This document shows, one piece after another, positions 1 to 64,000 of a stretch of 64,000 nt of DNA. A model generated the notes under the pieces. The model did no database searches, had not been told where the DNA came from, and saw only the letters and a list, made by a program, of their open reading frames with translations. Position 1 is the first letter of the stretch. Every line of letters begins with the position of its first letter. Made by a program: the position numbers and the translations under genes. The stretch comes from Neckera pumila (Eukaryota > Streptophyta > Bryopsida > Hypnales > Neckeraceae), in contig OZ018415.1 in NCBI GenBank assembly GCA_963969595.1, positions 9,796,001 through 9,860,000 of the forward strand. The letters are read 5' to 3'.

Positions 1-2120
1 AGAATTTTTCAAATTTTTTTGTTAGATAGGGTTAGATTTTCTTGCTAGAACAATCTCACCGTTGGAATTATTGTGATTCAATTCCATCTAAAAGCTATTA
101 ACAATTTAGTTTTTTCTTCAATCTTGTACCCACCTCTACTTAACAATTTTTTAATGAGTGAAAAAAAAGTGATTTTTTTCCTAAATTTTTTTGGTAGATT
201 CTCAACTCAACTAATTAACATAAATAAGTAGAAAATCGAAATCAGTAGTGCAAAAAAACTGAACTAAAAAGATTCAAAGCCAAAAAATCTAGTCAAGCAA
301 GGTAGAAAAAAACTTGTTTTCTTCACTTTAAATGCATATATCTTGCAATCTACATGGTCAAAGTTTTTGAAATTTCTTCCACATATTCATATACTAGTCA
401 AGTATAAGATCTTACGGTTGGATATGCAAAAAAAACCCAATTATTTAGACTCTTTTCTCTTTGCAATAGAAATGACAGTTTTGAATGGTTTTTGGTAGGA
501 AAATCACCTCGGTCCTTTAGGGGTTTAGAAAGCACTTACATCCCCAACTCATGTTAAACGTTGTAGCATATGTCCAATTGAGCGATGGTGGGGGATAAAT
601 TTCTTTGGTTAGGGAATAGAAATAATGAAGATTGCAATAAATATTTTTTGCCAATTTTTCATCAAATTCGGAATTAGTAGAAATGAAGGAAGTGTAGATA
701 ACAGTCTTATTTGTTCTTGATGTATAAACAAACCTATTTTTCAGAAGTGCAAAACTAAAAACTGGTCTTAGCAACTTCGTTAGGTGTCAATATGTTATTT
801 GTCACACACCAATGAAGTTGCTAAACCACAACATATTATCCTCATTCACAAAAACAGGTCACTTTATCTTACACAAACAGGCCCCTGTGTCGGAAACAAA
901 TTGTATACCTTAAAACTTGAGTAAAGAATCACATTCTCTTTTTCTAACGTCCGTAGGGACTTGAATGTGACCAAGGTATCTTGTGACCCCTTCTAAAACC
1001 AAACCCTACATTCTTCTTGTCTAAAATTTACAACTTTTGTTTATGAGAGTTTAGGGTTGCTTTTTTGGCACACTCATTTTTAACACTTTGAAAGATCATA
1101 ATTCATTCATACTGTGTACAAAAAATGCATAAGAAGAGACCTAGAATACTATTGCTTGCTCTCACTTTTGGCAAAAAATTACTAAATTTTTTGATGTTCT
1201 ATGGATTTTGGAAATTAATAAGCCACTTTATAGGACACTATAAAATGTAACGATTTCATTTTTGATTAATAAGTTATTTGACAATTATTAACTCTTTATT
1301 ATTTTTAATAAATACAAAATAACTTATTAGTTAAAAAAATGAACTGCTGAACCAACCCTTCTAATTTTAAATAATTATTTTGAGAAAACACACTGAATGT
1401 GACTTCATGCTACGATACTCTTTTGACTTTCAACAATTGAAGGTCCAACCATACATTTGGCAATTTAATAATGGGAATGATTCTCTATAATTTAACCCTA
1501 CAATTTAAAAGACAATTTGGAAGTTGAACTTACTATTATTTGTATTAAAATCTATTTGTTAAATTGTCTATCTTTTCACAAAAACATTTTGATATGGAAC
1601 TTACATTATACCCCTCCCACCTTTGTGTTATCTTGGGTAAACAACACTAAGGTGAAAACACCCAAAACCACTTTGAAAAAGCAATTCAACATAGTTAAAG
1701 GCACTTTGTTAAAAAAAAAACAATTTTTGTAGTATTAGCAATTGAAGGTCATATGCATGATTTTTATTTAGTTAAATATTTTGAATAAGACATATAACTA
1801 TTGTGAATTTTTCAAAGTGGGAGCTATCTAGGCCATTGAACCATCTCATAGCCTATTCATAATAAAAACTGAATTGTAGAAAAGCATTAGTACACCATCT
1901 CAATTAAATATGGGAATGATTTAATCTCTAAAGGATCACATTACGTTTTTTGACTACATAGCAATTTTGGGCAGGCTGGTGTGAACAACAATTTGAATAT
2001 TTTCAATTGAAATTTTAAGATAAAAAGTAGACTAGGAATACCTTCATGTGCACTAAATTTCATGACATTTGGAAATAAGAGTAAAAAAGTTATGGCCTAA
2101 TATATTATTTTTTTTCATAA
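1..2120. other. AT-rich gene-free DNA
   Basis: No reading frame here looks like a protein family I recognise, and the short ORFs are stop-limited noise in AT-rich sequence. About 345-535 is a degraded partial copy of the repeat family better seen at 2.1-5.3 kb. It shares a 'cttccacatattc' block, a 'gaaatgacagttttgaa' block and a 'cctttaggggttta' end. Confidence 0.6.
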
Positions 2121-2860
2121 ATGAATAGTCCGAGCAGATAAGAAAAAATCACTTTCTTCAAAAACAAGAATCTGAAATTGGTTTTACAGATTTACACATA
2201 TGTGAAAAGTTTTGAATCATACCATTTTTATCAATGAGATGAAAGTTATGAGAAATTTTAGTTTGCTGGTAGTTATGGAATCTCTATTCTAAAATAAACA
2301 CTTTGAAGTCATTGATTTAACTCAATTTTTAATATTTTTTGTAGGAAATAAAATCATAGTGTGTACATTGTTTATTATAACATTGCAATCATTGGGATTG
2401 AAATTTTTCATTTTTATAATTAAATTCTTAACAATTTAGTATTTTAAATCATTCTCTATTTCTTTCTGCTTACTATTTTTTTCCTATATGTTGTATAATT
2501 CCGAATAATTTGAAAATTTTCAAGCATGTAGCTAACTTGCCTTGAAGAATGAATCCAAAAAAGCACCACCATTTTAGACATTTTTTCATATAAATGTGAG
2601 CTTGTGAAGTGTAGTTGCCCGGATTTTCACAGGGCCCCAAGAGAACTTTTGTGAATTCAAAAGCTCATATCTTGCAATCCACATGATGCAAACGTCTGAA
2701 ATTCTTTCCACATGTTCTCAAGTCAGCATACTACAAGATCCTACAATTATATGTGTCCCAAAAATGTTTTTTTTTTCTAAAATTTGGTACTTGTGTTAGA
2801 AATGGCAGTTTTAGAACGTTTTTGGTGAAAACATAGTCATGAACTTTTAGAGGTTACTTG
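2120..2860 (+). repeat. Interspersed repeat family A, copy 1
   Basis: This ~650-740 bp AT-rich unit recurs inverted at about 3232-3915 and direct at about 4590-5315. Shared blocks in order are a 'gagatgaaagttatgag' block, a 'gtagttatggaatctcta' block, a block near 'gcaccaccattttag', a 'gaaatggcagtttta' block, and an end near 'tttttggtgaaaacatag' followed by an aggtta motif. It has no coding capacity, so it is probably a non-autonomous element. Boundaries are approximate. Confidence 0.65.
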
Positions 2861-3231
2861 CACTTGTGGGATACTTTCAATAGAAGTGTACTTGTTAGAA
2901 ATAGGTACACTAATGGTTTCACCTTACATCTCAGAAGTTCACCTAGCTCTATATTGTATCCTAGCATTTATTGCAAAAGTGAGTCCATCTAAAAAATATA
3001 TTTTAATTTACAATTTGATGATTTAATTTGAAAAATTTGAAATAGCAATTGAATCCATAGACCCCAACTTCATAGCAGTAGGCAAGAAAATATAAGCTCA
3101 ACCATCGTTTGCACGGACCAAGGAAAATATTTCAATGTAAAAGTCTACCACAAAGTATATGTTGGAATGTCTTATTACTTACAACTATACAAGGTGGAAT
3201 GTCCTAACTTGAACCTGCTATAAAAGCATCC

Positions 3232-3915
3232 TTTAACCCTAAAAGTCCCTTGACTATGTTTTCACCAAAAACGCTCTTTAGTATAACTACCAAATTCTAG
3301 AAAAAAAACATTTTTGACATGTAACTTAAAATCTTGTAGTATGCTGGTTTGAAAAGATGTGAAGAAAATTTCAGAAATTCCCACTATAAAGATTGCTAGA
3401 TATTAGTTGGTTTGAATTGACAAAAATCCTTATTTTGACCCTACAAAAAACAAGGCAGCTATACTTCACAAGCTCACATTACATTTGTATGAAAAAATGT
3501 CCAAAATGTTAGTGCTTCTTTGGATTCAGGCTAGTTGGCTACATGCTTGAAAAATTTCAATTCATTTGGAATTGTACAAGATATACAAAAAAAATATTAA
3601 GTAGAAAAATGATTCAAAACACAAACTTGTTAAGATTTTATGGTATTTAGAAAATTCCAATTTCAATGTTTGCAATGTTGTAATAAACAATCTACACCCA
3701 ATGTTTTTGTTTTTTTTCAAAAATATTCAAAATTGAGTTTAATAAAGGGTTTCAAAGTTTAAATTAGAGTAGAGATTCTATAACTACCCGCAAACTAAAA
3801 CTCCTCATAACTTTCATCTCATTCATCAAAATAGAATGATTCAAAGCATTTCACGTATACATAAATCTTAGAAACCAATTTCAATTTTTGTTTCTGAACA
3901 AATTGATATTTTTTA
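3232..3915 (-). repeat. Interspersed repeat family A, copy 2 (inverted)
   Basis: This is the reverse complement of copy 1. It begins with 'taaccctaaaagtccc' and a 'gactatgttttcaccaaaaac' type block, and runs to 'ctcataactttcatctcat' and beyond. With copy 1 it forms an inverted pair separated by about 370 bp, capable of a very long imperfect hairpin. The similarity is visible by eye; percent identity was not computed. Confidence 0.65.
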
Positions 3916-4589
3916 TTTGTCCAAACTCCGGTCACTCCAAAATTCCCTCTCCAAACACTAGGAGAGTGTCCCTGCCATGTTTTGACTCTTGCTTGATCTT
4001 GAAGGTTTTGTTGGTTTATGTGTTGCAACACCTCAATTCTTACAATATTTTAATCAATTTGCATGTTGGTTGGCTCTTAATTTTGCCAAGTCATCGATGC
4101 ATGAGATTGACTTGGTTTGGCATGTCCTTGAGGGCGGGGATGAATGGGGGACGGAAGAAACCCAAGAGCTGCAAGGCTTGTCCACACTATTTTTCCAACC
4201 TTGTTTGAAGAGAATGGGTGGTAATGCTCTTAGAATGTAAGTTACAAAATATTGGAACGATTTTAGACTGGCTGTAGAGATTCAATCAATCATGCAATCT
4301 ACTAAACTCACCTCTAATAACACCACCTAACACACATATGGAGATGACAACATCTGAGCAGATGAATGCCATAAGAATTTAGTTTTCTTGGAGTCTAAAT
4401 GAAGTTAACCCTTAAAGCACCAAACATGCTTTTTTGAGAACATGGTATTTTTGGGCAGTTTACTACAAGCGGAGTTTTTAGTTTTTTTCTTTGAAGTTTT
4501 CTCACAACATTTTCCCAAGGAGTAGCTTTAAGGCCCAACAATTTTCATAACTTTTAATTGCATGGTTAAAAAGTTGTTGGATGACATGT

Positions 4590-5315
4590 GATTTTTAATG
4601 CTCAAATTTTTTTGAAGAAATCACTTTTAAAAAAAATGAAAATTTGAAATTGTTTTTCTAGATCTATATATACATAAAATGCCCTAAACCATTCCATTTT
4701 GAATAATGAGATGAAAATCATGAGGAATTTTAGTTTGTAGGTAGTTATGGAATCTCTACTCCAAAATAAACTTTAAAGTCCTTTATTTAACTCAATTTTC
4801 AATATTCTTGAAAAAAAATTAAACGTTGGATGTAGATTGTTTATACAACATTACAACCATTGGGATTGGCATTTTTCAATTCTATAATTAAATTCTTAAC
4901 AATTTCGTGTTTTGAATCATTCTCTACTTCTTTCTACTTACTATTTTTTTCCTATATGTTGTACAGTTCCAAATGATCTGAAATTTTTCAAGCATATAGC
5001 CAACTTGCCTTGAAGAATGAATCCAAAGAATAATCACCATTTTGAGGACATTTTTTCATACAAATGTGACCTTGTGAAGAGTAGCTGCCCGATTTTTTGC
5101 AGGGACAAGAAAAAGATTTTTCTCAACTCAAACACTAATATCTTGCAATCTGCACGGTGGAAACTTCTGAAAATTTTCCTCATCTTTTCAAACCATACAA
5201 GATCTTATGGTTACATGTAACCAAAAATGCATTTTCACTCAAATTTGGTACTTGTATTAGAAATGGCAGTTTTGGAGCGTTTTTGGTGAAACCATGGTCA
5301 AAAACCTTTAGAAAT
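4590..5315 (+). repeat. Interspersed repeat family A, copy 3
   Basis: This third copy is in direct orientation with copy 1. It includes 'gtagttatggaatctcta', 'tgccttgaagaatgaatcca' and 'gaaatggcagttttgga' blocks in the same order and spacing. The short ORFs across it are not conserved between copies, so they are not genes. Confidence 0.65.
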
Positions 5316-5790
5316 ATCCCTTCCAAAACACCAATGATGACCCCCTCTGCCTCTAAAAATCCGGAAGTGATTGATCGGTGTTACTTAAAAATAAAATACT
5401 TGGAATTCATGGTGGACGTACAACTAATTATGAACCAAGGCGGATATTTAAATACAAATACATAGATATGAGTAGTATTTTATGGATACAAATATCTATT
5501 TTTGAAGATATTTGATGATATGTACACATGCAACTATGTATTCCATACATTTGTTGAAGCTACACATGGATATAAGTATAATTATTTGGAAAAAATCTTT
5601 GGATGTAACTAAAACCCTAGTAAGCTCAGCTTGAAAAAATCAGCTGTAGGTGGTATTTTTGTGAACATGCCTCCAACTTACTTTCTCATTGTTGTTGAGC
5701 AACAATTGAAATTTCAACCGGTTCATTTGCTAAGATCCTCTCCCCCCTTCCCTTATTGATTCCCTCAGTCTCTATGGCCCCAACATGCCC

Positions 5791-6341
5791 CTTAACCCTT
5801 AAACGACATTTCATGTCCTTGCTTGGTCAAACTTCATTGGATTTCTACAATAAAACACATATTTCAAAATTTTAATATTTTTCACATGTAGTAATATATG
5901 TTTAAGATTTAATCTCATTTTTTCATAATTAAAAACCTCAAAATCAATTTTATATGATTTTTGTAAGATATTTCTTTTTTAAATCATAGTAATTACAAAA
6001 ATGCTTGAAATAGTATGAAAAGTTTAAGGAAAATGGAAATAATAGTGACAAAGATCATGGTATAATTGATGTACTCTTTATGTTCATAGCAAGAGATATT
6101 TGATAGAAAAAGTTCAAAAAGTGGTGTATTTTGAGCTTTCAGGATGTTCTCTTCAAAGTGTTACAAAAACTATATTTTTAAGAATTTTGAAAAAAATTCA
6201 GATGGAACAAAAAGTAGATTATTAGTAGGGCTACATTTTGTTAGTTAAGCTTAAAAGCATTTAAAATAAAAAACTAGGTGAAAAATGCTAGTTTGACATT
6301 CAAAATGCCCTTGGGGCTTGCAATGTCCTTTAAGGGTTAAG
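5791..6341. mobile_element. Small non-autonomous element with inverted ends
   Basis: The left end CTTAACCCTTAAA followed by a GACATT block (from 5791) is mirrored at 6329-6341 by TTTAAGGGTTAAG. This gives a ~551-bp AT-rich, non-coding element. The same end motif recurs at other repeats in the window, which suggests one family of TIR elements. I could not read a clear target-site duplication. Confidence 0.5.
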
Positions 6342-6974
6342 AATTCCCAGCTCAGGCATTGCTTCCATCCCCTACTATCCTAAATTCCTTGCCCAACCTA
6401 GCCACTCAAATGCTTCTGAAGCTCTTGAAGCTCTTGCTTGTTCTTGCCTCTAGTTGCACTTAAGATTTGAATGAACCAACCTTCATGAGGCTTGAGTTGC
6501 CCTAAATTGTTTGGGGCAAATTCTCAACCTCAAGTAATGATTTTAAATTTTTTTTTAGATTTTTGCAAAGGAAACTATAATAAACTTTGTTTTTTCCTAA
6601 TAAAATTTATTAAATAATGTTTAAAAATTGACACCAACAAATCTTCCTTGAAGTTTTCAAAAGCTGCTCTACAAGAGTTGAAAGAACTTATAATAGGGAT
6701 TAAAATGTGGATACTTTGAGAGTACAATCAAATTTGACCAAAGAGCATCTATTTAGGGGATAGAGGGACCTTTAAGGATTAAACTATTGCCAACAACCTT
6801 CATATCCAAGATGTGCTCAACCTCTCTAGCATTCAAGCTATTATAATATACAAAGCATCTACCCATCACAACAATTCTATTTTTCATGAGCCATTGCCGA
6901 TTTGCCCATTAGTTTAATCCACATTGAACAGGCAAAAAAAAGAGCTACAAACTTTAGTAGTAACTAGCGGTTGG

Positions 6975-7610
6975 TGCTTGCTATGCTACGCATTCATCAT
7001 TAGAATTTTATTAGAATTTTTTTGTATTAGATAAAATGCAGAACAAAACTTCAATAAATCTTCAATTAAGAACTACTAAAATCTTTGTATAATTTTGTTT
7101 ATAAGTAAGCATATATTAAAATGTACAATAGAAATTTATTGAATGATGAATGAAATATATGCAATAGTGAATATTGTAAAAGATACACATTTATTGTAAT
7201 GCATTCAAAAGTTGACGCAACTATTACGAACAATGGCAACCTCAAAACTTGGTGAATTGAAAAGAAAAGCTTGTAAATTTCAAAAACTTCATGAACAACT
7301 TAATTGTTGTGAATTCCAAATTGCTTCAATTGAATAAATTTCTCAAATCATTTGGTAATAGCAATAGAAATTTGAAATCATAAAAGCTGTAAAAGTGATA
7401 TTACAAAGGTGATTGCAAACTACTACTCTATTTCTGTAATATAACATTGTGTGAAAATATTACTTTTATGTATGTATGATAGAATTTTTTTTTACAAAAT
7501 ATTAAAATAAATTATTTCAAAGACTTATTGAAATCATTATCATGCATTCTATTCAAATATATCAAAATTTTACTAATATGTGATATAATGAATGCGTAGC
7601 ATAGCAAGCA
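6975..7610. mobile_element. TIR element with perfect 23-bp inverted ends
   Basis: Bases 6975-6997 (TGCTTGCTATGCTACGCATT plus three) are the exact reverse complement of 7588-7610. The enclosed ~590 bp is AT-rich and non-coding, so this is a MITE-like non-autonomous DNA transposon of about 636 bp. Degenerate similarity continues a few bases outside the perfect arms, and no clean target-site duplication is visible, so the superfamily is not assigned. Confidence 0.7.
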
Positions 7611-10541
7611 TGAGCCCCTATTATTAATGGTAGCATTTGTGATATTACAGAGGGAGTTATGATTTTAGTAGTATGATGATGATACTCATGAATTGGTTTA
7701 AAGTCCAAATTACTTTCATTGTTGAGTTTCTTACAAATTTAGAAGAGGAAAAAAATGAGGCAACAAGATGGCAAGTTGTTCAGTTTTGTTTTGTGATACA
7801 ACGCTGCAAAAAATACATTATACTTTGTTGTGGTTCTTCTACATTTTAAGAGATTAAAAAAGTCTTCCAAAAAAATACTCAAACATGTTTGAACAAACAA
7901 TTTGGTCTTTGCACATTTGAGAAATGTTAAAGGTTTGTATTATTTGAATAATAGTCTATCTATGCATTGTATGAGTATGATTATAATATTTAAATTATTT
8001 TATAAAATAGTATAATTTTTATGATTTTTAAAAATTAAAACCTAAAGATGATGTCTTTGTAACAATGTTATCAAATACAATAAGACATTCAATTTTGGAG
8101 ATTTGGACATCACCCTGGTAGAAATAAAGGTTTATACTAGTTTGGTGCCTATTTGAATCTATAGAACCCATGTCTCTAATCCTATTTTAGTGCATCAATT
8201 CCTCTTTTCTACTAGTATAGAAGAGAAAGTATGACAAATAAAATTTTGAAATTTAACCTTGTAGATGTGAAAACTTTGCTAATGTAAGGAATGTAAGAAA
8301 GTATTTGAATTCTATTATTGTGTAATACATTATGATATAAACTATTAAAACTTTCCGTTAATTTTTCATTGGTATTCAACAAAAAATCATTTGTATCATA
8401 TAGTAATGAAAAGTTTAATACGGAAGATATTGAAAATGCCACATTTGTTGGTTAAGTATGGATTTATTTTGAATTACAAGTGCCTTTAAAATACATTATC
8501 TCTAGACATACACATACCAAACCTAGGTAGTGGCTTCAACATTTATCTACCAGTTTTTTGTTTTTTCTTCAAAAAACAGGTTGACAAATGATAGAAATAT
8601 TCTACAATTTATTTCCCCACACAAGTTTCTTTGTTAAGTTTTGGCATTATGTGTATTTTGTGCATTTTAGTTATATTTTAGAGCAAATTTTCAAAGATTG
8701 CACTTTCCCAAACCTTTGTAAAACTATTAGTAGTCAACTGTGAATAGATATCATTCACAATTAGAACCTTTAAATTACTCAAGAACAAGGCTTCTCCATA
8801 AACATTTTTCAATTGTGGTAACTTATCCATTTGTGCCATCGCCAATGTTCGTTATGAAGAACGCTTTATGGCCGCCACCTTTTAGATTCCAAAGAAGTCT
8901 TCCGATTCAATCAAGTATAAAATCTAAAATATGTATTCTCAAATGAGACAATTCAATTTTGGTATAGTATAAAGACGCAAAATCACCAGTACCTTACCTT
9001 GTAAAGACTTGAGCAATGTCTATGTTGAAAATTGCACGAAGGATGAATTGTTTCAAGAAATTGCTAAATTTTATCAATTAAAAAACCAGGCTAATAAACA
9101 CAATGCGCACAGAGATCGCCATAGATATAATTTAGAATTCTCAATGACAGAAGAGTTGTTACTGTAGTTCCTAAAAGTTGGCCATGATTGCCAGTAGTAA
9201 GAATTATGATTGCCTTTCATGGCTTTCACAGCAAGAATGATTACTGAAGCACAACAAATTTTACAATTTTATATTCCAAAATCCAGGGCACAAGAGTTAG
9301 TTGTCAAACGAACCCGCTTAAATGGCCCAAAGTGGACATTTTCCTATGGATTGGCGCAACTAAGCTTCTACAAAGAGAATAAAATAACCAACAGAAAGAT
9401 AAAATCATACCCTACATATTTGAATGGTAGATAACGGTTTGGAAGCTACAAGCTACAATCATCGATTAGCTTCCAAAGCTTGTCCGCTTTCAAGCACTCA
9501 AGACAGCAAAGAAAAGACAAAAATTCAGCAGGAGAGATACGTTTTTGGGTGGGATAAGACCGAGGAAGGAATGACAGCCCTAAAATTGGGTCCTTCTCAA
9601 AACAAGAGCTCGTGCTGTGAGGTATGGTTATGGGGGGGCAGTGGGGCATGGCTTCCGGCGATACATCGGGAGTGGGTGTGTGTGATTTGAACACTCCTTC
9701 CAGTCTTGATTTTGTCCTTGAACACAACTACGATTGCTCCCATTCTTGCCACCTGTTCAGTTGAAACATCTCATGACTCACTATGTTTCGATAGACTCAC
9801 TTCCAGAAATCATATCAATAAGCTTTGTTACATCATTCAGAAAACACAACTTACCAGATGCCATGGGTGTGGTCAGTCTAGTTGTGGTTGGTGATAATAG
9901 ACTTTTGAGGATCAGATTCAAATTTCAGAAATCAAATCTGGGTTTGATTGTTCAAAGAAACCCCACTTGACCCCTGAAGAAAGTAAACCAATTTGGAGGA
10001 AGGTTCTGCAAAAAGGCAACAAACGTCAAACCAGATTCACATCAATCCACATCTACAGTAGTAAAAACACATTCGGTGTAACATTTGCACTGACTACCCC
10101 TGCTTGCTACAAGATAAATATTCCTAAGAAAAATAAAATTCAACGACGGAATGAGAGATATTGATTGACATGAGAATATGGTTACACTTCCAAAATTCCA
10201 GTCTGAAGCGAAGAAAAGCAACTAAAACGAAAGAATGTCAACCCGGCAAACGCTAAACAAAACAGCAAAAGACGAGAATAAGCTACGCAACTCGACCCAC
10301 AATTCTATCAAGAAACAAACCAGAAACCCCTAGCCACTAACGAACCACAATTACCTCAGAATCCGCCACCCCCTCGTTAATTGAAAGGGAGTCTTCATGA
10401 CTGTAATCCAGAATCTCTTGTACCTATCCAAAATGAAAGATGCACCCGCAACTACTAAACAATGCCTTGTTGAACACCAAAATCCTCGTCGGTAAGTATT
10501 AGGGTTCAGGGTCCAACTTCTGCCCACATTGTGGGAACGAA
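7611..10541. other. Intergenic, no recognised gene
   Basis: AT-rich to about 9.0 kb, then more balanced base composition to 10.5 kb. The ORFs between 8.7 and 10.2 kb, on either strand, match no family I know and show no convincing splice structure. The 9.2-10.2 kb part could be untranslated sequence of an unseen transcript. Confidence 0.4.
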
Positions 10542-10834
10542 CAGTAAGGTAACTGCACCTTAAATCGCACAGTTAAGCAATTCAGCATGGTTTTCACTAT
10601 TATACTGAAAAGAAAATTGTGGGGTCCTATTGGTAGTCAAAACAGGATTCTAGATTCTCTTAGAATGCATTTTTTGGACACCGTGTGAATAAACTACAAA
10701 TTTTCAAAGTGCTGAAAATAGGTGCACCTAAAAGCGATCATAGAGTCATATGAATAGTGGGAGTACATTTTAGGCAAGAACATCCGCTGTGCGCTTTTAA
10801 GGACTGTGCGATTTTAGGTGTAGTTACCTTACTG
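10542..10834. mobile_element. MITE with ~33-bp inverted ends
   Basis: The left arm 10542-10574 (starting CAGTAAGGTAACTGCACC) and right arm 10802-10834 (ending GGTGTAGTTACCTTACTG) are inverted copies with a few mismatches. The interior ('aaagtgctgaaaataggtgc' type block, then 'gaatagtgggagtacat') is recognisably repeated at about 16020-16190. A decayed relative may begin near 32384 with 'ggtaagtgcaccc'. Non-coding. Confidence 0.65.
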
Positions 10835-11375
10835 AACCGTTTGTAACGCAATTTGAATGCTCTCCAAAGCGAACATTTTGAATTTAATATCATTCCGATT
10901 TGCTCAATTACAAAGATGCGAATGGTAGAGCAGCATTCAAAAACCGTGACAACCCCTCACGACCCAAATTTTCAGAGATGCCGCCTCGAAGATTCTGCAG
11001 ATTTTTGAAAACAGCAGTGGTGCTCAAAAGATCATGGCGCAAGTAGATTTGCTACTAGAGAATGATAAACAATACCTTAAAAAGCATCTATCTTGAGTTC
11101 ACTGGAATTCATCAACATTGGCATGTATTTCTACTCTAAAGGCGAAAGGACAACGGTTTAAGCCATTCAAGAATGCAGACTTTCAGATAAGGCTTCGAGT
11201 GAGGTCCGCAGAAAGCTACACAGGGCAAAAATGAAGAAGCACTTAATGCAGTGAACCTTGCCCTAACAGTCTAACAGTCTGCACTGGCAACTGGCAAAGA
11301 GCCACTCTTCGATAATATACAATACTAAGACCAACGATTTCTTCTCTAGTTTGATAACCCTCTCCTAAAATTTAA

Positions 11376-14711
<3,336 letters not shown>

Positions 14712-15589
14712 CTCGCAAGGTCGATACAGCGACTCCTTCTTCAAAAGCTTCAAACTGTCGACCACTGACAGACCCCTATTCAATTTGCCTGCACAACATC
14801 AATCCAATTGCACACATTCACAAACTTGTCGACAACCTCCAGTACGTCAGATCTGATGCAATCAACCACCATCTGTGCAAAAGGCCTTAACTAGAATAAT
14901 CCATACTAAAACCAGAAGCCAAAAGAACAACAGAAACTCTCAATGCAAATTAACCGGGAATAGGAAGTCACACCTCCAGGAACCGTGTAGTCCAGCACCT
15001 GCACAACATAACAATTAACACATAAGCTATATCAGCAATTGATTAACAAAAATTATCAGGTATATCAACTATATTAGCTCTATCAGCAATTGATTAAATT
15101 TATGAAACCGACCTAGATATCATAGCAAATATTAAGTCACCGTTGAGGCTGCCATAGTTAATGTGGGCACACCAAACATCCAAGATTTCGTTTGCAAAGG
15201 GATGAACGTGATATGTGGCTACGGTAACAAGAATTCTCTCTCAAGAAAGCGGCACATTGGTTGATGCAACGCGAAGATTCTTAAGAGAAGAAACCCATGC
15301 ACCTAACAAAGACAAATATGTGTAGCAACATTCAAGCACACGATTTCTGCGAGTTAAAAAAAGCAGATTGTATCTCAAAGGAAATCCAAAATTACAGACA
15401 TTGAAGTTCAGGCAGATCATCAACCTCAACCCAAGCTCGGGATTCATCGGTGTATGTGACGAGCTCCGAATCGGACAAAAGCTCCTTCTTTAGCTGCTGA
15501 TAAACTTCCATAAACTTTTCCCTTTCGCCCGCATTTCTGCTCTTCTTCTTCTCCACCTTTGCAGTAAGCATTGCAACCACAGACGCCAT
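14712..15589 (-). pseudogene. 5' fragment of farnesyl diphosphate synthase fused to KRR1
   Basis: Farnesyl diphosphate synthase condenses IPP with DMAPP/GPP to make FPP. Only its N-terminus is here, in three correctly spliced pieces: exon 1 15589-15425 (ATG; includes REKFMEVYQQLKKELLSD and DESRAWVE), exon 2 14998-14974 (VLDYTVPGG) and the start of exon 3 at 14788 ([16 protein letters not shown]). The sequence then runs without a stop into the KRR1 N-terminus instead of the rest of the synthase. The Asp-rich catalytic motifs (FARM DDxxD and SARM) are absent, so it cannot be an active prenyltransferase. It could supply promoter, 5' UTR or an N-terminal extension to the KRR1 transcript. Confidence 0.8.
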
Positions 15590-15721
15590 GAACACTCCTC
15601 ACCTACAAACAAATTATAACAAAAACAAATTAGCGCTCCGAATCACCACGATCGAACTCAATGCAGAATAGAATCCGAAAGAGAATTCGAAGTAAAGGAA
15701 ACTCTAATAAAAAGAGCCACA

Positions 15722-15730
15722 AAACCCTAA
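15722..15730. promoter_or_regulatory. Telo-box upstream of the FPS-KRR1 transcription unit
   Basis: AAACCCTAA lies 133 bp upstream of the first ATG. Telo-boxes are enriched in plant promoters of ribosome biogenesis and translation genes, which fits KRR1. The motif is short, so the functional call is inference. Confidence 0.45.
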
Positions 15731-15740
15731 ACCACAGGTC

Positions 15741-15802
15741 TTTTTCTCTATTGGAATCGCTTCAGGAAGGCATCATTCTGAAGCGATTTCAATAGAGAAA
15801 AA
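15741..15802. repeat. Hairpin-forming inverted repeat
   Basis: The 25-base arms 15741-15765 (TTTTTCTCTATTGGAATCGC plus ttcag) and 15778-15802 are reverse complements with one mismatch, around a 12-base loop. It lies just upstream of the FPS-KRR1 unit. Candidates are a tiny fold-back element or a transcribed stem-loop. Confidence 0.7.
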
Positions 15803-18538
15803 ATTTGGAAATAATTAAATCATTTTTGTGAAAAAAAGTGCCACATGTCATCTTGTGATTGGTGTGAGGTGATGTGGACCCGTAGGATTTGATGTGGAAA
15901 TTCAATTTCAATGCTCGAGTACACAATCAAACCTTCATGTACGGTTCAATAAGAAGTGGAGAGGGAGGTTCAGTTTCTTTTGGATAATTATTGGTATTCA
16001 TTCTGTCATTCATTCTATCTTAGATAGAGATATCATCAACGGAATGAATTTTTTAAAGTGCTAAAAATAGAAGTATATGAAAGTGCCCTTGGATTCTCAT
16101 GAATAGAGGGAGAACTCTGAAGGCAAGAATTTGCAAGGGGGGGATTTTGAAAGGGGTCACAATTAGGTGCACTTAATTACATTAGTCTTTTATATTTATA
16201 TATAGGGTGTCTTACTTGGAAGGTATGCATTAGTTAATAAAATAATTTGACCAATTAGATGGTTTCTTGAGAGTGGTTTTGATTTTCAAATGGGAGTTTA
16301 AATAAATAGTTGATCTTTTTTACTTTAGTTCCAAAATTTCACCAGAAATGAACTGCATAAAGAAAGCAAAAAGCATAAAAAGTTTCACTTTAAGACATAT
16401 GCATCTTCTAATTCCTATTCTTTTAGGAATCGGGATTGCCTACAGATAATATTTTAACTTATTTCAATTAAATATATTTTTCTAATTAGGAGGCAATTAA
16501 TTTTATTTTATTAATTAGGAAGATACACCTTTCATCACATTATATGTTGATGCATGCTCCTTTCACCATTGTAAGTGCTTTATTAATAATAAATTGACAT
16601 CAAGCTCGCCATTAGTACTTGGTGGTTATACATCAGTTTTTATTATTGAAAATTCTAAACTTTGTTGAGAGAGGTTCTACTCTAATGAATGTTTGATAAT
16701 TTATTTTGTATTTGTCTTTTTGTTCAAAGATATAGTTTTCATGGAGAGCTAGGATTATGATACAAATCATCTACCCTTTATTTTAACTAAATTTTGATTA
16801 TTGACTCTAATAAGCGGTATAAAAAGGTTTGCATTAATAGAAATTACATTTACATGATTGAATTAGAGATTAAAGTTTTTGCACATCTCTGTTTGTCGAC
16901 TTTGAAGGAAAGTACAAGAATTAGTTATTTGCGACTATACAATCAAATTTGAATAATTTTATTTTATATTTAAACACAAATGAATGAATTTGAATGAGCT
17001 AGAGAAATTGAAACTATATAATTTCATCTTTGGAAGAAATAAAATAAAATAATTAATACATTAATTAACCCTTGTTTTGGAGCAACATGGGATAAAATGC
17101 ACCAATTGAGAAAAAACCACATTTGGTACTCAAAATATGGTTTTTTTTGCCTAAATTTTTATTAATTTCTACAAAAGTATAAATAAAAGTCATAAAACTA
17201 TCAATTTTGAATGAAAAAAGGAAATGAAAGAAACTAGAAAATCAAGATCATTCTTGTTTCAAAAAATGGATGAATATTTGGCTTCTCCAAAATACAATGT
17301 TTGCCATTTGTGTACTTTTTCAATTAAATTGGTATGGGAATGTGTGAAAGAAATTTGTAGAAATTTTGACCACAAAAAGTGCTAAACATTTATTGTGAAG
17401 AGAAACACTATTTCTTGCACCTTGCCATATTAGGTTTTCAAACTTCAACTTAAATTTTTTACACTATTGTACAAATTTTTGAGGCTTAAAACTTAAACAT
17501 GGTGAAGAATTGAATTGAGCCTAACATTCAATGGCATACATTTTCATTGCCTTAGCTCTATAGTAGAAGTTATGAAATATTCTACACCCATCAGTGGCTA
17601 AGGCAATGGAAGGTTACTAAACATTACAAGAACACGGAAAAATTCATACAGAAACTTGATTTTCATTCTTTAAACAATTGTAAGGTAGAGGTTGTTAAGG
17701 TTAACCTTAAGTAAATCGTAAACAACTCTAAGTTGGAATTGAAACATGTCAATCCTAACGAAGAGATTGTTCTGGCTAGCAATCATCAAGCATTTCATGA
17801 TGTTGAGAGCACCGCCTTTGTGCACTTTGAAAGAATAAACAGACTCACCAAATAGTAAGAGCAGGACAGGATCTAGAATTCAGCAGTCCATTCCAGATTC
17901 TTGATCATATTACACTTTCAAAAGCCGGTACTGCAAGGCATAAATCTCTACAGAGCAAAGACGTCAGGAAGGGTTGATTTGCAAGCTAATGTTCGAAATT
18001 GCAAGGCCTTGGTCACAGCCCAAATACAACGACCAGAAACGGATGATGAGAGATGACGAAACATGGCTTGTATACTATGTCACAAATTTAGAAAAATAGG
18101 ATTTTGATGATACACTAGCTCTTCCAGGGTGGGCCAAACCCAAACGAGGGCAGAAAACTCGTATGCAGTCTCCAATAGCAGGTCTACCAGTACAGGCCTG
18201 CCATTCTCATCTCTCTGGGCGCAAGCAGACAACTCCAGAGGTAAACAGCTATACCTGAGATTCTCTCAAAGTGGTAAGAATCTGCACCCTCAGCATAAAG
18301 CGTCCCACCTTCTCATGGCAGCAAAAGCATTTCCAGGGTAACAGATAAGCTATCGGGTCCTTTTACTCTTGATCAAGAGGTTGGATGTGCAGCAGATCAA
18401 CCAAAAAATAGTATGCTTACTACCAATTGGGTAATGAGCATACTCGCTGCTTAAGGCCGTGGATGGGTTGTCACCAAGACAGTCCTGTCTGTGTCATGTC
18501 CCGCAGTAGCTTGCAAATGCGAGCCTCCTCCAGAAATC
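15803..18538. other. Intergenic, no recognised gene
   Basis: AT-rich with no supportable coding region. About 16020-16190 is related to the interior and right end of the MITE at 10.5-10.8 kb (shared 'aaagtgctaaaaatag', 'gaatagagggagaac' and 'aattaggtgcactta' blocks). The last ~700 bp before the MurE stop is less AT-rich and may include its 3' UTR. Confidence 0.45.
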
Positions 18539-21500
18539 TCAGTTGCTTTCCGGAACTCTGTTTAAAAACACATCAAGTTGTCACAGATAGAATAAGAGAC
18601 ATGTAACGCAGATTACCAAAGACATTCACCGAGTAAAACACATTCGGACACAACAAGGAAAACCCCCCAACTAAAAGACCAAATTGGGCCTCATGTTACT
18701 TAAGCACTTTTGAGTGGGACTTTCTTTTTGTTCATTCTTTTGTTTTACCAACACATACAGTGTTCTACATTGATTATGGTGATATATGGCATGCCTTGTC
18801 TGAAATATATTTTCACAATATGATTAATGAAATTGGTCAATTTCAAACCAAGATGTGTCAGTTCTTTAGGGTTTAAGAACCTTAAATTCAAGAAAAGAGA
18901 AATGATTACCTCCAAGGAAACTCGCTGGTATCAACTCCAGCAGCATGCAGCGCATCAACATGTTGCAAAGCTTCCCGGCACTCCTCTCGGTCATCAAAGT
19001 ACTCTTTGGTCTCTCCTATTATTTGATATGTTTCATGACCTTTCCCAGCTATCACCTGAACAGAAAATTAGATGGTCAGAGTAGGGATAGGAAGCAATTA
19101 ATAATACTCCAGAACATGCTTGTTCTTCTCTCAGAACAGAAAATAGAAGAAAAAAATATTTAAACCTAAAAGACTGAGGAGCCCTTTCAGGTTCTATATA
19201 CTAATTCGTAATTTTCTTCTGTCTACCAGACCTAGAGGAGACTTATTGGAAGAGGAAATAACAAAATGAAGATTAAATGAGGACGAATATGTTCATTACA
19301 ACTTTCTATTGGATTAGTGCTTATCATGTTACTCAATTACAGTACCCCAACTGTAGAGGAGTCTTCTAAGGGTCAAGAAAGGGATATGTCACATACCACT
19401 GCATCACCTTCTTCTCCCATGGCCACACCAGCTCGAACTGCTATGGTGCGAATGTCATACACAAACAATCGGTGGCCGTTCGAAAGAGGCGGGTAGTAAT
19501 CCTCCTCTCCCCATTTGCAATACTCCTCCATCGACCACCCAACGCCAGCTAACATATCATCTAAAATGTCCACTGTACAGACATTGAAGCTCACATGAGA
19601 AGCTAAGAACCAAACTAATCAGAAAAAGATAAAAATCAATGCATTAGGTAAAATAATTTCGACGATCGTTCCATGGAAATAAAGAAAGAGGGTCGGAGAA
19701 CACTAACATGGCTCTTCAGTTCTAGGGTTGTCAGACGTGAAGATACATACGTCGCTCTTGTCTGTGGCAATCTTAGCCATCATAGGTCGCTTGCCTTTAT
19801 CTCGGTCACCCCCGCATCCAACCACTGCAGACCAAAAAATCAAAGATTATAAAAAGGTAAAAACGACCAAAAAATGGCTTGCAAGAGCCTGCAGATTCAA
19901 TCAAGTTCACACAATTTGTTGGACAATTTTAGATTGACCAGTACTTATTTATGAACGCAGGGTCAGGACCCCCACTTTGACACAACTATAGGATATGTCT
20001 ATTGAGTTCTCATCTTTGGCGTCAAAGTCACTAAATTTCACAGATCACATGAATCACTCGCTCAACATTGAAGAACTTCCTGACCACACTAAATCATTAC
20101 TTACAATTGCTTAACCAGCATGGTTTTGGAGGTGCTCAGCATGCGAATCATACATCAAAAAGCTTTTTGACTTCTTTTCTAAACCATTGTACTCATTTAC
20201 CAGAGAAAATCCGTACCTGTGATAATTCTCCTTGGCCCACACTCTCGGACTGTATCCAACAATCGGGAAAGAGCATCAGGCGAATGTGCGTAATCCACAA
20301 TCACGGCAAACGCTTGCTCTTCGTCAATCAGTTCACATCTTCCGGGCACAGCATCCACTTCCTCAATGCCCCGGACAATGTCCTCTAAAGGAGCCTCCAC
20401 AGCAATACCTTCACATACATTTTCATGGGTCATGGTAGTTTCACCTCTCAGGGCTCCTAGTCTGACCCCAAAATCAAGTGCAAACATGAACAAGTATGTA
20501 CTGTCGCACGAGGCACAATGAACCACATTATATGGCATCGTTTGAAGCCACAAACTTGAATAACAAGCTTAAGATATGAAGTAACATAAGTGCAACTAGG
20601 GGTGAGATAACAAGATTAAAATATTCCATTTCATTTAGGATACCTTATGACACATTTGAGGTAACAAGTGTCCCGTCCATCTCAAAGAGGTAGCTTGAAC
20701 CCTGTTATCTCAAGCATGCCACAGCCATGAAAGAACCATCTCTTAATGCTCAATCTTGTTACTTGGGACACGTGAAAAGTTGACATTGAACAAACTAATA
20801 TAATCGATTTTTGCACCAATCAAGTTGGCGAATTTCATGTTGCTTGTTGCTTCGACCTCTGCAATCTAAAGTGATCCTAAGCTTGTAGTGTCACGAGATC
20901 TATTGGACAAACTTTAAAACAGAATATACTCTTGAGAAAAGCCACTCACCAACTGCAACAGCAGCAAGAATATTGTACACATTATGCCGTCCCAGCAGCC
21001 CGGAGGAGATTTCCACATTCCCCCGGGGCGTTCGCACCAGAAGTTCCGACTCAAACAGCGAAAGCTGGACCTCCAGAGGATACACATCGGCACTCTTGTT
21101 TTCCATTCCAAACGTGACAACAGGGACATCCGGATTCCCTTGCGCTACGAAGTAAGGGGCCTGAGGGTCATCAATATTCACAATCTTCCGGTGCCGCTCA
21201 GGGTCCACCATCTTCGCAAACAGCTTCCCTTTGGCCGCTTTGTACTCCTCCTCGGTCTTATGAAAGTCCATATGATCACGAGTAAGATTTGTAAACACCG
21301 CCACGTCAAAATCTACTTCTTTGCATCTCTCCAGTGCCATAGCGTGCGAGGAGACCTCCATAATGCACACATCGGTGCCATGATGCACCATACTGGCCAT
21401 GAGCTTCTGCAAGTGCACAGCTTCAGGGGTAGTATGCGAAGCCTCAAGCTTCTTCTTGCTATTGATGTAGTAATTTATCGTTCCTAAAAGGCCGACTTGC

Positions 21501-23322
21501 GACCCCATCGCTTCATACATGCTGCGGACCAAGTACGAAGTTGTGGTCTTTCCGTTTGTTCCTGTGATGCCTACAACCGCTAGGCTCTTGGAAGGATGCC
21601 CGTAAAACGCACCTACAGCAAATGCCGCATGTCAAATACTCAAAAAAATCAACCCAGACTCCGAGTAGGTAGAAAATACTAAAACCATTGCGGGACCTAA
21701 TCCAGTACCATACACTGACTCTTGTCACCCACAGGAGCCCTAATTAATTCATGTAATGGGTTGGACGTGCGGTATAAGCATCCCTTATCTAATAATATGA
21801 ATGTTTATGGCCTCTGCTCTTCAATGAAAATGGGATCGTCTGCTATTCCTTTAATAGAGGACTACAACCTCCCACTTTGATGAATGCATTCGAAATTCAT
21901 GTAGTGATCCAAAATTTAATCTTAACGGATTTGACTCTTGTACCCAGAGATCTCTCTCCTACACAATACATCTCCCAATAATCACAATCCAAGTGTTAAA
22001 GCATGACTTCGGCTAATTGTCTATTGGGCTCTCATCCATGAATAGAAATCGGGTTGTCCACAGGCACTTACAGAAGTCTACAACCTTCCACTTCAAATAA
22101 CTGAATGAGAATTTCACTTATAGTGATATAAATTTGATCCCAACAAATTCGACTCAATTGTACCCAAGGTGATCTCTCCAATACATCTCCTCCAAATCAC
22201 AAGATTATAATGGCTAAAATGCTTAAAAGTGATGCAAATAGTATATTTATACAACCACACTGCAGAGGTTGATTGCTTACCTGCAAGGGCCGAGAGGAGG
22301 ACTCTGGTATCCTCCACAATAACAGCCGCAGCCAATCCCTCCGTGGGTGGAACTTCCGAGGAGGAGATGATGGCGATGGCGCCTTTCTCAATCGCTTGGT
22401 TTGCAAATTCGTGTCCATCTGATTTGAGTCCCTTGACGCAAACAAACAAGTCGCCTGGGATCACGTGACGCGAATCGTGCTGGATGCCCGTGATTTCCAC
22501 GTCGAGATCGCCCTCGATAGAAATGGGCGTCACTCGGGCTTCGTCCAGAAGCTCCCCAAGCGTCATTCTGTAAGTAGGTTCAGCAACAACGTCCTCGTTG
22601 TCGTCTTCACCATCGACGTCGTCGTCAAAGGCTAAGCCACCGAACGTGCTATCCTTGAAGTCGATAAACCCTTCCTCCTCCTCCTCTTCGTCGTCTTCGT
22701 CCAACAACGGAACGGCGTCGTCGGTGGGATCCAGTTCTTCTTCGACTTCTTGAATTGGAGCTATGGTGGTCTTGGCTTTCGGCGGCGTCGTTTTGTTGTT
22801 CACTTTCTTGCTCGCCACAGCTTCATTAACTAAATCGAACGTGTCGTCGGAGTCGGGGGTTTCGTCCTCGTCGTTGTCGACTTGGTCGCCAAGACCGATG
22901 GCGCGCATGAAAATAGGCTTCGTGCGCTTGTACTCCTCTTCTTGCGACTTGCGCACGCGCTCGGCCTCGCGCACCACGCGATCAAACTTCGACATCTCCT
23001 CCTCGTCCGGGTCGATGGCTTCCATCGGCTCCGTCTTGGCGGGGTCGATGTAATCGTCGAACTCCTGCGTGTCTTCATCCCTCCGACGTGCACAACACCG
23101 CCAATCTCCACGCAAACCAAACCCTAGACCGGACCTAATCTCTCCCCTAAAACTGCCATTGGAGCTCCCCCTGAAACTCCCATTGCTGCCAAAATTGCGA
23201 TATCTGCTCTGCAAATGAAAAGAATTGCGCACTAGGCAGGACTGTGAGAATCGGAGGGATGCGGAGGGGGAGAGGAGAGTGCAATGTGAAGGAAGCAGGG
23301 GTGACGCATGCCGGAGCGCCAT
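18539..23322 (-). CDS. MurE: Plastid MurE (UDP-MurNAc-tripeptide ligase homolog)
   Basis: MurE adds the third stem-peptide amino acid in peptidoglycan synthesis. In land plants it is plastid-targeted; in seed plants it is part of the plastid-encoded RNA polymerase complex (PAP11), and in mosses it is needed for plastid division. Exons run 23322-22281, 21612-20950, 20408-20217, 19824-19708, 19572-19397, 19055-18910 and 18557-18539 (TGA). The first ATG is 23322, giving a Ser/Arg-rich transit-type N-terminus ([17 protein letters not shown]) and then a long plant-specific acidic region (poly-Glu near 22680). The catalytic module follows: the ATP-binding [11 protein letters not shown] at the start of exon 2, [40 protein letters not shown] and AGKGHE. 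DNPR is the signature of meso-diaminopimelate-specific MurE. All motifs are intact, so the enzyme is predicted to be active. Confidence 0.95.
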
Positions 23323-23730
23323 GGCTGTGAGACCTCCCCCTCTCACAACTCGCCCTTCATGCAAGTCCCTTCCTGCAATAAGCAGATAAGATAAACCCCT
23401 CCTAAACCCTAAACCCTGAAATTTCCCAAAAGGACCGACGAGGCGACGACCAAACTGAAAGGGCCCACAGTTCCACGCACTTCCAAATTACTGCACTTAC
23501 TCGGCGAAATGATTACTCGGCGAGGTTTATTATCCATCTCCACCTGGCTGCTTGAGGATATGGTCCACGTGAGGGCGTTGATGTACTTTTAGGGCTTGAA
23601 GCTCTCCCATGTCGTCCTTCCACAGATTTTGTTCCTGAAGGCAATTCGGGAAGGCAATTGTTCCGGAATTCATTTGTTGCAATGGTCTTCTTCACTGAGT
23701 AGAGACGCTGCTGTACATGGCAATGGGGTT
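23323..23730. promoter_or_regulatory. Divergent promoter of MurE and a PPR gene, with telo-box
   Basis: Only 408 bp separate the MurE ATG (minus) from the first in-frame ATG of the PPR gene (plus). A tandem telo-box stretch (CCTAAACCCTAAACCCT, 23401-23417) sits inside. The arrangement suggests shared control of two plastid-expression functions; that part is inference. Confidence 0.55.
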
Positions 23731-25287
23731 ATGAGCAGCGACCCTTGCCAAATTCCACAACCCCGAGTGTCATTCTTGCAGTTCCTGCGAGTAGAGGACG
23801 ACTCCCATAAGCTCAAGTTTCACTCCCGTAAGTTAGTCTCAGATTTGCACCTCATGTCATCTCCGAGTCTCAGCTCCACTCGTTACGGTAGTTTGACTTC
23901 GTGTACAGAGCTGTGTTTCTTTCAGTCGGCAAGTGTAATTTCAAGCAAGAGCAAGTTATGGCCATGGAAGGCTTGGAGAGTGAGCTTCATTCGTTGTGCA
24001 GTGGACGAAACTCCAGATCCGGACACAAAGAGGCGAGCTTCCTATTCTGGAGCGCAGCGGATCGAGCGCTCACTGGAAGCCACGAAGCGGCGATCGCGAG
24101 ACAGGCACGCTCGGAGCTTCCCGTCACGTCCGTTACTCATCTCTCTCCACGAGCGCATTCGGCAAAACCAATGGCTGCCCGCCCTCCGCGTCTTCGAGCT
24201 TGTGCGTTCGCAACCCTGGTACGTCGGTGAAGCTTCCACATACCTGAAGCTCTTCAACCTCTTGGCAACCGCCCGGCAACCCGAAGAAGCTTCTCGTCTC
24301 TTCACCTTCATGCTGGAGGATAATGTCCGACCCTCGACTGCCATCTTCACCGCGCTTCTCACGGTATACACCAAAACGAACGACTTCAGAAAAGCAGTGA
24401 AAACGTTCGAGTCGATGCGGCTTTACGAGGGATGTGTTCCTGACAAGTACACTTACACTGCCATGATCAAGGGATGTTGCGAGGCCGAGCTTTACGATCA
24501 AGCAAAGAAGATCTTTCATGAGATGGTTGTGGAGGGGGTGAAGCCGTCCATTGTGACTTACAATACTCTCATTTTTGGATATGGGAAAACAGGGTTGTTT
24601 CGGGAGATTGAGCGTGTGCTTACAATGATGGAAACGAATGGAGTGACCCCGGATACCGTTACGTGGAACACGTTGATCCGCGTCTTTGGGCTTCATAACA
24701 AGATCTCGCATATGGAGCATGCTTATGAGGGTTTGCTTGGACAAGGGTTGAAGCCTGATGTGGTGACGCTGAATATTCTTATAGCAGCGTATGGGACTGC
24801 TGGGTTGTTTGCAAAGATGGAGAGCGTGATTGCGTACATGGCGAGGTATGATTTTCCCATGACTGTTGTGACATATAACACGCTTGTGGAGGTGTATGGG
24901 AAGGCAGGAATGATTGAGGAAATGGAAAGAGTTGTTCAAGGAATGGACGTGAGACCCAACCGAGGCACGTTTTGTGCCGTCTTGAATGCTTATGGACAAC
25001 ATGGGCGCTGGCACCTTGTGGACAAGGTGTTGGCAGAAGCGCACCAGTGTGCTGCAGTGAACACCGCGGTGTACAACGCGGCTATTGATGCGTATCAGAG
25101 GGCACAGAATTTTGAGGAGATGGAGAACGTGTTTGCGGAGATGAAGCAAAAGGGGTTTGTGCCAGACGAGGTAACGTATGGCATTTTGATCGGTGCTTAT
25201 AAGAGAGTCATGCGGCTTGGGAAAGCTGAGCAAGTGCAAGAGGAGTGGGATGCTGCAAAGAAACAAAGCGACAGTGAATCTAGCTGA
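23731..25287 (+). CDS. P-class pentatricopeptide repeat protein
   Basis: Single-exon gene of 518 residues. The frame is open upstream to about 23596 but has no ATG there, so 23731 is chosen. The first ~140 residues are non-repetitive and Ser/Arg-rich, compatible with an organelle transit peptide. About ten 35-residue helical repeats of the P type follow, for example PSIVTYNTLIFGYGKTGLF, PDTVTWNTLIRVFG, PDVVTLNILIAAYGTAGLF, MTVVTYNTLVEVYGKAGM and PDEVTYGILIGAYKRVMRL. No E, E+ or DYW editing domain is present. P-class PPRs bind single-stranded organelle RNA and act in its stability, splicing or translation; the target cannot be read from the sequence. TGA stop. Divergent partner of MurE. Confidence 0.92.
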   Translation: MSSDPCQIPQPRVSFLQFLRVEDDSHKLKFHSRKLVSDLHLMSSPSLSSTRYGSLTSCTELCFFQSASVISSKSKLWPWKAWRVSFIRCAVDETPDPDTKRRASYSGAQRIERSLEATKRRSRDRHARSFPSRPLLISLHERIRQNQWLPALRVFELVRSQPWYVGEASTYLKLFNLLATARQPEEASRLFTFMLEDNVRPSTAIFTALLTVYTKTNDFRKAVKTFESMRLYEGCVPDKYTYTAMIKGCCEAELYDQAKKIFHEMVVEGVKPSIVTYNTLIFGYGKTGLFREIERVLTMMETNGVTPDTVTWNTLIRVFGLHNKISHMEHAYEGLLGQGLKPDVVTLNILIAAYGTAGLFAKMESVIAYMARYDFPMTVVTYNTLVEVYGKAGMIEEMERVVQGMDVRPNRGTFCAVLNAYGQHGRWHLVDKVLAEAHQCAAVNTAVYNAAIDAYQRAQNFEEMENVFAEMKQKGFVPDEVTYGILIGAYKRVMRLGKAEQVQEEWDAAKKQSDSESS

Positions 25288-26074
25288 CTGGCAAATGGAA
25301 TCAAGCATGACATATGTGGAGCATCTTGACCCATATGTAAGATTATCCAACCCTCCTTACAGATATAGCTAGATTTACATTTTCAGGTGGAGATAGAATG
25401 ATACTGGCTTGATTTGCATGATTAGTGAATTTTTAGGTTGCTGCAAAGCAGTTTGTGTTATCACATGTCAACACTGGTAGCCTGTTCTCTCATTTAGATT
25501 TTTCGAGATCTATGGAAGCGGTAACAACTTACTTGCGGCTTTAGCATACAATTTAGTGATCTATTTCAGGTTTGCTGACTTGCTTGAAATACTGCCAGGC
25601 CAGACATCTCAGGGTAAGTGAGAAGAAATATTGATCATGAACGAAGGAAGGGAGTTTCCAGTACGTTCTCGAACACGGTATGCAATGCTTCGCAGCCCGT
25701 CTCTGGAATTCTTGTTGTCCGAGATAATCTTTTGATTTGTTTACGTGCATAATAATCATCTCTTTTCTTCGGATCTCAAATTCTTTACAACCACCATCGG
25801 TACAGCATAAAACTTTTAGCACTGAAAATTGATGCTTACGTGTGCAGATTGTTATTATAGAGAAACAACAGAGGATCTTCCGATCAAAGCTCTTCAGAAC
25901 AGCGGGTTGTTCGACCATTTGTTTCCTATTTGTCGCGCTTTACAGCTGTGCCAAGCATCCGACCTGAGGGATAAGATCTAAGTTGCTCTCATTTCTATGG
26001 CAAAAAGATATTACTGCGCAGGAGAAATCTCTAGATGCCGACTATGGGCTGACAACTGCGGAAGCTTATGTCAA

Positions 26075-26237
26075 CACAGGGGGCGTTTTTGAGTTTCCCT
26101 GTTCTCACTATCCCATGTGAGAACGACAATCTTGTGACTTTACTCTGTGTTAGAATCTTGTGACACAAGGTAAAGTCACAAGATTGTCATTCTCACAGGG
26201 GAAAGTGAGATAGGGAAACTCAAAAAAGCCCCCTGTG
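26075..26237. mobile_element. Fold-back MITE, copy 1 (3-bp TSD CAA)
   Basis: This 163-bp near-palindrome begins CACAGGGGGC and ends GCCCCCTGTG, with inner inverted arms (GAGTTTCCCT, TTGTGACTTTA and others). It is flanked by CAA at 26072-26074 and 26238-26240. CAC-type ends plus a 3-bp duplication fit the CACTA (En/Spm) superfamily. Removing the element and one CAA gives an uninterrupted HET reading frame through AEAYVKYVAYFM, so it inserted into the HET coding sequence. Confidence 0.85.
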
Positions 26238-26682
26238 CAAATATGTAGCCTACTTTATGAAAGATTTTGGCCTTCAGGTTCTCACTTGCATGCGAGGGAA
26301 GTCCTCACTAACCAACTTACCATCCTGGGTTCCGGATTGGTCAATGAGCACCGGGTCTTATATTTTCAAATTGGCAGAATGGGGTAACACCCCTCTCCGG
26401 TTCAGTGTCGAATCATGTGGTTCCTCCATGCCCAGGTCCCTTGCTTTGAAGGTGAGGTGTTTTTCCTTAGGGTCAATCGAGGAGGTGGGAGATCAATAGT
26501 CCAGAATGGAGGTCCATTATCAAGGAGTGGGTCGACATTGTTCAGCGGCGCTTTGATCCTCGATCTGGTTGGTAGCACGAGATAAACAGATTTTATTACA
26601 CCATTGCTCCGCTGAGCACCTCAATAGAGCGTACTCCTATCCATAGATTTAGCAATTTCTGATTGGATGACGTTATCACAAG

Positions 26683-26879
26683 CACAGGGGGCTTTTTTGA
26701 GTTTCCTTGTCTCACTTTCCCTTGTGAGAATGACAATCTTGTGACTTTACCCTGTGTCACAATCTTGTGACTTACAGGTTAAAGTCACAAGATTATCGTT
26801 CTCACAAGGGAAAGTGAGAGGAAAGTGAGAGGAAAGTGAGAGGAAAGTGAGACATGGAAACTCAAAAAAGCCCCCTGTG
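26683..26879. mobile_element. Fold-back MITE, copy 2 (3-bp TSD AAG)
   Basis: This second copy of the same family is 197 bp, with the same CACAGGGGGC/GCCCCCTGTG ends, flanked by AAG at 26680-26682 and 26880-26882. It is longer than copy 1, partly because of a local tandem expansion of GTGAGAGGAAA units at about 26813-26852. It also lies within the decayed HET gene. Confidence 0.85.
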
Positions 26880-27218
26880 AAGCTATTCTGGACTTGGTAC
26901 CTTGGAGACACAGCACCTACGAAAGAAGCTGAGAACACACTCGCACGGCTACTCTTTCTTTTCGTACGGGCGGGCGATGAATATGGCTTTGGCCTGGCTC
27001 TTTGAGAGACAGCCAGTGGCGATTTTGTATGTGGTTTGTTGGAAATGAAGACGCCGATAATATTACAAAAGCATGCCGATCACTATGAGTTCATTGGAAT
27101 GAGTTACGTCGATGACAGCACACGTGCTGGATATGTTGGAAAGTTCGCACGCATCGACCCAAGCCACTATACTGGAGAGGAGCCTTTGAAACCGATAATG
27201 GATGCTGTCATCTGGTAG

Positions 27219-30200
27219 CAACAAGGAAATGGGCTCTACAGTTGCTGAGCAAGTTATCCAAGCAGCAAGGCAGGGTAAAATTTCACAATTGATGACCTAG
27301 GAGTGGACAAGCTCTAAGATAGAGCTGATTCATTGATAGCACGTTGTTGACAATGAAACTAAAGAGTTGTTGTAAGTTTTCTGAATGCGTTACCAAGTGG
27401 TAGAGATCAAAATAGCCATTGATCCGCACTCCGCTCCGCAACTTCTACTCATGGCCTTGAGTTGAATCGTCATGCAATCAATTTGTAAGAGAGAGATTTA
27501 TTGTAACAATCGATCCAGTTTTTCCTTTCTGACAAGCCTCTAAGCTGCCTGTGGAAGATGGTTTGGGTGAATAACTCTTGATCCAAAGTGTAATGTTTCC
27601 TTCAATGAGGGTGACTCATCTTTGTTTGCTACAAGGTCATATATATGTTCAAGAAGAAAGTGCTTGGCAAATGGAGTAAATGGTTGGGCGTAAATGTGTA
27701 GAGTCATGCTTTGCCATTGGCTTTGATATTTGGCAGGGAAATAATCCCAAGGTGTGCTTCCACTATAGAAATCGGTGTTGTGATGTGGACTGATTATTGG
27801 TTAAACTCAAGATCCCAAGGTGTGCTTCCACTATAGAAATTGGTGTTGTGATGTGCATTGATTAGTGGTTAAACTGTAGGTATTTGTTTGTGTAATTTGT
27901 ATTTCAAAGTATGCTATTAGATTGATGTTAGTATGATTGACCGTTGGTTTGAAAAGAAAAATTAATAATTGAAAATTGCAGTCCAGTGCCCCAACCTAGC
28001 GAGCAATGCAAGTTATAAATTTTGTTTTTGTAGACATCTTTTATACGCAAAATTATTGAATTAATGCAAGGAGGCTTTAATTGGACCTAGGACTAGATGC
28101 CTATCCACTCTAGGGATGGGAACAAAAATGATGCCTTTTGATGAATGAAACTAGGATGTTTCATTTGTTTTGATGATAGCAAGTGTACAAGGGGGTTAAC
28201 CCCTTTACGCCTTAGTCTATTTTGAATTTTTGAATTTTTTTGCTAATATCTTTATATAGATATATCATTTATCACAATTTCATGAAATTGGTCATAAAGG
28301 AAGGTGGTCTTTTCTAGAATTCAAGTATTACATTAGATGAATGAGAAGTTAATAGGACAAAGTAGTGTCTTGAAGCCATTTGTTTATCATTCAAAATATG
28401 GATGTCTAAGCACTTAAGGATTATTCCAAAAGGTTTAAGGAAGCCCAATTCTAAATGCAACATGGTTTCTTTTTGTCTATTTGTCACAAAAGGTGCAAGA
28501 ATTGAGGTATATTCTTGTGAAAAATGTTTGTATTCATGCTGCGCAAGATCTAATGACACATGGTCCTTCCAATTTCAATATATAATTTGTTTTTTAGGAA
28601 TAAAATGTAGAAACATATGTACAAGTCCAACAGACCGTTAACCACTAAAGTTCTTTAACTACATTTCTCCAAAAAAGACTCAAAATGGGCTCTTGTGATG
28701 GCAAAGATCCTCCAAAAATGACAAATGAAATCTCATTGCATCTAATTATAAGATCTAAAGGTAGACTACTTCATTATATTGTGTTAAAAAATGAGAGATT
28801 TTGACTACACAAATTGTGCGATTATAGTGTTTGAAGTTGAAAAAACATTTTTAGGGGGCATCCAAATTTCGAGCAAATCTAATTCGGAGAGTCTTTTGCA
28901 CAAGTTAATTTCATTTTTTTGCTTGAATGTTTTTTGCTTGAATGTTTTTTGCTTTCTTTTTGTGATAAAATTGGCCATATGCTAAAAAAAATTCATAACA
29001 TTTCAAATTAGGGAATATGTACCAAAAAAATGCAGTAGGGAACTAGCTTCAAGAAAAATCTCATACAAAGCCCTATTTTCAACAATTCATGGCTTGCTCA
29101 TACAATATTTTCTTCAAAATGTGAACGATGGAGTTCTGAATTTCAGCAAGTTCTAAAGGAGGAAAAAATAAAAACAAAAATTGCCCAAAATATCAAATTT
29201 TGGCAAGCTTGATCAATTTGTTTTCAAACTAAAGTGAAGGGCAATTGGGTATATTGGACCTGGCTAGCACATGAGGAGGCTGCATCAAGGTTAGCGAAGC
29301 ATCATTTTCCCATGGCTTGAAAAGTCATATACATTACGTGTTCTTTAATGAGAAGGAAAGAACTTTATACAAGTGGGATGATAGGAGGTAAAGCAATCCA
29401 AGTGGGATATGTAAATGAGAATTACTAGGAACTCAATTGCTCATAGTTAAGTAAAAAGTATGAATTATGTTCAAATTAGAATTTCAAGCTTCATTTTGGC
29501 ATAGTAGAATAACTTTTTCCAAAACATTTTGAACTAAGAAAAGTTTGGGAATCAGACTAATTTTCTTCTCCAAAAATCTTATTTGAGATTTCAAGTCTCC
29601 AATTAAAATTTATGGACAAATTTCATAGAGAGTTTGGAAGGGACATTTTCGTTGACATCTTCAAACATCCTCTTTGAATTTTGTCCATAAATTTTATTTT
29701 TGGAGGCTTAAATTCACAAATGGATTTTTGGAGATGAAAGTTAGCTTGACTTCCCAACTTTTCTTGGTTAATTTTTTATAAATAAATTTTTCTACTATGC
29801 CAAATTGAGGCTTGAAATTTTACTTTGAACAATGATAATTTCTGTGTTTTGACAAAGAGGGGTCAAGCTCAATTTCATCTTTAGATTATCCCATATCTTT
29901 GGGGGACTCATGATAAACGATGGATTGCATTATAAAAATGACTTCTCCACCTTTCATTCCTATAAGTTATAAAGAAGCAATTGTTTCATTTAACCATCAA
30001 TGTTTTTTTGGATGGTAGTTTGTCAAATGACAAATCAGTAATTGATTCAATGGCTTCTTCAGTTTTTTATGTTTTTTTTTAAATGTAGCAATTAGGTGTA
30101 ACTTCCCCATTAGGCTAGAGGAAGCTACAAAGCAACCACTTCCTACAACAATACATTGTATCAAATTTATTAGTCTATGACACAAATTTATTAGTCTAGA

Positions 30201-31697
30201 AATACCCTAATTTGAATATGGGACAAGAGGCTATCCAAGGCCCTGCCTAAGGTCTTTGGGGCATTGCAATTCAAATTTTGCTGTAGAGTAAATTATTTTG
30301 CCCATATTGACCCCCCTCCCTCTCCCCCCTGTCCATAAGAAACAACATTTTCTCAAATAATTCCTCCTAGACACATTTGATTGTAAAAGAAATGAATAGA
30401 GATGCAAGTATCCCTTGTCTCCACATCCAAAAAAAATTCAAAAAATATTGAGAGTTTTTTTGTTTATACTGAATTGCCTAAAATCATTATACTACAAAAA
30501 AATGCACCTTGGTCCTTTAGAGATTAAGGATTAAACTATTAACTTAGTTAGGACATTGATGATAAAAAAATGTCTAATGAATGAAACATGCACATATTCA
30601 TCTTGGATTCTTATAATTTGTAGTTGACTACCTTAGTGATAAGGTTGTATTTTTCTAAAATTTATTCATAAATTGTTGAATTCATTTTTGGATTTTTACA
30701 CATATTTACTCAAATCTTTCAACATATATATTATTTGCCTTGATTTTGTACAATTAGTCATAAAATAATGTTGTCTTTTGCTATTAAATAAGTAAATTTA
30801 CTTTTGTGAAACTAATTTTGGTTAAACTATAAAATTTATCTTCATAAGACTAGTATTGAAGAAAAATCCGCCTTAGTCAAACAATGGTTGGTTTAAGAAA
30901 ATAAAAATAAAAAAAGGAAGAAATGAAAAGAATATCCAATTGGCTCCAAGTCAAGGTTGAATCTATACATCATCCTATTTTCTGACATTAATTATAAAAT
31001 CAATATTAGTGCAAGTTTTTACTACTTAATTATGCAAGGCCCAATAATTGAAATAACTAGATCACCTATACCTTCCAACATGGACACATTTTATTTCAAA
31101 ATCTAAATATAGTTTACAACAACTAAAAATATCCGAATAGGCATCTATGCATTAATTTTTTAAATTGAAACATCTCAATCTTTGTTGAATCTTGTTAGAA
31201 ATTGAAAGAACCATCCATTTCCTCTAAATTTGTATTTGCTGGACACTAAATGCATACAACATAGATTCTCAAATATCTTGATTACAAATACAATATAATC
31301 CATCGTAGACCCGTAGCTCCCATATATTCAAAAGGTATACACTCTAGGCAAGAACCAACAAGTTGTAGTTCCCTTATAACTTACACTAATAAAAAAAAAG
31401 GAAAAAATCAGACATCCATTAAGGACGATCAATGGTTTGAAAAAGTACACTTCATCCAATTAATATTCCATGAGAAAGGAAAATCAGGTAATATATCAAT
31501 GAACAGAAAGAATGCTCCACATGAATCAAAGGAAATGGGTAATTTGAAGGAATAACTATCACTTTTATAAAATTGATCTTCCTATCTTTAGTTTGAGTAC
31601 TTACGGGTTAAACATGATTGAATTCTTAAATGGGTAAACAAATGACCTACATGTCGAAGTGACACGAAGAATGCGAGAAATCAAAGCTCAATGAAGC
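27219..31697. other. Gene-free AT-rich interval
   Basis: No coding region is supported. Two things stand out: a 68-bp direct tandem duplication at 27745-27880 (two copies of a block beginning TCCCAAGGTGTGCTTCCAC) and a repeat at about 28190-28400 with a second copy near 35.3 kb. A 'ggtcctttagagattaa' end motif near 30506 resembles other repeat ends in the window. The remainder is AT-rich with homopolymer runs. Confidence 0.5.
28190..28400 (+). repeat. Interspersed repeat family B, copy 1
   Basis: It starts GGGGGTTAACCCCTTTACG and contains 'aatttcatgaaattggtcat' and 'attacattagatgaatgag' blocks. The same order is found at about 35303-35515. Non-coding. Confidence 0.6.
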
Positions 31698-34600
31698 TCA
31701 GTTACTCTGGTAATCATGTCTACGAGATCGGGCAACAGGGCGTCCCACCCGGCGTCTTCTCCCAACTAGAGCTTCAGAGAGACAATCCACAGCCTCGTCA
31801 ATAGTGTCGGCAGTCAGATCCAAATCATGCCCTGCAAAGGGAGCCTTTTGGTTTAGCTCTCGCAGGAGTTGTCCAGCGGCTGCAGCAGTGCAGGTCTTTT
31901 CCATCGAAGGCTGAGGCCTGCAAGCAAGAAGCATACTCTCATTGTGAGCATTCTCATTATATATCTGAGCTCCCTTGATGAATACAAGCCAATGACCCAG
32001 CCCCTGACAAAAACATCAACACTGGCTCTGGTGGAATTAAAAACAATTATATATACCAAAAGACTCTGCTGCAACATACCTAGTGCCCAACCCAATGAAA
32101 GACATTCTCATAGCAAAAGGGCACAACAGTGTGCTGGTGCTCACCGAAGACCGTGAATGGAGGAGAATTCGTCGGGTGCCAACGATAGACATGGTATTCC
32201 GCTCCCTTCCCAGACAGTGGATGCTCGTTCCTGCAGAAAGTTCCACTCATTTTCATTAACACAAATATGCTTCCTCATTAGATTGAGGAGTTCTCAATGG
32301 TAAGTGAAGAGGCATCAAATTCATGTAGACCTCATTTATTAAGTTTACGATAGTGTAACGCTTGACAACTCAATGTTAGGGTAAAGGTAAGTGCACCCAC
32401 AATTGACACTAAGAGCAACTAAATTATTTATATTGGATCTTATTGGCATGTGAGAGAGGATTCCAACATTATGAGTTATGCATTATCTGGACACTGTATG
32501 AATAAGTTATGAAATTTCAATGGAAGCATTGATTGCAAGTGTTTCAAAAATTCATCCAAAAAAACTAATGCCAAAGACGAAGGTATTGAGTGTCAGATAG
32601 CATGTCCAACAGGGATTCAGAACATACCTGGAGGCGGCTGACCATAGCTCTAGAGTTGCTCCATGTTCCATCGATCATGATAAAGTTAAGTGGTTTCAAC
32701 TGGGAATCAAGAAAAAGGAGCATTAGAAAGAAAGAGCATATGATGACCAAAACAGGACATTGGAAATTGCTGAATGGAAACATCAGTGACATGAGTAACT
32801 CGCCTCACTCTTTTTGTGAGCCTCTTCGTTATAGCCTTGAGGAGAACTTAATTTGCTCACGGTGATCTCAAGCTCGTTTTTAGCCGGGTAGACACACCAC
32901 ACATGGTCCCTCCCTACAGAGATGGTATATTAGCCCATGACTTAGTACAACTCCAGAACCCCAAATTGACAGCTGAACTTGAAGAAACTTTCCTAGTTAT
33001 AAAAGAAGAGATAGCATGAAAGTTCATCCAAAGCAAGTGGGCACATTGATGGCATTGCGCCATATGTAAAAAGGAGAAACAAACCTGCCTGTTGGAGGGC
33101 ATCCCACATGACATCTTCATGAAGTTGTATACCGCACACACACAATTGGACCTGGTTTCCGAGGGTTTGCCACAATAGCTTGCCCGTGTTGTTTTTCCGC
33201 AGAAAGTCCTGTCAAAATGAAAAATAGTTCAGGAAATGATTCAAGGACCTCAGAAAAGTACATTCATAACGTTCTTGAAAGGAGCTGCTTACACATTGGG
33301 CTCGTCTGCTAATTCAAGAAGAAATTGGGGATAACAAGACGCCCTGAAGTATTTTTTTTTGGCACATATTCTCTTACATTTTGAGTTCAAGAACGAAAGT
33401 GTAGTTCCAACGAACTATAGTGCAATTACAGTGAAAAGGGGTGTCGTCAACACATCTTCTGGATGATCTTCGTTTCGTCAACACCGCTCTAGATTGTTAT
33501 CACAAAACGAAGATAATCCAGAAGCAGCTAGAACAAGTTTAATCCATACCTTAGGGTGCATGTAGACCCAAAGACGGACATGCTGCCATAAAGAGCCCCC
33601 CACCAAGGCTTCGCACATACAGTCCTCCGTCGGAAGCCAGCACTGCATGGACACCCAGTTACAATCATAAACTCATTCCAAATGACGTCTGTCAAGAACG
33701 GTCCAGTACACCCTGTCCAAAGACAAATTCTGTAATTGCAAACTCCCTGTATATCCTGAGAATCAGATTGGGCAACTTCCACAAGGCCAGTTGTGAGCAC
33801 ACGTAAGAATGAACATTTGTCCGCAGTATCATTGAGTGTCTGCTCACTTTAGCCAAGTAAACCTAAAAAAAAAATGCTTTCTAAAACTTACATGTTCACA
33901 GAGATAGCCATGGCTACCAAGAATACGGCACGCAACTTGGCGAGCAGCAAAAAATTGCAACTTGGCTTCGGAATCCGAGAGTGTGTGGTAGAATGCACGG
34001 TGTCTACGATCCTCGGTTTTCCCAGCTTCACCCTGCCAACAAGGCACCAACATATTTAAATGTGGTATGCCAGCCAAATTTGTCATTTCTTAACGAGAAT
34101 TCTAGGTCTAACAGGCGCTACTAAACAGAGATAATATAACCAATGGTTGCACTCTCAAATTAAGATTTTATACTCAATCCTCAACCAAATGTTAATAGTA
34201 ATATCTTGATGGATCCCTGCTGAAAATGCGATTCTAGTGAGCTACAATATGCTTCCTAACCCAGTATTGAGATCACAGCAACCAATTGAAGGTGCACAGC
34301 AAATATGACAGCAAAGAGAGCCGACAAAAAGTCTTATTTTTCGAGATTTCTTGCTCAAGTCTTGTGTGTGATAGCTTTTGAAAAGTTATACACAATGCAC
34401 CTTCAAAACGCCATCATCCGTATCAAGATTGCGACGTTTTTGCTCATTTTAGGGTCAAATCTTTGAGCTTGTTAGAAAGATTTGAACAATGCGCTTCTGA
34501 TACACCATTCCCCACACTGACATTTAAAGTTTCCTGCCTAGTTTTTCAAAAAGCAAGGGTTTCAATAGTTCAAACAACAAGGCATTTATACCCAGAGTTC

Positions 34601-35016
34601 CATCACGTATAGAGAAGTTTAGGGTTTAAGATTTAGGGTTACACCTTCAAAGAGCCTCTGGGACCCCCAAACTTGAGCTGCTCTCCCAATTCAGCCTCCA
34701 GAGCTTTCGTGTTCTGCATCAATTTTTTCACAAGAACTGGAACCTCCTGCGTCCTTCCAAAGCCTTGCCACATTCTCACCAACGCCTCATCATCTTTCAC
34801 CCCGACGGAAACCTCCTCCAGCAGCTGGGCCTCCGATTGGACTGCCCTCATTTCCACTTTTCTGAAGGGGCGTCTTTTCATCTTCTCATCAGCCATTGCA
34901 ATGCTCGAAGGTGGGAAACCTTCACTCCATTTGGAGCAAAAACTCGAACATCTCGGCAGGACACGATGCAGAGGCTTGGCGATGAAGATGCACGTTGGAC
35001 GTACCAGGAAAGACAT
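31698..35016 (-). CDS. DTW-domain tRNA-uridine aminocarboxypropyltransferase
   Basis: DTW-domain enzymes (TapT/DTWD family) transfer the 3-amino-3-carboxypropyl group of SAM to uridine in tRNA (acp3U). Exons run 35016-34645, 34032-33892, 33642-33550, 33208-33085, 32913-32804, 32699-32628, 32230-32145 and 31917-31698 (TGA). Family features are the Cys cluster with spaced C residues in ILGSHGYLCEH and CWLPTEDCMC, a segment ending YPAKNELE, the signature MIDGTWSNSRAM (D-G-T-W), PCLSLAPDEFSSIHGLR and RPQPSMEKTCTAAAAGQLL. ATG 35016 is the first in frame and gives a basic, Ser/Cys-rich possible transit peptide. An internal ATG at MADEKMKRRPF could give a cytosolic form. The intron after exon 5 seems to use a GC donor (GAG|GCGAGT), which is less certain than the other junctions. 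Exon 1 lacks clear family landmarks. Confidence 0.88.
33456..33524. repeat. Inverted repeat inside a DTW gene intron
   Basis: Arms 33456-33475 (CTTCTGGATGATCTTCGTTT) and 33505-33524 are reverse complements with one mismatch and a ~29-base loop. It lies in the intron between exons 3 and 4 of the DTW-domain gene, so it is probably transcribed as a stem-loop. Confidence 0.65.
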
Positions 35017-35074
35017 CAATCCACAGCAACTGCCTGTTCTATCAATCTCACTGCAGCTCAAACTCGTAATCCTA

Positions 35075-35083
35075 AAACCCTAA
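35075..35083. promoter_or_regulatory. Telo-box upstream of the DTW gene
   Basis: AAACCCTAA, followed by a second partial repeat (TAACCCTAA), lies about 60 bp upstream of the first ATG. This is the same element type seen upstream of KRR1 and in the MurE/PPR promoter, and it fits a translation-related gene. Confidence 0.45.
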
Positions 35084-35302
35084 TAACCCTAAGAGAAACC
35101 CATCTGCACATTCAACACTGTGCAATTTCACTTGCATTGGAGCCCTAAAACACAGATACTCAACTCTTGGCATCGGATTCAGAATTGGTACCGATTGTAC
35201 AGGAAAAAATAAAACGTAAAAATCTCTGGAATGGCGGTTATGACAACTGCCTTGTGGTGAGGGACTGAGGGTTTTGTTAGGGTTTAAGTGCTGTGTTGAA
35301 GG

Positions 35303-35515
35303 GTTTAACCCCTTAACGTAAGGTCTCAATCCTTTTCTGAATTTTTGCACATTTTTGCTTATATCTTTGTACAGAAAAATCATTTATTGGAATTTCATGA
35401 ATTTGGTCATTAAGGAAGGTTGTCTTTTCTAGATTCAAATATTACATTGGATGAATGAGAACTTAGTTGGACGAAGCAATGTCTCGAAGCCCTCTTTTCA
35501 AAATATGGACATTGG
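35303..35515 (+). repeat. Interspersed repeat family B, copy 2
   Basis: It starts GGGTTTAACCCCTTAACG and repeats the block order of 28190-28400, including 'ggaatttcatgaatttggtc', 'aggttgtcttttctagattc' and 'ttggatgaatgagaac'. Between it and 36490 no gene is supported. Confidence 0.6.
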
Positions 35516-36491
35516 CGTTGATAAAACTAGTGATGAATATTTGTGGATGATATTCATTGAATACTTTGAGTTTTTTGGGATTTTTCTTAAACATACTGCC
35601 TCGTAGCTAGGATGAACCTGATACTATACCGCCATGGCAAACCATGGACCTAATCCCTATTAGAATAAGTGGAGGGACAAACCACCTCCACTCTGTCTTT
35701 TGAGAGCTCCAAAATTGAAATTCACCCACAACAAGCAATCTATAAAAGGTGCCAATTAATTAGGAACGCCACCTTTCTTTCAATTTGTTTAGAATAAAAA
35801 TAAACATAAAGTGCATGTTTGAAGCGCCTTGAGAAAACATCTAGAGATCATTTCAATAGACATCTATTTGATATAAGAGCATCTCCTCCCTTTTAAAGCA
35901 AATGTATTATTCCAAATGGCTTTTTACAAGCTCAATTGTCCTTTCGGGCTCCACTTGCAAACATGTCCACACCTTGTCTTGCCATATCTCTGCATAATAT
36001 TTGATTTTCTATGTTGTTTTTCATTCTTATTAATAAGAGATACAATTTTCGCAAAAGCAAAAAACATAATTAAACAGGGCAATGAATAGTTGCAAGGGCC
36101 TAGTTGGATGGCAATTTGACTGATTTTGGAGTTGGAAGTGTATCTACGATGGGGCGAGTTTTTTAAGGGCAGGCTATGCATTGTCTAAGAAGGGAGATCC
36201 TATCGTAAAACAATGCAAGTGCTCTAACTGCATCGTATAAAAAAACCCGCAAAATACATACAAGATATAAAATCTGTCTTATAACGTGGGACCAATATGG
36301 TGAATTTTGTGTTCTCTAGGATAAAAGGAAAAAAATCCCCTATTTTGAATCCTATTCAGGATAGGTTATAAATCTCCTATGATGAGTTCAGAATTTACAA
36401 ATTTTATCATATGTGGCAAATAAAAAATTCCTGTGTTTTCCACCGGGGTATATCCACCCTTCGTTGGTCCCACTTCGTGGAGCGGGTTTAA

Positions 36492-36755
36492 GAGCATCCC
36501 CACCAGGGAGTTCCGTTTCCCTAAAAGTTTAGGGAAGAGGACCTGGGATGCAGAGAGGGATGCAGAAAGTTCACAGCACCAAACTTTTTCTAAATTCTGT
36601 ATCCGTAAATTATACAGAATTCTGTAAAACTCTCACCGAATCCTGTATCCAGAGGCTCATTTAGAGAACTCGCGAGGTCTCATCTGCATAAAGTCAAGGT
36701 TGACTGCTTTGAGACTTCAAGTTTAGGGATAGAGAACAGATTGGTGGGGATGCTC
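36492..36755. mobile_element. Tourist-like MITE with TAA target-site duplication
   Basis: This 264-bp element begins GAGCATCCCCACCA and ends TGGTGGGGATGCTC. TAA flanks both sides (36489-36491 and 36756-36758). Short inverted ends plus a TWA-type 3-bp duplication are the hallmark of PIF/Harbinger-derived Tourist MITEs. It lies about 600 bp upstream of the alpha/beta hydrolase ATG. Confidence 0.8.
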
Positions 36756-37343
36756 TAACGTCCTGCCTAGCACAGCACTCACGGCAATGATCTCAAAACC
36801 TGCCACTTGGCACCACTCTATCCTGCCCAGGTGGCAGAACAGATCCACGTCAACCGTCGTCGTTTCTCATCAGATGAAATCAACCTCTTTTCATCTAAAG
36901 TGCAGGCGACGAGGACCCTTTACTCGGGCTTCGAAGAATGCCTTTGGGGTCCGCCATCGCAGATATTCATGCGCGCGCAACTTCATTTCTCTCGACTCTT
37001 TGAGAAACTGCAACACAATTCGCGCTTTGAATCATTCTTTCCTGCAGAAGCTGGCTAGAATTTGAGATTCTTTTTCAGATTTCTGATAGAATCTCTCGAT
37101 TTAAGCTCTCTCACAGCAGCTGCGATGCTCTCCAGATGATCGAGGACATTTTTCTTGAATTCAATCGATCTTAGTACAGTATTGAGTTCTTTGTGTGGGG
37201 ACGACGAACAATGGAGTTCACACATTGAGGGAGCAATTGGTGTCTTCGAGATATTTTTTCAATTAATCAGATATTTTGAATCTTCGAGAGTAGTTTCAGT
37301 TGGGTTTTTTGTTTTCTTGAAGACGAGTAGGAAGAGATAAGTT

Positions 37344-40300
37344 ATGCATCGCTTGCCAGTATTTCCGAGCTCTCGAATTCTGCAACCATGTCTGCGAGCG
37401 ATTCTTCCAATGCGAGCTCCTCGGTTGGTCAGAATGCTTGCGCCTGTGAAAGCAGCCCCCGCGAGCATTCGAACAGGATTGCCGAGGACTGGTAGCGCCT
37501 GTGGTCCATCGTGGAGGAATGTTGAGCGCCGTAGATGGACCAGGGGACGCCCGTTTGCGAGCTTGCAAGAGACGGAGAAGCCGGAAGAGCTTGGTGAGGC
37601 TATGGAGAAGGACAAGGAGGTGGGGTTGGCTGAGGAGAAGGGCGAGAACGACTCACCTGTGAAGCCTGACATGTGCACGGCGGATGAACTGCACTACGTG
37701 CCCGTGCCCGGGACGACCTGGCGCCTAGCGCTTTGGCGCTACCTCCCAGCCAAGAATGTGAGAATTCTAAACCTCCAAGAGAAGAAGCCAATTTGAACCA
37801 AGTTCGTTTTGTATCCAATTTTGTCAATCAATTTTTTATGATTCCTTATGCAATTATTCGAAGTGGGAGGTTGTAGACCACATATGAAAGGATGGTAAAC
37901 AAGCCTAAACCTTAACCCTAAACCGCACATTCAGCTAAGTCCTACTTGCACCTAACTTTCTTATTGAAAGTCAATCAAGTGTTGGTTGGAAGAGATGAGT
38001 TGCTGTTGGTAACAGGGGTCAGTCAATGAAAGACGGGATAAGCCTAATGGTTTTAGTAACCTCTGCCTTATTGCAGGCTACCAAACGAAAACATCCCGTA
38101 TTGATGCTCTCTGGAATAGCAACAAACGCCTATTGCTTTGATCTCGCTCCGAATGTAAGCCTTCTACCATAAAGAGAAGCCTGACCTAAACCAACTCAAT
38201 TCAGTGTGGAATGGTATAGTGCACGTGCCTTCATTTTTCACTAGAGTTATTCTTTCCTTTTCAATGAGTTTTGTAGCAATTTTAGGGATCTGTATCCCAA
38301 GGAAAAAGGATTGGTGGTAAAGGCATGTTGTTTATCTTACACAGGTCTCGTTGGCGCGGTATTTAGCAGATGCAGGGTTTGATACATGGATTTTGGAGGT
38401 CCGGGGTGCAGGGTTGAGCAAGCGAGAGGGGGAGCCCACTGCTGTCGAGTTAGGGGGAGCTGAAGGAGCACTGAGTGCAGGGGTTCAAGACACTGTTGTA
38501 GGGGCAGCTATTGAAGGGGCTTCTAAAGCCGCTCCACACATGGAAAAACACATCGAAGAGAAGCATGTGAAGAAGGGTGACGGGCCATTGACAGCAAGTC
38601 CAAGTGCTACCTCAAATGGCTTAGATGATTCCAGTTCAAATGGTTCAAGTGTTTCTTCTTCCTTGGGGTATGAGAGACCGCCTGTTACTGACGAGAATGT
38701 TGGACCGAGGGCCGAAGATGCAGCTGGAAAAGACGAAGTAGCTCTTAAGGATAGGAAAGTGAAGGAGTTAAAGAAAGAGGATCCGGAGAGTTCTTTGCTG
38801 ACTAGGATGATAGAAAGATATAAGCGTCTAGTGCGGGTGAATCAGTATCTGCTTTCGCACAAGTATGTCAGTAAGGTATTTCTTGCTCCTTGACCGGCAT
38901 TCATGTCTCTGTAGCGTTCATGTCTTACTCGTCCTGGAATAACTTGTTGTGGAGTATACGGAACCCTAAGTCATGCATGATATTAGCGCTTAGGACTGCA
39001 GCTTAGAGTAGTTTGGTCGGTCCCATGTTGAAAGTTACGCTAATCTGCATTGAATGCTTTTACTTTTACAGTCTTTATTTGAGGAAGAGTGTGGATTCCA
39101 GTCTAAATTGGCTTAGGAAAATATATTTTTGTTTCTTGGATCCCAGGACAAAAATCAGGTGGTATTCTTAATTGTCTTTTGTACCGGGTTGTTGCAGGTA
39201 ATATCCCTCTTCGAACGAGGGTACTTAAACTCGCGTATTGGAGAGTTTCAAGAATCCTTGAAGAGTTTCCTCGATGGGAAGAGAACAAGTGCAGCTGTAA
39301 CAGCACAACTATCCAGTGCAACAAAAAGTGTAGAAAGTCTGCTTGAGATAGGGCAACGGTCCGTTTCACCAACTGTGTCGAACTTGCAGGTGATCACCTA
39401 GCTCTGAGAGAATTTAATTCACCTTCAATTCACCTTTAATTCACCTTACTTGACTTCTTTTGTGGCACTAATTGATGCTTGTATGCTCAAGGATCGACTG
39501 CCTTTTGCAGGGAAGGCTAAATTCAACAGTTGGCAGTGTCCAGGAGGTACTTGAGCTCGTCTCAAATTACGACTGGGACTTTGACAACTACCTCGAGGAG
39601 GATGTACCCGCAGCGGTATGAATATTCAGTCAAGCTAGATATTCTATGTTTTTGGTATCATTTTCTAACTATTTCTCTTTTGTTTGATGAGAGTATGTTA
39701 ATGTGATGAGTTTAAGTAGGCCTGGATTCGCACAGATGGAGTATGTCAGGAGCCACTCAGATTGTCCGGACGGAAAGGTTTTTGGCCTCGGTCATTCAAT
39801 GGGCGGCATTATTCTATACGCCATGCTGGGCACCCTTGGTAAGAATGCAATTGTGTATTGAGTTCGTAAGTCTAGCCTTCCATAGGTCTAAATACCTTCA
39901 ATAGAATTCGTTCTTCTAGGATGCCTAGTCAGGAGTCAGGACTTTGGGTCCATCGCAAGGTCTACTCATTGTCTAACACTAAACCTGGATTTCAGCGGAG
40001 CATGGCCTGAAAGCAGCTGTTACCGTAGCATCCTCGTTAGAATATGGAATGTCCGATAGCACTCTGAAGCTTCTTATTCCATTTGTAAGTATTCCATACT
40101 TTGTTCTCCACAAAGCTGGCACACCTGCGAAGCATGACATGACATCTTCATATTACTTATATTTCTTTGGTGTTATATGTCCTGGTATGATTCTGTAGTG
40201 AATTTGAGTGCGTTTTCTTTCAGATCTTGCGATTCTTCTGAAGCATTGTTTTTGGTAGTTTATTCAGTTCTGTAGTTCTATATATGAATTGGGCTGCTAT

Positions 40301-41401
40301 TGGTCGTTAAGGTTTTTTTTCCTCTGTTTTTAACTATGCAGGCAAGCCCTGCTCAGCTTTTAAATATTCCAGTGGTTCCCTTGGGAGTGATAATGTCGGC
40401 TGTAACTCCATTGATTACAAAGGGACCTTATCCGCTTGCATGGATTGGCCACCATGTCTCAGCTAAAGGAATGATGGATGAAGAACTATTTCAGAAGTTG
40501 GTTCTCACAAACTTTTGTGAGTTCACTCTCTAGTTTTTGAGTCCATTTTGAGTTTTTGTTTCAATCTCTGTGCTTGAAGTTTTATGACTCTTTTTCTTCT
40601 GCTCTGAAGTCTTGGATTGCAGTTTCTGTTCACTCTCTGATTGGGCAGCCACTATTTGTATTTTTTGGTAACAGGCACTATTCCGATGGGATTATTGCAC
40701 CAGTTAAAATCAGCCTTTGATAGTGGAGGTCTGAGAAACCGTGATGGCTCTGTTTCTTATAAAGAACTTCTCAAGGATTGTGATGTTCCTGTTATGGCGA
40801 TTGCTGGTGACCATGATCTTATCTGCCCCCCGTCTGCTGTTATCGGTGAGACTGACAGAATTTACATCCACTATGTCTAGAAGGGTTTTTTAGAGTATCT
40901 TAAATTTAGTATTTCGTATTTTGAGCCCCTCAATTGAATTACGGTACCTTGCTTCTGAAAGTGATTTGGTGATGCTTATAGATACCGCAAAGGTGTTTCC
41001 AAATGGGGTGACTTACAAGGAGTTTGGAGATCAAGAAAGGCACTATTCTCATTATGATCTTCTATGTGGTCGGACGGTATGTCATTCTTTTTCTCATCTG
41101 CAAACATTTGCAGTTTATTTTCTTGCGTCCATATAATGAGATAGCCTAAGGCAGCTTTAAACTGAGATAGCCTAAGGCAGTTGGTCATCTGCGATATCTG
41201 ATGCTGGGGTTTGCTCCCAAGAACTTTGTTCAATTAATTATTGTAAGGTCCAATTGTGTGCACAGGATTTGATTTTAACGTAGTCATTGGGCTTCAAGTC
41301 TACCGGTGTCTCATGCTAACCCCGTGTAGCATGGAATTATGCAGGCTAAGTGCGAAGTTTACCCTGAAGTGAGGGATTTCCTTGTTAAAAATGACGATTA
41401 G
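37344..41401 (+). CDS. Alpha/beta hydrolase, plant uncharacterised family, plastid-type N-terminus
   Basis: Eleven exons: 37344-37757, 38077-38154, 38345-38875, 39198-39389, 39511-39615, 39736-39838, 39996-40084, 40342-40516, 40675-40845, 40982-41076 and 41345-41401 (TAG). It resembles the Arabidopsis At1g15060/At1g73750-type proteins. DELHYVPVPGTTWRLALWRY opens the conserved part, then HPVLMLSGIATNA, FDTWILEVRGAGLS, NYDWDFDNYLEEDVPAA-like text, the nucleophile elbow GHSMGG (exon 6), an acid-residue region GDHDLICPP (exon 9) and a candidate His in HYSHYDLL (exon 10). An Arg-rich, acid-poor N-terminus suggests an organelle transit peptide. Exon 3 holds a ~130-residue Ser/Lys/Glu-rich, low-complexity insertion between beta-strand and helix landmarks, probably a disordered cap. 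The substrate is unknown. Confidence 0.9.
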
Positions 41402-43472
41402 TTCGGTGCACTATCACTTTTGTTCTTATTGACTCTGTATTCTAGATTTTACTCTCTCTGATCATTTTCTTGCCATTATTTTGGGCGCATTCGCATGAGA
41501 TTTTAATCCCTTCTTTGTCAATTCCAACAACTAGGGATGAACGCTGCATGTCCGAAGCATGAAAATTTGTATTCTAAATGCTTTGCGACTTCATTTTTTG
41601 ACATACCTCTATATAGATCACCTCTGAAGGAGTTTATAATCATTGCAGACGATATTAAGACGTGCATTTTTATAAAAGTGATGCCCTGCATGCGTTCTAG
41701 TTCTTTTTTTATCATTAATTTCAGAAATTGTGTTCAAAACCTCACAGGTTTTCACCCCTGATTCCCTAAATGCTCAAGGCCTTTTTTGAGCTTGTTGGAA
41801 TTTGCTCTTAACTGAACGAAAAGACAACATTTTTGATAAGTTTTATCAATTTTTTAATTGTAACCAGACAAATTCAAACTAGACATGTTAAAGATGCCCA
41901 TGGGAAAAGAAATCACAACATCATCATTTATGGATTGAAAGATTAGGGGTAGTCATGGCTCCTTCATCCCATTCTGTGAAGGTTGAAAAGAGGGACGTGG
42001 CGTTTAGTAGCTGGCTTGTTGTGGCTTGTGCTTACTCCTTTCAATGAAGGTTGAGAAGGGTCGTTCTCTTCCTCTACAGGATAAGAATAGAGGTGAAGAA
42101 GTTTAAGCAATGGTTTTTTTAGTGAATAGTGACACAACAAGTAAGTTCTCTAGTCTCTTTCTCCACAATAAGCAAGAAGGGGTGTCACACCTTCTTCATA
42201 GAGAATGGGCTCTCATTGGTTCCATTGTCCTCTCCACATCTTCTCAACCTTTATAGAAACAAGAAGGAGTGACTACCCTTATTATAATGTTTGAACATGA
42301 GGGTGTTAAAACTGGGAAAGTGATTTGAAGTCTTTCAATTTTCTTTTCACACATCAAATCTAAAATCGAGGTCACCAAAAAAAACATGAGGTTAACCCCT
42401 AAATGCCCAAGGCCTGTTTTGAGCCTTTAGGAATTTATTCTAATTTGAACAAAAAGCCAACAATTTGATAAGTTGTGTCAATTTCTTTTGAACTGTATTC
42501 GTACAAATTCAAACTAAACATGTTAGAGATCACATAGGAAAAGAATATTGGAAAGGTTACAAATAATATCACTTATGAATCAAAAGATTATAATGTTTGA
42601 TCATGAGGGTGTTAAAACTAAGGAAAAATTTCAATTCTCTTTTTGCATATAACATCTAAAAAGTTGGTCACCAAAAAATATGAGGTTAAAGGGCCTAACA
42701 TGCATAATCCCAATCAATTTCCGGCTTCTCAAAATTTACTCTACAATAATTTTTAAAGGAATTTCTAATGTGATTTTTCTTCCAAGATCTAGTGTATTTG
42801 AGGCTCATTTTCAAAAGCCCATAACACTAAGGAAAGTCAAGATTGCAATGGATACCCTTGCACAAAATCTTGAATAGAAAAATCATAATCATTCATTTTC
42901 AAAATTGGATTTTTGGTGCTAAAACTAGACTTCAAAAAGAATCTTTCAAAAATATAAACTACTAAATATAGCAATTTGATAAGGTTTTATTTAACTTCAA
43001 AGTTTCTTCGACACCACATTTGGGTGCCTTGGGCATTTGGGGATAAAAAGGTAGAATATGCATAGTCCTAATCAAGTTATAGCTTCTCAAAATTTGTTTT
43101 ACAATTTTTTTAATGAATTTTTATTGTAATTTTTTTCCAAGATCTAGTATATAGGTTCATTTCCAAGAGCCCTCAATGTTAAAAAATCAAGATTTGCAAT
43201 ACATACCCTTGCACAAAATCTTGAATAGAAAATCATGACCATTTATTTTCAAAGTAGGGATTTTGACCCCTGAAGCAGTCCAACTCTTGGCAACGTTGTT
43301 ATGGACTGTATTGCTGTAGCTAGTAAATTTAGATCCATTCACTATCTATTTTTCAAAGAGTGGATCTCAATACATTCTTACAATCTTTTCTTAACTTCTT
43401 ATACTTGATATTGTTGTCTTCTACTCCCTTTGTCCCACTAAAAACCTCCAAATCAAGCACAATTCTTGTCCC
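41402..43472. other. AT-rich repeats between the hydrolase gene and the giant transposon
   Basis: No gene is supported. About 41757-41900 and 42396-42540 are related blocks ('aaatgctcaaggccttttttgagc' type and 'aaatgcccaaggcctg' type, then 'acaaattcaaactaaacatgtt'). The second belongs to a TIR element listed separately. Confidence 0.5.
42396..43042. mobile_element. Non-autonomous element with CCCCTAAATGCCCAAGG ends
   Basis: The left end CCCCTAAATGCCCAAGG (42396-42412) is mirrored by CCTTGGGCATTTGGGG (43027-43042) with one base difference. This gives a ~647-bp non-coding element. It is preceded by GGTTAA, as at other repeat ends in the window. Confidence 0.5.
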
Positions 43473-43482
43473 ACTAAAAAGC
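43473..43482. repeat. Left target-site duplication of the giant element
   Basis: ACTAAAAAGC here is identical to 63572-63581. A 9-11 bp target-site duplication is characteristic of MULE (Mutator-like) transposons. Confidence 0.88.
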
Positions 43483-43551
43483 GGGGAATGCTGGCATGTG
43501 AGCATGGAGCGGTGAGCGGTGAGCAGGAAGCGGGGATTGGTGAGCGGGGAG

Positions 43552-45888
43552 TGTCTGAAATGTGGAAGAAAAAAAAAAAGAGAAAAATTGATGAAAAAGT
43601 GGATGGAAGTTGATGGAAATGTGGGCAATTTTTGCTAGAATAAAATCTAGAAATTGGGCTGAAGAAATAAAGAAAAGTGGATGGAGGAGTAGGATGAAAG
43701 TCTGGGAAAAAAATTGTTGAAAATGGATGGAGGAAATGGATGAAAGTCGTGGGAATAATGGATGAATGTGTTTTGTAAAATGGATGGAAGTCATTCAAGA
43801 AATGGATGAAATTTGCTTGAGCGGTTTTGATGAAAGTAGGTGAAAATGGGCATAACTGAATGAAAAGAGGGAGGACATGAAAGAGGAAGGATTCCCCCAA
43901 AAAATATTAAATAGCAACTTTTCTTCAAAGCCCGTTTACAAGGAGTTAATTTGCTTGTATGACCGTGGAGAGTTCCTACAACCGTGCATTTAGGAATTAG
44001 GACACATATTCCAATTCACAATCAATTTTGACATTGCAACTTATAAGGACAAAACATGAGATGGGTGATGTTTTGGTGCTACAAGAAGAGATTTTGGCCA
44101 TGGCATAAGAGAATCATCCGAGTACTACTTCATCCATAAGAGGGTGAGACAAGCAAACAAAATTGAACTGAAATAATATATTGAGAACATTGAAATTTGT
44201 AAGAAACTGGATGTGCATTGTTAATGTAGCCTGAAGTAAAGCTAACAATTTGAAGAATTCGGTTTTGGAATATGGTCATCTTTTGCGGTTTGTGCATCAA
44301 TGTTGTGCTTAGTACAATGACAATGAAAGCCTGACGGTAAGGCTGTTACACCTCCAGTTTCTGTCATAGTGATTTAATGAAATTTTTGCAAAACTATGGC
44401 GTTCAATCTTAAAGAATCATTATTCGCTGCATTATCATTATATGGCCACTAGCTCACCATCTTCTTGACATTCATCATGCATCCCCTGCAGCAGACGACA
44501 AACTCATCCACTAAAACCAAAAACTTAATGAATTCCATGTTCAATGGACCAGAATCTCACAAGCGCTTGTTTTGGTGGGCAAGAGAGCAAACAATTCACA
44601 AATTCAGAATTATTAATCGAGGAGTTTGTGGTCTGGCTGAAGAAAATGCACGATGAATGTCAGTAAGGTGTTGAGCGGGTTGGATAATGATTGTAGTACT
44701 CATGAGGAGAAAAAACAACTAAGCAGAGATGATATTGAACATTGCGGATGAGTAGAAGAGACAGTCACTAAAACCAATGTAAAATGAACTCTCCGAGAGT
44801 GCTATCAACTAGAGGCACTAAAATTACTATACCAACATCAACAATACGTCAGTAGAAGTGGGATTTTGAAGCAAAATCCCCACTATGAGATATCTAAGAC
44901 CCAAGCACTAACCCACAAACATTGTGACAACTACATATATGCTATAACTCATAAGGGCGTCGAAGATAGCGTCATCCTTTGAAACCGACAGGAATGCCCG
45001 ACATGTGGCATGGAGTGATAAGGTTGTCATAGATCGCCTAATCCTCTTGAAAAGCTACAACAACAGGACACGCGGCATAAAATCCTTAGAAAGATGCACC
45101 ACGTGGCATCATATCCTAAGAATGAGATGACACTTGGCATCCAAGATAGGTTCCCCTCTTCAGAAGCCACTTCCAAGACGATATGTAGTACTACAAATTG
45201 GAAATCCATATCCAAGACAACATTATCAATATTTGGTGCATGTTGAAGAGAGAATTGGCATAAAATAAGAAGACTCGGCTACAACTAAAGAGGCACCTAA
45301 AACCGTCAAAATAAGGAATTCAGCATAGGCATTGGGGTTTAGGGTTGTAAAAATAAGGAATTCAACATTGGTGGGGGAACTCTTCTTTCAAATAGTATTT
45401 GTTTACGTATTAGTGAATGAAACTCATGAATATTAAGAAAATAAATAAAAGATTAGGTGGTACTATGTAATGTCTAGGATTCAAATGCGATTATACAGTT
45501 GGAATATAAAAATGTTAGGGCACAGTAATGAATGCTTATGGACAGATTTGGGAATAATATATGGTGTACTCCATGTAACAGGCACAGGGAGAAAATGGTG
45601 ATATACTCTAAATCAAAAGGAAAATCATATTATTATAAATTGGCTCGTGAAAATCAAAGAACCTGAAAGGAAGCTCATGCGGAAGCAATACTATTATGAG
45701 GAAGGTACATAAACATTCAGATACAAAGCATGTCGAAGGAAAAAATCCATTACTGAGATTGCATCATCCAAGTCAAGAATACAGATAATTCAAATACAAA
45801 AAACATAATTTAGCATCTGCATGGCAATCACAGAAATGTATTGAAAACAGTCATAGTAAAGCACGGTAATACTACAAAGACATTTGGT
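43552..45888. other. Left subterminal region of the giant element
   Basis: It holds the mirrored GGATGAAA-type repeats to about 43860, then AT-rich DNA with no supportable gene. ORFs in the repeat part are low-complexity translations of those repeats. 44.9-45.2 kb has balanced composition but no recognised domain. Confidence 0.5.
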
Positions 45889-48800
45889 TCATGACGAACT
45901 ATCCTCACTGTCTGCTGCCATTGAGTCTGAATCTACAGTACAGTCATCTCCATACTTCAAAACGCGAGGATGTACCAAACCTGCTCTAGGAGCTGGTCTA
46001 GGGTTTAAGGCAACTAAATCCCTAGCTACTGCGTCTGCGTATACAGGGAGTTGAAATGATTTTGGTGGGCTTGGGAAAAATCCAGCTCTAGCAAAAAATG
46101 GAACGTGTGTGACTTTGGTCACTTCTTGGATTTGCCTACACACCAATTAATCACATATTAGATCACATGAATTTCATGTTCGTTGTGTACCATCAAAAGA
46201 AGATATTAAATGAAAACTTACTTACTGAATCGGTTGGTCTTCACAATACGTTGGATTGGTACTTCTTCTTCATCCAAATCTTCAACTGCAACTTCAGGGA
46301 TTGATGGTTCAAGACACGGAACTATTGATGCACGCATGACCGGAGCAATGAGGGCATCAAATATAGCTTTGTCTTCCTCAAAGGCTAAAATATGACGACA
46401 AGCAGTACGGCAAGCTTGAATGCTTGAACCTGAAAATATACAAAACAAACAAAGAAAACGCTGCATAAGATACATGACCAAGTTCAAGTATGTAATCTAA
46501 CATCGTGGAAATAGTAAAATGGCAAGCACAGAATACCTGTAGATGCTGTGCAATCCACCACAACGTCTCCTGGTTGAGTGAGCCCTTCCACAAGCATCTG
46601 CATGAACTCCCGAGCCTTCTCTCGGGGACCACGCCATGGTTTTGGCCCATTCATGCTCACGTCTTCCTTATTGCAGAAGTTCTGCAAAATGTCATCTCGG
46701 CCCACTGTGACACCCACCGCTTGATGGGATGCGACAAATTGGAAAGGAAATTCCAAATCGGTCTTAGGTCCACATTCCTTGACCACAAGAGCAATGGTGA
46801 AGTGCATAGTCTGCAATACAAATGAGTTAACACTGTCACTATAGTATAGGTGATAATTAAATGGAGACATAAATGGGGGTAGAGTGCTTGTTACCGTCTT
46901 TGTTGGATTTGCCGGCTTTGTCAAATGGAGATGATTCATGCCAGTCCAAGTGACAAGGAGTCTGAATTTGTATTTGGCGCAACATCCAAGGAGGTGGCTT
47001 CTGTGCTGTCGAGATTGGAAGGGATACATCACCAGCAGGGGCGCGCCGTCATGAAGGTACTCTTGAGCAAAGTCAAACACGGGCTGCAGGTACTCAGTGG
47101 GATTGAAGTCATTCCACTTCGGAATTGGTTCTGGTGGAGCCGAAATCGAAGGCACATGGAGTCCTTCGGGAACATCTACAATGATGAGGTCCACGGCTGA
47201 CTTCGCGATCATTTTCCCTTGGAAAGATCGGTCCTTATCACAGGCATGTTGTATGAGACAACAAAATGAAATAAAATTTGATTAAAGAAATTATACAGTT
47301 ATTGACTGAGAACATGTGTGATGTCATAAACCAGTAATTTATATATATGGAGGCCAGATCAATAGAATTTCTTACCATTTCCAAGAAGGCCTCCACATCA
47401 GCCATGGCTTTAGAATTATTGGGCAAATTACCCAAGGACAAGTTGAGGATGCATTCATCAATGTCAGCCATGGGTGCCAAGTTCATCAATGTAGGTGTAA
47501 GCCCATGCACTAAGCGCTCCTGAGTGAGTGAGAAACCCGAAGATGTGTCCTTCATGTCCGCTGCACTTGTCTGAGGTTCATGAATAGGTGTCTCAGCCTT
47601 CCTCTTTGTGCCCTTCTTCTTGGCCTTCTCCTCCTCCTTCTCAGCTTTAGATGCCATCTGTTTTTTCTTGGTTTCTTCTGTTCTCTTCTTCGCATCCTCC
47701 CATCTCCCCTCCTTTTTCTTGTCGGCTGCCCCCCTTCGCGCAACAGCCTTAGCTCTAGCCTCTGGATCTAGTCCAGCGAACTCGTCAAACTCTGGCTCTT
47801 CGGGTGCGGCGGACTAAAGTGTGTTGAAGAGAGTCTCTTCCTCTGGTGGCGTGGTTCCAAAAACACATTCGAGGTACCATGGGCATGCCTGCAAATGCGG
47901 TGTGGTCCAATTCTTAATCTGCGAGGCAGAGAACATGCAATCTGGGGAGGTCCTATCTAACCAGGTAGTCAGAAATGGGGGTAGGTCCGTCTTCTGGATG
48001 GCTTTCTTTGCGTACAACTCAAATTTGAAATACCTGCAATAAAAGCAGTTCAAGAGTGTTGTATCCAATCAGATTATAGGGGAAAAAATGAAATGTAGAA
48101 GCTCCACCAAGACCTGGGAATTTAACTAGCAGTCAAGACAAACTAGAAATGAACAAAATGGAGATGAAAGCGTCTCTCAGATCCCTAGAAATTGTCTTCT
48201 GGGCCCGAGAGGACCTGCATTAGGTGGCTGACGATCTGAAATTGGAAACAGGTCCTAAGATTCACGCCAAGAAATTGGAAGACAATGGACAGAGAACTGG
48301 CTAATCATGATCCCGGTTATCAAACACAAAGGGGAATGGGTATTCTCTTGAGGATCAGAAATTGATTCATAAAGGCCGACGTACCACTTCATGCAACCAT
48401 GACAAGTTCCAAAAAGAGCAAATTAAATCAACAGATGACCAATACAAACAACAGAAAATGAAATGAAGTTCAGAACCACTAAAGAATATGTACAATGCAA
48501 AGCATGGAAAAAGTCCTATGGTAAACAAACACTAGGACTATCAACTACTGTTTATTGCAGTGAAATTCACGCACATTCCACAATACCTGTATATCAACCG
48601 CTTCACAGCCAACATGGCCCCCCTAAAGTCCTTGAATGACTCAGACTTCTTGAAGGAGTCCGATCCCTTAAAGCTACTTGTGTACGCCATGTCCCACAGC
48701 TTCATTCTCCAGCACTCAATGTATTCGTGAAGGGTTTGCGGCTCCGTTTGAACAGACATGTCGATTGGAATGTTATCCGAATGGCTGATGCTATCAAACA

Positions 48801-50534
48801 TCTCCGTGGCTGCCTCTTCCAGCTACAGGGAAAATTGGCATGCAAATGGTGGATGAAATGTTAGGTTGTAGTAGTCTACCAATACTAGGAGTGAAAGGCA
48901 AACGCAACTATGTATGTAGAATATAAACACATGAAGCTGGAATATATAAAATATGTTATTACAGTAATACGTACCCCGGCATACCAACATGCCTTTGCAA
49001 GGAATGTCAACAGTCTATCCTCGTTAACTGGACGAGGAGGAAACCGCCTGGCTTCCCGAGTCGGATTAGAGGAATTCATCCACTTCAGCCACTTAATCTT
49101 GTGTGCTGGACTGACATTGGATGTTGAAATCATGTTCAACTTCTCCAGTGTCAACTCTGACACTGCAAAAAGGTTCCAGTGCCTCTCGATCTGTAGCAAT
49201 GATACAAATATTGATGAGAGAACAATTTAGAAAGACAATTGAGTAATTGCAATGGTTGAATAGAACATGGTACTCACTTCCTGTAGCCACTCTGGGCCTA
49301 GACTTGGGGTGGCCACTGACACAATTTTTGACAGTTTTTGATACAACAATCTTGTCGAATCCTTGATAGAAGTCTTCATTGCATCGGCTACTCCTTCCTT
49401 TGTAACTTCGGCGGCAGGCGTATCTTCGTTATACTTTCGAACTGCTTGATCAGCAGCTGCAGAAATTTCTTGCTGACATCCAAGATGTATCACGGAATTA
49501 GCTAAGAATAGATTCATTGACTAAATCATCAATTAAATGAAGATCATGAACTGATAAAGGCTAAGCAATATACCTTGAAGATGAAAGACGTGAAGACCTC
49601 AAGGGGCATAGTGTACCACTTGGTTCTTGTCGTCTGTAAGCAGGTCTTAACCTCTTCGGGGCTAAGAAGCTCTTTCAACTTGTCAATTTCCATAACACCG
49701 TATTTTTGAACTCAATAGAGGGTGTGCACCAAGTTGGTCTTGACGTGATAGTTCTCGGTGTGCCTGCCATACACATATCATTCAAAATTGCATGAGCATT
49801 ATCAAAGCACATGCTAGTGAGGACGGGATTCAATCATGAAATTAGGAACATATAGGAGAAGACAACAAATGGAATGTTGCAAAATCATACTTGTTTATGT
49901 TGTGCATGGCTTGCATTGCCACTCCAATCTGATTCCGCGTATCCAAAATGATGGAATCCACAGCAATATGCCAATCTGGTTCCGTTGAATGAAGCCGCTT
50001 AATATGGTTCATCCAAGCTATACGTCTATGATTTCCATCGCAGACATATAGTTTGAAATCGACCAAGTGCTTTAGCGCAGGCTGGGATACCAAATACTTG
50101 TTGAACTTGTCATTTGCCGAATTCCAAATCGGTCCCCATTCAAGTTTCTCAGCATCGGAGAATACTCTAGTCCGTCCAGCCTCATCACAAATTGATACAT
50201 AAAAGACACGAGCCCCCTCCTCATATCCTCGAGTGAACTGATTCTCTAGCATAGTGAGGTCACAGGTGAGTGTCGGACGAACAATTGGCATAGGCACCAT
50301 CCTGCACAGTGGAATTTTCATTCTAGAAAACTCGTTCGAAGTTAATCGTAGACCTTGGAGGATTGAAACAGTATCCAGGGTCTGGGTCCTCCGGATGTCG
50401 TCCTCCATGAAATCCTCGCAAATTCCAGGAAGTTGGTCTTCAGATATCTCGTCCATCTCCACATCAGTGCCACCTTCCGATTGGAGTCCGGTAACATCCA
50501 TTGCTGTCTGGGTTGTCCTAGGATGGTTTGCCAT
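45889..50534 (-). pseudogene. ParB/Srx-like domain plus DNA amino-methyltransferase-like protein (transposon cargo)
   Basis: Ten exons on the minus strand: 50534-49891, 49763-49574, 49472-49278, 49190-48975, 48822-48587, 48033-47376, 47233-46895, 46810-46537, 46429-46222 and 46135-45889. ATG 50534 is used; an in-phase exon at 50796-50683 may precede it. The N-terminal ~190 residues end in KLYVCDGNHRRIAW, resembling the DG-x-HR-x-x-A core of ParB/sulfiredoxin folds. A helical middle and a Lys/Glu-rich stretch follow (exon 6). The C-terminus reads in beta-class order: DLIIVDVPEGL in place of catalytic (D/N/S)PP(Y/F/W), a Rossmann core, then GDVVVDCTASTGSS as SAM-binding motif I. The changed catalytic tetrad makes activity doubtful. 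In-frame stops are TGA 49712-49714 and TAG 47814-47816, each one transition from a sense codon. Splice sites are otherwise clean. Confidence 0.72.
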
Positions 50535-51049
50535 CGAACCGGTTTCCACAGTATTCTGTAAGAAGGCAAGAATATGTAAAACAATTAGAACTGGAAAATC
50601 CTCTCTTCAAAAACGTAGTTAGAGAGCAAAAGTGACACCTATATTTGAAACAGATGACGAATCCCACCAGACATACCCTAAACGGATGGACAGGGAGGTC
50701 TGTAGCAGCTATCGCCATGGCCCCGGATGGAGTATTGTCTTCAAGAACCTCCAGTGCACCTCGCGTTGGGGGATTTTTTGTTTGCCCACTGACCACCTGT
50801 CCCCGATCAATATATCGAAGAATTAGCCATCAGATAGAAATCCTGACAGGATAATCAAATACGATCAAAAGCATGACTATGAACTTGGTGATAAGATCCC
50901 TCCTGCAGTAATTGGTTCAAGGATAGCAATTACATATAAAGCAAGTAAAGCAAATCTGCGAAGAAGAAGATGAAATCTGTTGTCAGAGTGACAGCTAGCC
51001 TCCATGAAGATCAGCATTTGGTAGTGTTAGGATTCCCTCTCCCGGCTCG

Positions 51050-54000
51050 CCAGAATTGGTGTCTCGGGCCCAAGAGACCTAATGGAGTCCGCGAGCCGAG
51101 CAACAAGACTGACCTATTTGGACGCAGTATCATCCCTAAAGAGCCTTGTTTGCGTAATACTTCCACCATTCATAAGAAACATTGTTCAAATGCAACAGCT
51201 CCCAAATGGATATACTAACGGGAACCAACAGAGATTCTTACAATGTAACGCATGTTCTTTTGACCTAGAAATTGGTTGAGATTATTTTGAATTATATGGA
51301 TTAGTGGCTGTAATAAGTCACTGTGATTTCTAGGTCGGACCCCTCAAATTAGAATATAGACCCTCTCCCGGGACCCGAGATTTGGTCTCTCGGGCCCGAG
51401 AGGACTCCGGGAGCTGTACGCTGTTGCATTAAAACATTCCTGCGACCAATATCACAGAAGTTCATTGGGATGGATAACGACTGGAAGATCATCAACAATT
51501 TCGTTCATTACATCATTTAGACAACAAGATCACCCTCTCCGGTGCAAAGAGAATTGGTCTCCCAGGCCCGAGAGGACTCTGGGATGTGTCACCTCATGCA
51601 CCAATACTGCATCTCCATCGTCCATATTATTCAAGACAATGGTAAATAATGAAATTGCATTCAACTACTAACATAAAAACCCTCCGACAATCTCTTTGAT
51701 GGAAACAAAATGATACGTAGATAATTATGAATCTAATCTTAAATCATGCGGTTGGGGATCAGTATCACATAAATCTATATCACGAAGTGTGATTATTCTG
51801 ATGTATTAGCCATGACCAGCACCCAAATGATTCGGATGTTCTGGATACGAGTATGCAGCGACCAGATACAAACCCTCTCCCTCGGCCCGAGAATTGGTCT
51901 CTCGGGCCCAAGAGACATGTGAATGCTGCATGCTATTGCAACGGAAACTATCCTCTCGACCATCCTAAACCAGAACCACGCCAAATTAAAAGTTCACATT
52001 CATTTGAAGTTTTGATCTAGGCAAGCAACGCTCTATACAAGGACAAGCATGGCCGCAATCAAACTCAATTTTATCAATTGAAAGCTTACAGTCAAGATGA
52101 CCTCAGGAAGAAGCACTAGAATATTGCATCGCTAAAACAGTTAGCGAACCAAACCTACACTCTCTAAGGACCCGAGAATCGGTCTTCGGGGTGAGATCAA
52201 TACTGAATAATTCCCAAGACATTCGTCTAGTGTTCATTGTCACTAGGATCAAGTCAACGAAATGTGTTTGTTCACTTGTTTTTATGGTGCAGCAGCAGCA
52301 AGAAATGGTTCGGCTGATTTACCCTCAAGTTTCAGAATTAATTAAAACAAATCTTCTCCCGCTGCCCGTGATTTGGTCTCTCGGGCCCGAGAGACATCTG
52401 GGACCTCCATGCAGTCGCAACAAAATCAGTCCTCTCCAGCATCCGTATAAAAAACATCACAAAATCGAAAGTTCACATTCATTTGATACTCTGATCTAGA
52501 CAAGCATCTCACCGAATGAAATGAACCATGACCGCAATGAAACTCAGTTATATCAAACGAAATCATATAGTCAAGATGACCTCAGGAAGAGGCAATGGAA
52601 TTTCACTTCGTCGGAACAGTTAGCGAACCAATACTACCCTCTCCCGGTACCCGAGAATTGGTCTCTCGGGCCCGAGAGACATCCGGAACCTTTAAGCAGT
52701 TGCATCAAAATCAGTCCTCTCCAGCATCCGGAAGAAAAAACTTCGCCAAATCAAATGTTCACATTCATTTTATATTTTGATCTAGACAAGAATCTCACCG
52801 TACCAAAAAAACCATGACCTCAACCGAACTCAATTATATCAAACGAAATCATACAGTCGGGATGAACATTGGAAGAAGCACTGGAATTTCACTTCGTCGG
52901 AACAGTTAGCGAACCAATCCTACCCTCTCCCGATGCCCGAGAATTGGTCTCTCGGGCCCGAGAGACATCTGGGACCTCCATGAAGTTGCAACAATATTAG
53001 TCCTCTCCAGCATTCGGAAAAAAAAAACTCGCCAAATCAAAAGTTCACATTCTTTTTATATTCTGATCTAGACAAGCATCTCACCATACCAAAAAAACCA
53101 TGACCGCAATCAAACTCAATTATATCAGACGAAATCATACAGTCGGGATGAACACTGGAAGAAGCACTGGAAATTCAATTCATCGGAACAGTTAGCGAAC
53201 CAATCCTACCCTCTCCCAGGACCCGAGAATTGGTCTCTCGGGCCCGAGAGACATCTGGGACCTCCATGAAGTTGCAACAAAATCAGTCCTCTCCAGCATC
53301 CGAGAATAAAACTTCGCCAAATCAAAAGTTCACATTCATTTGATATTCTGAACTAGACAAGAATCTCACCGTGCGAAATGAACCATGACTGCAATCAAAC
53401 TCAATTATATCAAACGAAATCATATAGTCGGGATGAACACTGGAAGAAGCATTGGAAATTCAATTCGTTGGAACAGTTAGAGAACCAATCCCACCCTCTC
53501 CCGGTGCCCGAGAATTGGTCTCTCGGGCCCGAGAGACATCTGGGACCTCCATGAAGTTGCAACAAAATCAGTCCTCTCCAGCATCCGGATAAAAAGCTTC
53601 GCCAAATCAGAAGTTCACATTCATTTGATATTCTGATCTAGACAAGCATCTCACCGTACCACAAAAACCATGACCGCAATCAAACTCAATTATATCAGAC
53701 GAAATCATACAGTCGGGATGAACACTGGAAGAAGCACTGGAATTTCACTTCGTCGGAACAGTTAGCGAACCAATCCTACCCTCTCCCAGGACCCGAGAAT
53801 TGGTCTCTCGGGCCCGAGAGACATCTGGGACCTCCATGAAGTTGCAACAAAATCAGTCCTCTCCAGCATCCGGATAAAAAGCTTCGCCAAATCAGAAGTT
53901 CACATTCATTTGATATTCTGATCTAGACAAGCATCTCACCGTACCACAAAAACCATGACCGCAATCAAACTCAATTATATCAGACGAAATCATACAGTCG

Positions 54001-56400
54001 GGATGAACACTGGAAGAAGCACTGGAATTTCACTTTGTCGGAACAGTTAGCGAATCAATCCTACCCTCTCCCAGGACCCGAGAATTGGTCTCTCGGGCCC
54101 GAGAGACATCTGGGACACTCAATCAGTTGCATCAAAATCAGTCCTCTCCAGCATCCGAGAATAAAACTTCGCCAAATCAGAAGTTCACATTCATTTGATA
54201 TTCTGATCAAGACAAGCGTCTCACCGTACCAAAAATACCATGACCGCAATCAAACTCAATTATATCAGACGAAATCATACAGTCGGGATGAACACTAGAA
54301 GAAGCACTGGAATTTCACCTCGTTGGAACAGTTAGCGAACCAATCCTACCCTCTCCCAGGACCCGAGAATTGGTCTCTCGGGCCCGAGAGACATCTGGGA
54401 CCCTTAAGCAGTTGCATCAAAATCCGTCCTCTCCAGCATCCGGAGAAATACTTCACCAAATCAAAAGTTCACATTGATTTGATACTCTGATCTAGACAAG
54501 CATCTCACCGTACCACAAAAACCATGACCGCAATCAAACTCAATTATGTCAAACAAAATCATATATTCGGGATGACCACTGGAAGAAGCACTGGTGTTTC
54601 AATTCGTCGGAACAGTTAGCGAACCAATCCTACCCTCTCCCAGTGCCCGAGAATTGGTCTCTCGGGCCCGAGAGACATCTTGGACCCTTAAGCAGTTGCA
54701 TCCAAATCCGTCCTCTCCAACATCCGGAGAAATTCTTCACCAAATCAAAAGTTCACATTGACTTGATACTCTGATCTAGACAAGCATCTCACCGTACCAC
54801 AAAAATTATGACCACAATCAAACTCAATTATGTCAAACGAAATCATATAGTCGGGATGAACACTGGAAGAAGCACTGGGATTTCGCTTCGCCGGAACTGT
54901 TAGCGAACCAAACCTATCCTCTCCCGGTGCCTGAGAATTGGTCTCTCGGGCCCGAGAGACATCTGGGACCTCCATGAAGTTGCAACAAAATGAGTCTTTT
55001 CCAGCATCCGAAAGAAATTCAATGCCAAATCAAAAGTTTACGTTCATTCGATATTCTGATCTAGACAAGAATCTCAGCGTGCGAAATGAACCATGACCGC
55101 AATCAAACTCAATTATGTCAGACAAAAACTTATAGCTGGGATGACTACTGCAAGAAGCAGTCGAAATTCAATTTGTTGGATCTGTTAGCGAACCAGTCCT
55201 TCCCTCTCCCGGTGCCCGGGAATTGGTCTCTCGGGCCCGGGAGACATCTGGGACCTCTAAGCAGTTGCAACAAAATCAGTCCTCTCCAGCATCCGAGAAA
55301 AAATCATTGTGATATCAAATGTTCAAATTCATTTGATATGCTGATCTAGACAAGCATCTCAGTGTACAAAACAAAACATGACCGCAATCAAACTCAATTA
55401 TATCAAACGAAATCATATAGTCGGGATGAACACTGGAAGAAGCACTGGAATTTCACTTCTTCGGAACAGTTAGCGAACCAATCCTACCTCTCCCGGTGCC
55501 CGAGAATTGGTCACTCGGGCCCGAGAGACGTCTGGGACCATTAAGCAGTTGCCAAAAAATCAGCCCCTCCAGCATCCGAATAAAAATCATTACCAAATCA
55601 AAAGTCCATATTCATTTCATTTTGTATTTTGATCTAGACAAGCATCTCACCAAACGAAATGAATTATGACCGCAATCGAACTCAATTATATCAGACGAAA
55701 ACTTATAGTGGGGATGAACACTGGAAGAAGCACTGGAATTCCAATTTGTTGGAACAGTTAGCGAACCAATCCTACCCTCTCCCGGTGCCCGAGAATTGGT
55801 CTCTCGGGCCCGAGAGACATCTGGGACCCTTAAGCAGTTGCATCAAAATCAGTCCTCTCTAGCACCCGGAAAAAAACTTCACCATATCAAAAGTTCACAT
55901 TCATTTTATATTCTGATCTAGACAAGAATCTCACCGTGCGCAAAAAACCATGACCGCAATCAAACTCAATTATATCAACTGAAATCATATAGTCGGGATG
56001 AACACTGGAAGAAGCACTGGAATTTCGCTGCGACGGAACAGTTAGCGGACCAATCCTACCCTCTCCCCGTGCCCGAGAATTGGTCTCTCGGGCCCGAGAG
56101 ACCTCTGGGATCTCTATGCAGTTGCAACAAAATCAGACTTCTCCAGCATCTGAGAACAAAACATCGCAAAATAAAAAGTTCACATTCATTTGATATTCTG
56201 ATCTCGACAAGCATCTCTCTACACAAATAGAACCTTGACCGCAATCAAACTCAATTATATGAAAACAAAACTTATAGTCAGGATGATCACTGGAATGGAA
56301 GAAGCACTGGAATTTTGCTTTGTTGAAACAGTTAGCAAACCCAACCTACCCTCTCCTAGGACTCTTGAATTCGTCTCTCAGGCCCGTCAGGCCACTGGGC
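51050..56400. repeat. Tandem ~285-bp satellite array centred on a 20-bp palindrome
   Basis: The perfect palindrome GTCTCTCGGGCCCGAGAGAC or a near copy recurs at 52376, 52661, 52947, 53233, 53518, 53803, 54088, 54373, 54657, 54941, 55226, 55510, 55799 and 56083, a spacing of 284-289 bp. More diverged copies occur near 51056, 51385, 51556, 51897, 52173 and 56371. Each unit also carries 'cgaatcaatcctaccctctccc' type sequence before the palindrome and 'gttcacattcatttgatatt' after it. The central units (about 53.5-54.1 kb) are nearly identical while the edges are degraded, the usual signature of unequal exchange. Isolated half-sites occur at 48198-48214 and 60787-60802, inside introns of the two element genes. 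Confidence 0.93.
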
Positions 56401-56758
56401 GCCACAACCTCGAGCACTCTATACTCTGTCTACTGCATATCAGCGTTACTGTTGTGCATCCCCGAGAAGACAAAAATGTGGAAGAGGTTTACACTCTCGA
56501 AGCAACCCTTTCTGGCCCACCTGATTCAACGCAATACCTAATAAACATTCAACATTTTAAGAGATGGACATCCGCTCCTCACGCCAGTGCAGTTCCTGTT
56601 TGTGGCAATTGTCAAAACCCTGTTGAAAGCCGTGCGGCTGGGTTCATCAGGCGGCCAGGTTCGACCTAAATCCTAAATTTAATTCTGTGTGGTACAAACA
56701 TTCCTGTGAGGCACGAACAGCAATGACTATCGCATCCAAGTTTGGTGATCTTGCATAC

Positions 56759-56848
56759 CTCGGATACAATGTTCTCATTGTTTCGTGAAGGAGTCTCCGA
56801 AAGCACTTCCCCTTGTTGACCTCGCCGTGAACGCAGGTTCGCTGCCAT
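56759..56848 (-). other. Possible captured host first exon inside the element
   Basis: On the minus strand an ATG at 56848 opens a 30-codon frame (MAANLRSRRGQQGEVLSETP and ten more) ending at a good donor (GAG|GTATGC). Upstream (56850-57020) is GC-richer, promoter-like DNA with ATTAGGGTT near 57004. It looks like the promoter and first exon of a host gene carried in the element, as in Pack-MULEs. The parent gene is not recognised. Confidence 0.35.
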
Positions 56849-57059
56849 CTTTAAGCTCTAGAAAATCGCCCAATTCGCCGTAGCAGAATGCAGTGACCTT
56901 GCGGAAGACCTCGCACAAGCCTGGTCTTGACCTTCACCAAAGCAAATCGCGAAATCGTGTAGCGGCAGAGGCGGCGTGGTTCTCCTGATCTCGGGGCCCC
57001 GTATTAGGGTTGGAGGTGTGAGTCATTCGTTGAACTGAGGCCCCGCATCATGGGCAAGC

Positions 57060-57180
57060 GAGCTTGGGCCGGTACCAGGCCTTGGGCTTGGGCTTGGGCT
57101 TGGGCCGGTACCAGGCCTTGGGCTCGGGCTTGGGCCGGAACCAGGCCTTCTACTTGGGCTTGGGTTGGAACCAGGCTTGT
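57060..57180. repeat. Short GC-rich minisatellite
   Basis: Four imperfect copies of a GGGCCGG(T/A)ACCAGGCCTTG unit are interspersed with GGGCTT hexamers. A 66-residue ORF across it is a translation of the repeat, not a gene. Confidence 0.7.
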
Positions 57181-58414
57181 ACTGGGCTGTTAATTCCGTG
57201 CTGTAATTTTCCTCGGGCCTACTCTTTTCCGAGTCGTGATTCTCTAGATGACACAGGAGGTTAAATGCTGCATTCGGATTGAGACGCGCAATGTGAAATC
57301 ACAGGAATGTTAACCCCCGAAAGAAGTACAACAATTTATTATTATTTACGTATCAAAATTCTTTGAAATTTTGAATTTGTATTTGCAATCAAAGGCTGCA
57401 TATGAGCTAGTTTAAGTTAACATCTAACCCTACACTTGGCTTAAAATAGGGGCACGATTATTCATTTATCCCCACTAATTTGTGCGCATTCACCCTGTGG
57501 GTCCCAGTTTGAATGCAGGATTTCAGTGTTTTACTAAGTGACTCGATCCTTTCCCTCGTCCAATAAGTGATATCCACTGGTTACAATAATGGACCACTAC
57601 GAGACAGACCACAATCCTAATCCAAGGATGGTATGTGGCATGCAATGTTCATATACATATAAATCTAGCGTTCAACTGCTTCTCATTATGATTTACGTGA
57701 AATTAAAATGTGGGATTTATAACTTAAATATCGAGGATCATTTGCATGATCTAGAATCAATATTATGGGGCAAATCAGGAACGTTATGATAAGATCCAAG
57801 TCCTTGTCATCAATTTCTAGCGTACAGAACCACATCTATGGGGGGGTGGCAGGGTACAGTGGTATGCAGCCACGGAAGATAACTATGTGTCCCGTTCCCC
57901 AGAATTCTGTATCCTTTTTGCCCTTTATATTGCAGGCAAGTAGTGGTATGCATTTAATGGTTAAGTATACCCGGACACTGACATACTTTAAATTATTATG
58001 CTAGGATTTGTGGCGGCTTCAAGCAAGGTCTATATTTCTAGTTTCGATTTATATTATCCTCTGTACTAACTACACAGCAAAAATGATGTTTGTCACTAAA
58101 CGGTAATCTTGTTCTTATATTGCTATTATCAGTGAACAGACTAGTTCTCTTTGGTCCTTCCTATATTCTTGTACTCCTCGCTACTTGATGTGCCTCAACC
58201 TCTTGTCGATATGTTGAATGTCTTAGGTGTGTAGATCATAATGCCTGGTACCGCTTTGTAGTGATGTTTGCACTTGATCCCATTTCTTATTACAGGCTCA
58301 GGCTATGAGCATTATATGTTGTGGCTAAGGATCCGATGCTATGATGTTCTCTCTTGTGGTAGCATAGATAATTAGTATTCAATTTCGCAATATTGGTAGT
58401 CCAGTTCTATAGAG
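57181..58414. other. Upstream region of the transposase gene
   Basis: No recognised gene. Moderately AT-rich, probably promoter and 5' UTR of the transposase gene. A 5' non-coding exon is possible but not demonstrable. Confidence 0.35.
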
Positions 58415-61400
58415 ATGCCAGACTTCCAGGGTATGGTAGTCGTTAGGGCCAATGGTGAAGGAGTCCCCTTGATTTTTGAGGTAGGCCAAGATGGATTGGC
58501 AAGTGTGTCCGCCTTTAGATTGAGTCTTCGTTTTCAGTTTTCAGCGAACTCGATTCACGTTGACGAAGATATCTTTGATCCCATCTCAGGAGAGCTTACG
58601 CATACTATAGGTGAAGTACCAGCACAGATTGGAGACAACACTTCTTGGCAACTGAAGCCAGGGAATTATAGAGCATACGGGATTCCAATTTCAGGGCTTC
58701 AACCTTCTACGGACGTAGTAACACCTTATCGGTCCTCTTCGTCCTCGTTTATAACTCCGCCTCCAATTGAAGTCAAGATGGAACCTCGAGTTGACAATGT
58801 CACAGTCCTAAGTTCTGACTCAGACATGACTTCTCCTCCTCCACCATTGAACTCGGGGACTCCTTCTTCAAAGACGACTTATCGTAATCATTCTATGGTG
58901 AAGGTCCCCGCGGATGTGATATTTGGTGAAGGATCTATAACATCTGTCATTGATTGCTTGAGAGGATTAAGGACCCTCAAGGGATGTAGGAATGTGTTGT
59001 CAAAAATTGACTATGACAAGGTTAGCATTCTGAGAGTGACCACCCTCCCTCCTACTTTTAATGGAGACATCATTTTTGAGCTACCAGCATTAGAGAGTGG
59101 TTCCGCTTCCTCTTATGCCAAGCAAATGATTGGGATGGATAAGAAATACGACGGTCATGTTTGGTCTAAGACAATCACGACAAACATCACTAATCCTATG
59201 GGGTTGTCATTTCGCACTTCCGCTTGTATAGGGCACCTTAGATGTACAAACCAGAATTGTGAGTTCCTAAGCCGTGTTCACCGAACTACGACCATCAATG
59301 AGTTGGAATGGGAAGGTCTATGTCCCATGACGCTTGATCCTACAGGGTCGCATCCTCCTGGGTCAACTTTGGTTTGTAAAATTTGTAAGGAGCCTCCAAC
59401 TTGTATTCAGAATTGTCCTGTCAAAGTATACTACGTCGTTGGCAACTACAAGACGACCCGTGCATTTGTACACTTGGGCATTCACAAGCATCCCGTCAAG
59501 GAGGGAGAATTGAGAGACGTGAAAGACATTACCCGATCCCTAATTGGCCAGCAGATGGAGAAGACACCAACTGCGACAAATTTGTCCATTGTACTGGAAG
59601 CTACGAAGGAACTACTTGGCGACCTTCTCTTGCGTCCGGATGGGGTGGTGCCAAAGACCATGGACTTTGCTGAACTACTTCCGGTTTTAGACAAGTGCAA
59701 GTACTTCAGCTCTCCAAGTATTTGAAACGAGGTAACTTCTTTTAAATATTTGCGGAGATTTGGTGTGATAGATAGTATTACACAGTTGAGGGGAGCCAGT
59801 ACTTGGGCATTTGTTCAAGAGAGCAAATTTCCAGGACAGGGAACCGATGATGATAAAGTTTTTGTCTTCAAGATGGCCGAAGTAGGTCCAGGAAGTGGAG
59901 TGGACTTAGTGAAGCGCATGCAAGTGGGAGGTGACCTAGAGGATGCGTAGATCATGTTTGATCATGTGAAACGTGTTAAAGGCTGGACTACAATGGCCTG
60001 CCATGTCTATGACTCTTCATACTGTCGGGTTATGACAATTGCGATTTGCGACATGCAATCAGAGGATTGCGCAGCTCAGATTTTGTTTTGGAGGAATCTG
60101 AACTCTGTTCTTGAATGACACGGGGTACCGCATACTCAGTTCAAAGGATTTATGGCTGATAGTGCTCAGGCAAACTGGAATGCTGTCAGGACTATTTATG
60201 GATTGGGGGACATTGCCGTTCCAATGGAAAACAGGGAGCGGACATGCCTCTTTCATTGGACTCAATCCATGGAAAAGCACACCAAAGCTGAAATCCGTGG
60301 GGACCTTCAAGATCAGCATCGACTGCTCTGCAAACAATACAAAAATGCTGTTTCGTCGGAGGAATCAGAAACCCGTTATTTGGCAATCCGGGCTTGGTGG
60401 CTCACATCTGGTGCTACAACTGAAGAAGGCCTGCATCGACTGGAGTTGTGGCTATCATTCTGGCATTTTCGATATCGGCAGTGGGGCGGCTTCATGCAAC
60501 TTGTAAGTATCTATTCCAAATGATTATCGTGTGGGTAATGTATAAGCGTCTGCCTGTCTATCCGTCTTCCTTATAATTATATGTTCTTGAATATTTGAAG
60601 TATAAATGAGTATCCTCATGACTATTGTTGTACAATATTTTGGCTCAAGGAGTGTCATATGTCTAGAAGCGTATGCTACAGATGTTTCGGTGTCAAATCT
60701 TCCAAAATAATTTTCATAGGTCTTCTCTCTTATTCATCATTATCAGATGAAGCTATGCATGCTTAGGCACCTCACAAGTGTCTTTTGGGCCCGAGAGGCA
60801 TTTCTCCGAGGCTACTTTATGGAATTTATTCTCTTGATATCATGGAAATGTGGTAGACTGCACTATGACATTGGGAGCCCTATGTATAACGTATAGCGCT
60901 AACAATACAACAACAAATGGACTTGTTGTTTCCCTTCTTCTAGAATCCACGGCTGGATTGCTTTGGATTGCTCATTGTTAATCCAAGTTTATCATAGTAA
61001 TTTACCAATCGTTTGATTTGTACGCATCCACAGCACTTGATAGCATCATATTCTTTTCCTTCTTTCTATAAATGAAGGTAATTGTGCAATCTTTCTACAG
61101 AATTTGAGCGAATCCGAATTGGCAGAAATGACATCGTATAACCTTGCGGAGACAGTGCACAATAAGTGGCTTCAACAGTCTGGAAATCGGGGTAACGATT
61201 TGTACATAGCCACTGTTGACGACTTTGTAAGAGCTTTTATGCAAATGGTTAGGTACCACCAGTACCTTAAAGGCAACGTACCTGGGACAGGCCCCGGCAA
61301 GGAAGAGTTGTTACTCCGAGTTGCTCAACGTTCGGCTGGGCGGACCGGAAACCCTAAAGTGCTCGCTCAAGCTATATCAAGCGTTCCAGGGGTTGAAGAA

Positions 61401-62570
61401 TTTGTTAAAAGGGAGCCCCATCTAGAAGGTGAAGAAGTGTTTGGATCCCAGAAGAGGAAGGCAGACATGCCATTTGGATGCGAGCACGATTCACATAGAC
61501 CTGATAAGGTGAATTTCTCGTATCCTCGCATCCAAACCAGATCCTATAGAGCCTCTTCAAGTGTTTCTCAGTTGAACACAATTACTGAAGACTTGTTGAC
61601 AACAGAAGATGCAATATTGGCGGAGGCGATGGAAACTGAAGATAATTGTGGACAACAGAGTACACATCTATTCTCTCATGCAACAGCAATTCAGAAGAGT
61701 GACTGCGACGAAATGCACTGGCACATAGCAAGGCTACCCAAAACATCAGCGAAGGCTTGCTTTGCTCTGCAAGCAATATCTAAGAAGAAGTGCACTGCAA
61801 AGATTGTACAGAACAATATTGCTACAGCAGCTCCAACATATACTGGTATGATGGAGAATTACAAGAAGAATCGGAATGACAGGATGCAGTTCTTCTTTTG
61901 CAATGATGACATTCAACGCTGCGTGAAGGGTACAAAACGGAAATGGGTGTTGTCCCGTCCACCTGTTCCTTCCATTTGGCCAGTGAAGAGGGGCACTGCA
62001 TTGTCCAAAGCTGAAATTCTAGCATTTGAAGCTGCTGGTTTTCAACTCCCTCAGCGTGAAGTCATTTCACCACGAAGACTATTTGGCGGCGAAGCAGGTA
62101 TAGATTTAGTTTCTTCTTATCCTATTCCTTCATCAGCAGATGACCATCCTAAAATCCGAGGAGGGAAATTGATTCGACGTAATATGAAGGCCCCCTCCAC
62201 CAAACAAGCAAACAATTGTGCTTCTGCCATGACCTTAACTGCACGCATTACCCGTGTGACCATGGTGCCTCACCCGGGTTTTGGGTGCATAGTTTGTCTC
62301 AGTTCTGGAGCAGAGACAAGGAGTCAAGAATATATGATTTCGATTTCATCGTTCCCGAGCTGCAGTTGCCCTTATTTCAATGAAATGACAATGAAAGCTT
62401 TGGGGAGGCGAGGACAATGGGCAAATTGCAAGCATTTATATTTTGTTTTCACAATCATTTGCAACCTGCAGTGTGTAGATGATGTCTTCATTCATTCTCC
62501 GAGTTTTAGTTTTAATGAAGTGAAACGAGTACTTCTGAGTGGGATACTGAATCATTTAGATTTGAACTAG
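58415..62570 (+). pseudogene. MULE-type transposase with WRKY/GCM-like and SWIM zinc fingers
   Basis: Two exons, 58415-60502 and 61101-62570 (GT-AG, phase 0), about 1186 codons. The N-terminal third contains a Cys/His pattern (CIGHLRCTNQNCEF, then GIHKHP) like the WRKY-GCM DNA-binding fold found in many MULE transposases. The core reads IMFDHVKRVKGWTT (candidate first Asp), FKGFMADSAQANWNAVR (second Asp) and the CLFHWTQSM (C-x-x-H) motif. NLSESE at the start of exon 2 is a candidate for the catalytic Glu region. A SWIM zinc finger follows near the C-terminus (CSCPYF ... NCKH), the usual MULE accessory finger. Three in-frame stops lie in exon 1: TGA 59723-59725, TAG 59948-59950 and TGA 60116-60118. 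The frame is otherwise open. Assignment rests on motifs plus the element's ends. Confidence 0.8.
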
Positions 62571-63502
62571 GTGTTGGTTCTCCAATGAGCCAGCTCTTCA
62601 TGTGATCTATTTTATTCATCAATGAAGTAGTAGTGAGACTAAAAGGGCCACTACTACCATTATTATTTTACATTCCTAAGAGGACAAGATGCTTTGTCTT
62701 CCCCAAATTTTTATATACTTGCTTCTACTATATAGGCTGTGCCATTTATGTCATGATGTGTTAAAACTTTCTATTTCTGAATCCTATAGCCCCAGATAAT
62801 TTCATGCTTAATCATATCCTTTAAACATAAATATGATTGCCTTAAAGGTGGATCTTGTAATGAAAAGGGAAGGTACAAATCAACGTGAAAATGACTATAT
62901 CAGCACAAGCACGCTAGAAGGTATCATTTAGAGTAGCAATATTTTGTCCCTAAACCCATCCCCCCTGACTCTTAATGATCTAGGGGCATCCCTAAACATC
63001 TATCATAGGCTCTATATTGAGGAAGTCACCCAATCAAAAAGTATGTTTAAATTAGATTCTCTATTTCCTCGGACATTTACACATGATGTTGCAGATTTTA
63101 ATTTTAATCCAGCATCATCGACCTTTTTCATTCAATTATATTATAGATTTCTTGCATCTACACCCTAAACCTCGTTTGCCATCCAACTTTTCATGCACGG
63201 TCATTGAAATTTTCCACAATGAATCATTCATTGTTATCAACTTTCATCCACATTCAGTGTCCTTTTCATCCATTTTTTCATCCACTTTGATCTACTTTCA
63301 TCGTCCTTTTCATCCATTGTTTTCATCCACTTTCATCCCTCTTCATCGCCATTGTCATCCAATTCTTTTCATCTACTTTCATCCATTTTTGCCATCAACA
63401 GTCATCCAATATCCTTAAATAATCATTCACCCTAACCCTACATTTAATCAAAATTTTCACTTTATTTCATCGAAGTTTTCTTTTTTCAAACCCCAATCAC
63501 TG
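62571..63502. other. Right subterminal region of the giant element
   Basis: About 63240-63420 is packed with TTTCATCC-type direct repeats, mirror image of the GGATGAAA motifs near the left end. A TAAATAATC... then CCCTAACCCTA stretch sits at 63416-63442. The ORFs there are repeat translations. Confidence 0.6.
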
Positions 63503-63571
63503 CTCCCCGCTCACCAATCCCCGCTTCTTGCTCGCCGCTCACTGCTCCAAGCTCACGCGCTAGCAACGCTC

Positions 63572-63581
63572 ACTAAAAAGC
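63572..63581. repeat. Right target-site duplication of the giant element
   Basis: ACTAAAAAGC is identical to the left copy at 43473-43482. The shared string extends one more base (C) at the 5' side on both flanks, so the duplication is 9-11 bp depending on the exact cut site. Confidence 0.88.
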
Positions 63582-64000
63582 TCCGTTTTATGATTTCAAC
63601 CATTGAGTAAATCTTGGACGTGTTGAACGACCTCATGGGGGCAAGTCAAGGATTAGAGAGCAAATGCTCCTCTCCTAGAAAGCTTGCCCTTGCCCATGTG
63701 AGGCACCTTGTACTTGTGCTTTTTCAGACAATAGTGTTGACGATGGTTTTAGTGACCACTTCAATGCTTTGAAGATTTATTTATAAAGTGGATTTGGTTT
63801 CCTTCTTTTGGATATTTAGGATGGGACAGATGTTTTTAGAATCCCACTATTGCCACCGACCTTTAAATTGTCAGAAATGATGGAGTTGGCAGCATTTACA
63901 AACAATGCTCAAATATAATACTTTTCATATGGATTTTGGGTGCCTCAACAATAATGCTTAAACTGGAGATTTTGCATAGATCTAAGAGATGGGTTGATGG
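63582..64000. other. Host flank right of the giant element
   Basis: AT-rich to mixed sequence with no supportable gene or repeat. If the element is one insertion, this flank was originally contiguous with the sequence ending at 43472. Confidence 0.4.

Follow-up and report, generated by a model that had tools for sequence, protein, structure and literature searches.

Among the systems closest to the locus described here, the barley Mutator-like element (MULE) Hvu_Abermu measures 8,176 bp, with terminal inverted repeats (TIRs) of 138–145 bp and a 9-bp target-site duplication (TSD), and was already termed much larger than the MULEs named in the same paper (PMC9168764). Arthropod MULEs are given as 1.4–10.0 kb (PMC13359780), and a review of Pack-MULEs, for which transposase is provided in trans, refers to one study with none above 7 kb (PMC6431247). 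In Arabidopsis, the short motif bound by VANC21, with loss of methylation, is held in tandem repeats that lie upstream of VANA21 and within introns of two genes, VANC21 and VANB21 (PMC5735166); VANDALs are non-TIR MULEs (PMC13317346). A permuted order of amino-methylase parts is known from the bdelloid enzyme N4CMT (PMC8885841).

The window, by which we mean the whole 64-kb stretch of DNA analyzed, contains what is almost certainly a MULE of 20.1 kb. Set against the 7, 8.2 and 10.0 kb of the cited papers, this length bears out the remark in the initial annotation that 20 kb is much larger than typical MULEs. The element resembles Hvu_Abermu (PMC9168764) in its long inverted ends starting with G, a TSD in the 7–12-bp range, a Mutator-type transposase and an extra gene in the opposite orientation, and differs from it in length (20.1 versus 8.2 kb), in its palindrome array and methylase-like cargo, and in that no Pfam transposase profile scores above cut-off. 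With Pack-MULEs (PMC6431247) it shares extra coding sequence, but the cargo gene bears introns and the element has a transposase gene of its own, though a broken one, for which reason we rejected the label Pack-MULE. Closest in layout is VANDAL21 with VANC (PMC5735166), likewise a MULE with an accessory gene and a motif in noncoding tandem repeats, upstream regions and the element’s own introns; the same placement was found here, the site in the transposase intron through a 22-bp core profile only. The likeness to VANC is one of layout. Here the motif takes the form of an 18-bp palindrome within a repeat unit of 285 bp, and the cargo is methylase-like. Because VANDALs are non-TIR elements (PMC13317346), the 69-bp TIRs place the element outside that group. 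Judged by titles and the opening lines of abstracts, the open-access literature searched describes no MULE with a methylase-like or ParB-like gene. The combination of accessory gene and motif array in a MULE is known from VANDAL21; the parts that make it up here are different. Our overall reading, to which we assign a probability of roughly 55%, is of a MULE with an array control region, a cargo-encoded reader of that region and an anti-silencing role.

Ends of the insertion and a second copy

The exact sequence ACTAAAAAGC occurs at both flanks and at no further site on either strand of the 64-kb window. Read as TSDs, these two copies delimit an element proper of 20,089 bp at 43483–63571, rather than 43473–63581. 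The terminal features are as follows.

43473..43482, + strand: left target-site duplication ACTAAAAAGC (exact sequence match)
43483..43551, + strand: left terminal inverted repeat, 69 bp (58/69 against the right repeat)
43590..43830, + strand: left subterminal region with GGATGAAA-type repeats, three exact forward copies
63201..63390, − strand: right subterminal region with GGATGAAA-type repeats, seven exact reverse copies
63503..63571, − strand: right terminal inverted repeat (BLAST pairing; similarity to a second copy stops at 63571)
63572..63581, + strand: right target-site duplication ACTAAAAAGC (exact sequence match)

Counted from 43483 and 63571, the TIRs agree at 58 of 69 positions (BLAST E 1e-18 within the window), a figure that falls to 52/69 if counting starts from 43473 and 63581. 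The runner-up inverted match to the left 69 bp in the whole window (41/69) overlaps the same right end. In random position pairs, a 10-bp direct match arose in 4 of 200,000 draws. The right outer base is ambiguous by one, an end at 63570 giving an 11-bp duplication; inverted ends matching at 58/69 and a perfect duplication of 10 bp (11 possible), within 7–12 bp, agree with a Mutator-like insertion. Exact GGATGAAA copies are confined almost entirely to the termini, with three forward in the left 400 bp, seven reverse in the right 400 bp and one in the rest of the window. The initial annotation had proposed 69-bp ends with 58/69 matches, a perfect 10-bp duplication present on both flanks and mirrored subterminal motifs, all of which were recovered; its single insertion at 43473..63581 also stands, with the span shortened by the duplications that it had included. 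Immediately left of the insertion, TGTCCCACTAAAAA is present twice (43429–43482), so part of the duplication sequence may predate the insertion as a local repeat.

Sampling of the same assembly at 27 untargeted places (26 of 10 kb and one of 2 kb) yielded a second copy in one of them (L003, C2:2,000,001-2,010,000), extending over C2:2,007,400-2,012,418. Its end is 84% identical over 63 bp to the window’s left inverted repeat and is accompanied by subterminal repeats. The transposase has the same orientation relative to this end as in the window, at a distance of 0.9 kb (versus ~1.0 kb), with protein identities of 76% over 697 residues and 78.5% over 512 residues. Nucleotide similarity between the two copies ends exactly at 63571, beyond which their bases are different; the right end is thereby set without recourse to the duplication, and 63571 is favored over 63570 as the terminus. 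A search of the 24.6 kb that precede the second transposase (L022–L024) yielded no left end, no array and no cargo, and this copy is therefore truncated or of another architecture. A search for other copies had been suggested at the outset; it produced the right end with its transposase, but not paired ends around similar contents. That cargo, array and transposase form one mobile unit, as initially claimed, follows from the ends; the sampled places held no other full-length copy showing the same union. Upstream of the second transposase (L022:5940-5997) lies a 21-bp tandem repeat, CCCTCTCTAATATCACACTGT, in 2.8 copies, which may be a motif array proper to this copy’s subfamily.

The ends, the duplication, the subterminal repeats, the fold predicted for a transposase relative and a second copy ending at the same base lead us to regard 43483–63571 as almost certainly one inserted Mutator-like DNA transposon of a land plant. 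That two ends from different elements came to lie beside a coincidental duplication is very improbable: the left flank is indeed dense in repeats, no empty site turned up and the second copy bears on the right end and transposase only, but the 58/69 inverted match, the perfect 10-bp repeat right outside it and the mirrored subterminal repeats involve both ends. In a cut-and-paste reaction, the 69-bp ends would be the sites at which the DDE transposase cuts, insertion would have made the 10-bp duplication, and the GGATGAAA-type subterminal repeats would probably assist cutting.

Transposase and cargo genes

The element carries two genes that appear to be divergently transcribed, with exon boundaries predicted as listed.

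58415..62570, + strand: transposase gene, with exon 1 at 58415-60502, intron at 60503-61100 and exon 2 at 61101-62570
59960..60160, + strand: catalytic core with predicted RNase H-like fold (alignment and fold prediction)
62361..62435, + strand: SWIM-type motif, CxC ... CxH (aligned with the PF04434 stretch of relative P0053)
45889..50534, − strand: cargo gene, hand-made model with 10 exons and 1073 codons
50534-49891, 49763-49574, 49472-49278, 49190-48975 and 48822-48587, − strand: cargo exons 1–5 (predicted)
48033-47376, 47248-46895, 46810-46537, 46429-46222 and 46135-45889, − strand: cargo exons 6–10 (predicted)
49891..50534, − strand: cargo exon 1, conserved domain with motif DGNHR (alignment of relatives)
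45889..47248, − strand: cargo exons 7–10, permuted N6/N4 amino-methylase-like domain (Pfam, PHROG and phage comparison)

The transposase reading frame runs to 1185 codons and is interrupted by in-frame stops at codons 437, 512 and 568. Fold prediction supports a DDE transposase of the Mutator/IS256 fold, in whose core two of the three acidic residues, both invariant, are placed, D516 (59960-59962) and D582 (60158-60160). Relatives of the transposase and of both cargo regions were available as sequences without genomic context. PF04434 was matched in 1 of 54 transposase relatives (P0053, 22.8 bits against a cut-off of 19.6), most relatives being ~700 aa long and stopping before the SWIM exon. 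Pfam gave no match for the window transposase or relative P0001; no transposase profile exceeded its cut-off for the window protein, and PF00872 appeared in one of the 54 relatives at E 0.034. The family has conserved cysteine and histidine positions and further N-terminal domains that may bind DNA. Transposase exon 2 had no match in phages, and profile searches of viral contigs with the transposase and DGNHR alignments gave 13, 35 and 231 pattern matches, none of them a relative. A PDB sequence search with queries A1 and A2 returned nothing with E < 0.1, and scans of the window for Rfam families and tRNAs were empty. Between array and transposase, a GC-rich short tandem repeat (CTTGGG.../GGTACCAGGC) occupies 57062-57176.

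The cargo exons join in frame, with two in-frame stops (codons 232 and 567), and the introns are GT-AG except intron 6, whose acceptor before exon 7 is AA rather than AG. Given three stops in the transposase and two in the cargo gene, an intact autonomous element was rejected; the present copy is dead or dependent on a working relative. Exon 1 has 53 relatives, including P0057, and the D, G, N and H of its DGNHR motif are invariant among 17 aligned. Its resemblance to ParB (PHROG, E 0.12 over 23 residues) and to DndB (E 0.094, seen in one sequence of the 17 scanned from the family) is weak and serves as a lead only; the structural model has a pLDDT of 49, and its fold matches, which do not include ParB, are of little weight at such confidence. 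Searches with the DGNHR exon gave one unannotated match in phages (E 1) and none in plasmids, and a profile search of genome contigs gave 15 pattern matches without a relative. A weak match to the cargo was also present in a sampled locus (L029, E 0.11).

Exons 7–10 scored 21.8 bits against PF01555 (E 2e-4, below the cut-off of 26.7) and matched a PHROG DNA methyltransferase at E 4.4e-6. At E <= 1, 165 phage records matched, 20 of them aligning along 80% or more of a query of 240 residues; the ten matches listed ranged from E 3e-4 to 7e-2 with 22–25% identity. Two relatives of the methylase-like exon were found (P0055 and P0056). The longest contig has the same length (4168) for P0055 and for the exon 1 relative P0057, a hint that the two may share a contig. 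The canonical motif IV of amino-methylases is [DNS]PP[YFW]. The cargo and P0055 deviate from it with DVPE, as do the two phage enzymes compared, with DIPY and DLPF; the SAM motif of the cargo domain reads DCTASTGS. As in permuted PF01555 amino-methylases, including N4CMT (PMC8885841), and phage adenine methylases, the catalytic part precedes the SAM-binding part, whereas the score below the Pfam cut-off, the DVPE motif and the embedding in a 1073-codon gene of a plant transposon set the domain apart. Of the initial descriptions, ‘methylase-like’ thus keeps its resemblance but with an altered catalytic motif, and a transposase with DDE and SWIM motifs does lie inside the element, its fold and SWIM motif supported, but in a broken gene. 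At 44911-45054 (− strand), a short frame (...KDDAIFDAL...) resembles by eye cargo exon 9 (...EEDKAIFDAL...) and is perhaps a remnant of a duplicated exon.

The palindrome array and its possible reader

Between the 5′ ends of the two divergent genes lies an array, to which two intronic sites are related.

51036..56411, + strand: array of 19 modules on palindrome TCTCTCGGGCCCGAGAGA (module profile; degenerate modules included)
48193..48214, no strand assigned: palindrome-like site in cargo intron 5 (22-bp profile, 20.3 bits)
60779..60800, no strand assigned: palindrome-like site in the transposase intron (22-bp profile, 24.5 bits)

All 19 modules share one orientation and are centered on the 18-bp palindrome, with the exact 14-bp core TCTCGGGCCCGAGA in 13 of them. 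TRF reports a core array at 52355-56356 with a period of 285 bp and 14.0 copies. The array starts with a weak module ~0.5 kb upstream of the cargo gene (first strong module at 51362) and stops 2.0 kb before the transposase gene begins. What had initially been called a satellite array is therefore present, refined to modules on a palindrome that recurs in introns. A search for the palindrome in viral contigs found no match.

Outside the array, the two intronic sites are the only ones in the window that exceed 9 bits with the 22-bp profile. As a null, we scored both strands of 100 order-1 Markov sequences of 58.5 kb, with three profile widths tried (22, 30 and 46 bp). At 22 bp, both sites exceed all 100 simulated maxima (mean 7.4, 95% 13.2, highest 16.8). 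At 30 bp, the cargo-intron site scores 15.4 and the transposase-intron site 7.1 (null 95% 8.7, 99% 11.7, maximum 16.2); at 46 bp, the values are 21.4 and −6.0 (null 95% −6.3, 99% −5.1, maximum −1.4). At all three widths the site in the cargo intron is strong, though the 30-bp simulated maximum exceeds its score. The transposase-intron site is strongly supported by the short core alone, falling below the 95% null at 30 bp and at its edge at 46 bp.

The best palindrome match among 556,782 positions in 29 sampled loci falls in the transposase intron of the second copy (9.2 bits). It differs from the 14-bp core at two bases, no other position in the sample lying within two mismatches, and sits at intron offset 264, compared with 277 in the window. 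Its score lies within the simulated maxima (mean 7.4, 95% 13.2), so that its weight comes from position alone; BLAST finds no similarity between the two introns, and a forced alignment is patchy.

The layout resembles that of VANDAL21, and we accordingly read the array between the 5′ ends, together with the one site in an intron of each gene, as a putative cis-acting control region, most likely recognized by a protein encoded by the element. That the array is such a bound region we consider an even bet. Its binder would most probably be the cargo protein, which would protect the element’s promoters from silencing in the way that VANC acts for VANDAL21, a suggestion based on analogy that we offer tentatively, at clearly less than even odds. 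The methylase-like domain may in that case bind DNA or work as an altered enzymatic module, and not be an ordinary methylase. Observations that run contrary to the model are a second copy without array or cargo within 24.6 kb, the absence from the sample of another copy with both ends or with cargo plus array, the low scores of the transposase-intron site at the wider profiles and the faint ParB resemblance of the cargo.

Several other accounts of array and cargo deserve weight. The transposase or a host factor could bind the array as an enhancer or transposase-assembly region, with the cargo employed otherwise, for example in modifying element DNA. The conserved cysteine and histidine positions and N-terminal domains of the transposase family could provide DNA binding, and the second copy keeps its transposase and a weak intronic site with no cargo or array found nearby; yet the subterminal GGATGAAA repeats already resemble a transposase-binding region, and the array lies nearer the cargo (~0.5 kb) than the transposase (2.0 kb), a difference that is indecisive. 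We regard this account as possible but fairly unlikely, and give similar credence to a neutral satellite that expanded intergenically, the intronic matches being chance or old fragments. Tandem arrays can grow without function, the transposase-intron site is weak at the wider profiles and the site in the second copy is weak in itself. Against neutrality, both clear matches outside the array fall in the element’s own introns and, with the core profile, above all 100 simulated maxima, and the best match in the sample lies in the second copy’s intron, at an offset close to that in the window. Recurrence of the palindrome in introns of both genes likewise disfavors an unrelated satellite.

Still less probable is that an otherwise ordinary MULE captured cargo and array, or has them nested within it, as a repeat of separate origin, as a second copy with neither in reach might suggest. 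A search for inverted pairs, run separately on each side of the array, gave a longest pair of 41 nt at 78%, and a nested element is disfavored on that basis. The region from 44 to 58 kb has no match at E 1e-6 in 292 kb of sampled genome; three matches of 36–52 bp near 57359-57410 reach E 2e-4 to 8e-3. The array palindrome is also present in the transposase intron.

If the cargo protein targets the palindrome array, MULE anti-silencing may have had more than one origin, each using proteins unrelated to the other’s, and would be a widespread strategy and not a peculiarity of Arabidopsis. A plant would also have supplied a new sequence-specific DNA reader. The element in any case carries a bacterial-type amino-methylase-like domain inside a plant transposon. 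The most far-reaching form of the proposal, which we put forward as speculative, is a giant plant MULE lineage with its own sequence-specific epigenetic self-control, independent of VANDAL and VANC. In it, a single protein, one part a ParB-like DNA-binding domain and the other an amino-methylase of bacterial type with altered catalysis, would read an 18-bp palindrome stored as a partition-site-like array between promoters and in introns.

Genes and repeats elsewhere in the window

At 20200-25300, a Mur ligase gene (− strand) adjoins a PPR gene (+ strand), a pair that we take to be a mark of land-plant nuclear DNA. Dispersed repeats occupy 1-530 and 2135-5312, the copies of the latter being 76–80% alike within the window; both match several sampled loci of the same genome at ~78–93%. 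A MITE-like inverted repeat of ~140 bp (87–89%) lies at 26066-26879, with an 11-bp tandem repeat at 26809-26852.
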